Origin: Pyropia yezoensis
Lineage: Eukaryota > Rhodophyta > Bangiophyceae > Bangiales > Bangiaceae
Direction of reading: 5' to 3'
Assembly: GCA_009829735.1 (NCBI GenBank)
Contig: CM020618.1
Coordinates: forward strand, 7,717,119-7,781,118
Length of the DNA stretch: 64,000 nucleotides
The notes under the pieces were generated by a model. That model searched no databases, had not been told where the DNA came from, and saw only the letters and a list, made by a program, of their open reading frames with translations. Of this stretch, positions 1-64,000 are shown one piece after another. The position numbers and the translations under genes were made by a program. Each line of letters starts with the position of its first letter. Positions within the stretch are counted from its first letter, which is position 1.

Positions 1-1668
1 GGGTGCTGGTGGGTCTGACCGTGGTGTGCGTGGTGGTGGTGGTGGGGGTGGTGCTGCTGGGGCTGTTGCGGGCGGTGCGGCAGCGGGTCTCGGTGGTCGC
101 GGCGGGCTTCTCTACCAGTACACCCACAAGACGATCAAGGCCAGTACGGGCGCGGGGTGGGGGGGCGGGGGGTATCACCCCCTGCTCTCCCCCTGCTGGC
201 GGCACTAAGGGAGCGGCCGCTGGATGTCAAGGTTTTCTTCCCGGGGGTGCTGCTGGCACTTCTCTGGGGTGTTGGTGCGGCTTGTGGGGGGGCTGCTGGT
301 AGGCGTGGTGCGGGCCGTGGCCGCGGTGGTGGGGCGGTTGTGCGTCGGGACGAGGGCAGGGGGGGTGGCGGTGGCGGCCAGGTTTGTGCCGGCGACGGGT
401 CGGGGGGTGGTGCGCCGGATGCGACGGCGGCCCGGTTGGCGGGGCCTGCCTTGCCCCCCGCCGCCGACGCAGCTTCGCGCGCTGCTGCCGCCGCCGCCGA
501 GCTCACCCGCTGCCGCCCGCGGCGGGCGCTGGCCGTGCCCCTCGAGACGATCTATGTCTCGGGGGTGTCATGGGACGCCCGTGCCCACCGCCTCTCGGCT
601 GCGGTGGCGGACCTGACTGGGGTCGACGTCCGCCACGTGGGAGATGTCGGCCGGTTTGGGTCGACGGCAGCGGTCACAGTGGTGGCCTCCGCGATCGAGG
701 CTCTTCCCGCCGCGGTGCGGGCTGGCCCCGCCGCGGCGGTGCAGCGCCTGCTGCCCAGCGCCGACCCTTGGAGCGCCAAGCTCCTCCGGTCGCACGGCCT
801 GGAGGGGCTGTCGGCGGCCGACGTGGCGGGCGTGGCGGCTGACTTTTGCCGCCGTCGCCTCTCTGCCAAGCTGCAGCAGCTGGCCCAGCGGCCGGCCATG
901 CCCCCCCTCGTTCGGGCGTTACTGCGCGCTCACATTGAGGGCGCGCTTGCGGTGCACGGCGGGGGGGCAACCACGCCCGCCGGGGCGGTGCGCACGGGGG
1001 CCACGACCTCTGTGGCGCCTTCGCCGCCCGCTGTGCCGCCCGCATCGCCGGCGGATACCGCCGAAGCCGCTCCTGGGGCGCGCGGCTCGGCTGGGGGTGG
1101 AGCTCGCAGCCCGCCCGCCGATGGCCCGTCTGCCGCCCCTGGAGCCTCGCCCGTGGAGGGGTGACCTGGGGTTGGGGCCCGCAGCCCGCCCGCCGATGGC
1201 CCGTCTGCCGCCCCTGGGGCCTCGCCCGCGGTGGACGTGCCCACCCCCTCCGCGGGCGAGGCCGCCGGCTCGGCGGTCGCCGCCACTGCCATCGGCCGCA
1301 CGCATGCGCGGTCTCGGCGCCGCCTGGCAGCCCGTGCCGCGGCGGCTGCCGCGCCTGCGCCCACGCCCGCGTCGGGGGAGAGCGGGGCGACGCTGGCCCC
1401 CTTAAAAGGGGTGGAGGGGCCTGCCGATAGTGCGGCACCCAGGGCCCCCTCGCCCGGCGGCGGACCCCCCGTGGGGTGGACCCCCCTCACCGATGCGCCT
1501 ATTGCGCCGCCCACCACCCCCACCCCAATGGCGTCGGGTGACGCCATGGAGAGTGTCGTTGCGGCCCCGCCGGCTGGCGAGGCCGCGCCCGCCATTGCCA
1601 GCGCGCCTGCTGCGGCGGGCAGCAGCGGGGCCGTGCCCTTGCCTGGTTCCCGGCCGGCCCCGCCCACG
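1..1668 (+). pseudogene. GC-rich Ala/Pro-rich reading frame, copy 1 (3' part, broken)
   Basis: An open frame runs on the + strand from about 157 to 1797, interrupted by an in-frame TGA at 1162-1164, and its last 40 or so codons are satellite A sequence. It matches 12560-14110 closely. A less repetitive stretch (about 540-950, including SGVSWDARAH and RALLRAHIEGAL) is followed by a long Pro/Ala tail. The frame opens at a GTG with no convincing initiator, so the true N-terminus is unknown. Relative to the other copy it has a 75-bp in-frame tandem duplication (unit starts near 1105 and 1180), and this brings in the stop. No domain recognised. High GC alone keeps frames open here, so coding status is uncertain; retroelement ORF1-like protein is one guess. 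Confidence 0.35.
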
Positions 1669-4435
1669 GTGAGGATGGATCTCGACGTTGCGTTGTCGGT
1701 GATGCGCGGTGGCGATGCCGTCGTCGATGCCGCGCTCGGACCGGCATCCAAAAAGAGTTTTCTGCGCCGGACCGAACTACTGACGGCGGTTTCTTGACGA
1801 CGTAGCGGTGCGGGGGGGTGAGGTTCACCCCCCCACCGCATTACTTTGGTCGCTGGTGGCGGTAGGGGGATGGATCGCGACGATTTGTTGTCTGCGGTGG
1901 GCAGCGTCGACGCCGTCGTCGACGTCGCGGTCGGGCCGGCGTCGAAAAAGAGTTTTTGGCGCCGGTCCGAATTACTGAGGGCGTCTTCCTGACGACGGAG
2001 CGGTCCGGGTTCTTGACGACGTTGCGGTACGGGAGGGTGAGGTTCACTTCTTTACCGCTTTCTTTCGCTAGCGTGGGGCGGTGAGACGATGGATCGCGAC
2101 GTTTTGTTGTCTGCGGTGCGCGGTATCGACGATGTCGTCGACGTCGCGTTCGGGCCGGCGTGGAAATGGAAATTTTAGCGCCGGTCCGAAATACTGAGGT
2201 CGGCTTCTTGCCGATGTAGCGGTGCGGGGGGGTAAGATTAAACCCACATGGCTTTGGTTTCGTCGCTGAAGGCGGTAAGAGGATGGATCGCGACGATTTG
2301 TTGTCTGTGGTTCGCGGTGTCGACGCCGTTGTCGACGCTGCGGTCGGGCTGGCGTCGAACAAGAAATTTCGGCGCCGGTCCGAATAACTGACGGCAGCTT
2401 CTTTAGGACGTAGCGGTTCGGCTTCTTGACGACGTAGCGGTCCGGGGTCAGATGTTCACCTCCCTACCGCTTTGGTTTGGTCGCTGACGGCAGGGGATGT
2501 ATTGCGACGATTTGTTGTCGGTGGTGCAAGGTGACGACGCCATCGTCGAAAACGCGGTTGGGCGGGCGTCAAAAAAGAATTTTTTGCGCCGGTCCAAATT
2601 ACTGACGGCGGCTTCTTAACGACGTAGCGGTGCTGGGGGGTGAGGTTAACCCCCCACAGCTTTGGTTTGGTTGCTGAAGGCGGAATGAAGATGGATCGCC
2701 ACCCTGCGTTGTCGGTGGTGCGGGGTGTCGACGCCGTCCTCGACGTCGCGGTCGGGCCGGCGTCGAAATAGAATTTTTTGGGCCGGTCCAAATTACTGAC
2801 GGCGGCTTCTTGACGACGTGGCGGGGCGGGGGGGTGAGGTTTACCCCCCAACAGCTTTGGTTTGGTTGCTGAGGCGGGGAGATCGATCGCGAGGATTTGC
2901 TGTCGGTGGTGCGCGGTGTTAACGCCGTTGTCGACGCTGCGGTCGGTCTGGCGTCGAACAAGAATTTTCGTCGCCGGTCCGAATTGCTGACGGCGGCTTC
3001 CTGACGACGTAGCGATGCGGTTTCTTGACGACGTCGCGGTGCGGGGGGGTGAGGTTTACTCCCTTACCGATTTCTTTGTGTCGCATCGGGCGTTGAGACG
3101 ATGGATCGCGACGATTTGTTGTCTGCGGTGCGCGGTGTCGACGCCGTCGTCGGCGTCCCGGTCGGGCCGGCGTCGAAATACAATTTTTGGCGCCGGTCCG
3201 AATTAATGACGGCGGCTTCTTGACGATGGAGCGGTGCGGGGGGGTGAGGCTAACCCCCCACAGCTTTCGTTCTGTCGCTGAAGCCGGGAAAAGGATGGAT
3301 CGCGACGGTTTGTTCTCGGTGATGCGCGGTTTTAACGCCGTCGTCGACGCCGCGGTCGGGCTCGCGTCAAACCAGAAATTTCGTCGCCGGTCCGATTTAC
3401 TGACCGCGGTTTCTTGCGCCGTAGCGGTGCGGGTTATTCACGACGTAGTTCTGCGAAGGGGAAAGGTCCACTCTCCCACCACTTTGGTCTGTTCACTGGG
3501 AGCGGTAGGACGATGGATCGCGACGATTTGTTGTAAGCGGCGCGCGGTGTCGACGCCGTCGTCGACGCTGAGTCCGGGCCGGCGTCGAGGAAAAGTTATT
3601 GGCGCTGGTCCGATTTACTGACAGTGGGTTTTTGACGACGAAGCCGTGCCGGGGGTTGGAGCGAGCCCCTCTACCGCATTGGGTCGGTTGCTGGGGGCGG
3701 GGGGTGGATCGCGAAGATTTGCTGTCTGTGGTGGGCGGTGTCGACGCCGTCGTCGACGTCGCGGTCGGGCCGGTGTCAAAACAGAAGTTTTGGCGCCGGT
3801 CCGAATTACTGACGGCGGCTTGTTGACGACGTAGCGGTGCGGGGGAGTAATGTTCACCCCCCCACCGCTTCGCTTTGGTTGCTGAAGGCGGTCAGAGGAT
3901 GGATCGACACGATTTCTTGACTGTGGTGCCCCGTGATATCTCCGTCGTGGATGCTGCGGTCGGGCCGGGGAAAACAAACGTACTCGGAGCCGGTCTGAAT
4001 TACTGTCAGCGGCTTCTTGCGCCGTAGCAGTGCGGGTTATTCACGACGTAGCGGTGCGGGGGGGTGAGGTTCAAAGCCCCACAGCTCTGGTTTGGTCGCT
4101 GGGTGCGGGAGGTGGATCGCAAAAATTTGTTGTCAGCGGTGCGCGGTGTCGACGCCGTCATCGACGCTGCGGTCGGGCCGGCGTCGAAAATGAATTTTTT
4201 GCACTGGTCCGAATTACTGAAGGCGGTTTCTTGACGACGTAGCGGTGCGGGGGGGTTAGGTTCACCCCTTCACCGCTTTGGCTTGGTTGTCGGGGGCGGC
4301 AGGGGAATGGATCGCGACGTTGTGTTTTCTGTGGTACGCGGTGTCGACGCCGTCGTCGACGTCGCGGTCGGGCCGGCGTCGAAAGTGAGTCTTCGGCGCC
4401 GGTATGAATGACTGACGGCGGTTTTCGCCCGACCA
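1669..4435 (+). repeat. Satellite A tandem array 1 (about 13-14 units of 190-217 bp)
   Basis: The landmark ATGGATCGCGACGATTTG recurs in diverged form near 1868, 2088, 2281, 2493, 2690, 2882, 3099, 3294, 3511, 3703, 3898, 4110 and 4305. Spacing is 190-217 bp; longer units carry an extra stretch of about 20 bp near the GACGACGTAGCGG motif. Each unit also holds GTCGACGCCGTCGTCGAC and a C-run/G-run segment. Units are visibly diverged from one another, so the array is old or little homogenised. The short reading frames on both strands repeat with the unit and are not genes. The left edge lies inside the GC-rich reading frame; the right edge meets another piece of it. Confidence 0.85.
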
Positions 4436-4447
4436 AGGGGCAATCAG

Positions 4448-4481
4448 GTGGCAGCACTTGGTCAAATCCGGGTGCTGCCAC
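4448..4481. repeat. 10-bp perfect inverted repeat, 14-nt loop
   Basis: GTGGCAGCAC (4448-4457) and GTGCTGCCAC (4472-4481) are perfect complements at the boundary between satellite A and the GC-rich frame. An identical copy is at 12053-12086. It may mark the end of a mobile unit or be a transcript hairpin; function unknown. Confidence 0.5.
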
Positions 4482-5198
4482 GTGATCCTTTGGTTCTGGC
4501 GCGCGCTTTTTCGCCGTATTTGGGGGTTGGCGCTTTCGGGGCGAGTAAAGCGTCGGTGTTGGGCGCTCTCCCGGGGGCGCCCCAGCGGAGTTCATACTCC
4601 GGGGGCGGCGGGGCTGGCTCGGCGCCGCCCCTCTCTACCATTTTGTGTGCAGCGGGGCCGGTGGGGCCGGTTGGGCGCGGCGGTGGGGGGGCGGATGCCG
4701 CTGGTGGGCGGCCCCCCTCTGCTCTCTTTTCCGCCTGTATGACCCTCGCGGCGGCTTCCTCGGCGGCTGGCGCCCTGGAGGCCGCCGGGGGTTCTTCTGT
4801 GCGGCCCTCGGGTGGGGTGCGTCGCAGATGGATGGCGTTTGCGGCCGCTGGGGCTTCTGGGAGGGGCGTCGCGGCGTCGGCCGTCCCCGGCCGCAGGGGT
4901 GCCGGTTGTGGTGGCCCGGTTGCTGCCGGTAGCGGTCCGGCTCCTGGCGGGGGGGGTGCTGGTGGGTCTGAACGTGGTGCGCGTGGTGGTGGTGGTGGGG
5001 GTGGTGCTGCTGGGGCTGTTGCGGGCGGTGCGGCAGCGGGTCTCGGTGGTCGCGGCGGGCTTCTCTACCAGTACACCCACAAGACGATCAAGGCCAGTAC
5101 GGGCGCGGGGTGGGGGGGCGGGGGGTATCACCCCCTGCTCTCCCCCTGCTGGCGGCACTGAGGGAGCGGCCGCTGGATGTCAAGGTTTTCTTCCCGGG
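4482..5198 (+). pseudogene. GC-rich Ala/Gly-rich frame, 5' part, cut by LTR insertion
   Basis: The first 0.7 kb of the GC-rich unit, matching 12087-12803. A + strand frame rich in Ala, Gly, Ser and Pro runs to a stop at 5159-5161, but overlapping frames are also open, so I cannot say which, if any, is translated. It stops at 5198, where the 5' LTR of element A(+) starts; in the second copy the sequence continues into the 574-codon frame. This looks like a direct insertion into the unit. No target-site duplication can be checked because the 3' end of the inserted element is missing. Confidence 0.35.
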
Positions 5199-5667
5199 TG
5201 TGGCAGTATTGACCCCCAGGTAGGGGGGCAAGACGTGCCATGCAAGGGGCGGCAGGCCACTAGCCTGATCCGTTCCTCCCCCTGCATTTGGGTCCATATT
5301 CCCTAAGTTTGGGATAGTTCGCTTAGTAGTAAATCCAACTTGGATTTGAGGGTTTTTTGCATTTATCGTCTTGAATTTTCGTGTGGCCCGGTGGGCAGGT
5401 GCTGGGGTGGGAGGTTCTGAGTGGCGAGATTCAGAGTGGACCCTGGGGGGATAAAGGGAGGGACAGCGGGGCTTGGCCCTGCGTCCCCGTCCCGACCAAG
5501 AAACTGTTGGACCACACACCATCCTCTTGTTTGTCCGTGGGGGGTTTGCCCCACAACAGGGACAGAGTGTGTGCGACTTGCACTTCTTCCGGTTCCCCCG
5601 ACACGGAAGGCAGCCCTAGCACACCGCCCCAACTTGGGTGCCGTGTGTGCTAGTGGTTTTTGCCACA
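5199..5667 (+). mobile_element. 5' LTR of chromovirus element A(+)
   Basis: A 469-bp LTR beginning TGTGGCAGTATTG and ending TTTTTGCCACA, so the termini form a short inverted repeat (TGTGGCA/TGCCACA). The same sequence in reverse complement is at 20233-20700, where it follows a polypurine tract, which fixes both ends. The base after the right end starts the primer-binding site. The left edge interrupts the duplicated GC-rich unit at 5198/5199, as expected for integration. Confidence 0.9.
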
Positions 5668-5685
5668 TTTGGTGGAGCAGCAGGG
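5668..5685 (+). promoter_or_regulatory. Primer-binding site of element A(+)
   Basis: TTTGGTGGAGCAGCAGGG directly follows the LTR. The TGG start fits pairing with a tRNA 3'-CCA end. The core TGGTGGAGCAGCAGG also follows the LTR of the otherwise different element B (34428-34442), which supports a shared tRNA primer. I do not assign the tRNA. Confidence 0.75.
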
Positions 5686-5762
5686 GATAGAGGTAAACTT
5701 TACCTCCGGGTGCACCCGGGTGTAGGGGGCCCTCTGTCTCAGAGGAACGGTGGTCTTGGACC

Positions 5763-7733
5763 GTGTCATACGGATCGTCAGCCAACATGGCTAGCTCGGA
5801 CCCCCCGTCGTCCGGGGAGTACACGGGTGACGCACGTACTTCAGTGCCTTTGAATACTGGTGAGACACAGGTGGGTTTACCTGGGGTCGCAGAGGGACTA
5901 GAGGTCCCTCAAGCCAGCAGGACTGGAAGTACGGGCGGGCAACAGGCCACCCCGACTCAGTCGGGAGTTCACTCGGGTGACACTTCTGATGTGGGTGGGC
6001 CGAGGTCTGGCCACCGTGTGGTATACTCAACGGGAACGTCCCAAGGGGTGAGGACTGTCCCCGCGGGTTCCACTCGGGTTGGAGCCAACTTTGGCTTGGA
6101 GTCGTCGCCAACTAGGCTTTCGGAGGACGGTGGACCTCCGTTGGTCGGCGATGGGCTCGCGCCCATGCCCCCGGTTGAGACCCCTGAGGAACGTGGTTAC
6201 CCCTCAGGTGGACTCCCGGAGGCGGACCGAGACTCAACTGGAGTCGTCAATCCACTCCTCGCGGAAACTGTCCGTCGGGAGGCGACCAATGTGTTGCGGC
6301 AGACTTTGCCGGACCTGGTGGTCACTATGACGAATACTATTCTGAATCAGATTGTGGCGAGTTTGCCAGATGGCCTTGATGTCCAAACCGGATTGGGGCT
6401 CTCGAGCCCGCAGGCGCAGGGGGAATCCCCCCTTACGCCTATCTCTGGTCCCCCCGAACTGGGGGCGACACGTGTGACTCCCAACGAGGGAGCCACACCA
6501 TACTCGGTGGGGCGTACGCCCTTCACGGGGGAGTTCCCCCCGGAAACGCCGGCGGCTACACCAAGCGCGCCGCGCCGGACTACAGGCACTGAGAGTGAAC
6601 TTACCCCAGTGCCACAGCGGCTGTTCCCTCAACGTGAGGTGCCGCCCAAGATCCAGGTAGCCAACCCGGTCTACCAGCGGATATTTGACTGTGAGACCTA
6701 CGCCCTCCACAACAAGTCGGTGGCGTATGGTCCTGACCAGGCCCGAGCCATGGGCCGTGCCAAGAAGAATGCACTTCATTCTTTTGGGCACAAAGCGGAG
6801 TGGGATGGAACTCCCCCCCTCCGCGTCTTTGAGTTCGTACGTCGTTTCACAAAAGCCTGTGACGACAATGCCATAAGTGAAGGCATGGCTTTTTACATGC
6901 TACAGGAGTTTTCGAAGGGCGACCTACGGACAGAACTAATGTCCGCCATGCCCAGCTCCTCAAGTGGAGGCGCTGGGGAGGTGACGTCCTATTTGGAGCT
7001 CGTCAACTGGTTGTTGAGAGCCATGGTTGATGAGGCAGCGTTGGCTTCTCAAGTCGAGGAGTTTACGCAAGCCCATCAGGAAGAGGCGGAGGACGAGTTG
7101 TCCTTTGCGGAGCGAGTCCGTAAGCTCAACAATCTTTGTGGTTTTCTTCATCCACAAGCTGTGGTGAAGAGTCGGTTTGTGGAGGGACTCCATTGGTCAG
7201 TCCGGATGGAGACCCGGGAGCATAACACTGCCCGGGCGACCCTGGCCGAGTTTGCCAGGTTTGCCTATCGCAGAGGCGAGGCCTACCGCAAGTTGCGGGA
7301 GGAACAACGCCAGGAGCGTCAGGCCGAGCTGGCCAAGGAACGGGAGGAGGCGCGCCAGGCCAGAGAGTTGCGAGAGGCACGCCGAATCCGCAAGGAGAGG
7401 GTGGTAGCTGCCGTGGGAACTTCCCAGGGTATCCCTTCGTCTTCCCCAGTTGGGAAGACCCCTCCCGGAACGGATCATCGGTGTTGGAACTGCAACTCCG
7501 ATGGAGACTGGGCATATGATTGCCCCAAGTTGAGTAAACGCATCCAACAACTTGTTAGGAATGCGAGTAAAAAGTCGGCTACGAACGAAGTACGTTCACG
7601 CCGCGAGGGTGGGTCTCGACCGGTCGTTGCGGTCGCCACACCCTCGGCGGAGGAGGCGGACACGTCGTGCTCGGACTCGTCGTCTTCCTCCCCGCCCTCA
7701 GGTTCGGACGCCAAGTCGGCGGGAAACGAATGA
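5763..7733 (+). CDS. gag: Gag polyprotein of element A(+)
   Basis: 656 codons from the ATG at 5763, 96 bp after the LTR. The first half (to about residue 320) is Pro/Ser/Gly/Thr-rich and low complexity. About residues 355-500 are the helical retrotransposon gag (capsid-like) region, followed by a charged Glu/Arg coiled-coil-like stretch at about 505-550 and a zinc knuckle at 574-587. The knuckle reads CX2CX4DX4C: the usual His is Asp (codon 7506-7508), whereas the A(-) copy keeps His, so RNA binding by this copy may be weakened. The tail is acidic and Ser-rich and ends Gly-Asn-Glu-stop. Pol lies in the -1 frame across the stop. Gag should form the cytoplasmic particle that packages element RNA. 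Confidence 0.9.
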   Translation: MSYGSSANMASSDPPSSGEYTGDARTSVPLNTGETQVGLPGVAEGLEVPQASRTGSTGGQQATPTQSGVHSGDTSDVGGPRSGHRVVYSTGTSQGVRTVPAGSTRVGANFGLESSPTRLSEDGGPPLVGDGLAPMPPVETPEERGYPSGGLPEADRDSTGVVNPLLAETVRREATNVLRQTLPDLVVTMTNTILNQIVASLPDGLDVQTGLGLSSPQAQGESPLTPISGPPELGATRVTPNEGATPYSVGRTPFTGEFPPETPAATPSAPRRTTGTESELTPVPQRLFPQREVPPKIQVANPVYQRIFDCETYALHNKSVAYGPDQARAMGRAKKNALHSFGHKAEWDGTPPLRVFEFVRRFTKACDDNAISEGMAFYMLQEFSKGDLRTELMSAMPSSSSGGAGEVTSYLELVNWLLRAMVDEAALASQVEEFTQAHQEEAEDELSFAERVRKLNNLCGFLHPQAVVKSRFVEGLHWSVRMETREHNTARATLAEFARFAYRRGEAYRKLREEQRQERQAELAKEREEARQARELREARRIRKERVVAAVGTSQGIPSSSPVGKTPPGTDHRCWNCNSDGDWAYDCPKLSKRIQQLVRNASKKSATNEVRSRREGGSRPVVAVATPSAEEADTSCSDSSSSSPPSGSDAKSAGNE

Positions 7734-7766
7734 CCGTTGGGGCTGGTCGTCCGAAGCTCACAACGG
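7721..7766 (+). promoter_or_regulatory. Predicted -1 ribosomal frameshift signal, element A(+)
   Basis: The heptamer GGGAAAC (7721-7727) is in phase with gag as G GGA AAC, the X XXY YYZ form. Six nucleotides follow (GAATGA, holding the gag stop), then a stem-loop: CCGTTG (7734-7739) pairs with CAACGG (7761-7766), extended by GGGCT/AGCTC with one G-U pair and one bulged A, closing a 10-nt loop. The A(-) copy has an A-U pair where this one has G-U, so pairing is retained. The -1 frame is open through the site. An ATG overlapping the stop (ATGA, 7730-7733) makes reinitiation an alternative. Confidence 0.7.
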
Positions 7767-10005
7767 CAGCCTCGGCCAAGTGGGCCAGGAGGACGAACCA
7801 ACCGTGCCGGATACTGCGGCGACCTAAGGGAGTCCGCCCACCTCGGGTAGGACTCCCCAAGAACGTAAACCCACGTCGGGTCATCGCGGTGCTGACGGGT
7901 GAGAACTTCCAGGTGGCTGGACGGGTGCAACTTGCCCCCGGCCGTGCATGCTGTACCCGTATCGTACTTGATACCGGGTCAGGAGCCTCCTTGATACGCA
8001 AGTCGCTATTACCAAAGGAGATGAAGCTCCAACGCTGGAGGTCCAAAGCTGACCATATGATTGACATCAATGGTGGGGTACTTCCCATCGTTGGTGCCGT
8101 GACCCTACCAACTAGGTTGGGGACCCATGAGGTCGACGTGACCTATGGCGTAGTTGAGAATATATCGGTACCCCTGCTTCTGGGTACCCCTTATGTTGTT
8201 ACACAAGTGCCTTTGATTTGTGGCCCTGAGTACTGGGTCAAGTTGATGAATGGGGAGACTATCCCCATCCTTGGTAAGGGAAAGTCTGTGGCTCCTGTGA
8301 CAGTCTCACAGTCGAAGCTTGTTTGTTCGGTGAGGGAAGGGTTTACTGCTACCCTGCGTTTAGCCCGCAAAGTCACGTTGCCCCCCAACTCGGTGGCGCA
8401 CGTTGATGTTGTAACTGATTTTACGTGGAACGGGTTGGTGCACCCTCACCCCCGTCTTGCTCGCAAGCACCAAGTGCATGTTGCCCTTGGCACGATGGAC
8501 TCCAAAGCCGGAGTCCCGTGGAGGATCCAGGTGATGAACCTGAGCCCGACGCCCAAGTACTTCAAGTCGGGAGCCAAGTTTGGCTATATCGACCAACACG
8601 AGGGACCGGTAGAAGCGGTCACCCTCAACGCGGGCGCAAGTAGCGACCCGAAGTCCGGAAAGGAGAAGCATCAAGCCAAGTCGGCCGCCTCTCCTCGACC
8701 CCATGTGAACATGGAGGGTGTCCCCCCCAGGTTGAGGGTTCAAGTTGAACGCCTCTTCGACCAATATCACAATTTGTGGGATGGTCAATTGGGACTCATG
8801 AGAGCCACCCAACACCGGATCGAGTTGAAGCCCGGTGCACCCCCTATACGCCAACAACCGTATAGGGGAGGACCTCGTTCAAGGGCCCTCGTTAAGGAGC
8901 AAGTTGCTCGCATGGAGGCCCTCGATGTGATCGAGGCCAGCAACGCCGAGTGGGCGAGTCCGGTGGTTATCGTCCCCAAAGTTGATGGGACCCCCCGGTT
9001 ATGTATCGACTACCGTAAGCTCAACGAGAGCACGGTGAAGGACAGTTATCCCCTACCTAGGATGGATGACTGTCTGGACTCTCTGGGGGAGGCAAACGTG
9101 TTCTCTACCCTGGACTGTAACGCGGGGTACTGGCAAATTCCCATTGCCCCGGAGAACAGGCATAAAACTACCTTTACCTGTCACTGTGGTACCTACCAGT
9201 GCAAGCGTCTACCGTTTGGTCTGTGTAACGCGCCGGCCACTTTCCAGCGCGCTGTGGACATGATTCTGGCCGGAGTACGGTGGCAGATCTGTCTCGTGTA
9301 CCTAGACGATATTATTGTGTTCTCCCGAAGTCCGGAGGAACACATTGGCCATCTTGGCCAGGTGTTCAAGCTACTTGCTGACGCCGGTGTGTCACTGAAG
9401 GCGAGTAAGTGCCACCTCTTTACTCAAGAGGTGGAGTACTTGGGACATGTTGTCCATCCGGGGCGTCTCCGTGTTAACGAGAAGAACTTGAGGGCCATTC
9501 GTAAGGCTCAGTACCCCCGGACCCAGATCCAGATGAGGAGCTTCCTCGGGATGTGTAACGTGTACCGACGTTTCACCAAGGGCTTCGCCAAGGTGGCGAA
9601 GCCTTTGAATGAGCTAGTGAGCTCAACGCTACAGAAGAACCTGCCTCCCCCAAGTCGGGTGGAGCGGGAATCCTTTGAGACTCTTCGGGACCTTCTGCTG
9701 AAGCCCCCCATCTTGGCTATTCCCAGGTTGCGAGGCCACTGCATCCTGGATGTGGACGCTAGCTACGACCAACTTGGTTGTGTGTTGCTTCAGCAGCAGC
9801 CGGACAAGGAGTACTTGCCGGTGGGATACTTTAGTAAGGGGCTAAACTCGGCCGAGAAGAACTACGAAGTCACCGAGTTGGAAGGACTCGCAGTGGTGTG
9901 GGCGGTGACGTCACTTCGTCATTACCTGGAGGGTGAGAAGTTCCTCATCCGCTGTGACCACCGCGCGTTGCAGTTCATCTTTAAGACGGACTGTACGAAC
10001 ACTCG
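7730..10005 (+). pseudogene. pol: Pol polyprotein of element A(+), truncated in RNase H
   Basis: Read in the -1 frame from gag. Counted from the ATG at 7730: aspartic protease with DTG at residue 81 (DNA 7970-7978), reverse transcriptase with YLDD at 524-527 (DNA 9299-9310) and the flanking LPFGL and FLGMCNVYRRF motifs, then an RNase H with its first Asp at residue 676. The frame is intact until about 10005, where the retroelement sequence stops in the RNase H/connection region and satellite A begins; the frame then runs 34 meaningless codons to 10108. Integrase, chromodomain and 3' LTR are missing, so this copy cannot move by itself. The protein is highly similar to A(-) over the shared part. 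Confidence 0.88.
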
Positions 10006-12040
10006 TCGGTGGCGCGCGGTGTCGACGCCGTCCTCGACGTCGCGGTCGGGCCGGCGTCGAAATAGAATTTTTCTGGGCCGGTCCAAATTACTGACGGCGG
10101 CTTCTTGACGACGTGGCGGGGCGGGGGGGTGAGGTTCACCCCCCAACAGCCTTGGTGTGGTTGCTGAGGCGGGGAGATCGATCGCGAGGATTTGCTGTCG
10201 GTGGTGCGCGGTGTGAACGCCGTCGTCGACGCTGCGGTCGGGGTGGCGTCGAACAAGAAGTTTCGTCGCCGGTCCGAATTGCTGACGGCGGCTTCCTGAC
10301 TACGTAGCGGTGCAGTTTCTTGACGACGTCGCGGTGCGGTGGGGTAATGTTTACTCCCTTACCGATTTCGTTAATATATTTAAGCCTGTCCGAGATACTG
10401 ACGGCGTCCCCTTGACGACGTAGCGGTGCGCCCGGGTGAAGTTAACCCCCAACAGCTTTGGATTCGTTGCTGAAGGCGGTAAGAGGAGAGATCGCGACGA
10501 TTTGTTGTCTGTGGTGCGCGGTGTTAACGCCGTTGTCGACGCTGCGGTCGGTCTGGCGTCGAACAAGAATTTTCGTCGCCGGTCCGAATTACTGACGGCG
10601 GCTTCCTGACGACGTAGCGGTGCGGTTTCTTGACGGCGTCGCGGTGCGGGGGGGTGACGTTTACTCCCTTACCGATTTCTTTGTGACGCATCGGGCGTTG
10701 AGACGATGGATCGCGACGATTTGTTGTCTGCGGTGCGCGGTGTCGACGCCGTCGTCGGCGTCCCGGTCGGGCCGGCGTCGAAATACAATTTTTGGCGCCG
10801 GTCCGAATTAATGACGGCGGCTTCTTGACGATGTAGCGGTGCGGGGGAGTGAGGCTAACCCCCCACAGCTTTCGGTCTGTCGCTGAAGCCGGGAAAAGGA
10901 TGGATCGCGAAGGTTTGTTCTCGGTGATGCGCGGTTTTAACGCCGTCGTCGACGCCGCGGTCGGGCTGGCGTCAAACCAGAAATTTCGTCGCCGGTCCGA
11001 TTTACTGACCGCGGTTTCTTGCGCCGTAGCGGTGCGGGTTATTCACGACGTAGTTCTGCGAAGGGGAAAGGTCCACTCTCCCACCACTTTGGTCTGTTCA
11101 CTGGGGGCGGTAGGACGATGGATCGCGACGATTTGTTGTAAGCGGCGCGCGGTGTCGACGCCGTCGTCGACGCTGAGTCCGGGCCGGCGTCGAGGAAAAG
11201 TTATTGGCGCTGGTCCGATTTACTGACAGTGGGTTTTTGACGACGAAGCCGTGCCGGGGGTTGGAGCGAGCCCCTCTACCGCATTGGGTCGGTTGCTGGG
11301 GGCGGGGGGTGGATCGCGAAGATTTGCTGTCTGTGGTGGGCGGTGTCGACGCCGTCGTCGACGTCGCGGTCGGGCCGGTGTCAAAACAGAAGTTTTGGCG
11401 CCGGTCCGAATTACTGACGGCGGCTTGTTGACGACGTAGCGGTGCGGGGGAGTAATGTTCACCCCCCCACCGCTTCGCTTTGGTTGCTGAAGGCGGTCAG
11501 AGGATGGATCGACACGATTTCTTGACTGTGGTGCCCCGTGATATCTCCGTCGTGGATGCTGCGGTCGGGCCGGGGAAAACAAACGTATTCGGAGCCGGTC
11601 TGAATTACTGTCAGCGGCTTCTTGCGCCGTAGCAGTGCGGGTTATTCACGACGTAGCGGTGCAGGGGGGTGAGGTTCACACCCCCACAGCTCTGGTTTGG
11701 TCGCTGGGTGCGGGAAGTGGATCGCAAAAATTTGTTGTCAGCGGTGCGCGGTGTCGACGCCGTCGTCGACGCTGCGGTCGGGCCGGCGTCGAAAATGAAT
11801 TTTTTGCACTGGTCCGAGTTACTGAAGGCGGTTTCTTGACGACGTAGCGGTGCGGGGGGGTTAGGTTCACCCCTTCACCGCTTTGGTTTGGTTGTCGGGG
11901 GCGGCAGGGGGATGGATCGCGACGTTGTGTTTTCTGTGGTACGCGGTGTCGACGCCGTCGTCGACGTCGCGGTCGGGCCGGCGTCGAAAGTGAGTCTTCG
12001 GCGCCGGTATGAATGACTGACGGCGGTTTTCGCCCGACCA
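10006..12040 (+). repeat. Satellite A tandem array 2 (about 10 units)
   Basis: Same 190-217 bp unit as array 1. Landmarks recur near 10180, 10490, 10704, 10899, 11116, 11308, 11503, 11715 and 11910. From about 10535 it is the second copy of the 2.3-kb duplicated block. The first stretch, 10006-10260, matches about 2715-2960 at a different offset (7291), so the arrays differ by an insertion or deletion of roughly 314 bp. A short AT-rich, unit-disrupting piece lies near 10365-10385. The left edge is a direct fusion to element A pol. Confidence 0.85.
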
Positions 12041-12803
12041 AGGGGCAATCAGGTGGCAGCACTTGGTCAAATCCGGGTGCTGCCACGTGATCCTTTGGTT
12101 CTGGCGCGCGCTTTTTCGCCGTATTTGGGGGTTGGCGCTTTCGGGGCGAGTAAAGCGTCGGTGTTGGGCGCTCTCCCGGGGGCGCCCCAGCGGAGTTCAT
12201 ACTCCGGGGGCGGCGGGGCTGGCTCGGCGCCGCCCCTCTCTACCATTTTGTGTGCAGCGGGGCCGGTGGGGCCGGTTGGGCGCGGCGGTGGGGGGGCGGA
12301 TGCCGCTGGTGGGCGGCCCCCCTCTGCTCTCTTTTCCGCGTGTAAGACCCTCGCGGCGGCTTCCTCGGCGGCTGGCGCCCTGGAGGCCGCCGGGGGTTCT
12401 TCTGTGCGGCCCTCGGGTGGGGTGCGTCGCAGATGGATGGCGTTTGCGGCCGCTGGGGCTTCTGGGAGGGGCGTCGCGGCGTCGGCCGTCCCCGGCCGCA
12501 GGGGTGCCGGTTGTGGTGGCCCGGTTGCTGCCGGTAGCGGTCCGGCTCCTGGCGGGGGGGGTGCTGGTGGGTCTGAACGTGGTGTGCGTGGTGGTGGTGG
12601 TGGGGGTGGTCCTGCTGGGGCTGTTACGGGCGGTGCGGCAGCGGGTCTCGGTGGTCGCGGCGGGCTTCTCTACCAGTACACCCACAAGACGATCAAGGCC
12701 AGTACGGGCGCGGGGTGGGGGGGCGGGGGGTATCACCCCCAGCTCTCCCCCTGCTGGTGGCACTGAGGGAGCGGCCGCTGGATGTCAAGGTTTTCTTCCC
12801 GGG
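10535..12803 (+). repeat. Segmental duplication block, copy 2
   Basis: Partner of 2930-5198 (offset 7605, no indels seen). This copy continues without interruption into the rest of the GC-rich unit at 12804, so it represents the state before the LTR insertion found in copy 1. Confidence 0.75.
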
Positions 12804-14661
12804 GGTGCTGCTGGCACTTCTCTGGGGTGTTGGTGCGGCTTGTGGGGGGGCTGCTGGTAGGCGTGGTGCGGGCCGTGGCCGCGGTGGTGGGGCGGTTGTG
12901 CGTCGGGACGAGGGCAGGGGGGGTGGCGGTGGCGGCCAGGTTTGTGCCGGCGACGGGTCGAAGGGTGGTGCGCCGGATGCGACGGCGGCCCGGTTGGCGG
13001 GGCCTGCCTTGCCCCCCGCCGCCGACGCAGCTTCGCGCGCTGCTGCCGCCGCCGCCGAGCTCACCCGCTGCCGCCCGCGGCGGGCGCTGGCCGTGCCCCT
13101 CAAGACGATCCATGTCTCGGGGGTGTCATGGGACGCCCGTGCCCACCGCCGCTCGGCTGCGGTGGCGGACCTGACTGGGGTCGACGTCCGCCACGTGGGA
13201 GATGTCGACCGGTTTGGGTCGACGGCAGCGGTCACAGTGGTGGCCTCCGCGATCGAGGCTCTTCCCACTGCGGTGCGGGCTGGCCCCGCCGTGGCGGTGC
13301 AGCGCCTGCTGCCCAGCGCCGACCCTTGGAGCGCCAAGCTCCTCGGGTCGCACGGCCTGGAGGGGCTGTCGGCGGCCGACGTGGCGGGCGTGGCGGCTGA
13401 CTTTTGCCGCCGTCGCCTCGCTGACAAGCTGGAGCAGCTGGCCCAGCGGCCGGCCATGTCCCCCCTCGTTCGGGCGTTACTGCGCGCTCACATTGAGGGC
13501 GCGCTTGCGGTGCACGGCGGGGGGGCAACCACGCCCGCCGGGGCGGTGCGCACGGGGGCCACGACCTCTGTGGCGCCTTCGCCGCCCGCTGTGCCGCCCG
13601 CATCGCCGGCGGATACCGCCGAAGCCGCTCCTGGGGCGCGCGGCTCGGCTGGGGGTGGGGCCCGCAGCCCGCCCGCCGATGGCCCGTCTGCCGCCCCTGG
13701 GGCCTCGCCCGCGGTGGAAGTGCCCACCCCCTCCACGGGCGAGGCCGCCGGCTCGGCGGTCGCCGCCACTGCCATCGGCCGCACGCATGCGCGGTCTCGG
13801 CGCCGCCTGGCAGCCCGTGCCGCGGCGGCTGCCGCGCCTGCGGCCACGCCCGCGTCAGGGGAGAGCGGGGCGACGCTGGCCCCCTTAAAAGGGGTGGAGG
13901 GGCCTGCCGATAGTGCGGCACCCAGGGCCCCCTCGCCCGGCGGCGGACCCCCAGTGGGGTGGACCCCCCCCACCGATGCGCCTATTGCGCCGCCCACCAC
14001 CCCCACCCCAATGGCGTCGGGTGACGCCATGGAGAGTGTCGTTGCGGCCCCGCCGGCTGGCGAGGCCGCGCCCGCCATTGCCAGCGCGCCTGCTGCGGCG
14101 GACAGCAGCGCGGCCGAGCCCTCCCCTGTCCCCCGGCCGCCCTCGCCGACGGCGATCCCGCTGCCGCTGGCCGCCGCCACGATGGCAGCAGCGCTGACGC
14201 AGCTGCCAGCGGACGGTCGCCCGGCCGCGGCGGCCCGCTCTTGCGGCGGGACGGCGGGTGGCGATGCCGGCTCGCGGCCGCAAGAGCGCAAGCGCCGCCG
14301 GACGGAGGTGCGCATCCGGCCATTGATTACCCAGCTCCCTCGCCGCCGCAAGGAGGCCACAGTGAGCCGGCGGGCTGGCGACTCGGCGGTGGTGAAGCCG
14401 CCTTTTCGGCCAACCTCCACCTCGCCCGCGGTTGCCTAAGCGGCCGCCGCGGAGGCGCCTCCGGTGGCCTTTCCATTGCCGGCCGATACCCCCAGCGGCG
14501 CAGCTGACCCGGCAGCATCCATGACCACCCCGTGGCCCACGGCACCTGTGCCCACCGGGGGCGACGCGGCCATGGACGTCGTCCCGGCCGTCAACACCGC
14601 ACCTCCGGCAATGTCGCCGGTCGGAACGGCCCCTGCTCGCGCGCTGGTCCCCAACTGCAAC
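12087..14661 (+). pseudogene. GC-rich Ala/Pro-rich reading frame, complete copy
   Basis: Longest version of the unit. A 574-codon frame (12715-14439, opening at a GTG) ends at TAA (14437-14439), but the same frame stays open and similar in composition until 14667, so the TAA looks like a premature stop. A more complex segment (about 13100-13490) precedes a Pro/Ala-rich tail with a basic patch, QERKRRRTEVRIR, near 14281-14320 that could be a nuclear localisation signal. An upstream frame (12053-12766, different phase) is Ala/Gly-rich. Satellite A abuts the left side and satellite B the right. Function unknown; it could be an ORF of an unclassified mobile element. Confidence 0.4.
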
Positions 14662-14673
14662 CCCTAACCCTAA
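14662..14673 (+). repeat. Two telomere-type CCCTAA repeats
   Basis: CCCTAACCCTAA at the exact boundary between the GC-rich frame and satellite B. Only two units, so it may be chance or a scar of end repair. Confidence 0.35.
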
Positions 14674-17600
14674 CTCGGACTTTGCGCTCTGCACCGCGGT
14701 GGCTCTCGGTCCATAATGCCGCTTTCTGTGCGAATTTTTTCTGGATATTGTATCGAGACGAAGTCGCTTCAATCTTTGCCGCCACAGATTGCCCCTGGTC
14801 GGTGGTGGGGCGTGTCTAAATACAGGCGTGTCACCGACCAATCGGCATCGACACCGGATCCCAGTACGTGTGACGTAGCGGGAAGATGTGTTCAAGCGGA
14901 CTATCGCGGCTATGAATCCTGTGTCAGAGAACCAAGCTGCCACCCACTGCTCACGCAGGGGGGTCCAGCGCGACCGGCATGCAGAGTCAATTCTTGAGTC
15001 AAAACTGGACTTTGCCCTTCGCACCGCGGTGCGTGTCGGTCAATGACGTTGCTTTCTGAGAAAACCTTTCTGGATTTTGTATCTGTGCGCTGAAGCTCCA
15101 ATACCGGCCCCCACACATTGCCACTGGTCGGTGGTGGGGTGGGTCGAAACAAAGCCGTGTCAGTGACCAACCAGCATCGACACCGGATCAATGTACGTGT
15201 GGCTAAGCGGAAAAAATAGTTCACGTGGAATGCCGCCGCTATCGATGCTGTGTCAGAAGGCGTCAAAGCTGCCACCCACAGCTTACGCCGGGGGGTCCAG
15301 CACGACCCGGCATGGAAAGCCCGGTTTCAAGTCAAAATCGGACTTCGACCTCTGCCCAGGGGTGCGTGTCAGTCCATGATGCCGCTTTCTGTAAAAATAC
15401 TTTCCGAATTCCGTATCTGGGCTAAGACGTTTTCAGCTCGGCCGTCACACAATGCCACTGGTCTTTTGTGGGCTGTGCCGGAACACAGCCGTGTCACAGA
15501 CCATTTTTTTTTTTCTCGACACCGGATCGCTGTACGTACGGCGAAGCAGGAAGAAGTGTTCACACGAAATGCCGCCGCTATCGATGCTGTGTCAGACGGC
15601 TACTAGCCTGCCATCCACTCGCCACGCAAGGAGGTTCAGCGCCACCCGTCGTCAAAGCTGCCACCCACTGTCCACGCCGTGGGGCCCAGCGCGACCCGGC
15701 ATGCAAAGTCCGGGTTTGAGTCAAAACCGGACTTTGCCCTCTGCACCGCGGTGCGTGTCAGTCCATGCTGCCGCGTTCTGTGCAAATACATTTTGGATAT
15801 CGTATTTGTGCGCTGACACTCCAATCCCCGCCATCACACATTGCCACTGGTCGGTAGTGGGGTGCGTCAAAACAAAGCCGTGTCACAGACCAATCAGCAT
15901 CGACACCAAAACACTGTACGTATGGCAAAGCGGGAAGAAGGGTTCACGCGGAATGTCGCCGCTTTCGATGCTGTGTCAGACGGCGTCAAGCGTGCCACCC
16001 ACTGTCCACGCCGTGGGGTCCAGCGCGACCCGGCATGCAAAGTCCGGTGTTGAGTCAAAACCGGACTTTGCCTTCTGCACCGCGGTGCGTGTCGGTCCAT
16101 GCTGCCGCGTTCTGTGCAAATACATTTTGGATATCGTATCTGTGCGCTGACGCTCCAATTCCCGCCGCCACATATTGCTTTTGGTCGGTAGTGGGGTGCG
16201 TCGAAACAAAGCCGTGTCACCGACCAATCAGCATCGACACCGAAACACTGTACGTATGGCGACGCGGGAAGAAGTGTTCACGCGGGATGTCGCCGCTTTC
16301 GATGCCGTGTCAGACGGCGTCAAGCGTGCCACCCACTGTCCACGCCGTGGGGTCCAGCGCGACCCGGCATGCAAAGTCCGGTTTTGAGTCAAAACCGGAC
16401 TTTGCCCTCTGCACCGCGGTGCGTGTCGGTCCATGCTGCCGCGTTCTGTGCAAATATATTTTGGATATCGTATTTGTGCGCTGACACTCCAATCCCCGCC
16501 ATCACACATTGCCACTGGTCGGTAGTGGGGTGCGTCGAAACAAAGCCGTGTCACCGACCAATCAGCATCGACACCGAAACACTGTACGTATGGCGACGCG
16601 GGAAGAAGTGTTCACGCGGGATGTCGCCGCTTTCGATGCCGTGTCAGACGGCGTCAAGCGTGCCACCCACTGTCCACGCCGTGGGGTCCAGCGCGACCCG
16701 GCATGCAAAGTCCGGTTTTGAGTCAAAACCGGACTTTGCCCTCTGCACCGCGGTGCGTGTCGGTCCATGCTGCCGCGTTCTGTGCAAATACATTTTGGAT
16801 ATCGTATTTGTGCGCTGACACTCCAATCCCCGCCATCACACATTGCCACTGGTCGGTAGTGGGGTGCGTCGAAACAAAGCCGTGTCACCGACCAATCAGC
16901 ATCGACACCGAAACACTGTACGTATGGCGACGCGGGAAGAAGTGTTCACGCGGGATGTCGCCGCTATCGACGCCGTGTCAGACGGCGTCAAGCCTGCCAC
17001 CCACTGTCCACGCCGTGGGGTCCAGCGCGACCCGGCATGCAAAGTCCGGTTTTGAGTCAAAACCGGACTTTGCCCTCTGCACCGCGGTGCGTGTCGGTCC
17101 ATGCTGCCGCGTTCTGTGCAAATACATTTTGGATATCGTATTTGTGCGCTGACACTCCAATCCCCGCCATCACACATTGCCACTGGTCGGTAGTGGGGTG
17201 CGTCGAAACAAAGCCGTGTCACCGACCAATCAGCATCGACACCGAAACACTGTACGTATGGCGACGCGGGAAGAAGTGTTCACGCGGGATGTCGCCGCTT
17301 TCGATGCCGTGTCAGACGGCGTCAAGCGTGCCACCCACTGTCCACGCCGTGGGGTCCAGCGCGACCCGGCATGCAAAGTCCGGTTTTGAGTCAAAACCGG
17401 ACTTTGCCCTCTGCACCGCGGTGCGTGTCGGTCCATGCTGCCGCGATCTGTGCAAATACATTTTGGATATCGTATTTGTGCGCTGACACTCCAATCCCCG
17501 CCATCACACATTGCCACTGGTCGGTAGTGGGGTGCGTCGAAACAAAGCCGTGTCACCGACCAATCAGCATCGACACCGAAACACTGTACGTATGGCGACG

Positions 17601-20232
17601 CGGGAAGAAGTGTTCACGCGGGATGTCGCCGCTATCGACGCCGTGTCAGACGGCGTCAAGCCTGCCACCCACTGTCCACGCCGTGGGGTCCAGCGCGACC
17701 CGGCATGCAAAGTCCGGATTTGAGTCAAAACCGGACTTTGCCCTCTGCACCGCGGTGCGTGTCGGTCCATGCTGCCGCGTTCTGTGCAAATACATTTTGG
17801 ATATCGTATTTGTGCGCTGACACTCCAATCCCCGCCATCACACATTGCCACTGGTCGGTAGTGGGGTGCGTCGAAACAAAGCCGTGTCACCGACCAATCA
17901 GCATCGACACCGAAACACTGTACGTATGGCGACGCGGGAAGAAGTGTTCACGCGGGATGTCGCCGCTTTCGATGCCGTGTCAGACGGCGTCAAGCGTGCC
18001 ACCCACTGTCCACGCCGTGGTGTCCAGCGCGACCCGGCATGCAAAGTCCGGTTTTGAGTCAAAACCGGACTTTGCCCTCTGCACCGCGGTGCGTGTCGGT
18101 CCATGCTGCCGCGTTCTGTGCAAATACATTTTGGATATCGTATTTGTGCGCTGACACTCCAATCCCCGCCATCACACATTGCCACTGGTCGGTAGTGGGG
18201 TGCGTCGAAACAAAGCCGTGTCACCGACCAATCAGCATCGACACCGAAACACTGTACGTATGGCGACGCGGGAAGAAGTGTTCACGCGGGATGTCGCCGC
18301 TATCGACGCCGTGTCAGACGGCGTCAAGCCTGCCACCCACTGTCCACGCCGTGGGGTCCAGCGCGACCCGGCATGCAAAGTCCGGTTTTGAGTCAAAACC
18401 GGACTTTGCCCTCTGCACCGCGGTGCGTGTCGGTCCATGCTGCCGCGTTCTGTGCAAATACATTTTGGATATCGTATTTGTGCGCTGACACTCCAATCCC
18501 CGCCATCACACATTGCCACTGGTCGGTAGTGGGGTGCGTCGAAACAAAGCCGTGTCACCGACCAATCAGCATCGACACCGAAACACTGTACGTATGGCGA
18601 CGCGGGAAGAAGTGTTCACGCGGGATGTCGCCGCTTTCGATGCCGTGTCAGACGGCGTCAAGCCTGCCACCCACTGTCCACGCCGTGGGGTCCAGCGCGA
18701 CCCGGCATGCAAAGTCCGGTTTTGAGTCAAAACCGGACTTTGCCCTCTGCACCGCGGTGCGTGTCGGTCCATGCTGCCGCGATCTGTGCAAATACATTTT
18801 GGATATCGTATTTGTGCGCTGACACTCCAATCCCCGCCATCACACATTGCCACTGGTCGGTAGTGGGGTGCGTCGAAACAAAGCCGTGTCACCGACCAAT
18901 CAGCATCGACACCGAAACACTGTACGTATGGCGACGCGGGAAGAAGTGTTCACGCGGGATGTCGCCGCTATCGACGCCGTGTCAGACGGCGTCAAGCGTG
19001 CCACCCACTGTCCACGCCGTGGGGTCCAGCGCGACCCGGCATGCAAAGTCCGGTTTTGAGTCAAAACCGGACTTTGCCCTCTGCACCGCGGTGCGTGTCG
19101 GTCCATGCTGCCGCGTTCTGTGCAAATACATTTTGGATATCGTATTTGTGCGCTGACACTCCAATCCCCGCCATCACACATTGCCACTGGTCGGTAGTGG
19201 GGTGCGTCGAAACAAAGCCGTGTCACCGACCAATCAGCATCGACACCGAAACACTGTACGTATGGCGACGCGGGAAGAAGTGTTCACGCGGGATGTCGCC
19301 GCTATCGACGCCGTGTCAGACGGCGTCAAGCCTGCCACCCACTGTCCACGCCGTGGGGTCCAGCGCGACCCGGCATGCAAAGTCCGGTTTTGAGTCAAAA
19401 CCGGACTTTGCCCTCTGCACCGCGGTGCGTGTCGGTCCATGCTGCCGCGTTCTGTGCAAATACATTTTGGATATCGTATTTGTGCGCTGACACTCCAATC
19501 CCCGCCATCACACATTGCCACTGGTCGGTAGTGGGGTGCGTCGAAACAAAGCCGTGTCACCGACCAATCAGCATCGACACCGAAACACTGTACGTATGGC
19601 GACGCGGGAAGAAGTGTTCACGCGGGATGTCGCCGCTATCGACGCCGTGTCAGACGGCGTCAAGCGTGCCACCCACTGTCCACGCCGTGGGGTCCAGCGC
19701 GACCCGGCATGCAAAGTCCGGTTTTGAGTCAAAACCGGACTTTGCCCTCTGCACCGCGGTGCGTGTCGGTCCATGCTGCCGCGTTCTGTGCAAATACATT
19801 TTGGATATCGTATTTGTGCGCTGACACTCCAATCCCCGCCATCACACATTGCCACTGGTCGGTAGTGGGGTGCGTCGAAACAAAGCCGTGTCACCGACCA
19901 ATCAGCATCGACACCGAAACACTGTACGTATGGCGACGCGGGAAGAAGTGTTCACGCGGGATGTCGCCGCTTTCGATGCCGTGTCAGACGGCGTCAAGCG
20001 TGCCACCCACTGTCCACGCCGTGGGGTCCAGCGCGACCCGGCATGCAAAGTCCGGTTTTGAGTCAAAACCGGACTTTGCCCTCTGCACCGCGGTGCGTGT
20101 CGGTCCATGCTGCCGCGTTCTGTGCAAATACATTTTGGATATCGTATTTGTGCGCTGACACTCCAATCCCCGCCATCACACATTGCCACTGGTCGGTAGT
20201 GGGGTGCGTCGAAACAAAGCCGTGTCACCGAC
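14674..20232 (+). repeat. Satellite B tandem array (334-bp unit, about 17 units)
   Basis: The motif GGACTTTGCCCTCTGCACCG recurs at exactly 334-bp steps from 15730 to 20071. The first units (14680, 15005, 15338) are diverged, and the step 15338 to 15730 is 392 bp because about 58 bp is partly duplicated. From 16063 on, units are near-identical and differ at a few marker sites: TTTCGATGCC/TATCGACGCC, AAGCGTGCC/AAGCCTGCC and GCGTTCTG/GCGATCTG. 334 is twice 167, a nucleosome-sized length. Reading frames of about 150 codons repeat every 334 bp on both strands and are by-products, since 334 is not a multiple of three. The last unit is cut at 20232 by the LTR of element A(-). Confidence 0.95.
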
Positions 20233-20700
20233 TGTGGCAAAAACCACTCGCACACACAGTACCCAAGTTGGGGCGGTGTGCGAGGGCTGCCTCCCGTGTC
20301 GGGGGAACCGGAAGAAGTGCAAGTCGCACACACTCTATCCCTGTTGTGGGGCAATCCCCCCACGGACAAACAAGAAGATGGTGTGTGGTCCAACAGTTTC
20401 TTGGTCGGGACGGGGACGCAGGGCCAAGCCCCGCTGTCCCTCCCCTTATCCCCCCAGGGTCCACTCAGAATCTCGCCACTCAGAATCTCCCACCCCAGCA
20501 CCTGCCCACCGGGCCACACGAAAATTCAAGACGATAAATGCAGAAAACCCTCAAATCCAAGTTGGATTTACTACTAAGCTAACTATCCCGAACTTAGGGA
20601 ATATGGACCCAAATGCAGGGGGAGGAACGGATCAGGCTAGTGGCCTGCCGCCCCTTGCATGGCACGTGTTGCCCCCTACCTGGGGGTCAATACTGCCACA
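20233..20700 (-). mobile_element. 3' LTR of chromovirus element A(-)
   Basis: 468-bp reverse complement of the LTR at 5199-5667, differing by scattered substitutions, with the same TGTGGCA/TGCCACA ends. On the minus strand it lies directly after a polypurine tract, so it is the 3' LTR of the element whose pol is at 23099-29355. It interrupts a satellite B unit at 20232/20233. The 5' partner is not in the window. Confidence 0.9.
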
Positions 20701-20713
20701 CTCCCCTCTCCTC
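20701..20713 (-). promoter_or_regulatory. Polypurine tract of element A(-)
   Basis: On the minus strand GAGGAGAGGGGAG abuts the start of the 3' LTR, as expected for the primer of plus-strand DNA synthesis. This tract fixes the orientation of the LTR and shows that the + strand ORF beginning 331 bp away is antisense to the element. Confidence 0.85.
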
Positions 20714-21043
20714 AGTTCCGACCGACCCGGTCGGCCCTGTGAGGGGGTGCGTAAACGCACGTCTCGGCGTTGGGGGGGGACGCGACTTGCTGTCCCCCCC
20801 TTGAGTACGTAACGCGGATGTGGAGGCGGTCACGTTGGCCGCCCCTCTCCTCAAGCTTGCCCACTTGGCAGCTTGCTCTCCTCGGTTCACACCTCACCAC
20901 CACCACCACTTCTCCTTCACCTTACACGGGGCCACCCCACGCTGGGGAGGCCACCCGTTTACCCACGATCCGAGTCCCCCTCAACTCGAGGCGGGTCTCG
21001 TGCCGCGATAGCCAGGACGTCTCTCCCCAACTTGGGGAGAGCC

Positions 21044-22987
21044 ATGGCGACTCCGGGAGTGGAGACGGACTCTCTCGATGAGCGTATGGAGGACACCTCC
21101 TACGGTGCAGCGCCTGCCGGGACTTCCGGCGGGGGCTCCGCGATCGCTCCGGGGGGTGGGACTCCCGCGTCACCCGGCTTTGGGTTGACGGCAGGATCTC
21201 CCCCGGAGGCGGGACAAGTTGTCCCGCGTGAGGCCTTGGGGCGGTGGTTTTACCCCGCTTGGCCTCTGTATGAGGAGGGGTTGACTGTTCTTCGCTGTGG
21301 CCGACTCGGCGCAGCGATGGGTCGGGTATGGGACCGCCTACGGGAGAAGTATCCCCGTAGGGTCGGGTTCCCTGCCGGCTTCAGGACGGACCAGTTTGCC
21401 TTCCTGGACGACGAGGAGGTCGAGGACGTGCAGCGGGCCAAGGCCATGGTGGACCGCGGGGGAACTATCCCGGGTCCCGGCGACTTGCCGACCTTCACTT
21501 GGGACGCGGTGGCAACTCGCCCCCCGTACCTTCACGAGGCCGATCCGCACACTCATCACTTTGATGTGCGGATGGAGAAGGACTTCCGGCGAGGTCCCTA
21601 CTTGGTGACCTCGGCTCAACTTGAGTTTCCTCAGCAGTCTGCTGCCAGTAAGGAGCAATACTACCCGAAGAAGCCCGAGTGGTGGCCTCAAGTTGAGGTC
21701 CCCTACGGGTTCCCGGCATTGTTGCCACGGTTGCTTGACCACTTCGGCTCCGTCATGTTGACGGCTGGCCCTGATCATCTGGTGTGGGCCATGTTGGCCA
21801 CCCAGTGGCTCCTCGAGGTCATGTCGACCTGGGTGTCATGTGTTCAGCGGCGGGGGATGCTCTGGCATCTCCCCCTCCGGCTCATCCAGGGTTTGGAACA
21901 GCTCACCCCTCAGCTAGTTGCTGAGGGGTGCTCGTCAGGACAACTCACTCTACTTGAGGAGATGCTCCGCCTCCACAAGTTTATCGAGTGGGAGAGCATT
22001 GAGCACAAGTTGCGCCGCCCCACTCGGGGGCCCAAGGACGATGGCGCACTTCGCCAGTTCGTGTGGGTCGCTCGTGAACTTCACGACGGCCGTGTGGTCC
22101 TACGAGAGGGGTTGGGCATCGGGGACTACCCGTATGCCCCGGGGGTGGATCGTCACACTGCGCCACCCCCGGACAAGCCCATAGTTATGGCTGTGCCCTC
22201 ATATGATGACCATATGACTCAACCTACTGCGGGGGCCCCAAGTCGGGGTCGCAGTTACACCCGGGTACCGCCACCTCGGCGTGCCCCTCCGCTTCCTCCT
22301 GTTCCTTTCCAGCCTCACGGGAACATCCCGATCAGCGTGGCCGTGGAGTCATCCACACCGGTGTCTCCCAACTTGGGGGCCACCCTCCTGACGGTATACC
22401 CCAAGTTGGTGTTACCGCCCACGCCTCTAACCTCAGAGATGATGATCACCACGTTGGTGCGCACCATTTCCTGGTTGGCCGCGTCGACCGCAACCCTCCA
22501 AAGTTCCGAGACTCCTCAACTTGAGGAGCGCGTTCGTACTGCAGTGGCGACCGCGAGTTGCGAGTCGGTGGCGGAGTTTATGACGGCCGAGTTGGCTCGC
22601 ATTGGGGCTATTATGCCCCAGCCAACCCCACTTGGGCGTGGCAAGCGTCGTGCGAGCCGGGCATACTCGCCTCCTCGCCGTCGTCGCCGTCACTCGCGGC
22701 GCTCTCCCTCCGTGTCGGAAGACGAGTTGTCTTACTCCGTCTCGGAGTCCTCTACCCCATCGGAGACGGAGTCTGTCCAGCGTCTGCGTCGCAAACTTGC
22801 GCGCAAGACCAGGCAGAAGAGTAGCCACGGTCGGCGCCACTTGCGCGACCGTGAGGGGCGCGACGGTTCCGACTTGGAGCCGCCGCCCCTTCCAACGAGT
22901 GGAGACCGTTATCGGCGTGGGTCTCGCCGCTCGCCTCCACGTGAGGGCGAGGGCCGTGGAGTGGGAGAGTCTAGCATGCGTGCCTAG
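21044..22987 (+). CDS. Antisense accessory ORF of element A(-)
   Basis: 647 codons from the ATG at 21044 (context GCCATGG); the same frame is open from 20873. It lies on the strand opposite to gag-pol, between the polypurine tract and the pol stop, ending 111 bp from it (convergent). Residues 1-80 are acidic and low complexity; about 80-400 form a complex, Trp-rich region with PEWWPQVEVPYG (211-222), HFGSV (233-237) and VQRRGMLWHLP (267-277); about 400-530 is Pro-rich; about 535-647 is rich in Arg-Ser and basic runs, like SR proteins. Similar motifs occur in the antisense frames of element C and fragment E. No family recognised. The frame is long, complex and unbroken, so I think it is translated. 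The adjacent LTR or the element's 3' region could supply an antisense promoter. Confidence 0.75.
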   Translation: MATPGVETDSLDERMEDTSYGAAPAGTSGGGSAIAPGGGTPASPGFGLTAGSPPEAGQVVPREALGRWFYPAWPLYEEGLTVLRCGRLGAAMGRVWDRLREKYPRRVGFPAGFRTDQFAFLDDEEVEDVQRAKAMVDRGGTIPGPGDLPTFTWDAVATRPPYLHEADPHTHHFDVRMEKDFRRGPYLVTSAQLEFPQQSAASKEQYYPKKPEWWPQVEVPYGFPALLPRLLDHFGSVMLTAGPDHLVWAMLATQWLLEVMSTWVSCVQRRGMLWHLPLRLIQGLEQLTPQLVAEGCSSGQLTLLEEMLRLHKFIEWESIEHKLRRPTRGPKDDGALRQFVWVARELHDGRVVLREGLGIGDYPYAPGVDRHTAPPPDKPIVMAVPSYDDHMTQPTAGAPSRGRSYTRVPPPRRAPPLPPVPFQPHGNIPISVAVESSTPVSPNLGATLLTVYPKLVLPPTPLTSEMMITTLVRTISWLAASTATLQSSETPQLEERVRTAVATASCESVAEFMTAELARIGAIMPQPTPLGRGKRRASRAYSPPRRRRRHSRRSPSVSEDELSYSVSESSTPSETESVQRLRRKLARKTRQKSSHGRRHLRDREGRDGSDLEPPPLPTSGDRYRRGSRRSPPREGEGRGVGESSMRA

Positions 22988-23098
22988 TTGGCAGCTGCCT
23001 TTGTTGTGAGAGTGTGAGGGTTAGGGCTGTAGTTTAAAGCCACTCTGCGTACCACTTCGACTTGAAGCACTCTCTTGGCACTGTTGCTCGGCCTTCCC

Positions 23099-25288
23099 TC
23101 ACGTTGAGGGAGGGCTGTTAGGGTCTATCTCGTTCCGGGCACAGTACGCCCGGACCTTCTCAGCAGGAAGGTCCTCCACATACTCCCACGTATCATCCTT
23201 GGCTTTGTAGCCAAACCAACGCACCCTCAACATGAGGCGGTCAGTATCCTCATCCCAGCCGTGGTCGATGAACTTGTCGAACACGTACTCCTGCGGGCCC
23301 TGTTTGGCTGCAGGCAGCGAGGGCAGGCGCCACGTTTTCAAAGCACGCGCCCAAGCTGGGTCACCTGCAGGCGGTGGTGCAACTTTGACCACGTCCTGTC
23401 CGTTCACTGTGCGGACCCCATCGTCACTTTCGATGGTGAAGCGCCGCCCATCAGTACGAAGGACCTGGTACGGCCCCTTCGTCTGGAACACCAACTTACC
23501 CCCAGTTGGGGTGTGTGAGTGGACCAATACCCAGTCACCCTGCTCGGGGACATGCTTGGCGTTGCGCACCTTTTTGTCAAAGGTACGCTTGTAGCGCTTT
23601 TGTGCTTTGTCCATCTCAGCCCTGACTTTAGGGATGAGGTTTTCAAGCCTAGCAGCGAACTCCGCCTTACTCTCAGTAGGAGTGGGCGTACTGCCACCAT
23701 CCTCCCTAGTTGGGAGCGGCCGCCGCACGGCAATAGACCGCACGCGACGGGGGGTCACAAAAGCGAGGGGTACTTCCCCGGTAGATGAGTGAACCTGCGA
23801 ATTGTAGGCAGTGGTCAGAATAGAAATGTATTGGTCCCACGTCTTCACGTGCTCACTCACATAATGGCGCAGCTGCCTAACAATAGTTTTGTTGAAGCGC
23901 TCCACCTGCCCATTAGTTTGTGGGTGGTAGGGGTGGCATAGTTTGCCTTAACCCCCAACATATCCAGCACTCCTTGAAACAGTACAGACGCAAATTGCGG
24001 TCCATTGTCCGATAGTGTACTATCCGGAATGCCATACGCGGCAACCCAGTGATCTAGGAAGGCTGACACGACCGACATGGCCGTGATCTCTGCCAGTGGG
24101 ATCGCTCGAGTAAGTTTCGTGAAGCGGTCACAGATGACCAGGAGGTACTGGTTGCCCTCCTCGGTCACTGGCAGTGGCCCAAGGATGTCCATCGCCAACG
24201 CGGCGAAGGGCTCCTTGGCCGGGAACAATAGCATAGCCGTAGTAGGCCGCCGTTCCATCAGACGGTTTTGTGCACAACTTGTGCAGGCAGCCACCCAACT
24301 GTAGATGTCCACCACCATGGACGGCCAGTAGTACCTGGTCCTCAGGGTCTGGTACAGTTTACTAGACCCCAGGTGTCCACCCGTGGGAGCGTTATGCTCC
24401 CTCTCAAGGATACTGTCCTTGAGGGATGCGGGGACGACAAGTTGTTCGGTCCCCTGGAATACCCCCCTCCTCATGAGGAGGCCATCGTCTCCCAGGAAGA
24501 ACCGCGTCTCCGCCACTGTATCCAGGGTATCCCTCTGCGACTTGCAGAAGGGATCCTCGGCCTGGGCCTTCACTACTTCGTCCAGGGACAGGGGCAAGTA
24601 CTTCTTGTTCCCTGGCGCCTCGGGATTCAACGCCTGACCCGAGCGCGTGACTACCCCCACGATGGGGATGTCCTCATCGACTGGGGTGGTGTCCAGTCCC
24701 TCGGTAGGTACCCGAGAGAGGCCGTCGGCAAGGGCATGTTGCCTGCCAGGTCGGTACTCAATATCAAAGTTGAAGGGTGCAAGTCGCACCCTCCACCGGT
24801 TGAGACGAGTGTTCGTACAGTCCGTCTTGAAGATGAACTGCAACGCGCGGTGGTCACAGCGGATGAGGAACTTCTCACCCTCTAGGTAGTGACGAAGTGA
24901 CGTCACCGCCCATACCACTGCGAGTCCTTCCAACTCGGTGACTCCGTAGTTCTTCTCGGCCGAGTTTAGCCCCTTGCTGAAGTATCCCACCGGCAAGTAC
25001 TCCTTGTCCGGCTGTTGCTGAAGCAACACACAACCAAGTTGGTCGTAGCTAGCGTCCACATCCAGGATGTAGTGGCCTCCCAACCTGGGAATAGCCAGGA
25101 TAGGGGGCTTCAGCAGAAGGTCCCGAAGAGTCTCAAAGGATTCCTGCTCCACCCGACTTGGGGGAGGCAGGTTCTTCGGTAGCGTTGAGCTCACTAACTC
25201 ATTCAACGGCTTCGCCACTTTGGCGAAGCCCTTAGTGAAACGTCGGTACACGTTACACATCCCGAGGAAGCTCCTCATCTGGGTCTGG
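23099..25288 (-). CDS. pol: Pol of element A(-), 3' part as seen in the left contig
   Basis: Minus-strand end of pol: end of RT, RNase H, integrase and a C-terminal chromodomain. Integrase has the HHCC zinc-binding region, then the catalytic Asp of MDILGPLP, the Asp of LSDNGPQF and the Glu of the HPQTNGQVERFN region. The chromodomain (about 23110-23270) carries VRWFGYKAKDDTWE, which places the element among chromoviruses; such domains direct integration to marked chromatin. The frame breaks only at 23931-23934, where a G run is one base shorter than at 26204-26208 in the overlapping contig, so the break is probably a consensus error. The stop is TGA at 23099-23101. Confidence 0.85.
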
Positions 25289-25788
25289 NNNNNNNNNNNN
25301 NNNNNNNNNNNNNNNNNNNNNNNNNNNNNNNNNNNNNNNNNNNNNNNNNNNNNNNNNNNNNNNNNNNNNNNNNNNNNNNNNNNNNNNNNNNNNNNNNNNN
25401 NNNNNNNNNNNNNNNNNNNNNNNNNNNNNNNNNNNNNNNNNNNNNNNNNNNNNNNNNNNNNNNNNNNNNNNNNNNNNNNNNNNNNNNNNNNNNNNNNNNN
25501 NNNNNNNNNNNNNNNNNNNNNNNNNNNNNNNNNNNNNNNNNNNNNNNNNNNNNNNNNNNNNNNNNNNNNNNNNNNNNNNNNNNNNNNNNNNNNNNNNNNN
25601 NNNNNNNNNNNNNNNNNNNNNNNNNNNNNNNNNNNNNNNNNNNNNNNNNNNNNNNNNNNNNNNNNNNNNNNNNNNNNNNNNNNNNNNNNNNNNNNNNNNN
25701 NNNNNNNNNNNNNNNNNNNNNNNNNNNNNNNNNNNNNNNNNNNNNNNNNNNNNNNNNNNNNNNNNNNNNNNNNNNNNNNNNNNNNNNN
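25289..25788. other. Assembly gap 1 (500 N) with duplicated contig ends
   Basis: Exactly 500 N. The sequence 23516-25288 left of it is repeated at 25789-27562 right of it, differing only by one-base changes in homopolymer runs (23530/25803, 23931/26204, 24711/26986). This is the pattern of two overlapping contigs joined by a scaffolder without merging. Reading frames that cross the N run are artefacts. Confidence 0.9.
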
Positions 25789-28700
25789 TGAGTGGACCAA
25801 TACCCCAGTCACCCTGCTCGGGGACATGCTTGGCGTTGCGCACCTTTTTGTCAAAGGTACGCTTGTAGCGCTTTTGTGCTTTGTCCATCTCAGCCCTGAC
25901 TTTAGGGATGAGGTTTTCAAGCCTAGCAGCGAACTCCGCCTTACTCTCAGTAGGAGTGGGCGTACTGCCACCATCCTCCCTAGTTGGGAGCGGCCGCCGC
26001 ACGGCAATAGACCGCACGCGACGGGGGGTCACAAAAGCGAGGGGTACTTCCCCGGTAGATGAGTGAACCTGCGAATTGTAGGCAGTGGTCAGAATAGAAA
26101 TGTATTGGTCCCACGTCTTCACGTGCTCACTCACATAATGGCGCAGCTGCCTAACAATAGTTTTGTTGAAGCGCTCCACCTGCCCATTAGTTTGTGGGTG
26201 GTAGGGGGTGGCATAGTTTGCCTTAACCCCCAACATATCCAGCACTCCTTGAAACAGTACAGACGCAAATTGCGGTCCATTGTCCGATAGTGTACTATCC
26301 GGAATGCCATACGCGGCAACCCAGTGATCTAGGAAGGCTGACACGACCGACATGGCCGTGATCTCTGCCAGTGGGATCGCTCGAGTAAGTTTCGTGAAGC
26401 GGTCACAGATGACCAGGAGGTACTGGTTGCCCTCCTCGGTCACTGGCAGTGGCCCAAGGATGTCCATCGCCAACGCGGCGAAGGGCTCCTTGGCCGGGAA
26501 CAATAGCATAGCCGTAGTAGGCCGCCGTTCCATCAGACGGTTTTGTGCACAACTTGTGCAGGCAGCCACCCAACTGTAGATGTCCACCACCATGGACGGC
26601 CAGTAGTACCTGGTCCTCAGGGTCTGGTACAGTTTACTAGACCCCAGGTGTCCACCCGTGGGAGCGTTATGCTCCCTCTCAAGGATACTGTCCTTGAGGG
26701 ATGCGGGGACGACAAGTTGTTCGGTCCCCTGGAATACCCCCCTCCTCATGAGGAGGCCATCGTCTCCCAGGAAGAACCGCGTCTCCGCCACTGTATCCAG
26801 GGTATCCCTCTGCGACTTGCAGAAGGGATCCTCGGCCTGGGCCTTCACTACTTCGTCCAGGGACAGGGGCAAGTACTTCTTGTTCCCTGGCGCCTCGGGA
26901 TTCAACGCCTGACCCGAGCGCGTGACTACCCCCACGATGGGGATGTCCTCATCGACTGGGGTGGTGTCCAGTCCCTCGGTAGGTACCGAGAGAGGCCGTC
27001 GGCAAGGGCATGTTGCCTGCCAGGTCGGTACTCAATATCAAAGTTGAAGGGTGCAAGTCGCACCCTCCACCGGTTGAGACGAGTGTTCGTACAGTCCGTC
27101 TTGAAGATGAACTGCAACGCGCGGTGGTCACAGCGGATGAGGAACTTCTCACCCTCTAGGTAGTGACGAAGTGACGTCACCGCCCATACCACTGCGAGTC
27201 CTTCCAACTCGGTGACTCCGTAGTTCTTCTCGGCCGAGTTTAGCCCCTTGCTGAAGTATCCCACCGGCAAGTACTCCTTGTCCGGCTGTTGCTGAAGCAA
27301 CACACAACCAAGTTGGTCGTAGCTAGCGTCCACATCCAGGATGTAGTGGCCTCCCAACCTGGGAATAGCCAGGATAGGGGGCTTCAGCAGAAGGTCCCGA
27401 AGAGTCTCAAAGGATTCCTGCTCCACCCGACTTGGGGGAGGCAGGTTCTTCGGTAGCGTTGAGCTCACTAACTCATTCAACGGCTTCGCCACTTTGGCGA
27501 AGCCCTTAGTGAAACGTCGGTACACGTTACACATCCCGAGGAAGCTCCTCATCTGGGTCTGGGTCCGGGGGTACTGAGCCTTGCGGATGGCCCTCAAGTT
27601 TTTCTCGTTGACACTGAGACGCCCCGGACGGACAACATGTCCCAAGTACTCCACCTCTTGAGTGAAGAGGTGGCACTTACTCGCCTTCAGTGACACTCCG
27701 GCGTCAGCAAGTAGCTTGAACACCTGGCCAAGATGGCCAATGTGTTCCTCCGGACTTCGGGAGAACACAATGATATCGTCTAGGTACACGAGACAGATCT
27801 GCCACCGTACTCCGGCCAGAATCATGTCCATAGCGCGCTGGAAAGTTGCCGGCGCGTTACACAGGCCAAACGGTAGACGCTTGCACTGGTAGGTACCACA
27901 GTGACAGGTAAAGGTAGTTTTATGCCTGTCCTCCGGGGCAATGGGAATTTGCCAGTACCCCGCGTTACAGTCCAGGGTAGAGAACACGTTTGCCTCCCCC
28001 AGAGAGTCCAGACAGTCATCCATCCGAGGTAGGGGATAACTATCCTTCACCGTGCTCTCGTTGAGCTTACGGTAGTCGATACAGAACCGGGGGGTCCCAT
28101 CAACTTTGGGGACGATCACCACCGGACTCGCCCACTCGGCGTTGCTGGCCTCGATCACATCGAGGGCCTCCATGCGAGCAACTTGCTCCTTAACGAGGGC
28201 CCTTGAACGGGGTCCTCCCCTATACGGTTGTTGGCGTATAGGGGGCGCACCGGGTTTCAACTCGATCCGGTGTTGGGTAGCTCTCATGAGTCCCAATTGA
28301 CCATCCCACAACTTGTGATAGTGGTCCAAGAGGCGTTCAACTTGAACCCTCAACCTGGGTGGAACACCCTCCATGTTTACCTGGGGCCGAGGAGAGGCGG
28401 CCGACTTGGCTTGATGCTTCTCCTTTCCGGACTTCGGGTCGCTACTTGCGCCCGCGCTGAGGGTGACCGCTGCTACCGGTCCCTCGTGTTGGTCGATATA
28501 GCCGAACTTGGCCCCCGACTTGAAGAACTTGGGCGACGAGCTCAGGTTCATCACCTGGATCCTCCACGGGACTCCGGCTTTGGAGTCCATCGTGCCAAGG
28601 GCAACATGCACTTGGTGCTTGCGAGCAAGACGGGGGTTAGGGTGCACCAACCCGTTCCCCGCATAATCAGTTACAACATCCACGTGCGCCACCGAGTTGG

Positions 28701-29355
28701 GGGGCAACATGACTTTACGGGCTAAACGCAGAGTAGCAGTAAACCCTTCCCTCACAGAACAAACAGGCTTCGACTGTGAAACTGTCACAGGAGCCACAGA
28801 CTTTCCCTTACCAAGGATGGGGATAGTCTCCCCATTCATCAACTTGACCCAGTACTCAGGGCCACAAATCAAAGGCACTTGTGTTACGACATAAGGGGTA
28901 CCCAGAAGCAGGGGTACCGATATATTCTCAACTACACCATAGGTCACGTCGACCTCATGGGTCCCCAACCGAGTTGGTAGGGTCACGGCACCAACGATGG
29001 GAAGTACCCCACCATTGATATCGATCAGATGGTCAGCTTTAGACTTCCAGCGTTGGAGCCTCATCCCCTTTGGTAATAGCGACTTGCGTATCAAGGAGGC
29101 TCCTGACCCGGTATCAAGTACGATACGGGCACAACAGGCGCGGCCGGGGGCAAGTTGCACCCGTCCAGCCACCTGGAAGTTCTCACCCGTCAACACCGCG
29201 ATGACCCGACGTGGGTTTACGTTCTTGGGAAGTCCCACCCGAGGTGGGCGGACTCCCTTAGGTCGCCGCAGTATCCGACACGGTTGGTTCGTCCTCTTGG
29301 CCCACTTGGCCGAGGCTGCCGTTGTGAGCTTCGGACGACCAGCTCCAACGGTCAT
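25789..29355 (-). CDS. pol: Pol of element A(-), as seen in the right contig
   Basis: From the ATG at 29355 (in the -1 frame of gag): protease DTG at 29107-29115, RT YLDD at 27775-27786, RNase H, then integrase and part of the linker. It is 93% or so alike, by eye, to A(+) over the shared part. The frame breaks at 26986-26987, where CC is CCC in the left contig (24711-24713), and near 25803-25806, where CCCC is CCC; both look like homopolymer consensus errors. Taken together the two contigs support an unbroken pol from protease to chromodomain, making this the least damaged pol in the window. Confidence 0.88.
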
Positions 29356-29364
29356 TCGTTTCCC
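29319..29364 (-). promoter_or_regulatory. Predicted -1 frameshift signal, element A(-)
   Basis: Slippery GGGAAAC (29364-29358 on the minus strand), spacer GAATGA with the gag stop, then CCGTTG and GAGCT pairing with AGCTC and CAACGG around a 10-nt loop, with one bulged A. The stem base GAGCT has an A-U pair where A(+) has G-U. Confidence 0.7.
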
Positions 29365-30357
29365 GCCGACTTGGCGTCCGAATCTGAGGGCGAAGGGGAC
29401 GACGACGAGTCCGAGGACGACGTGTCCGCCCCCTCCGTCGAGGGTGTGGCGACCGCCACCACTGGTCGAGACCCACCCTCGCGGCGTGAGCGCACTTCGT
29501 TCGTAGCCGACTTCTTACTCGCATTCCTAACAAGCTGTTGGATGCGTTTACTCAACTTGGGGCAATCATATGCCCAGTGACCATCGGAGTTGCAGTTCCA
29601 ACACCGATGATCAGTTCCCGGAGGGGTCTTCCCAACTGGGGAAGACGACGAGGTACCTTGGGAAGTTCCCACGGCGGCTACCACCCTCTCCTTGCGGATT
29701 CGGCGTGCCTCTCGCAACTCTCTGGCCTGGCGCGCCTCTTCCCGTTCCTTGGCCAACTCGGCCTGACGCTCCTGGCGTTGTTCCTCCCGCAACTTGCGGT
29801 AGGCCTCGCCTCTGCGGTAGGCGAACCTAGCCAACTCGGCCAGGGTCGCCCGGGCAGTGTTATGCTCCCGGGTCTCCATCCGGACTGACCAGTGGAGTCC
29901 TTCCACAAACCGACTCTTCACCACAGCTTGTGGATGAAGAAACCCACAAAGATTGTTGAGCTTACGGACCCGCTCCGCAAAGGACAACTCGTCCTCCGCC
30001 TCTTCCTGATGGGCTTGCGTAAACTCCTCGACTTGAGAAGCCAACGCTGCCTCATCAACCATGGCTCTCAACAACCAGTTGACGAGCTCCAAATAGGACG
30101 TCACCTCCCCAGCGCCTCCACTTGAGGAGCTGGGCATGGCGGACATTAGTTCTGTCCGTAGGTCGCCCTTCGAAAACTCCTGTAGCATGTAAAAAGCCAT
30201 GCCTTCACTTATGGCATTGTCGTCACAGGCTTTTGTGAAACGACGTAGGAACTCAAAGACACGGAGGGGGGGAGTTCCATCCCACTCCGCTCTGTGCCCA
30301 AAAGAATGAAGTGCATTCTTCTTGGCACGGCCCATGGCTCGGGCCTGGTCAGGACCA
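29352..30357 (-). pseudogene. gag: Gag of element A(-), 5'-truncated
   Basis: Contains the last 330 or so residues of gag: the helical capsid-like region, a Glu/Arg-rich stretch and an intact zinc knuckle CWNCNSDGHWAYDC (CX2CX4HX4C, near 29565-29605), then a Ser/Asp-rich tail ending Gly-Asn-Glu-stop. Compared with A(+) the first half of gag, the leader and the 5' LTR are missing: identity stops at 30357, where integrase of element B begins. The join shares TGGTC with both parents. The frame has an ATG at 30335 but this corresponds to an internal Met of the full-length protein. Confidence 0.85.
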
Positions 30358-33191
30358 AGATGAAGCGGCTTCCGCTCTTACTGGCAGGCAACGGGCCAAG
30401 GATGTCAATTGACAACTCGGTCATTGGTTCCAAAGATGGGAACAGGGTGAGTGGTGTCGTATACTTTCGCAGCGCCAACCGGTTTCGTGCACAAGTGGTG
30501 CAATTGGGGATAGTGCTGTGGATATTAGATACCATGGACGGCCAGTAGAACTTTCTTCTCATGGTGAAGTACATCTTGTTCATGCCCAGGTGGGCGGCGG
30601 AGGTCGCCATATGTTGGAGCTTCATGATGTTTCCTTGTTGCGACTTGGGTATGACCAGTTAGATTCCATACGGTGTCTTGCGACGCAGCGCGTTGTCGTC
30701 GTCAATGATGAACGACTTGTGACCTCCCTTGGCAATGCTGTCCATGATTGACTTGCAGAAATCATCCGATTGCTGCTTGTTTATGACATCGTAATAGTCG
30801 ACGGGAGTCGGGTCAGACTTACCCGTGTACCGATGGGTTTGAACGCCGTGTGCCGTCTGGGCAACCGCCAGGCATGGAATGTCATCGTTGATGGGTTCAG
30901 TAACTGCGTTGTTGTCCGCTCTGGACAGAAAATTGGACAAGTGGTGGCTGGCACCAGGCTTGTACTTGAGTTCGAAGTCAAACTCCGCTAGACGCATACG
31001 ACATCGCATTAGTCGCCCGCTTGAATCGGCAGTGCTGTATATCCAGCTAAGGCTCTGGTGGTCCGAGCGGATCACAAAGCGTTGACCATCGAGAAAGTGC
31101 CTCAATTTGAGGACAGCCCACACGATGCCTAGGCATTCTCTGTCCGTTGTGGAGTAGTTGAGCTCCGCTGTGTTGAGTGCTCGGCTCCAATAACCAACCG
31201 GTTGTAGGTTGCCGTCATCGTCTGATTGGAGCAGCGTGCACCCAAGTTGATACGCACTTGCTTCGACAATTAGTGTCAGTTGACGTCCGGCCTTTAGTAA
31301 GGCTAAGATGGGAGGGTGCACCAGGGCGTCACGGAGGTCTTCAAAGGCGGCCTGCTCCTCATCTGAGGGTGGCGCCAAGTCCGGTGGGATTTCCTTCTTT
31401 GTCAACGCGTAGAGCGGTCGTGCTCGCTTAGTGAAGTCGACTACAAATCGTCGGTAGACGTTGCACATGCCGAGGAACCTCTTGAGTTGGGTCTTGGTCT
31501 TGGGGAATGTCGCGTGACACAGCGCTTCCGTGTCCTGGTTTACAAGGTGGAGTTTTCCAGGTGTTATGGAGTGGCCGAGGTACTCCACCTCGTTGGAGAA
31601 CCACTTGCACTTCTCAAGATTGAGTGTAACGCCCGCTTTCCTAAGTCGGGTGAGGGCGGTGTCTACATCATGGATGTGTTGTTTGGCGGTTGCCGAAAAT
31701 ATAATGAAGTCGTCGAAGTAGACTAGGCAAACTTGCCACTTGAGTCCGGACAGGATAATGTCCAGGGCTCGTTGGAAAGTTGCCGGCGCGTTGGTCAAGC
31801 CGAATGGCATTGTTGTCCAGTCGAAGATGCCGTAGTGCGTCGTGAAGGCCGTCTTTTCTTGGTCCTCCTTTCGCAGTGGTACTTGCCAATACCCGGCAGT
31901 GCAGTCGAGAGACGTAAAGACCTTGGCGTCTCCTAGGGAGCCGAGGCAGTCTTCCATACGAGGAAGAGGGTACGCATCCTTCTTTGTGACGCTGTTCAAT
32001 CGTCGATAATCGACGCAGAACCGGGCCTTCCCGTTCTTCTTCGGGACAATGACGACGGGACTGGCCCAGTTGCTGTGGCTTGGTTTGGTAACCTTCAGCT
32101 TCAACATCTTGTTGATCTGGTCGACAAGAATCGCCCGTTTGAACGCACCGGATCGGTATGGTTGAGCTCGTATGGGGGCGACCCCCGGTGGGGTGACGAT
32201 GGCATGTTCAGAAGCGTGTATGACTCCGAGAGTCCCGTCCCACATCTTGCCATGTTTGGCTAGCATCGTCTTGATTTTGCGCATGCGAATACTCAGGCAC
32301 ATCTTGAAGGCAGATGTCATCGTGTGAAAGTGTAGCTTGCTCGTCCTTCGGCGCCGCCGGATCGTCTTTCTCCGTTGGAGCCGTGAGTACTTGACCGAGG
32401 TTTTGTTCGGCGAGCGCCACAATGCTACCCTTGCGGATGATGGTCATGTCTGGCCCGAAGTTGCACACCTTCACCAGGAATGGTTCGTTCGGGTTGACTG
32501 TTGCAACTCCTCGGGCACTTGCCGTTCACTTGTGTCTGCAAAGACGTGCGTTTGGCTGCTGCGTAACCAGGCCGGGGACTTCCCATCTGACGATGATCCA
32601 ATGTTCGGTCTTGCCGTTGACTCGTGTTTGCTTACACGCGCGGACCTTGGATGATCCTTCGGACCATTGTGGTTCCATACCATTCTTGTACTGGATGCCC
32701 AAGATGGGAGAGTGAGCCGTCAAACGATCGTTCGAGGATTGCGAAACGATACGTTTGAGTCGGGGCCAGATTGCCTCCACGTGCTTGTCCACAAGCCCGG
32801 TGCCGAGGATGCATTTGACCGACAGGTTCGGGGTAACGTAGAACCGTTCAAAGGCTTGAGCCCCCCCGGTGTTGATGAGCAGGTGGATGCCTTGTGGCGC
32901 GTTGATCGTTTGCCCATTGGCATCAACCACGTGCGGGGCCTTGTGCAGGGTTGTCGCGTGGTCACGCCAATGTGGCGGCAAGACATCCGGTCGGATGAGG
33001 TTGACACCTGCCCCGGTGTCAAGTATGGGCCTAAAGCTTCGCGTATTCGCTAGCTCAGTGCCGATACAGGCTGCGATCTCATAGTGCCGATGGGCTTGGC
33101 TTAGGATCTTGGTGATCTTACGTCTTGTGGGTCGTTTGGGCGAGGGTGCGTCGGGGACACTGCCCGCCGGTCCTCGACTTACTCGTTTTTT
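30358..33191 (-). pseudogene. pol: Pol of Ty3/gypsy element B(-), broken and 3'-truncated
   Basis: Read in the -1 frame from gag. Protease has a canonical DTGAG (33012-33020). RT has YFDD (31709-31720) in place of YLDD, with LPRMEDC and FLGMCNVYRRF. In RNase H the first catalytic Asp is Glu (VEAS, codon 31262-31264). The integrase zinc-binding region and the first catalytic Asp (SIDILGPLP) are present, then the sequence fuses to element A gag at 30357/30358, so the rest of integrase and the 3' end are lost. Damage: in-frame TGA at 32526-32528, a one-base shift near 32288 (extra T), and in-frame TAA at 30659-30661. The protein is clearly a different family from A. Inactive. Confidence 0.88.
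33150..33191 (-). promoter_or_regulatory. Predicted -1 frameshift signal, element B(-)
   Basis: Slippery AAAAAAC (33191-33185), in phase with gag as A AAA AAC, then GAGTAA with the gag stop, then GTCGAGGAC (33178-33170) pairing with GTCCCCGAC (33158-33150): 8 of 9 pairs around an 11-nt loop. The -1 frame stays open from here through the protease. The A AAA AAC heptamer is a well-known retroviral type. Confidence 0.75.
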
Positions 33192-34223
33192 GAGTCATCC
33201 TTGCCGTCACCAACGTCATCGCTCTCGTCCTCGTCCGAGTCTGGGAGGACTTCGTTCTCGACGATAGCGTTGATTTGGTTGCGGACCGAGTCGTCAATGA
33301 GTGCCATCACTCTTGCTTGGCGTCGTTCACGACGGGGCTTTGGGCACTGAGAAGCAAAAGTGCCCAGGCTCGTTACAGTTGTAGCAAATGTCGGTAGCCC
33401 GCGGCCACGGGGTGTCCGTTCGAGCGGCCTTAATAGGCGCATAAGGTCGGTCGACCGCTCGAGTTGGGGGAGGTGTTGCAGGGCGCGAGTCGATTTGACG
33501 AACCTTGATGTGGGGCGATCGACTGGCCTTGATAGACTGACGCAGTCGGTTCGCGCCTTCCCAGAACCCTTGCGCAACCGCAACCGTGTCTGCCATGGGG
33601 CGATCTGGGAACTGGCTGTCCAGAACACGGACATTCGGCTTGATCAGGTCGGAGAGACCGTTAAAGAAAACATCTTTCACATCTTGAGCGGAGAAGAGGC
33701 CACAGAGGCGGTCGCATGATGCTTCCACGCGGGTGCCGAACGCGCGTGGGACCTCCGTGTCAAGCTGGGCCATCGTAATGATGTCATGGTACGCCGTTGC
33801 CACAGCGGCATGAATTGCGTACTTCTTTAGAAGACAGTTGACTCCTTAACCATATGTGGTAAGTTCGTAGTGCTTGCCACGAACAATCGTGTTGACCGCG
33901 CCAGCGAATGAGCGCTTAGCGGCTCCCGCCAGCCGGAAGGCAATGAGTGGGAACGCCCGACCGTGGGTCAATCCTGCAGCATCACAGGCTCTGCGGAACG
34001 TCTTGAGGAACGTGAAGACACCCAGAAGGTCTCCACAGTTGAAGGTCTCTTGTCCTTGGAACTTGGAGGTAGTGACATGCTCCGAGTCAGGGTTGGGGGG
34101 GGTTACTTCAGGGGCTGAAGGGCGGCTTGTTCGGCTCCCACCGCCTGGTGGCGTGTCACCCGAAGGCAGGGCGATCCCTTTACCCTTCCCGCGCCGAGCG
34201 CCATCAGGAGCTCCCGAGGCCAT
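33179..34223 (-). pseudogene. gag: Gag of element B(-), broken
   Basis: Starts at the ATG 34223-34221 (MASGAPDG), followed by a Pro/Gly-rich N-terminus and a capsid-like region. An in-frame TAA at 33846-33848 interrupts the frame, which then continues in the same phase. The zinc knuckle begins CYNCNEPGH near 33370, but an extra T in a T run (near 33354-33357) shifts the frame inside the knuckle; in the next frame the motif finishes as FASQC, giving the usual CX2CX4HX4C. The tail is acidic and ends Lys-Asn-Glu-stop. The shift could be mutation or a homopolymer consensus error; the TAA is a real substitution unless the base call is wrong. Confidence 0.85.
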
Positions 34224-34427
34224 ATCGCAAACCAGCGTAACGTGTATCGGCGCGCCCCGCGTCACCGACCAAAAGGTCCTCGTGGCACGACGCCCGGCGT
34301 CGTCCAGCCTTCACCAATCGGTGTAGTCGCCCAGCAACACCCGATCGAGAGATCGTCAACACGCTGCCACAAGGCACCAAGGAACACAAACGAACTTACG
34401 GCAGCACTGCACACGAACAGTAATCTC
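34224..34427 (-). other. 5' leader of element B(-)
   Basis: About 200 bp between the primer-binding site and the gag ATG. I see no gene in it; presumably untranslated leader and packaging region. Confidence 0.5.
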
Positions 34428-34442
34428 CTGCTGCTCCACCAA
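34428..34442 (-). promoter_or_regulatory. Primer-binding site of element B(-)
   Basis: On the minus strand TTGGTGGAGCAGCAGG directly follows an LTR end reading TTCCACA. The core equals that after the LTR of element A, although the LTRs and proteins differ. Confidence 0.75.
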
Positions 34443-34755
34443 TGTGGAATAAGTGTTGACCAATAAAAGGATATGGGACCGACCGACGCCCGGAAGGCAA
34501 AGAGAGAGCTATTACCTTAAAGGCAAAGAATACAATCCTTTGGCTCTCAGACGTTCGAAGGGGAGCAAGCCGGCCAAACGGCGGTGGCGAGCCCCCACGC
34601 CGCAGGAAAGGGCGAAATAACATGCTGGTCGAGCGACCGAACGGAGGCCGGACGGCCGATCGCTACGAGCATGGCAATTAACACAAAAGATCCCTCCAAG
34701 GCAAGGACAGATAAACAATACAAAACAAAAGTAGACCCTCAAAGGGCGAGCCACA
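34443..34755 (-). mobile_element. 5' LTR of element B(-), outer edge approximate
   Basis: The inner edge is fixed by the primer-binding site: on the + strand the LTR starts TGTGGAATAAG at 34443. The outer edge is proposed at 34755, where GAGCCACA would give TGTGG/CCACA inverted ends and a length of 313 bp. No second LTR exists in the window, because the 3' half of element B is lost, so the outer edge is a guess. The following 100 bp (34756-34854) holds nothing I recognise. Confidence 0.5.
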
Positions 34756-34854
34756 ACTGGGCCCATTCTGACAAGGTTGTGGCCACCAGTCAGGGGGGCT
34801 ACTAGCCAGACAACACAGGAATTCGGGGCAAAGGGCGGATATGCTACATACCCC

Positions 34855-35229
34855 CGTTGCAAGCTTCGCAAGCAGCGCGGTGCGTGTCGGTCCATGACGC
34901 CGCTTTTTGTGAAAACAAACTCGGGATACTGGATATGCGCGTTGATGCTCCAATCCCGGCCGCCACACATATCCACTGGTCGGTCGTGCGGTCGATCGAG
35001 ACACAGCCGTGTCACCGATCAATCCGCATCGACACCGGACTACCGTACATATGGCGAAGCGGGAAGAAGTGCTCAAACGGGATGCCTCCCCTAAACATGA
35101 TTTGTCCGACGGCATCAAAGCTGCCACCGACACCGCTTCCACGGAGTTCCAGCGAGACCCGGCATGCGAAGTCCGGATTCGAGTCAAAACTGGAATTGAC
35201 CACCTGCACCGCGGTGCGTGTCGGTCCAT
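34855..35229 (+). repeat. Isolated, diverged satellite B monomer
   Basis: About one 334-bp unit plus the start of a second, in the same orientation as the main array 14 kb away: GCGGTGCGTGTCGGTCCATG occurs near 34878 and again near 35210, with CCGTGTCACCGA, GCATCGACACCG and CGGCATGCGAAGTCCGG in the expected order between. It is clearly more diverged than units 16063-20232. It ends at about 35229 where element C begins. Confidence 0.8.
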
Positions 35230-36501
35230 GACTCTACCAGAATGGATACCTGGTTTCTGAAACCGCAAACCAAAAAGACACACACAGAGACCGTAATCGG
35301 ATGCCTAGGAACGAGCAGGTATGAGCCCTTGCTGGTCCACTCGCTCGCCACGATACGAGGCGAAGGTAGACAGGACGAAAGCCGGAGGGAAAAGGAACTT
35401 AAAGCACTGTTCATTTTACAAGATGGCCCCGAAGAGAACCCCGGAGCACCCCTCACGAACCTCCCCCCCTGGCCCCTCCAGGGGCCCAGAGCGAGGCCCC
35501 TAGAGGGGGCCCCCAGCGGGCAAAGTGCCAGCAAAGTACCGGCCGCTCACCGGGCCATCACACCTAAAAGCAAGCGAAATCCCCCAACACACAAATGTCA
35601 ATCCCCCAAAAAAACCTAGGGGGAAAAAAGGGGAAATACTCGAACTCACGCGAGGAAAATAAATGCGAGAATGCAAGAAAATCACGCGAGGAAAATAAAT
35701 GCGAGAATTCAAGAAAATAACCCGAAAGTCAGTATGCCCCCAACCGGACAAGTCCTCCACTCCGGGTGACCAATCAGGGCACTGGGCGTGTCACCACTGC
35801 CCCGGGACACCGATGCAGGGATCCCAAGCCAGCGCTTGGTTCCACGCAACGCTGCCAGCCGGGTCCCAAGTCAGCTTTCTGGGTCCCCACAGTGCCTGAG
35901 GGCCACGACGCCACATGGCCCCTCACCGGGGCCAAGCGTCCCCCCGGCCAACAGGGAAACCGAGGAGAGGGACTGGAAAGGGTCCGCAAGGGTTACACCT
36001 GGGTCACAACGGACGGGACGTGGGGCCAGTATCTGCGAACAGGGTCCCCCTTGACAAGTGGCTCGAGAAAGAGGGTCCCGGGCAGACTGACCAGGGCGGT
36101 ACAAGAAAGGTGAGGGCCACGCACAGGGGAACCAGGGGGGTGTGGCCCAGACCGCGCCGGATGCCCACCTGTATTCCTCCTCCCCTCGCCCTCCCCATGT
36201 GGCGCTCGGCTCTGGGGTGGGTGAGGTGGCGTAGGGATGCGGACGGAGGCCAGCGTCCCACGGGCGCAGCCTGGGCTCGTTGGAGTGGGGGCCTAGGGAT
36301 AAGAGGGCCCTCACAAGCTCGCTCGTTCCCCGCGACCGGGCCCCCAACGCACCATCTTCCCCGCGACGCTTCCGCGTGGGCTCCTCGATCGTTCCCTCCA
36401 CCCGTTCCCCTTCCCAACTGTCCCACGCACCCGTTCCACATGGTAACCCACTTCCCCACACCGCGTCCCGTTACCCCGTCGCGGGACCAGGTGTGGACAA
36501 C
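35230..36501 (-). other. 3' non-coding region and probable 3' LTR of element C (middle contig)
   Basis: About 1.27 kb without a convincing gene between the satellite B monomer and the antisense relic of element C. It includes a 36-bp tandem duplication (35646-35717, unit begins TCACGCGAGGAAAATAAATG) and, at 36174-36187, TTCCTCCTCCCCTC, a polypurine tract on the minus strand. By analogy with element A the 3' LTR should lie left of that tract, but I could not fix TG...CA ends. Repeated at 42394-43621. Confidence 0.45.
36174..36187 (-). promoter_or_regulatory. Candidate polypurine tract of element C
   Basis: GAGGGGAGGAGGAA on the minus strand, 315 bp before the start of the antisense frame, similar to the 331 bp in element A. 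Also at 43294-43307. No LTR edge confirmed. Confidence 0.35.
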
Positions 36502-37871
36502 ATGGACCAAGAGGAGCGTGGTGCGGGTCAAGCGTACGTGGCGGTCCATGGCATGGTATCCGAAGACTATGGTTCTGAGACGGTCCACGCATGGCGCCGA
36601 GAAATGGCCCGCGGATGGGTCACGGGTACCATGGCTCACAAGGTCCTTCGGGTCGGTGACTGGTCCTGTCCCGGGAACGCGTTCCGGAAACAGATGGCCG
36701 TCATGCCCCAAGCTCGGGTCCTTGTCAAAGCCGATTGATCCCAGTCGGTAACGGTGGTTTGGCAAGCGGGAGAGGCCGGGTACGTGGTGCTCTTCAAGGG
36801 CATCCGTGACGAGGTTACCAAGGGGACACTACCTGCGGCCCCGGGTCCCGACTACCTCGTGCTTCCATCTTCTTATCTGGACCCCGCTTCCTTCAAGCCG
36901 TCCCATGGGGACCTGGTGATCAGTCGGCTCCATCGGGACAAGAACGGGATCCTCGTCGGGTGGCACCAGCAAGAGGTCCCCAGTTGCCCGGCTACCCTCC
37001 GTGGGCTCCACTACCTCCGGGTACCCCACTGGTTTGGTCATGTCGAGGTTCCCTTTGGGGCCCTGATGGAGCTGCCTCTGGTCAGTGCTACTTCGGAGAC
37101 CTCCTTCGTAGCTCGGATCCCTTTGCCTGTTTCGTGTTTCGGACAGGGTAGGCCATTAACTGTGCCCTGTACACCCTGGAGCGGGCCCGTGGTTCTGGTG
37201 AGGTGTGCCTTCTTCCTCGTCTCCTTCGTACCTGGATCGAACTTGTCGGGGCCCTGAATATCTGTAAGGGTCCCAGTGGCGTGGACGAGGGAGCAGTGCG
37301 GGACCTCAAGGCACTCATGGTTCTTAGTGACCGGGTGGTCTGAGCCCCGGGGCTCCGTCCACGTTTGGGTCAGGCGGCTTCCAACCGCAAGGACCGTACT
37401 TCCTTCGTCCAGGATCGGTTCGAGACCCCGGACGGGACCCGGGCGACGCTCGTGGACGAGGACCTGGCTCCCTTGGACCTTCCCGATTCCTCGGACATCC
37501 TGGACGCTCCGGAGTTTAACGGGCCCAAGGACGGGAACGTGGGTCAGTCGGACGAAATTGCGCCCGTGACAGGGTCCGGTGGTCCTGGTGCCCGATCGTC
37601 GGGCTTTCTTGTTCAACGTGACCCTACTCTTGGGAGCCGCATTGTCTACGTTGCTAACCTACTGGCCCATGGCGAGGTACCGGATGAGGAACTTCGGGAC
37701 CTTTAGGGCAACCTGGCTACCTCGACGGTTCTGGGGCTCCGAAGTTTCTTTGGCGGTTCCGCGGACGTCTTGGCTCATGCTCAGGTGGGGCCCTTGCTCT
37801 CGGCTTCCCTCCACACTACGGTCAGCATTGGGTCCCGTGTAGCCGAATCCAAACCAGCCCTGACGAGGTGA
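36502..37871 (+). pseudogene. Antisense accessory ORF of element C (middle contig), broken
   Basis: Same sequence as 43622-44991, described there. Opposite strand to pol, between candidate polypurine tract and pol stop. ATG at 36502, VEVPFG at 37042-37059. Internal stops at 36736, 37149, 37341 and 37704 (first bases), plus one frame change near 37065. Confidence 0.65.
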
Positions 37872-38227
37872 TGGGGAACAAAAGGGAGAAAGGGAGGCGG
37901 GGTTCAGAGTCAAAAAACTTAATCCCCCATTCCAAGGACCATTATCAATAACACTCTTCCTGTCGCTTAGCTGTTTCCCCAACACACCCAGGTTGAGCTC
38001 CTGACCTTCTGGTTGACCCCTCCCGTTGACTTTTCCCATAGTCGGCTCCATTGACGGACCATCAAGCTTGCCTTTGTGTTCCTAGTTCAGGATCGATATC
38101 AGGGCCACAGATCCGCACCCGGTTCAAGGGTCCAAGACCACACAGCATAGATAGCCTTAAAAGGTTCCAGGAGTGCCACGGCCTCTTCCTCCCGCAGTGG
38201 AGGCTCGGTACCAACACGTTCACAGTA

Positions 38228-41200
38228 CTAAATAACCTTAGTCCTGTCGAACTTATAGCTCGGTTCCCACGTGTCCTCGGACTTTGCGTATCCCCAACAG
38301 CGGACGAGGAGCCATAGGTTCCCATTACTGTCCCGGTCGTGTCCCACAAAACGTTCCAAGACAAACGGGGTGCCTGAGTCTTCGTGGTTCAGAGGTACAA
38401 CCGGGTCTGGTGGCCCGTGTAGACGGGACGTGGAGTCAGTGTGACCAGCAGGCGTGGGTGCCCGGGCCACATGGTCACTGATCACCCTGTCACGGATCCC
38501 AACCAGAACCGTGAATGTGTGTCCGTCCAGGTCCACGATACGATAGGGACCCTTGACTTTCTGGTCGAACTTCTGCCGGCTGTCATCATTGGTATCAACG
38601 TAGACCCAGTCACCTGTACGTAGGGCCTCGTTGACCGGAGTGACCCGCTTGTCGTACCCTCTCTTGTACCGTTTCTGTGCCAGGTTCAGGCTCTTACGTA
38701 CCGTAAAGACCAGGTTCCTTAGATGGGCCCGTTTCGCCTCTCGGACCTGTCGCGCGGTACCAGTGAATTCCTCAGGGTACTGGGAACCAGGAAGCTTGTC
38801 CAGGGCAAAGGTACGCACTCGTTCCGTTATCACGAACTCACATGGGGCCACACCAGAACTCTGTTGGGGCCTCGTGTTACAGGCAACCGTGAGCACGGAA
38901 ACTAACTCGTCCCAATGGTCCTGGTGGTCCTCCACGTACGTGCGAAGCTGGGGCACTATGGTACGATTAAACCGTTCCACTTGTCCTTGGGTCTGGGGAT
39001 GGTACGTGGTGAAGGTAACATGCTTGATCCCAAGGAGCCCACAAACGCCACGGAAGTATGTGAATGCTAGCTGAGGACCATTGTCCGTCAGTTTGGTCTC
39101 CGACGAACCATAGGAAGCCACCCATGTATCCAGAAACGCCGATTCCACCACTTCCGCGTCCTGGCTTCCAAGGGGAACCACTCGGGTCAGCTTGGTAAAA
39201 CGGTCCACAATAATAAGAAGGTACCGGTTCCTGCTGACTGTCCAGGGTAAAGGGCCCAAGAGGTCAACGCACACGTCCTTGAAGGGCTCCGTTGCAGGGA
39301 ACAGCTTGAGCGGGTTGGTCCGCCGTCTCCCTTGGGGTCCGCTCTTGGAACACGAGGAACAGTTGGAAACAAAGGCGTGCACATCTGCCACCATAGACTC
39401 TCAATAAAATACGAGCCTCATAGACGTGTACATCTTGTTCATGCTTGGGCGCCCTGCGTGTCCCGGTTCATTTTCCAATGTCAGGACCTCTTCTCGTAGT
39501 GCCTGGGGGACCACGATCTGGACCGCTCGGTCAAGGGGAGCCAATCGTACCAGTAACCCTTCCGGCGTTTCCCCGTACCTTGAGTTCACGTTCTGGTCCA
39601 TCTCCTTCCGTAGTTCCTGGCAAAGCTCGTCCTGACCTTGGGCCTTGAGGATCCTGTCGACTGTGAGAGGAGGGAACCGGGGGCCTGTCTTGAATTTCGG
39701 CCGGGTCCAACCAGTAACAAAATAAGCCAAGGTCAACAGCGAGGGTATCTCGTCAGGTATTGGGCCCCTGTCGTATCCTGTGATATCCAAGCGTGACATA
39801 AAGTCCGCTGCGTGATGATGCTGCCCGGGAGGGGACTCAATGGTAAACTGGAGCTCGGCCAGCCGAAGGCGCCAGCGGGCGAAATTTCCATGGGACCCGT
39901 CCATGTCTAACATCCACTTCAGTGCCGTATGGTCCGTTCGTACCACAAAGCGTGTCCCTTCAAGGTACGGTTGTAACAGAAACAGAGCGCAAACAACGGC
40001 AAGACACTCAGGCTCCGAGGTACTGTAGCAGCACTCAGCCGGAGTCAGCACACGGCTCCAGGAACCCGCAAGCTGGTTGGCCCCGTCTCCTTGGTCCTGT
40101 AGCAAAACGCACCCTATCTGGGTTGCGCTAGCATCCGTATCAACAATGTACTGACCCGTGCGCTTTGGAAGAGCTAGAACGGGAGTGTGGGTCAGACGGT
40201 ACTTGAGCTTTTCAAAAGCGTCCGTCTGGGCCGTGGTAGACAGGGATAACGGGTCTGGGACCTTGGTACTGGTCATGGCCAATAGGGGTCCTGCTACCTT
40301 GGCGTAGTCCTTGAGAAAGCGCCGGTACACATCGCACATCCCTAGAAAGATGCGAAGGTCCTTTTTGGTCCTTGGAGTCTTAGCGTCCCGGAGCCCAGCC
40401 AGGCTCTTCTCGTTCACACGGAGCTGACCCTTACCAACAATGTACCCGAGATACTCAACTTCATCATGGAACAAAAAGCACTTGGTAGCCTTGAGGGAAA
40501 CACCGGCCCTAGCGAGTAACTCGAGGATCTCTTCCACATGGGCCAGGTGCTTCTTAGGGTCCTTGGAGAGCACGACAATGTCATCCAGGTACACAAGGCA
40601 CGTCCTCCACTTAACCCCAGACAGGATCATTTGAATGGCCCTCTGGAACGCAGCCGGGGCGTTGGTAAGACCAAATAGGTGCCGGATGTATCTCAAGGTT
40701 CCTTTGTGACAAGTAATGGTAGTCTTGTCTTGGTCCTCAGTAGGCACAGCGATCTGCCAGTAGCCACAGTCGGCGTCCAGCAAGGAAAATACGGTAGCCA
40801 CTCCCAGGAAATCGATACAATCGTCCATGCGCGGTAACGGGTACGTATCCTTAACAGTGACCTCGTTCAAGCGCCGGAAATTCACACAGATCCTGAGGGT
40901 ACCATCGAGCTTTGGGACCGAGACAACCGGGAAGGACCACTCAGCTTGGGGCGGTTCAATGACCACGAGCCTGGTCTGCTTTTCCACTGGTTCCTTGATG
41001 AGCTCCCGATGATGGAGCCCGGTACGGTACGGTTGGAACCGAATGGGTTTGGCCCCTTCCTTGGGGGTTATCCGGTGAGGGGTCACTTCAGTACGTCCAA
41101 ATTGCCTGTTCCATAGGTCCCTGTAACGGTCCAGAAGATCGCGTACAGCCTGGTGTAGCTCAGGTGGGATAAGTTCATACGCAACCTTGGGCATCTGGAC

Positions 41201-41893
41201 CGGGGCTCCGTCAGGCTTCTTGACCGTCGTGTCCGGCTCAGGGACCGTGGTTCCGGTGGGTCCCTTGGGAGTTACGTCCCCCGGCGCCGACGCTTGGCTC
41301 AACGGGTTCCCTGGCTCTGGCCCCAAGGTGACGAGTGGTGCAGCCCCCTCACTAGGGGCCGACAAGTAATTCGTAGGGACCTCGAGCACGGGATCATCGT
41401 ACGGTATGGCCACGCCAACGGAAACGTTCTTGGGCAGGTTGACAGCCCGGTCCGAGATGTTCATGACATGGATCCGAAAGTCCCGTCGGGTCCGTATCGT
41501 AGCCAGTGCGTTGTGTAACCGGAGCGTCTTCTTATCCATCTTATGGGGCCTCTCGTACAATAAACCCCTCCTATTGGTACCGCAATTGACATGAACCGCT
41601 TGTAGGGACCGGGGAGCCAAAGTCACGCCCTTAGACAGGTACAGGGCCGAGGGATCTTGATGTCCAGGGTTGTCTATGACCAGAAAGCGCTCTGGGCCTT
41701 GCCCTTCCACGTCCTCTTGGCGTAGGAAAGGAACCCAAGGTTCCAATGGACCGACTCGGTCCCAGGGTAGATAGCCTTGACATGTTCCTTTTGGAAGTCC
41801 ATCCCAAAGATCAATTGGACCAAAAGGGCCCTGACGACAAGGAACTCAAACTCCATCTGCTTCCCGTGGACAATGACCGATAGTTCCAGGACT
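38228..41893 (-). pseudogene. pol: Pol of element C, middle contig (duplicate of 45348-49014)
   Basis: Overlapping-contig copy of the pol at 45348-49331; see there for domains. It stops at gap 2. Two breaks: the in-frame TGA at 39401-39403 in the integrase zinc-binding region, shared by both copies, and a frameshift at 41684-41686, where AAA is AAAA (48804-48807) in the other contig. The second is most likely a consensus error. Confidence 0.85.
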
Positions 41894-42393
41894 NNNNNNN
41901 NNNNNNNNNNNNNNNNNNNNNNNNNNNNNNNNNNNNNNNNNNNNNNNNNNNNNNNNNNNNNNNNNNNNNNNNNNNNNNNNNNNNNNNNNNNNNNNNNNNN
42001 NNNNNNNNNNNNNNNNNNNNNNNNNNNNNNNNNNNNNNNNNNNNNNNNNNNNNNNNNNNNNNNNNNNNNNNNNNNNNNNNNNNNNNNNNNNNNNNNNNNN
42101 NNNNNNNNNNNNNNNNNNNNNNNNNNNNNNNNNNNNNNNNNNNNNNNNNNNNNNNNNNNNNNNNNNNNNNNNNNNNNNNNNNNNNNNNNNNNNNNNNNNN
42201 NNNNNNNNNNNNNNNNNNNNNNNNNNNNNNNNNNNNNNNNNNNNNNNNNNNNNNNNNNNNNNNNNNNNNNNNNNNNNNNNNNNNNNNNNNNNNNNNNNNN
42301 NNNNNNNNNNNNNNNNNNNNNNNNNNNNNNNNNNNNNNNNNNNNNNNNNNNNNNNNNNNNNNNNNNNNNNNNNNNNNNNNNNNNNNNNNNNNN
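41894..42393. other. Assembly gap 2 (500 N) with duplicated contig ends
   Basis: Exactly 500 N. 35273-41893 on the left repeats as 42394-49014 on the right (about 6.6 kb). The only differences I found are a C run (7 at 35463, 6 at 42584) and an A run (3 at 41684, 4 at 48804). This is best read as one locus shown twice by two unmerged contigs. Confidence 0.9.
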
Positions 42394-43621
42394 AAAAGAC
42401 ACACACAGAGACCGTAATCGGATGCCTAGGAACGAGCAGGTATGAGCCCTTGCTGGTCCACTCGCTCGCCACGATACGAGGCGAAGGTAGACAGGACGAA
42501 AGCCGGAGGGAAAAGGAACTTAAAGCACTGTTCATTTTACAAGATGGCCCCGAAGAGAACCCCGGAGCACCCCTCACGAACCTCCCCCCTGGCCCCTCCA
42601 GGGGCCCAGAGCGAGGCCCCTAGAGGGGGCCCCCAGCGGGCAAAGTGCCAGCAAAGTACCGGCCGCTCACCGGGCCATCACACCTAAAAGCAAGCGAAAT
42701 CCCCCAACACACAAATGTCAATCCCCCAAAAAAACCTAGGGGGAAAAAAGGGGAAATACTCGAACTCACGCGAGGAAAATAAATGCGAGAATGCAAGAAA
42801 ATCACGCGAGGAAAATAAATGCGAGAATTCAAGAAAATAACCCGAAAGTCAGTATGCCCCCAACCGGACAAGTCCTCCACTCCGGGTGACCAATCAGGGC
42901 ACTGGGCGTGTCACCACTGCCCCGGGACACCGATGCAGGGATCCCAAGCCAGCGCTTGGTTCCACGCAACGCTGCCAGCCGGGTCCCAAGTCAGCTTTCT
43001 GGGTCCCCACAGTGCCTGAGGGCCACGACGCCACATGGCCCCTCACCGGGGCCAAGCGTCCCCCCGGCCAACAGGGAAACCGAGGAGAGGGACTGGAAAG
43101 GGTCCGCAAGGGTTACACCTGGGTCACAACGGACGGGACGTGGGGCCAGTATCTGCGAACAGGGTCCCCCTTGACAAGTGGCTCGAGAAAGAGGGTCCCG
43201 GGCAGACTGACCAGGGCGGTACAAGAAAGGTGAGGGCCACGCACAGGGGAACCAGGGGGGTGTGGCCCAGACCGCGCCGGATGCCCACCTGTATTCCTCC
43301 TCCCCTCGCCCTCCCCATGTGGCGCTCGGCTCTGGGGTGGGTGAGGTGGCGTAGGGATGCGGACGGAGGCCAGCGTCCCACGGGCGCAGCCTGGGCTCGT
43401 TGGAGTGGGGGCCTAGGGATAAGAGGGCCCTCACAAGCTCGCTCGTTCCCCGCGACCGGGCCCCCAACGCACCATCTTCCCCGCGACGCTTCCGCGTGGG
43501 CTCCTCGATCGTTCCCTCCACCCGTTCCCCTTCCCAACTGTCCCACGCACCCGTTCCACATGGTAACCCACTTCCCCACACCGCGTCCCGTTACCCCGTC
43601 GCGGGACCAGGTGTGGACAAC
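42394..43621 (-). other. 3' non-coding region of element C (right contig)
   Basis: Duplicate of 35273-36501, with the same 36-bp tandem duplication (42766-42837) and candidate polypurine tract (43294-43307). Overlapping open frames on both strands here are compositional and I do not support them as genes. Confidence 0.45.
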
Positions 43622-44991
43622 ATGGACCAAGAGGAGCGTGGTGCGGGTCAAGCGTACGTGGCGGTCCATGGCATGGTATCCGAAGACTATGGTTCTGAGA
43701 CGGTCCACGCATGGCGCCGAGAAATGGCCCGCGGATGGGTCACGGGTACCATGGCTCACAAGGTCCTTCGGGTCGGTGACTGGTCCTGTCCCGGGAACGC
43801 GTTCCGGAAACAGATGGCCGTCATGCCCCAAGCTCGGGTCCTTGTCAAAGCCGATTGATCCCAGTCGGTAACGGTGGTTTGGCAAGCGGGAGAGGCCGGG
43901 TACGTGGTGCTCTTCAAGGGCATCCGTGACGAGGTTACCAAGGGGACACTACCTGCGGCCCCGGGTCCCGACTACCTCGTGCTTCCATCTTCTTATCTGG
44001 ACCCCGCTTCCTTCAAGCCGTCCCATGGGGACCTGGTGATCAGTCGGCTCCATCGGGACAAGAACGGGATCCTCGTCGGGTGGCACCAGCAAGAGGTCCC
44101 CAGTTGCCCGGCTACCCTCCGTGGGCTCCACTACCTCCGGGTACCCCACTGGTTTGGTCATGTCGAGGTTCCCTTTGGGGCCCTGATGGAGCTGCCTCTG
44201 GTCAGTGCTACTTCGGAGACCTCCTTCGTAGCTCGGATCCCTTTGCCTGTTTCGTGTTTCGGACAGGGTAGGCCATTAACTGTGCCCTGTACACCCTGGA
44301 GCGGGCCCGTGGTTCTGGTGAGGTGTGCCTTCTTCCTCGTCTCCTTCGTACCTGGATCGAACTTGTCGGGGCCCTGAATATCTGTAAGGGTCCCAGTGGC
44401 GTGGACGAGGGAGCAGTGCGGGACCTCAAGGCACTCATGGTTCTTAGTGACCGGGTGGTCTGAGCCCCGGGGCTCCGTCCACGTTTGGGTCAGGCGGCTT
44501 CCAACCGCAAGGACCGTACTTCCTTCGTCCAGGATCGGTTCGAGACCCCGGACGGGACCCGGGCGACGCTCGTGGACGAGGACCTGGCTCCCTTGGACCT
44601 TCCCGATTCCTCGGACATCCTGGACGCTCCGGAGTTTAACGGGCCCAAGGACGGGAACGTGGGTCAGTCGGACGAAATTGCGCCCGTGACAGGGTCCGGT
44701 GGTCCTGGTGCCCGATCGTCGGGCTTTCTTGTTCAACGTGACCCTACTCTTGGGAGCCGCATTGTCTACGTTGCTAACCTACTGGCCCATGGCGAGGTAC
44801 CGGATGAGGAACTTCGGGACCTTTAGGGCAACCTGGCTACCTCGACGGTTCTGGGGCTCCGAAGTTTCTTTGGCGGTTCCGCGGACGTCTTGGCTCATGC
44901 TCAGGTGGGGCCCTTGCTCTCGGCTTCCCTCCACACTACGGTCAGCATTGGGTCCCGTGTAGCCGAATCCAAACCAGCCCTGACGAGGTGA
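43622..44991 (+). pseudogene. Antisense accessory ORF of element C (right contig), broken
   Basis: Starts at the ATG 43622 (MDQEERGAGQ), acidic like the N-terminus of the element A antisense protein. The frame has TGA at 43856-43858, changes frame between 44180 and 44205, then has TAG at 44269-44271, TGA at 44461-44463 and TAG at 44824-44826, ending at TGA 44989-44991; between the breaks it reads as complex protein. PHWFGHVEVPFG (ending 44179) matches PEWWPQVEVPYG of element A; the ungapped 30 residues up to that Gly show 11 identities by eye. CYFGDLL and GEVCLLPRL follow at positions equivalent to the FGSV and HLP motifs. Relic of the same family. The next 356 bp (44992-45347) before the pol stop hold nothing I recognise. 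Confidence 0.7.
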
Positions 44992-45347
44992 TGGGGAACA
45001 AAAGGGAGAAAGGGAGGCGGGGTTCAGAGTCAAAAAACTTAATCCCCCATTCCAAGGACCATTATCAATAACACTCTTCCTGTCGCTTAGCTGTTTCCCC
45101 AACACACCCAGGTTGAGCTCCTGACCTTCTGGTTGACCCCTCCCGTTGACTTTTCCCATAGTCGGCTCCATTGACGGACCATCAAGCTTGCCTTTGTGTT
45201 CCTAGTTCAGGATCGATATCAGGGCCACAGATCCGCACCCGGTTCAAGGGTCCAAGACCACACAGCATAGATAGCCTTAAAAGGTTCCAGGAGTGCCACG
45301 GCCTCTTCCTCCCGCAGTGGAGGCTCGGTACCAACACGTTCACAGTA

Positions 45348-48300
45348 CTAAATAACCTTAGTCCTGTCGAACTTATAGCTCGGTTCCCACGTGTCCTCGG
45401 ACTTTGCGTATCCCCAACAGCGGACGAGGAGCCATAGGTTCCCATTACTGTCCCGGTCGTGTCCCACAAAACGTTCCAAGACAAACGGGGTGCCTGAGTC
45501 TTCGTGGTTCAGAGGTACAACCGGGTCTGGTGGCCCGTGTAGACGGGACGTGGAGTCAGTGTGACCAGCAGGCGTGGGTGCCCGGGCCACATGGTCACTG
45601 ATCACCCTGTCACGGATCCCAACCAGAACCGTGAATGTGTGTCCGTCCAGGTCCACGATACGATAGGGACCCTTGACTTTCTGGTCGAACTTCTGCCGGC
45701 TGTCATCATTGGTATCAACGTAGACCCAGTCACCTGTACGTAGGGCCTCGTTGACCGGAGTGACCCGCTTGTCGTACCCTCTCTTGTACCGTTTCTGTGC
45801 CAGGTTCAGGCTCTTACGTACCGTAAAGACCAGGTTCCTTAGATGGGCCCGTTTCGCCTCTCGGACCTGTCGCGCGGTACCAGTGAATTCCTCAGGGTAC
45901 TGGGAACCAGGAAGCTTGTCCAGGGCAAAGGTACGCACTCGTTCCGTTATCACGAACTCACATGGGGCCACACCAGAACTCTGTTGGGGCCTCGTGTTAC
46001 AGGCAACCGTGAGCACGGAAACTAACTCGTCCCAATGGTCCTGGTGGTCCTCCACGTACGTGCGAAGCTGGGGCACTATGGTACGATTAAACCGTTCCAC
46101 TTGTCCTTGGGTCTGGGGATGGTACGTGGTGAAGGTAACATGCTTGATCCCAAGGAGCCCACAAACGCCACGGAAGTATGTGAATGCTAGCTGAGGACCA
46201 TTGTCCGTCAGTTTGGTCTCCGACGAACCATAGGAAGCCACCCATGTATCCAGAAACGCCGATTCCACCACTTCCGCGTCCTGGCTTCCAAGGGGAACCA
46301 CTCGGGTCAGCTTGGTAAAACGGTCCACAATAATAAGAAGGTACCGGTTCCTGCTGACTGTCCAGGGTAAAGGGCCCAAGAGGTCAACGCACACGTCCTT
46401 GAAGGGCTCCGTTGCAGGGAACAGCTTGAGCGGGTTGGTCCGCCGTCTCCCTTGGGGTCCGCTCTTGGAACACGAGGAACAGTTGGAAACAAAGGCGTGC
46501 ACATCTGCCACCATAGACTCTCAATAAAATACGAGCCTCATAGACGTGTACATCTTGTTCATGCTTGGGCGCCCTGCGTGTCCCGGTTCATTTTCCAATG
46601 TCAGGACCTCTTCTCGTAGTGCCTGGGGGACCACGATCTGGACCGCTCGGTCAAGGGGAGCCAATCGTACCAGTAACCCTTCCGGCGTTTCCCCGTACCT
46701 TGAGTTCACGTTCTGGTCCATCTCCTTCCGTAGTTCCTGGCAAAGCTCGTCCTGACCTTGGGCCTTGAGGATCCTGTCGACTGTGAGAGGAGGGAACCGG
46801 GGGCCTGTCTTGAATTTCGGCCGGGTCCAACCAGTAACAAAATAAGCCAAGGTCAACAGCGAGGGTATCTCGTCAGGTATTGGGCCCCTGTCGTATCCTG
46901 TGATATCCAAGCGTGACATAAAGTCCGCTGCGTGATGATGCTGCCCGGGAGGGGACTCAATGGTAAACTGGAGCTCGGCCAGCCGAAGGCGCCAGCGGGC
47001 GAAATTTCCATGGGACCCGTCCATGTCTAACATCCACTTCAGTGCCGTATGGTCCGTTCGTACCACAAAGCGTGTCCCTTCAAGGTACGGTTGTAACAGA
47101 AACAGAGCGCAAACAACGGCAAGACACTCAGGCTCCGAGGTACTGTAGCAGCACTCAGCCGGAGTCAGCACACGGCTCCAGGAACCCGCAAGCTGGTTGG
47201 CCCCGTCTCCTTGGTCCTGTAGCAAAACGCACCCTATCTGGGTTGCGCTAGCATCCGTATCAACAATGTACTGACCCGTGCGCTTTGGAAGAGCTAGAAC
47301 GGGAGTGTGGGTCAGACGGTACTTGAGCTTTTCAAAAGCGTCCGTCTGGGCCGTGGTAGACAGGGATAACGGGTCTGGGACCTTGGTACTGGTCATGGCC
47401 AATAGGGGTCCTGCTACCTTGGCGTAGTCCTTGAGAAAGCGCCGGTACACATCGCACATCCCTAGAAAGATGCGAAGGTCCTTTTTGGTCCTTGGAGTCT
47501 TAGCGTCCCGGAGCCCAGCCAGGCTCTTCTCGTTCACACGGAGCTGACCCTTACCAACAATGTACCCGAGATACTCAACTTCATCATGGAACAAAAAGCA
47601 CTTGGTAGCCTTGAGGGAAACACCGGCCCTAGCGAGTAACTCGAGGATCTCTTCCACATGGGCCAGGTGCTTCTTAGGGTCCTTGGAGAGCACGACAATG
47701 TCATCCAGGTACACAAGGCACGTCCTCCACTTAACCCCAGACAGGATCATTTGAATGGCCCTCTGGAACGCAGCCGGGGCGTTGGTAAGACCAAATAGGT
47801 GCCGGATGTATCTCAAGGTTCCTTTGTGACAAGTAATGGTAGTCTTGTCTTGGTCCTCAGTAGGCACAGCGATCTGCCAGTAGCCACAGTCGGCGTCCAG
47901 CAAGGAAAATACGGTAGCCACTCCCAGGAAATCGATACAATCGTCCATGCGCGGTAACGGGTACGTATCCTTAACAGTGACCTCGTTCAAGCGCCGGAAA
48001 TTCACACAGATCCTGAGGGTACCATCGAGCTTTGGGACCGAGACAACCGGGAAGGACCACTCAGCTTGGGGCGGTTCAATGACCACGAGCCTGGTCTGCT
48101 TTTCCACTGGTTCCTTGATGAGCTCCCGATGATGGAGCCCGGTACGGTACGGTTGGAACCGAATGGGTTTGGCCCCTTCCTTGGGGGTTATCCGGTGAGG
48201 GGTCACTTCAGTACGTCCAAATTGCCTGTTCCATAGGTCCCTGTAACGGTCCAGAAGATCGCGTACAGCCTGGTGTAGCTCAGGTGGGATAAGTTCATAC

Positions 48301-49472
48301 GCAACCTTGGGCATCTGGACCGGGGCTCCGTCAGGCTTCTTGACCGTCGTGTCCGGCTCAGGGACCGTGGTTCCGGTGGGTCCCTTGGGAGTTACGTCCC
48401 CCGGCGCCGACGCTTGGCTCAACGGGTTCCCTGGCTCTGGCCCCAAGGTGACGAGTGGTGCAGCCCCCTCACTAGGGGCCGACAAGTAATTCGTAGGGAC
48501 CTCGAGCACGGGATCATCGTACGGTATGGCCACGCCAACGGAAACGTTCTTGGGCAGGTTGACAGCCCGGTCCGAGATGTTCATGACATGGATCCGAAAG
48601 TCCCGTCGGGTCCGTATCGTAGCCAGTGCGTTGTGTAACCGGAGCGTCTTCTTATCCATCTTATGGGGCCTCTCGTACAATAAACCCCTCCTATTGGTAC
48701 CGCAATTGACATGAACCGCTTGTAGGGACCGGGGAGCCAAAGTCACGCCCTTAGACAGGTACAGGGCCGAGGGATCTTGATGTCCAGGGTTGTCTATGAC
48801 CAGAAAAGCGCTCTGGGCCTTGCCCTTCCACGTCCTCTTGGCGTAGGAAAGGAACCCAAGGTTCCAATGGACCGACTCGGTCCCAGGGTAGATAGCCTTG
48901 ACATGTTCCTTTTGGAAGTCCATCCCAAAGATCAATTGGACCAAAAGGGCCCTGACGACAAGGAACTCAAACTCCATCTGCTTCCCGTGGACAATGACCG
49001 ATAGTTCCAGGACTACCCGGGCCTTGAGCAGTTGTCCGGAAGCGTCACAAACATGGGTAGACTTAGGAGCCCTGGAAGCCAATCGATGCCATCCACAGGG
49101 TAAGATGTCCTCGCGTAGCACACTGGGTCCCGCACATAGGTCCAAAATGGCCGTCGTTTTCTTGGGGTTCTCTGGGTCCAAACGTGCAAAAGCATTCAAA
49201 GCAGAGTTCCTTTTACGCAGTACAAGCAAGGTGCCCTTGAACCCATATGGCTTCTTCATTCCCATTCGACGTCGGAGCCCAGACTTGGACCGCCGTGCCA
49301 AAGTGGGTAAACAGGAACAAGGAATGTGCAAAGCAATAGGAGACTCAGAACGAACAGGTACAATGGGGCCCTCGAAGGACTTGGAGAACCCCAGCTTAGT
49401 TGCAAACGAGCAGGTACTATCCCGACGACCGGGAGAATACCTCTTGGATCCGCCTCCCGTTACTCATTTCCC
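45348..49472 (-). pseudogene. pol: Pol of chromovirus element C
   Basis: Read in the -1 frame of gag. The protease region has Asp-Leu-Cys (49142-49134) where Asp-Thr/Ser-Gly is expected. RT has YLDD (47711-47700) with LPRMDDC and FLGMCDVYRRF; RNase H has its Asp (VDTDAS). Integrase: HHCC region, VDLLGPLPW, LTDNGPQL and HPQTQGQVERFN. The C-terminus (about 45350-45500) is a chromodomain with VRCWGYAKSEDTWE. An in-frame TGA (46523-46521) replaces the Trp of the conserved Tyr-Trp pair in the zinc-binding region; both contigs show it. In the -1 frame a TGA also follows the slippery site directly (49467-49465 region). Otherwise open. This copy is inactive as it stands. Confidence 0.88.
49430..49472 (-). 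promoter_or_regulatory. Frameshift signal of element C, apparently disabled
   Basis: GGGAAAT (49472-49466) in phase with gag, then GAGTAA with the gag stop, then CGGGAG (49459-49454) pairing with CTCCCG (49435-49430). In the -1 frame the first codon after the slip is TGA, whereas A and B have CGA there. A single C-to-T change in AACGAG, silent in gag (Asn), would explain it. Confidence 0.6.
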
Positions 49473-50236
49473 GAGGGCCCCGGCTCCTGGGAACCGACAG
49501 TAACATGGCACACTTGGTCCGCCTCATCGTCTGACAAATTGATCCCTTCGCACAGAGCCTGGACCATGGCAACACGTATCTGGCGATGGAACTGACGGTC
49601 CGCGTTGGGCTTGACCTCGATACTCTGGCTCCGGCCCCGAGAAGCTGCAAGGAACGAGTCCCGGGCCTGGATAACCGATTTCCGTTGGGCCTTGGATAAC
49701 ATGGAACAATGATAGGCCATGTGGCCCGGTTCCCAGCAAAGGTCACAACGGTACGGGCGCCAGCTATCCAGTGTACGTACCCCCACGAACTGGGGCGCGG
49801 ATCCCTTGAACCCAAACACTTGGCCCAACCAGTTCTTCTCAGTTTCCTTGCCAAGGGGGCCCTTAAGGATCGTCGAGGAGCCCATAGGATTGACGGCCAT
49901 TAACAGTGACGGGTCCGTGGTTGCCTTAGACCGAGAATCAGTGGGCCTGTGGGCGGAAGCCGAGGGACAAGCTTTACCCGAAGAGGACCCTTGGGCCATC
50001 TTCAGAACGTTTGTGGCTGCCTTGTACTTGCCCACAGTAAAAGTAACCAACAGCTGGTACGTGTGATCGGGAACGTTGTAGACAAACGCGTCAGTGCGCA
50101 GGTACTCAGGGAGCCCTTGGATCAACCGCTGCTTCATGGTGCCCTTGGTATGGATGTTCCCGCATAGCTCCGTCAGGCCCCGGGGACGGACCGCGAAGGC
50201 CTCGATGCCCTCGTCTGGTTCTTTAGCGGCCCGACT
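49460..50236 (-). pseudogene. gag: Gag of element C, 5'-truncated
   Basis: About 258 residues: capsid-like helical part (including GLTELCGNIHTKGTMKQ), a Ser-rich linker and an intact zinc knuckle CDLCWEPGHMAYHC (CX2CX4HX4C, about 49690-49735), followed by a tail ending Gly-Asn-Glu-stop as in element A. The frame stays open upstream to 50692 only because it runs antisense through the GC-rich relic at 50237-51186; that part (Arg-rich) is not gag. The N-terminus, leader and 5' LTR are missing. Confidence 0.85.
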
Positions 50237-51186
50237 GAACCTGTCTGGCGTGCAGGGGCGCCACTGGTGGCGGCGGGTAGAGCGGCGCCTGTGCCACGGG
50301 CGGCAGCTGCGACGGCAGCTGGGGTGGCGCCGGCGACAACGGCGGCAACGGCTGCCGCGGGGATGGCGACGCCGGCGGAGACAGCGACGGCGACGGAGGC
50401 GGAGACGGCGTCGGCATTGGCGACGCCGACAGGCGCGACGGCAGCTGAGATGGCTTTGGCGACTGGGGGGGGAGATGTCGACGCCACCCTGTTCGGAGTG
50501 GACCACCCCGCGTGGGAGCCGGCGCCGTCGGCCTTGTTGCGCGCCGCCGCGCCCACCGACGCGGCGTGGTCGGTCGTGGTGGCGTCCGGCACCTACACTG
50601 CGGTTGACGTGCCCGCGGCACCGGCGGGCGCGTGGCGACGGCATGTTGGCGACGCCCTGGACTGGGTGCGGCACGAGCCCACACAGCGCCACGCCTGGCT
50701 ATGGCTGCTCACCCTCCCCTCGCTGGCTCTTCATGTGCCGGTGCGCGCAGCTAATTCGCCGGCGGTGACTTTGCCTCTGCCATGACGCTTGCCGCTCGCG
50801 CGGCGGCGCTGCTGGGGCCGGACTTCGTCGGCGTACTGGCCGACCGCAACGCCGGCATCTGAAGGCCGCCTGCGGGACGGCGCGGCCAGCCTGGCGTTCA
50901 AGCCCCGCGGCCAGCCGCGAGACCCACCGCGCCGCAACCTGACGGCGGCGGCGGCCGCATTGCGCCGCAGCTGACCACCGCGCAACGTAGGGCGCTCCGG
51001 CAGTTGCGGAGTGGTCAGCTGAGTGCCACCACCCGCTCGCTGCTCGCCGAGCCACAGGCGCCCATGTCTCCGGCGGTGTAGCGCAAGGCGTGCGACCTGC
51101 TTGTGCGGCTATCAGCCGGCCTCACGACGCCCGCGTCGGTAGCAGCCGCCATTCCCGACGACCTCGAGGCGGCGGAAGCGGCCGCT
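50237..51186 (+). pseudogene. GC-rich coding relic, possibly from a non-LTR retrotransposon
   Basis: A + strand frame (50267-50785) is Ala-rich, then contains complex sequence with AWLWLLTLPSLALHVP. The reading continues after one-base shifts (LLGPDFVGVLADRNAGI near 50790-50860; QRRALRQLRSGQLSATTRSL near 50980-51045, then a TAG near 51079). The layout, a Trp/Leu motif followed by Arg-rich short-repeat segments, recalls the region upstream of reverse transcriptase in some protist non-LTR elements, but I have no catalytic motif to prove it. It joins element C gag at about 50236 and the LTR of fragment E at 51186. Confidence 0.35.
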
Positions 51187-51594
51187 TGTAGCATCAAGGA
51201 CCGACATGCACCGTGGTCCAGAGGGCACAGTAGTAGCACAATAGGTATCCGCTGCACGTCCACTCCCAGGGAACACTCACCAAGGGGGATCGGCACCAAC
51301 GTCACCAGGAGGTTAAGGTTGCTGTCCTTGGAGCGCAAGCCACGGGACCAAGATGGGAGCCCAAAGGGGAGGGGTTTGTTGTTCTACCTTGGCCGGCGGT
51401 GGATTCGCCGCCGGCCCCCTCGTTATAAACCCTCGGAGACACTACTAACTACCCTCCACCCCAAGATGCAAGTCCCTCTGGTCATACGTAACATATAGAT
51501 ACCGTGACCAATACGCACTCCTAAATTGAAAGTTAATTGTTAGAAGTAGCCCCCCTAATATTTGGGTCACAATACAGTCATCCATATTGTTACA
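51187..51594 (-). mobile_element. Putative 3' LTR of fragment E
   Basis: On the + strand it starts TGTAGCATC and ends ATTGTTACA (TGTA/TACA inverted ends, 408 bp). A pyrimidine run follows directly, giving AAGGGGGGGATA before the LTR on the minus strand, the place and look of a polypurine tract. It contains a GC hairpin (GGCCGGCGG/CCGCCGGCC, near 51392-51418) and TATAAA near 51425. There is no second LTR to confirm the ends. Confidence 0.45.
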
Positions 51595-51606
51595 TATCCC
51601 CCCCTT
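51595..51606 (-). promoter_or_regulatory. Candidate polypurine tract of fragment E
   Basis: AAGGGGGGGATA on the minus strand, abutting the putative LTR at 51594. The 577 bp from here to the ATG at 52184 contains no gene I can support. Confidence 0.45.
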
Positions 51607-52183
51607 AGACTCGGCCCGTCCTCAGGTCGAGTTGCATTCGGGTTTCCGAATGTAAGTGGGTCGCGTGGCCGTATACCAGTCGGGTGGGGCTTTGCGCCCT
51701 GTCGCGACAGACACCCCTTTTCGGAGTTGTCTGAGGGGGGTGCCCCCCTTTGTGTGGTACACACACGATCCGTTTTCCGGACCGTTGAATTCCCGATGCG
51801 GGTTTCTGTTCACGACCCCCCTTTCGGAGGGGTTGTGCAAGCGGATCCGCCACCAGGCGTCTGGTGGTAGGGGGGCCCCTCTCGTGTGGACGATTGAGTG
51901 GGGGGCGGGGGCTGCCCGCGTTGCGTGGGAACGGTTGTGGGGTGACCTCTCTTGATTACCCCGTGTGGGGGGGGCGTGGCCCCGACCCAGGTGCCTAGGT
52001 GGAGCGACCTCGTAGCTAGGCTGGCGCGGGTCGTCCCGCGCTGCCGTATCGCTCGTGCTGAGCTGTGTGGTTATAAGCGCGGGTGCCCGCGCTTCCCTGG
52101 CTCGTCCGCGAGCGTTCCTTGCACCGGGTCGAGCCGGCTTCGGCTTTCTTGGCACGGGACGCCCCTGCTACCCCGGATCCACT

Positions 52184-53989
52184 ATGTTGAACCCTCAGGT
52201 GCCCGGGGGCGAGGACGACCTCCTGCTTGAGAAGGAGGAGGTGATGCAGGACGACGTTCCCGTCTCCGCCACCGCTGCCGAGTGCTTCCTGGCGAGCTCG
52301 TCGGACGCCGACGAATGTGTGACCGTCCATGTGGCTGCGGAAGGCGCGCCGGGCGGGTAGTCGTCCGTCTGCAGCGGCACGACGGCTCCGTCGGGGGGCG
52401 TTCAACCGCGTGTGGCGGCTTCTACCCCTACTCCTCCGGCGGCCCGGATGGCTCCTGTCGCCGGTGCCGGCGTGGCTCAACCTCAAGAAGGTGCAGCTGG
52501 TGCTTCTGACGGTCGTGGCGGCACCCTGGCCGGGACGGCGGGTCAAGACGGCGCGGGTTCCCGCCTTGTTGGTGGTCCTTCCTCGGGGGTGGTCGACGGG
52601 TCGACCCCCTCCGCCCCCGTTGGGCCTTCGTCGGGCCCGGGTGGCGACGGCAATCTTCCCGCGGTGCCGCGGGCGACAGGTGGTCAAGACGTGTCTGCCC
52701 CGATGGCGGTGGACACCGGGAGCTACTTCGGGCGGGCGCCCGCCCTTCTTTTTCCTGCTCGCCCCCATGCGCCTGCGGCGCCGGCTCATCTGCCGGTGGG
52801 GCTTCCCCCGGCGCCACCGATTCTTCCTGGGCCCGCCCGGGTTGCCCCGCTGGGTGGCTGCGTCGCTTTGGTTGCGGGGCACCCCTCTATGTCGGTGTCC
52901 GACTTGGTGGCTCGGGTCCGAGGCCTCACCGTTCAAGAGTCCATGGACTCCGCTGGGCGGATGCGGGTGGACTTTCACCCACCGAGCCACCGTGGAGGGT
53001 CCTCCCGGCGCGTCATGTCGGACCCGAGTTGGGAGCGGGAGTTGGCGCGGCTGGTCAACCAGCCGAACGCGGTCCGGGTGGAGCATCATTGGATCCTGAG
53101 TCAGCCGGACGACCGGCATGCACAGCTCTGGCGCACCCGGGTGGGGCGGGGTGAAGTCTTGCTCGACCCCGCCTTCGGGATATGCGACTTGGTTGCCCCC
53201 GCGTTGCCGCGGGAGGTTGACTACCCGGCAAGTGCTCGAGGGGTTGCGTCTGCGGTGGATCCTGTGGCGTTCGGGCAGACGGTGGGCGATACTGGTCGGT
53301 ATCCCGGGTTCGAGTACTTCCCGGGGATATCCCCGTATCTGACGTTGACAGCTCTGTATCCGCCCATGGCGGGGCTGAAGTCGGCGTCGAGGTGGCGACG
53401 CAACCATGGAGTCATGGCGGATGCGTTCCCCACCGATATAACGTGTGTGCTGCAGACCGGCAACGGTCGCGCACCGGTGTCCACTCCCGTGCGCCCGCCT
53501 CTGTGGCAGGAGGGGTGGGAGCCCGCCCCGGCTTTCCGGTTTGACACCTGCTCCTGTCTCCGATACTTCGGTAGTGTGTTGGCCTCCCGGCCGGTCCATC
53601 TGTTGCAGGGGACCTTTACCCTCGAGGTTACCCTCGGCCAGGCTTCCTCCTTCTTGCTGTCCGTCCGTCGGCAGGGGCGGCTGTTTCATCTTCCGACGAG
53701 TGTCCGTCGGCATATCGGGCAGCTGGTCGTAGATATGATAGCTGCCAAGACCGGGTTGGCCCGGGAGTTCGAGGCCCTCCTGGCCGTTCACGATGCCGTG
53801 AACTGTGCTGGGGTGTTGACTTCTCCCCCGTACCGGGACCCGCAGGCTGGGGCTGCCCCCTTGCCTTGTCACTCGTTGCGCATCCGGCGTACTCAGCCGG
53901 GTGAACCCAGTTACCGTGGGTGGGCATCCACCGAGGCTGTTCATGACCTGGGTATTCCCATGGTTTCCATGACCATCTCCAGGTCTTAG
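52184..53989 (+). pseudogene. Antisense accessory ORF of fragment E
   Basis: 601 codons from the ATG at 52184 to the TAG at 53987-53989, with one premature in-frame TAG at 52358-52360; both sides are the same phase. The N-terminus is acidic (GGEDDLLLEKEEVMQDD), then Pro/Ala/Gly-rich, then complex. Shared with element A: RYFGSVL (near 53560) for DHFGSVM, and VRRQGRLFHLP (near 53662-53695) for VQRRGMLWHLP, at the same spacing to within a few residues; EYFPGISPY (near 53310) may match EWWPQVEVPY. It lies on the + strand right after an LTR and polypurine tract that point the other way, the same arrangement as in element A. No known family. Confidence 0.65.
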
Positions 53990-54352
53990 CTCCGTTGTTC
54001 TCTAACCCGATACCGGTGAGTAATGGCCGTCGTCCCCGAGATTGGGACTCTACGGGTGGGGAGCGCGAGGTGTTCCGTCGCCGGGCGGAGTCCCGCCGGT
54101 TTTACGGTGGAGCCCCTTCTGGGGTCCCACCGGGCCTCGTATCGGGCGGCACCGGCTCCGGTGGTAGCCGTGTCGGCTCCGGTGGCTCCTCTGGCTGCGC
54201 CAGTGTCACCTCCCGCCCCGGTCATGCGTGACGGGGGTCCCCGCCTATGGCATGAGGGCGTTGACGCCCTCGTTGCCCGCGAGCCGCGGGAGGGTCTCTC
54301 TGTTAGCTGGGGCGATCGTCGGCGACCGGAACCACTGTATTTCATTGCATGA
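53990..54352 (+). other. 3' tail after the fragment E ORF
   Basis: Open + strand frames continue in two phases with an Arg/Ser/Gly-rich composition (for example EVFRRRAESRRFYGG), which may be the shifted C-terminal tail of the antisense protein, since element A has an Arg-Ser tail there. GC content drops at about 54352, which I take as the end of fragment E. No pol follows. Confidence 0.35.
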
Positions 54353-55854
54353 TCTCCTGTATTTCAACCCCTGTTTTAAATGCAGTAGATACAGGCAGAT
54401 ACTTGCAACTCAGGCACCGAAAAAAGGCAGCAAGAATGGTGTGATGCACCATACACCACGTGTATTGCATCCCGTAACACACCACAATGCAAGCTAGATT
54501 GCAGTGTGAAACACATAGAGTTGAATAGGCCACTACAGTGCGTATGTGGCACAGTCCGGATGACGCCGGATGACAGCCCCTTTTATTCCGGTTCTTGTGG
54601 AATCAATCATCCATTTTTGTTCACTTTACTAGTTACTCAGCACCTTCTCAAAGCATTTTGACACGTGTTACAGAAGCGGGCCACCTGGAGCTGCCTGATC
54701 AGGTGAATAGACACAGGCACAGACACACACCAGAGACAGACACAGTCACAGCCACTTGCCGCATCGACGTCAATGCCTCGCCGCAGTGTCTGCGCCGCCC
54801 CAGACACCCGCCGTCCCTGACACAGTGGGCAGACACACCGTTCAACGGATCCCGCCAGAAACTCCGCACGCCTGCTGGTGCTCCCACGCCCGGCCGCCTG
54901 TACTCGCCGTCACCCGACGCACACAACTACACCCGCGGCCTCCCGCCCACATGTCCTCTCGTACCACAGCAGACACATCCACCCGCCGACGCCCACACCT
55001 CAATCACCATAGCAGCTGCTTCCGGCTCATCCATCAACATGCTCCACTCACGGCATACTCTGCGCATACCTGATGGGTACACAGAAAGACCAAGGGGAGG
55101 AGGGAGAGGGCACCGGGGGGTGTGAAATCGCGTAGAGGGGAGCCGGGAAGCCGGGGGCGGAAGGGAAGGGAAGAGAGGACACCAGCGCGGTAAGGATCAC
55201 ATTGAGAAGGAACTGCGAAAGGTACATAGCGGGTAAATAACTCGTGAATATCAAGAACATGCAGGTAATGGCAAGCCAACGTAACGCACATGCCGGGAAA
55301 TGCAAGCCAATGTAGCGCATGACATGGAACTGTGCATGTATGGCACCCCCATGTGTATCGTCTTCCTACCGCCACCAGCACGGCAACTGCCACCCTCCCA
55401 TACGCCCTCTCGTACCACCGCGCGAGCAGCTTCCCGCGCACACACCCACGTACATCACCAGAGCAGCTCCGTCCAGCCGATCCACCCACATGCACCACCC
55501 ATGGCATCCTCCGCACATACCTGAGTGGTGGACCAGAAAAGCAAGCGGAAAAGGAAGAGCGTGGGTGCGGGGAAGCGGGAGAGGAGATGGAGGGAAGCGG
55601 GGGGGGCGCGAGGGGCGGTGAGGGGGGGGGGTGTGGGGGGGGTATGGGTGCGGGGAAGTGGGAGAGGAGATGGAGAGAAGGGGGGTGCGGGGGGTGGAGA
55701 CGGGGGGGGGTGGGGGGGGAAGCAGGAAAGGAATGGGACACGACACGGAGAAGGGGCAGTCCGGGAGAGCGCTTGCAGGGGATGGAGGAGAGTGCGAGCG
55801 GGGCGTGGAGGGGGGGGTGACGTGGAGGCAAGGCGGTTGGTGGAGGGGGCAATC
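54353..55854. other. Non-coding, low-complexity region
   Basis: AT-richer than its surroundings up to 54700, then CA-rich (54715-54760) and finally very G-rich on the + strand (55550-55810). Long frames here on either strand encode only Pro/His/Ser runs and follow base composition. 54925-55080 and 55412-55540 are diverged direct repeats. I see no gene. Confidence 0.5.
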
Positions 55855-56240
55855 TGTGGCAAGCCCGGTTCGTGCTCCACACGCATCCAATGGCGTGCGG
55901 TCTCCACCGCAGCGACGGTAGCCACCAGTTCATTCATTAGGCGCCAAGTGGTGGTGGCGGATTGCGCTGATTGGTCAAGCAAATAATCTTCATATGGAGC
56001 AAGCCCGTGCAAGGATCTGCCCACTCTGTTCAGATTCTGTGAGAGTTCAACAAAAGATCCTGTACTTGCGCACACGGAAAGTTCAAATACTGACGAAAAC
56101 GTACTTGAAGCATCCCCTATTTCGGAGTGCTCGAGCATTCTAACGTAAGTCATCAAGAGAACATGCGGAAATGCAACGTTTTCAAAACATATCATCACAT
56201 CGACCAACCAGAACGCGATGGTGTCCCTATTCAAATTCAC
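55855..56240 (-). CDS. Unknown coding fragment, possibly an exon
   Basis: From the ATG at 56240 about 128 codons read as complex protein with balanced composition (MNLNRDTIAFWLVDVMICFE at the start), unlike all GC-rich frames around it. The frame then runs into the G-rich low-complexity tract, where it becomes a Pro-rich run, so the real coding part probably ends near 55855, perhaps at a splice site. Hydrophobic residues cluster at the N-terminus, but I see no clear signal peptide or domain. It could be an exon of a host gene or a relic. Not recognised. Confidence 0.3.
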
Positions 56241-57238
56241 GATAGTGGTGTCGAATGAGACTTATCATGAACAATTAAGGTCTACGAACTTTCTCGAGAA
56301 GAAATCTGAACGGAAGTGAGACCGATTAGGTAGCTTGTCACTCCTCCATGCCCCTGCGTAATATTTTTTTACGTCGCAGTAGCTTGCCCGGGAGCGGGGG
56401 ATCACGCTGTCGAATGAGCCCAGCGTCTTGCTCCCGTCGTCATTCGTCCTCCCGAACAAGGTCTAAAAGCTGAATTGATGTATTGAGAGCTCTTCTTGGA
56501 GGGGGGGTCAACATGAGCAACTGGGAGGGCTGGGGGGGCGCGGGGGGGCGGGGAGGCAGAGAGCTTCCGGAGCTGCGATTGACTAGGATTTGAGGAGTCA
56601 GATGAGAATTCTGGGAAAGAGGGGTGGGGATTGCTCAGGACGTGGCAAGGAGAAGCGATTTGGTGAAATCTTCAATCATGGACACGCAGACGTACAGGCT
56701 CTTGGTCTTCGCTGACTGCACGTAAGTCGACGGTCCTCTGACTTGGGCCCAGAAGGCACCGTGCCTCTCCCCAAGGACGATTCTCGGGAGGTGCTTCGCG
56801 TGGTGATGTGGGAGGAGTGCAAGCCGGGAACTGGATCATCACTTGTGGAGGATCTTCGTGCGATTTAAGACAAGCTGAGTCCAGAATAAGCTCACTGGCG
56901 TCGGTAGATGCGCAAATGAGCATGTTCAGGAGGGGATGCCAAAAAGTAGCCTGCGTGAATGGAGGCTCGGGCGAGGCTGTGTGGTCAATCAGATGTCCTG
57001 AAGCGTCCGGACCGCGCGATCTGGTCAGGTCGGAAGAATTGTTGGACTCTTCAGCGATGTATTTTGAACGAAGAGGACACTGGATTGCCGGGCGTGTAGG
57101 TGTGGAGAACGAAAGCTCGATGTTTCGTCGTCCGTGCCTCGACCAGCTTGTCCAATGCGACTGTCGGAGTCGCGATGGCCTGTGTGTGAGGAGCGGTGAT
57201 GTGCATGAGGGATCTGTGTTGCAGGGAAATACAAGAAG
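56241..57238. other. Nothing recognised
   Basis: About 1 kb of mixed composition with a short G-rich stretch near 56500-56560. Overlapping frames of up to 195 codons occur on both strands and none shows a motif. No RNA gene or repeat seen. Confidence 0.4.
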
Positions 57239-57628
57239 ATGCGGCGATGCATTAGTCATGATATGTATTGCAGTGGTGCTCTTTTTTCATCACTGGACGG
57301 TCTTCGCGTGATGTTGCAGTACGTTGCAGTGGAAAATTGTGAAATACAACGCCATGCAGTTTGTGAGATTGAGTTGCATGTGGTTCCGGTCGCCGACGAG
57401 ATCCCCCCTGGTGCTGCGCTGGTTGGTTCCGCACGGTGCTTCGGTGGTGTGCTGGACCGCCTCCAGATAGCTCTGGAGGAAGTGGAGGCTGGCCGCAGCA
57501 CCCTATTACAGCTTTGCACTGCGGTAACTCAGGCGAATGACAGTCGCGAGATTGCCGACCGGTGGAGCATGGAGGTGTACACGTCTGCGCGTGAGTGGCC
57601 TCCTTCGGGCAGCCGGGGTACCCCCTGA
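57239..57628 (+). CDS. Hypothetical protein, 129 codons
   Basis: The + strand frame from the ATG at 57239 to TGA at 57626-57628 has balanced composition and a helix-forming stretch (about residues 75-110, VLDRLQIALEEVEAGRSTLL). An internal ATG at 57311 is an alternative start. No homologue or motif recognised and no neighbour to suggest a role. Confidence 0.3.
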   Translation: MRRCISHDMYCSGALFSSLDGLRVMLQYVAVENCEIQRHAVCEIELHVVPVADEIPPGAALVGSARCFGGVLDRLQIALEEVEAGRSTLLQLCTAVTQANDSREIADRWSMEVYTSAREWPPSGSRGTP

Positions 57629-59367
57629 GGAGTGCTGTTGTTGTGAGGGAGCGGGACCCGGTGACCCTTCTGGTCGCCGGGACGTAGTGAGTATAAACTC
57701 ATCCGCCGCTGGGGCGTTTGCATGATACCAATGGCTGCCTTTTGGGGAGTACCCCGTCTGCCTTAGCAGTGGCCTGCCTCGGTTTTCTCTCGCGCCCCCA
57801 ACCCATCCTGGCTCGTCAATACTCATAAAGGTCAACCTTCCTCGGTCCGTCACTTGCCCCATGGATGACGGTTTACCTTAGTGTAAGCCTCGGGTTACTT
57901 TGAAATTATCGGAGTGGGTCATCTCCTTCAAGTAAGCTTGTAAAAGTCAGTAGCTTCCTTAGTTTGCCTAAGTCCGCTCCAACTTAGTGAACCTAAGTCT
58001 TGCCGAATCCATGTGACACCCTACTTCGTAGGTATAAGCCTCACAAATGTAGTGGTTTTACGTACCTTAGGCGCGTACCACCCAGAACGTACAGAGAAAC
58101 AACCCACCAAGAACGCGGGGAGACAGGAGAGATACCGAACCGCCGACCGCCTGGCTAGTTCACGCGGGGATCCGCGACCAGGACGACAGTGTTCAAGCAC
58201 ACGCAAGTCTGTTTTTTTCGAAGGGGGAAGCAACGCGCACCCCGACGCACACTCTTACCCTCTTTCACCCGCACCCAGCAACCCTCCAACCCGGGCCACG
58301 TGCGAGCCAATCAAAACCCTCCAACATGTCCGGAGGGCCCCCTCCCCCACGGATCATCCCTGCCAGCGGGGCAGGAGCCTCCAAGATACGGGGAAGAGGA
58401 GCCCCGCCGGACATCAGTGCCAACACTCAAGATCTCCCCAATCTAACAATCACGCAAAATACACAATCAAAATCCAAACCCCAAATGCATTCCATCCCGG
58501 AATATTGACCAATGGCCAATTCCGGTCAGGGGAAATTCCCATACACTGGAAATCCCAACATGGGCTCCAGAACCAATGGCGACCCGGTCCCATCTCCAAG
58601 GGAGGGGACCAATCGGAAGCCCGTAGAATCCCAAGGGGCCAAATCGGCCCCGTCCTCCTCACTAGGAAGGTGGGCACAGGGGTACGACGCGATCTCTACG
58701 AGGTCCCCCACGTGGAGGGCCCATAGGGTCCCGACACTTCCCACACCTCCTGGGGGTTGCGACCCGCGACCCAGACACCGGGCCAAACGTCTTCCGCGTG
58801 CCCAACGGGCGTCGGAGGCAATGCCACTTGGCAGCGTGCCGTCCCAACCGCCGAGTGTACATCCCCGTGGGGGGGGGTGGATGACACTGGGTCAGATCGG
58901 CCCAATGGTTTCCTCCCTTGGAGAGACAATCGTGGCCGCCCCTGTCGAGCGACAGGGGGGGATACGTGGAGACGCCCCCTTCAAACCACCACCCGAGGGG
59001 TGGAGGACGCAACAAGGATGAAGCCCGTCTTCTCCTACGGCCCTGCCCGCACGGGGTGGGGACGTGAGGGGACTGGCTCTCCTGGCATAGCCGGGAGCGA
59101 GGGGTTTGGGGGCCTTCTGTGCACCCCCCTCAGCCCTGTGTTAGGGGGCTGAGGGGTACAAGAGGGCCGCCTGTCCACCCGTAAGGGGTGGATCGGAGCG
59201 GGAGGGGCGCCAACGGGTGCTCGCCGCAAGGACTGCCACCGTCTCCTCCCCCCCTCGGCTCCACCTCGCTGCCACCGGTCTGCGCGCGTCCCCCTCTTCC
59301 TCACCCTAAGGGTGGGGGTGGCATTCACGCATTTCCCCCGTTCGTCGCCTGCGGAGAATGGCCAGTC
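57629..59367. other. 3' flank of element D, possible LTR
   Basis: No supported gene. By position this should hold the 3' LTR of element D. A possible LTR runs from TGTGACACC (about 58013) to GGACTGCCA (ending 59238), followed three bases later by TCTCCTCCCCCCCTC (59242-59256), which would be a polypurine tract on the minus strand. The ACTGCCA end resembles that of element A. These edges are weak guesses. Confidence 0.25.
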
Positions 59368-60047
59368 ATGGCTACCCCGTTGGGGCCATCGGACCACAAC
59401 GCCACCATGGGTGACGGCGGCGGACCCGTTTCCCTGTCGGTTCCTTCCTCCCCCCGTGGCCTTTCGGCCACGCGGATGCCACCCGCTGCTCCGGGCGACG
59501 TCCTTATGGACGACGCCGGGAGCGGCTTGGGTGATGCCGGTCCGGCTTCGCCGGCCGAGGTACCTGTACCGCCGTTGGCGTACTCGAAGGGGCGTGGCCC
59601 CTTCTTCACCGCCGCTTCGGCGCGACTACCCGTCGCCTTAAGGGTGACTTGCATCCCAAGGGTGGTGACCAGTTCCATTATGAGGCTCAAGGCAAGGGCT
59701 TCGCTCAAGCCAAGGTAAGGATGGGGGCCGAAGGCTCCCACAAGGATATCCCAAGGTGACGAAGGGACCTCCACAAGGGTGACCGATGGTCACGCTTCAC
59801 CTCTGCGCCCAAGTATCGCGTACTCTCGTCCGTGCCGGTGCCCTGGAGCCATACTGGCGCCGAGTTGCCAGTGTATCCGTCATCTGCAAGGCATGCTCGG
59901 GGTACCCCCGTGCAGCGGACCCCATGGGGGTCGAGCAAAAGATTCTTCCGAATATGACGCGCGGTAAGAGGGCGGCCGTTCGCCACCGTTCCCCGTCGAC
60001 GTGGACCCCCTCCACACCTGTACCGGTGTGGATGCCACCGAAGAGGT
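59368..60047 (+). pseudogene. Possible remnant of an antisense ORF in element D
   Basis: An ATG at 59368 (MATPLGPSDHN) lies at the place where the antisense frame of element A starts (MATPGVETDS), with a similar Gly/Pro/Asp-rich beginning (DVLMDDAGSGLGDAG). The frame ends at 59716-59718. Further on, another phase gives PKYRVLSSVPVPW near 59810-59850, which faintly recalls the VEVPYG motif. The space to the pol stop is only about 0.8 kb against 2 kb in A, so most of the domain is missing. Tentative. Confidence 0.2.
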
Positions 60048-60125
60048 AGAACCTCCAACATTCGAACCCGCAACCTCACCAATATTAGGCAAAAGCTACA
60101 CCCACTGTGCTATGCACAGCTTCTA
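60048..60125 (-). repeat. tRNA-like sequence (possible SINE head)
   Basis: On the minus strand TAGCACAGTGGG (A-box-like) and GGTTCGAATG (B-box-like) are about 44 bp apart, the spacing in a tRNA gene. The T stem and most of the D stem do not pair, and no clear anticodon arm forms, so it is not a working tRNA. It may be an internal pol III promoter from a tRNA-derived SINE, inserted just beyond the end of element D pol. Confidence 0.4.
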
Positions 60126-60194
60126 ATGCCTGCATACCCTAGACATTCTATGTACGCCTCGCATTCTGCAGCCACTACCCTTGGGAGTTGGTTG

Positions 60195-63100
60195 CTATTC
60201 TTCTTCTTCCGTTTCCCCTTGGGGGAACAGTCGGGACCCTTGGTCCCGTCCCTTGATGGGGAGCTTGTGCCTGCGGGCATACTTCTGGAGAGCAGCCCGT
60301 GGCACACCCTTCTTGGGGTGCCAAGTGTCTCCTTCGGGGCCGTGGCCAAACCACCGCACCCAGAAGTCCAGGTCGGGCTTCCCGTCTTCATCCTTCACCC
60401 ACTGGTGGCCGACGATCTGTTCGAACACGTCCTTCCCTGGGGATTCCTCGGGGCATTCGTTGAACGCGTCCCGGGCATCCCGTGCCCGCATCCATACTGG
60501 ATCCCCTGCCTTAGGCGGGGGAGCACGTATGATATTGTCTTTACTCTGAGTCTGTTCTCCCGGAGGTGTTTCAATAAGAAACCGTTGCCCGTCTGGGCGT
60601 AGCACCATATACCATGTACGGTCCCTTCCTCCTTAAAGACATTTTTGTCCGCCCCTTAGCATGGGATTTCACATAAGCCCAATCTCCTTGAAACATAGTC
60701 TCTTTTTCTTGTTGTATACCAGCGTCATAAACGCGTTTGTAGGCATCTTAAGCCTTATCCAAATTCTTCCCAATCCGGGGGATTAGGTGGCGCATTTCCT
60801 TCACATATTGAACCGCCGCCGTATCGGCGTCAGGCTCTTCCGTGTCCACAGAGCGTACCTTAGGTAAGCGCTCAATATTTGACGCTTGCAAGCGCCGAGG
60901 GCTCACAAAAGTCATTGGGGCTACCCCAGTGCTTGAATGCACCTGCATATTATATGCAGTCGTCAGGAGGGAAACATAGCGATCCCATTCCCGGGGGTGC
61001 TTGGACAAGTACGCCCGTAGCTGCCGCATGATTGTGATGTTATACCGTTCCGCTTGACCGTTGGTCTGTGGGTGATACGGAGTCGTATAGTTTGTGGAGA
61101 TCCCGAGGAGCCCCATGACTCCTTGGAAATAGACGGCCGTAAACTGAGGTCCGTTGTCCGTCAGAGTGGAATCCAGGATGCCATAGGCAGCCACCCAATA
61201 ATTGATAAATGCAGAGGCTACCCAAAGGGCAGTCGTGTCCGATAGTGGGACCGCCCTCACCAGTTTGGTGAACCGGTCGCACATCACCAGGAGCATGGTG
61301 TGTCCATTCTCCGTCTTCGGAAGGGGACCCAGCAAATCCATGGCCACCGATTGGAATGGCTCATGGGCGGGGAATAGCTTCATATGAGACTTATGCCTCC
61401 TACCCGATATGCGGATCTTGGTACATCCTGGGCAGTTATAGACATACCCGTATACATCCGCCACTAGGGCGGGCCAATAAAAATACTGGCGCATCGTCCT
61501 GTGCATCTTCTGGGAACCCGGATGACCCGCCGTAGGCGCATCATGATACATTTCCAGAACACGCTTCCGCAGCGATTCCGGGATGACCCATTGGTCATTC
61601 CCCCCGAGTAGGGAGTGGCGACATAGTACACCATCGTCATCTTCAAAGAAGAAGGCGTTCCGCTGCCAACGGGCATCCTTTGGAGGGATGAGAGGACGCT
61701 CCATCCGGCGTTGCTTGCAAAACTCATCAGAGGCCTGGGCCTCAATGAGCTCTCGAAACGTAATCTTCCCGAGGCCGTTAGGGCTTCGGTCTGTGAAGGC
61801 CTTTGCTGACCGGGTCACGGCCAATACGGGTATCTGGTCATCCAAAGGTGTCCTACCCAAGCCATCCGTAGGAAGGCGAGACAGGGCATCAGCCACTTTG
61901 TGGTCCTTCCCCAATTTGTGCTTAATTTGGTACGAGAATACCGCCAAGCGGAGCCTCCAGCCCGTAAGGCGTCGATTAGGGCTATTGCTTGTCATCACAG
62001 AAGTGTGGGCAGAATGGTCACAGCGCACCAGAAATTCGGATCCTTCCAAGAAGGAACGCAGGTAGGTCACTGACCATACCACTCCAATTGCCTCAATTTC
62101 TGTGGCACAGTAGTTTCGTTCGGCCGGGGATAGACCCCGACTAAAATACCCGACGGGGAGATCCTCCCCGTCCTCTTGTTGTTGCAGCAAGGCACAGCCC
62201 AGCTGCTCATAGCTGGCGTCCACCTCCAAAATATAATGGGCTTCCTTCCGAGGGATGGCCAAAATAGGAGGCTTCAAGAGGCAGTCGCGAAGCTCCTCGA
62301 ACGCCGCTTGAGTCTCCTCCGTTGGAGGAGGTAGTTCCTTGGCTAGGTGCGTACTAGTCAGCACGTTCAGCGGTCGAGCGATACGGGCAAAATTCGGGAC
62401 AAACCTTCGGTATACCCCCCACATGCCCAAGAAGCTCTTCAGCTGCGTTTGTGTACGCGGATAGTGCAACCCCTTTAGGGCTTTGGTATTTTTCTCATTC
62501 ACTGCCACCCGCCCTGGGCGGATGACATGTCCCAAATATTCGACCTCCCTCTGAAAGAGGTGGCACTTGGACGCCTTCAGCGACACGCCGTTCTTCTTGA
62601 GGAGACTCAAAACGTGTTCCAAGTGATGCAGGTGCTCCTCGTCAGAACGAGAAAAAACGATAACATCGTCTAAATAAACGAGGCAGGTCTGCCACTTCAC
62701 ACCAGCCAGAATAATATCCATAGCTCTCTGGAACGTCGCTGGAGCGTTGCAGAGCCCAAAGGGCAGCCGCGTACATTGCCATATGCCCTTATGGCACGTA
62801 AATGCTGTCAGGTGCTTATCCTCTGGAGCAATAGGAATTTGCCAGTATCCAGCGTTACAATCTAGGGTGCTAAACACCCTGGCCTCCCCTAGGGAGTCCA
62901 AGCATTCATCCATCCTTGGGATGGGATATGCGTCCTTCACCGTGACGATGTTGAGCCGCCGGTAGTCAATACAAAACTGGGGCGTGCCGTCCGACTTCGG
63001 GACGATTACTACGGGACTAGCCCACTCGCCCTCGGCGGGTTCAATGACGTCGAGTTTTTGCATTCGTTCCACTTGATCCCCTTCCAACTGGCGATGCTTG

Positions 63101-64000
63101 TGCCCCGACTTGTAGGGATGTTGCCTTACCGGGGTTGCCCCGGGTTTTAAGCGGATACGGTGCACGGTATTCTTGATGAGTCCAAGAGTACCATCCCATT
63201 GGGATTTGTATTTCTCCACCAGCTCCAAGAGCTGGCCACGTAGGGCTTCAGGGACCTCTCCTAGGTCAACCTCAGATTGGGCGCCCTCCTCCTTCACCGC
63301 AGGACCTTCGCTCAGCTTCTGCATCTCTTCTTGAGAGACCCTCAGTATTGGTCCTTGATAAGATGATATTGACGCCACCACCGTCCGAACGGGAAGGCGG
63401 ACCATCCTTGGCGTAGGATTCATTATTTGCACGGTGTACGGGGCGTCCCGGTTTAGCTCCGCGGGGCCGTTCGCCACGTGGACACCGTACTTGGAGGCGA
63501 TACGGGGCTGCCCGGAAATAATCCCGTGGCCTTGAAAATTCCCTCGCACCTTCACATGGGAGATAACCCCAGGCTTCAGCCTCAACTTGTGACACAAGGT
63601 GAGTTTTGCGGTCTTGACCTGTGGACAAGCGCACAAAGGGTTCCATTTAATGGGACCCGTTTCCACATCCTCCTCATCCCGGAGAATCGGGACAACCATC
63701 CCTGTCTTGAGGGTCACCGTCTGGTCCTCACAGGAGATGGTTTTCACCTCGGTGTCACCAAATGAATTTCCTAATATGACGGGTACCGCCATATTATCGA
63801 TCACTCCAAAGCAGACGTAGGAGACTTGGTCTCCCTCTTGTTCGCCCAAGCGTACAGTTCCTCGAATGGGGAGCCACCCCCGATTCAGGTCAAAGTACAA
63901 TATATTCTCCAGCTCCCCTAGGGGCTGAAGCCCAATTCCCTTCGGGAGCAAGGAGCTTCGAATCAGGGAGGGCCAGCTGCAGGTATCCAGGACAGCGTGA
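60195..64000 (-). pseudogene. pol: Pol of chromovirus element D, runs off the window
   Basis: Enters at the protease, where the active-site triplet is Asp-Thr-Cys (63987-63979; the context VLDTCSWPSLIR aligns with VLDTGSGASLIR of A). RT has YLDD (62676-62665), with LPRMDECLDSL and FLGMWGVYRRF; RNase H has its Asp (VDASYEQLG). Integrase has the HHCC region, MDLLGPLPK, LTDNGPQF and HPQTNGQAERYN. The chromodomain lies at about 60240-60400 (VRWFGHGPEGDTWH) and the end is acidic. Damage: in-frame TAA at 60750-60748 and a 7-bp tandem duplication near 60604-60618 that shifts the frame just before the chromodomain. Sequence is less GC-rich than A and C. Confidence 0.88.

What the first reader, a model, noticed from the sequence alone, without database searches (positions are those of the whole stretch)
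21044..22987. Opposite-strand accessory protein in chromovirus A, shared with C and E
A 647-codon frame runs antisense between the polypurine tract and pol stop of element A(-). Frames in the same position in element C (43622-44991) and next to the LTR of fragment E (52184-53989) share motifs: PEWWPQVEVPYG/PHWFGHVEVPFG, FGSV/FGDL/FGSV, VQRRGMLWHLP/VRRQGRLFHLP, in the same order and at similar spacing. Three divergent copies with common motifs argue for selection on an antisense protein. Antisense genes are known in a few plant LTR elements, but I know of no such family here.
Basis: partly seen in the sequence, partly recalled or inferred. Interest (0 to 1): 0.92.

Follow-up and report, generated by a model that had tools for sequence, protein, structure and literature searches.

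The report
Backward accessory gene in seaweed retrotransposons
Several families of a virus-like jumping element in a red alga carry an extra gene read in the opposite direction to their other genes; its protein has been kept by natural selection, resembles no known family in the databases searched, and its job is still unknown.

Summary
In chromovirus A (minus strand) a 647-codon frame on the other strand (21044-22987) lies between the polypurine tract (20701-20713) and the pol stop (23099-23101). It is homologous to frames in the same place in four other lineages of this genome (profile P-values A-C 1e-9, E-C 8e-5, A-E 6e-5; shuffled and reversed controls 0.026 or worse) and to two predicted Pyropia vietnamensis proteins. 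In A, C1, C2, C3 and E copies the pol end lies tail-to-tail with it. The protein is under purifying selection: C1-C2 dN/dS 0.28 (bootstrap 0.22-0.34). Corrections: the window's C and E copies are broken (five stops and a frameshift; one stop), and C appears twice through a probable assembly duplication. No Pfam, PDB-sequence or fold match was found. The arrangement is a known kind, an antisense aORF between pol and 3' LTR (Grande, RIRE2, Retand, Boty); the protein family and its red-algal host appear new. I infer a trans-acting, probably nuclear accessory protein; transcription and function are untested. Family A also carries about 20 unexplained AASTT-centred palindromes.

The parts
21044..22987 (+). 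Antisense accessory ORF (aORF) of chromovirus A, 647 aa, intact; RS/arginine-rich tail
   Evidence: 104 of 104 scored genome copies have no stop in the 399-aa query stretch; 150 of 150 scored copies identical over a 100-aa core; both lists capped
20714..21043 (+). 330-bp stretch between PPT and aORF ATG; presumed leader/promoter of the antisense gene (inferred, no transcript data)
   Evidence: anatomy only
20701..20713 (-). Polypurine tract GAGGAGAGGGGAG of element A
   Evidence: sequence directly upstream of the TG that opens the LTR
20233..20700 (-). 3' LTR of element A, about 468 bp, TG...CA; 96% identical to the 5' LTR of element B (5199-5667)
23099..23839 (-). C-terminal end of pol A (integrase tail and chromodomain-like end) with stop, convergent with the aORF; stop-to-stop gap about 110 bp
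   Evidence: Pfam Chromo E 1.3e-4, 22.2 bits, under the 25.1 cut-off
26926..29514 (-). pol A: reverse transcriptase, RNase H, weak protease match
   Evidence: RVT_1 3.6e-36, RT_RNaseH 1e-30; Asp_protease_2 E 0.089, under its cut-off
29352..30377 (-). gag A (CCHC zinc knuckle); match to element B ends at 30357, where A appears truncated
43622..44991 (+). Degenerate C-type aORF (stops, frameshift); duplicate at 36502-37871
45348..46520 (-). pol end of element C (integrase, weak chromodomain match), convergent with the C-type aORF; duplicate at 38228-39400
   Evidence: rve 9.5e-9; Chromo E 0.018, below cut-off
52184..53989 (+). E-type aORF, one internal stop; in 5 of 8 E loci examined a divergent pol end lies convergent with it

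Best explanation
The frame is a real, selected protein-coding gene of a group of chromovirus-type Ty3/gypsy elements in a red alga, inferred to be Pyropia/Neopyropia yezoensis. It lies between pol and the 3' LTR, on the strand opposite to gag-pol, tail-to-tail with pol. It was probably present before lineages A, C1, C2, C3 and E diverged and has been inherited with pol (inferred from parallel divergence; exchange between lineages is not excluded). Its dN/dS is about three times that of pol between C1 and C2, and 1.3-1.7 times within them. Most likely working (inferred): a transcript starts in the roughly 300 bp between the PPT and the ATG, or in the 3' LTR, runs against the genomic RNA and is translated into a soluble protein. 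In A this has an arginine/serine-rich tail with an RRRRR run, which points to the nucleus. The protein acts in trans on the element's nucleic acid or chromatin to favour its spread: regulation of transcription or counter-silencing, or else nuclear entry/integration. That it is a selected gene is shown by sequence (about 0.9). That it is a nuclear regulator is a guess by analogy (about 0.4).
For: Homology of A, C and E frames. Family search with a C piece: 114 matches (some loci give two pieces) in classes of about 86, 57, 54, 46 and 36% identity, most with no stop inside. Pol end on the opposite strand past the aORF stop in 26 of 28 A loci, 7 of 9 C1 and 8 of 9 C2 loci fetched with 2.5-kb flanks, 2 of 2 C3, 5 of 8 E. 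83 of 104 listed A copies have a listed pol end on the opposite strand at the window's offset, 81 exactly. dN/dS L026-L035 0.275 (bootstrap 0.22-0.336); neutral simulation gives a median of 9 stops, 0 of 500 runs stop-free. Frame +0 over 117 C1-C2 pairs: median 0.285; frames +1, +2, -0, -2: 1.1-2.1; frame -1, which shares the wobble base: 0.42, but with median 13-24 stops per group. Relatives in P. vietnamensis: MMPV_008445 against A, BLASTP E 1.6e-13. Core of the C type predicts as a compact domain (best of five models pLDDT 75.5, pTM 0.78).
Against: No transcript or protein evidence. Within families aORF dN/dS (0.45, 0.46) exceeds pol (0.34, 0.27) on the same loci; the one C3 pair gives 0.72 with little contrast to other frames. 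28 of 80 scored E copies have stops (my count). Copies were found by protein similarity, which favours conserved, intact frames. Family A copies are too alike to test selection: 25 of 28 loci differ from the window copy at 0-12 of 1944 bases, syn and nonsyn mixed. 67 of 150 listed pol ends have no aORF in the capped aORF list. No fold or family match points to a function; the first structure job on the longer core was poor (pLDDT 34). The basic/RS tail is in A only; C and E have no comparable tail.
Confidence: 0.85

Rival explanations
1. The open frame is a by-product of GC-rich DNA or of an unnoticed sense-strand gene; no antisense protein is made.
For: GC about 60-67% makes long frames commoner; at E the minus strand also has a 661-codon frame; frame -1 also shows a low dN/dS of 0.42.
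Against: 0 of 2000 Markov sequences reach 724 codons; frame -1 has medians of 13-24 stops in the groups tested; protein-level similarity persists at 21-67% identity between subfamilies.
Confidence: 0.04
2. Antisense transcription itself is the function: the transcript pairs with genomic RNA to form dsRNA or to tune expression, and the protein is secondary.
For: By geometry the genomic RNA is complementary to the whole aORF; the review notes such a role as possible and compatible with a protein (PMC7264820, part 2).
Against: Differences fall by codon position, not evenly: L026-L035 169/124/311 at positions 1/2/3.
Confidence: 0.08
3. A captured host gene, or the gene of another mobile element, carried along.
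For: Origin is open: the only hits with an organism name are from Pyropia vietnamensis, the rest bear no organism.
Against: Not related to the element's own (truncated) gag: hhalign E 0.07-0.48, shuffle level. No Pfam match of note. Found beside pol in five lineages.
Confidence: 0.1
4. An envelope- or movement-like protein.
For: Position between pol and 3' LTR.
Against: Opposite strand, so not a spliced product of the genomic RNA; no membrane span (maximum 19-residue Kyte-Doolittle 0.98-1.39 in one A, one C1, one C2, one E protein).
Confidence: 0.02

Closest known systems
[quoted passage not shown]
   Same: Same place and orientation; present in most copies of a family; long; no clear homologs; Grande's product is nuclear and has its own promoter
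   Different: Hosts there are flowering plants or a fungus; Retand is a non-chromovirus lineage (PMC11963269, passages). Here pol ends in a chromodomain-like stretch and the host is a red alga. Sequences of those proteins were not compared directly, apart from the PF04195 model; whether Boty has a chromodomain was not checked
TRP28 (Transposase_28, PF04195) proteins of Retand elements (PMC11963269, passages)
   Same: Antisense, between pol and 3' LTR; TRP28 is suggested to bind DNA
   Different: No PF04195 match in 30 family members or in the genome (whose control genomes also did not ring)
VANC anti-silencing proteins of Arabidopsis VANDAL transposons (PMC5735166, passages)
   Same: Accessory protein of a transposon; a short motif enriched in the same element and rare elsewhere
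   Different: Other type of transposon; motif is a fixed 9-mer mainly in non-coding, tandemly repeated stretches. Here the motif is a palindrome with a fixed core and variable arms, seen in family A only, and no binding is shown
HTLV antisense gene, as mentioned in PMC7264820 part 2
   Same: Antisense transcription from a promoter in the 3' LTR of a provirus
   Different: Animal retrovirus; no sequence comparison made

Membership tests
[quoted passage not shown]
   A: PPT 20701-20713 and pol stop 23099-23101. C1/C2: element edge TGTAGCG, PPT-like tract, aORF, then pol
Antisense aORF-3R class | Opposite strand to gag-pol | tested here: met
   83 of 104 listed A copies at the fixed offset
Antisense aORF-3R class | Present in most copies of the element family | tested here: inconclusive
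   Of 150 listed pol ends, 83 match an aORF in the capped list of 104; the true share is unknown
Antisense aORF-3R class | Transcribed from its own antisense promoter | not testable with these tools
   no RNA data
Retand TRP28 (PF04195) proteins | Match to the PF04195 domain | tested here: not met
   no PF04195 match among 30 members at E 0.5; genome search empty, but its controls did not ring
Chromovirus (the carrier) | Ty3/gypsy order RT, RNase H, integrase in pol | tested here: met
   (protease match weak)
Chromovirus (the carrier) | Chromodomain at the integrase C-terminus | tested here: inconclusive
   A: Chromo E 1.3e-4, 22.2 bits; C: E 0.018, 15.4 bits; both under the Pfam cut-off of 25.1 bits. 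Position fits; E pol not scanned
VANC-like anti-silencing system | Sequence relation to VANC | not tested
   no VANC sequence compared
VANC-like anti-silencing system | Element-specific short motif at high density | tested here: inconclusive
   AASTT palindromes in family A; no comparable core stood out in the C element or the C- and E-type loci counted

The most novel reading that the evidence does not exclude
The aORF protein of family A is a self-recognition factor: it binds the roughly 20 AASTT-centred palindromes scattered through its own element (LTR, leader, aORF, pol, gag), as VANC proteins bind motifs in their own transposons. It thereby protects or activates only its own family, which would help explain the very recent burst of A. 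In other chromovirus lineages the protein would have diverged towards other, still unknown, targets.
Probability: 0.08. Interest if true: 0.88.

Novelty: new variant of a known kind. Interest (0 to 1): 0.6.

Why it matters
Antisense accessory genes in LTR retrotransposons are a recognised puzzle, described mostly from flowering plants with unknown function. A selected family without detected relatives among them, in red-algal chromoviruses, suggests that the arrangement arose more than once, so the position itself may be useful to such elements. The host has at least 104 A-type copies with an open aORF stretch, so the question can be asked in a young family. It also warns annotators: in P. vietnamensis these genes are filed as hypothetical proteins.

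Tried and rejected

Bias: copies came from protein searches that score only the best 80-150 candidates of 879-3935, so counts are lower bounds and lean to conserved copies. In one search the script misplaced the aORF in L048 and L050; their pol lies on the opposite strand, the other 24 A loci show it at 115 bp. Eight 2.3-kb loci (L065-L072) and six short C1 loci (L019-L024) could not show the pol end and were left out of those counts.

Full report
WHAT IS THERE. The window is part of an unnamed 107.5-Mb genome in 11 contigs, three of them large (43.6, 34.3 and 29.4 Mb). Element A lies on the minus strand: gag with a zinc knuckle (29352-30377), pol with RT and RNase H (26926-29514), integrase and a chromodomain-like end with its stop at 23099-23101, PPT GAGGAGAGGGGAG (20701-20713) and a 468-bp 3' LTR (20233-20700). 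In this copy the integrase reading frame shifts once, and the match to element B ends at 30357. On the plus strand, between pol stop and PPT, lies the 647-codon frame 21044-22987. None of 2000 Markov sequences reached its 724-codon stop-to-stop length.

IS IT A FAMILY? Within the window, tblastn links A to E (5e-6) and to C (0.004). Genome searches found 104 scored A copies, all without a stop in the 399-aa query stretch; 80 scored E copies, the window's own and 79 others at 82-90% identity, 52 of 80 without stops by my count; and 114 C-type matches (some loci as two pieces) in classes of about 86, 57, 54, 46 and 36% identity, most with no stop inside. An alignment of 13 C-type proteins shows 37 invariant columns, many of them in and around the block VRVPHWF..VEVPFG. 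hhalign gives A-C 1.3e-9 (probability 96%), E-C 7.6e-5 (62%) and A-E 6.2e-5 (65%). With 20 column shuffles per pair the best values were 0.088, 0.073 and 0.057, and one reversed alignment each gave 0.23, 0.45 and 0.026. The A-E and E-C links are therefore clear but less strong than A-C.

WHERE IS IT? In fetched copies the pol end lies on the opposite strand beyond the aORF stop: 26 of 28 A loci (24 at 115 bp as printed, two with a script slip), 7 of 9 C1 and 8 of 9 C2 loci with long flanks, 2 of 2 C3 and 5 of 8 E, at about 0.44-1.5 kb in C and E (six C1 loci with short flanks and eight 2.3-kb loci could not show it). The pol ends themselves differ strongly (against the A pol end, C1, C2 and C3 35-42% and E 27-33%), so these are distinct lineages. 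For family A, 83 of 104 listed aORF copies have a listed pol end at the window's offset, 81 of them exactly; 21 have none in the capped pol list. In the 14 C1/C2 loci looked at, the element edge TGTAGCG (GCAGCG in one) follows differing flanks, so they are separate insertions.

IS IT UNDER SELECTION? Within C1, C2 and E median dN/dS is 0.47, 0.46 and 0.50; the single C3 pair gives 0.72. Between C1 and C2, 117 pairs give a median of 0.285. The other frames give 1.1-2.1, except frame -1 (0.42), which shares the wobble base and carries medians of 13-24 stops. Bootstrap for L026-L035: 0.275 (0.22-0.336). The other four distant pairs give 0.28-0.45 over all codons, with upper bootstrap bounds below 0.62 in the core too; the close E pair L010-L013 gives 0.54 (0.41-0.70). 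A neutral simulation of the C1 frame gave a median of 9 stops and never zero in 500. Pol is under stronger constraint: 0.34 and 0.27 within C1 and C2 against 0.45 and 0.46 for the aORF on the same loci, and between C1 and C2 dN 0.08 at dS 0.89 against 0.31 at 1.07. Amino-acid identity falls in parallel in both genes (C1-C2 61% aORF, 87% pol; C1-C3 46%, 74%), as expected for a gene inherited with pol.

WHAT IS THE PROTEIN? The first search of 5.8 billion proteins with A alone found one near-identical protein. The family profile found 12 and the core profile 12, overlapping; each search scored only the 7995-7998 best candidates. The only descriptive names are two hypothetical proteins of Pyropia vietnamensis; the other hits bear no organism. 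MMPV_008445 aligns to A with E 1.6e-13 and to the C-type L070 at 46% identity. There is no Pfam family and no PDB sequence relative. AlphaFold2 on a 350-residue core gave pLDDT 75.5 and pTM 0.78 in the best of five models, mostly helical with a two-strand beta element. Foldseek and VIA-align found nothing meaningful, which leaves the fold unassigned rather than new. No membrane span was seen; A alone of the four proteins checked has an RRRRR run and an RS-rich tail.

HOW MIGHT IT WORK? Shown by sequence: homologous, selected, antisense, convergent with a chromovirus-type pol in five lineages. Inferred: transcription from the 300-odd bp between PPT and ATG or from the LTR, and a trans-acting role in regulation, counter-silencing or nuclear steps. 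The analogy is with Grande gene23, reported as nuclear and transcribed from its own promoter (PMC7264820, parts 1-2 of 3 read), and Retand TRP28 proteins (PMC11963269, passages). PF04195 was not found here (the controls did not ring).

A SECOND OBSERVATION. Family A carries AASTT-centred palindromes. Of 38 AASTT cores in element A, 20 have arms of four or more bases, against 9% for all cores (binomial 8e-12, not corrected for the 32 possible cores and the stretches tested). Element B shows 11 of 20, but is 96% identical to A and so not independent. The arms differ from site to site but stay self-complementary, up to 21 nt just before the aORF ATG. They occur in LTR, leader, aORF, pol and gag, in both orientations. 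Among seven C- and E-type loci counted, six had 0 of 26 AASTT cores with such arms and the C2 locus L035 had 3 of 7. Whether this is a binding site, a cruciform or a mutational product is unknown. It inspires the novel case but does not prove it.

VERDICT. A real accessory gene family, filed as hypothetical proteins where annotated in P. vietnamensis; new variant of the known antisense-aORF kind. Transcript, function and origin remain open.

Noticed in passing
20226-30357 (element A) and 5199-10007 (element B): About 20 odd-centred palindromes with core AASTT and variable but self-complementary arms (e.g. 21021-21041, 21209-21227, 22512-22528, 20553-20569); 20 of 38 AASTT cores in A have arms of 4 or more, against 9% for all cores. 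The 7-mer CAASTTG is absent from the C and E stretches of the window.
   Followed up: partly
25289-25788 and 41894-42393: Two runs of exactly 500 N flanked by near-identical sequence on both sides (23516-25288 and 25789-27562; 35273-41893 and 42394-49014), which looks like false duplication at assembly joins.
   Followed up: partly
14672-20232: Array of a 334-bp tandem repeat (about 15 copies, 12 of them 92-96% identical to the reference copy) directly beside the 3' LTR of element A; a relative (about 76-79%) at 34872-35230.
   Followed up: no
1-5202 and 10005-14155: Repeats spaced about 190 and 410 bp shared between the two stretches; element B ends abruptly in pol at about 10007 where this repeat sequence begins.
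   Followed up: no
G000, family A copies: Very young family: 150 of 150 scored aORF copies identical over 100 aa, and 87 of 150 scored pol ends lie in a 1380-aa frame by my count, one of them with a stop noted.
   Followed up: partly
P0007 (P. vietnamensis MMPV_002403): Predicted protein starts with about 200 residues absent from MMPV_008445 before the aORF part; perhaps a gene-prediction fusion with a neighbouring gene.
   Followed up: no
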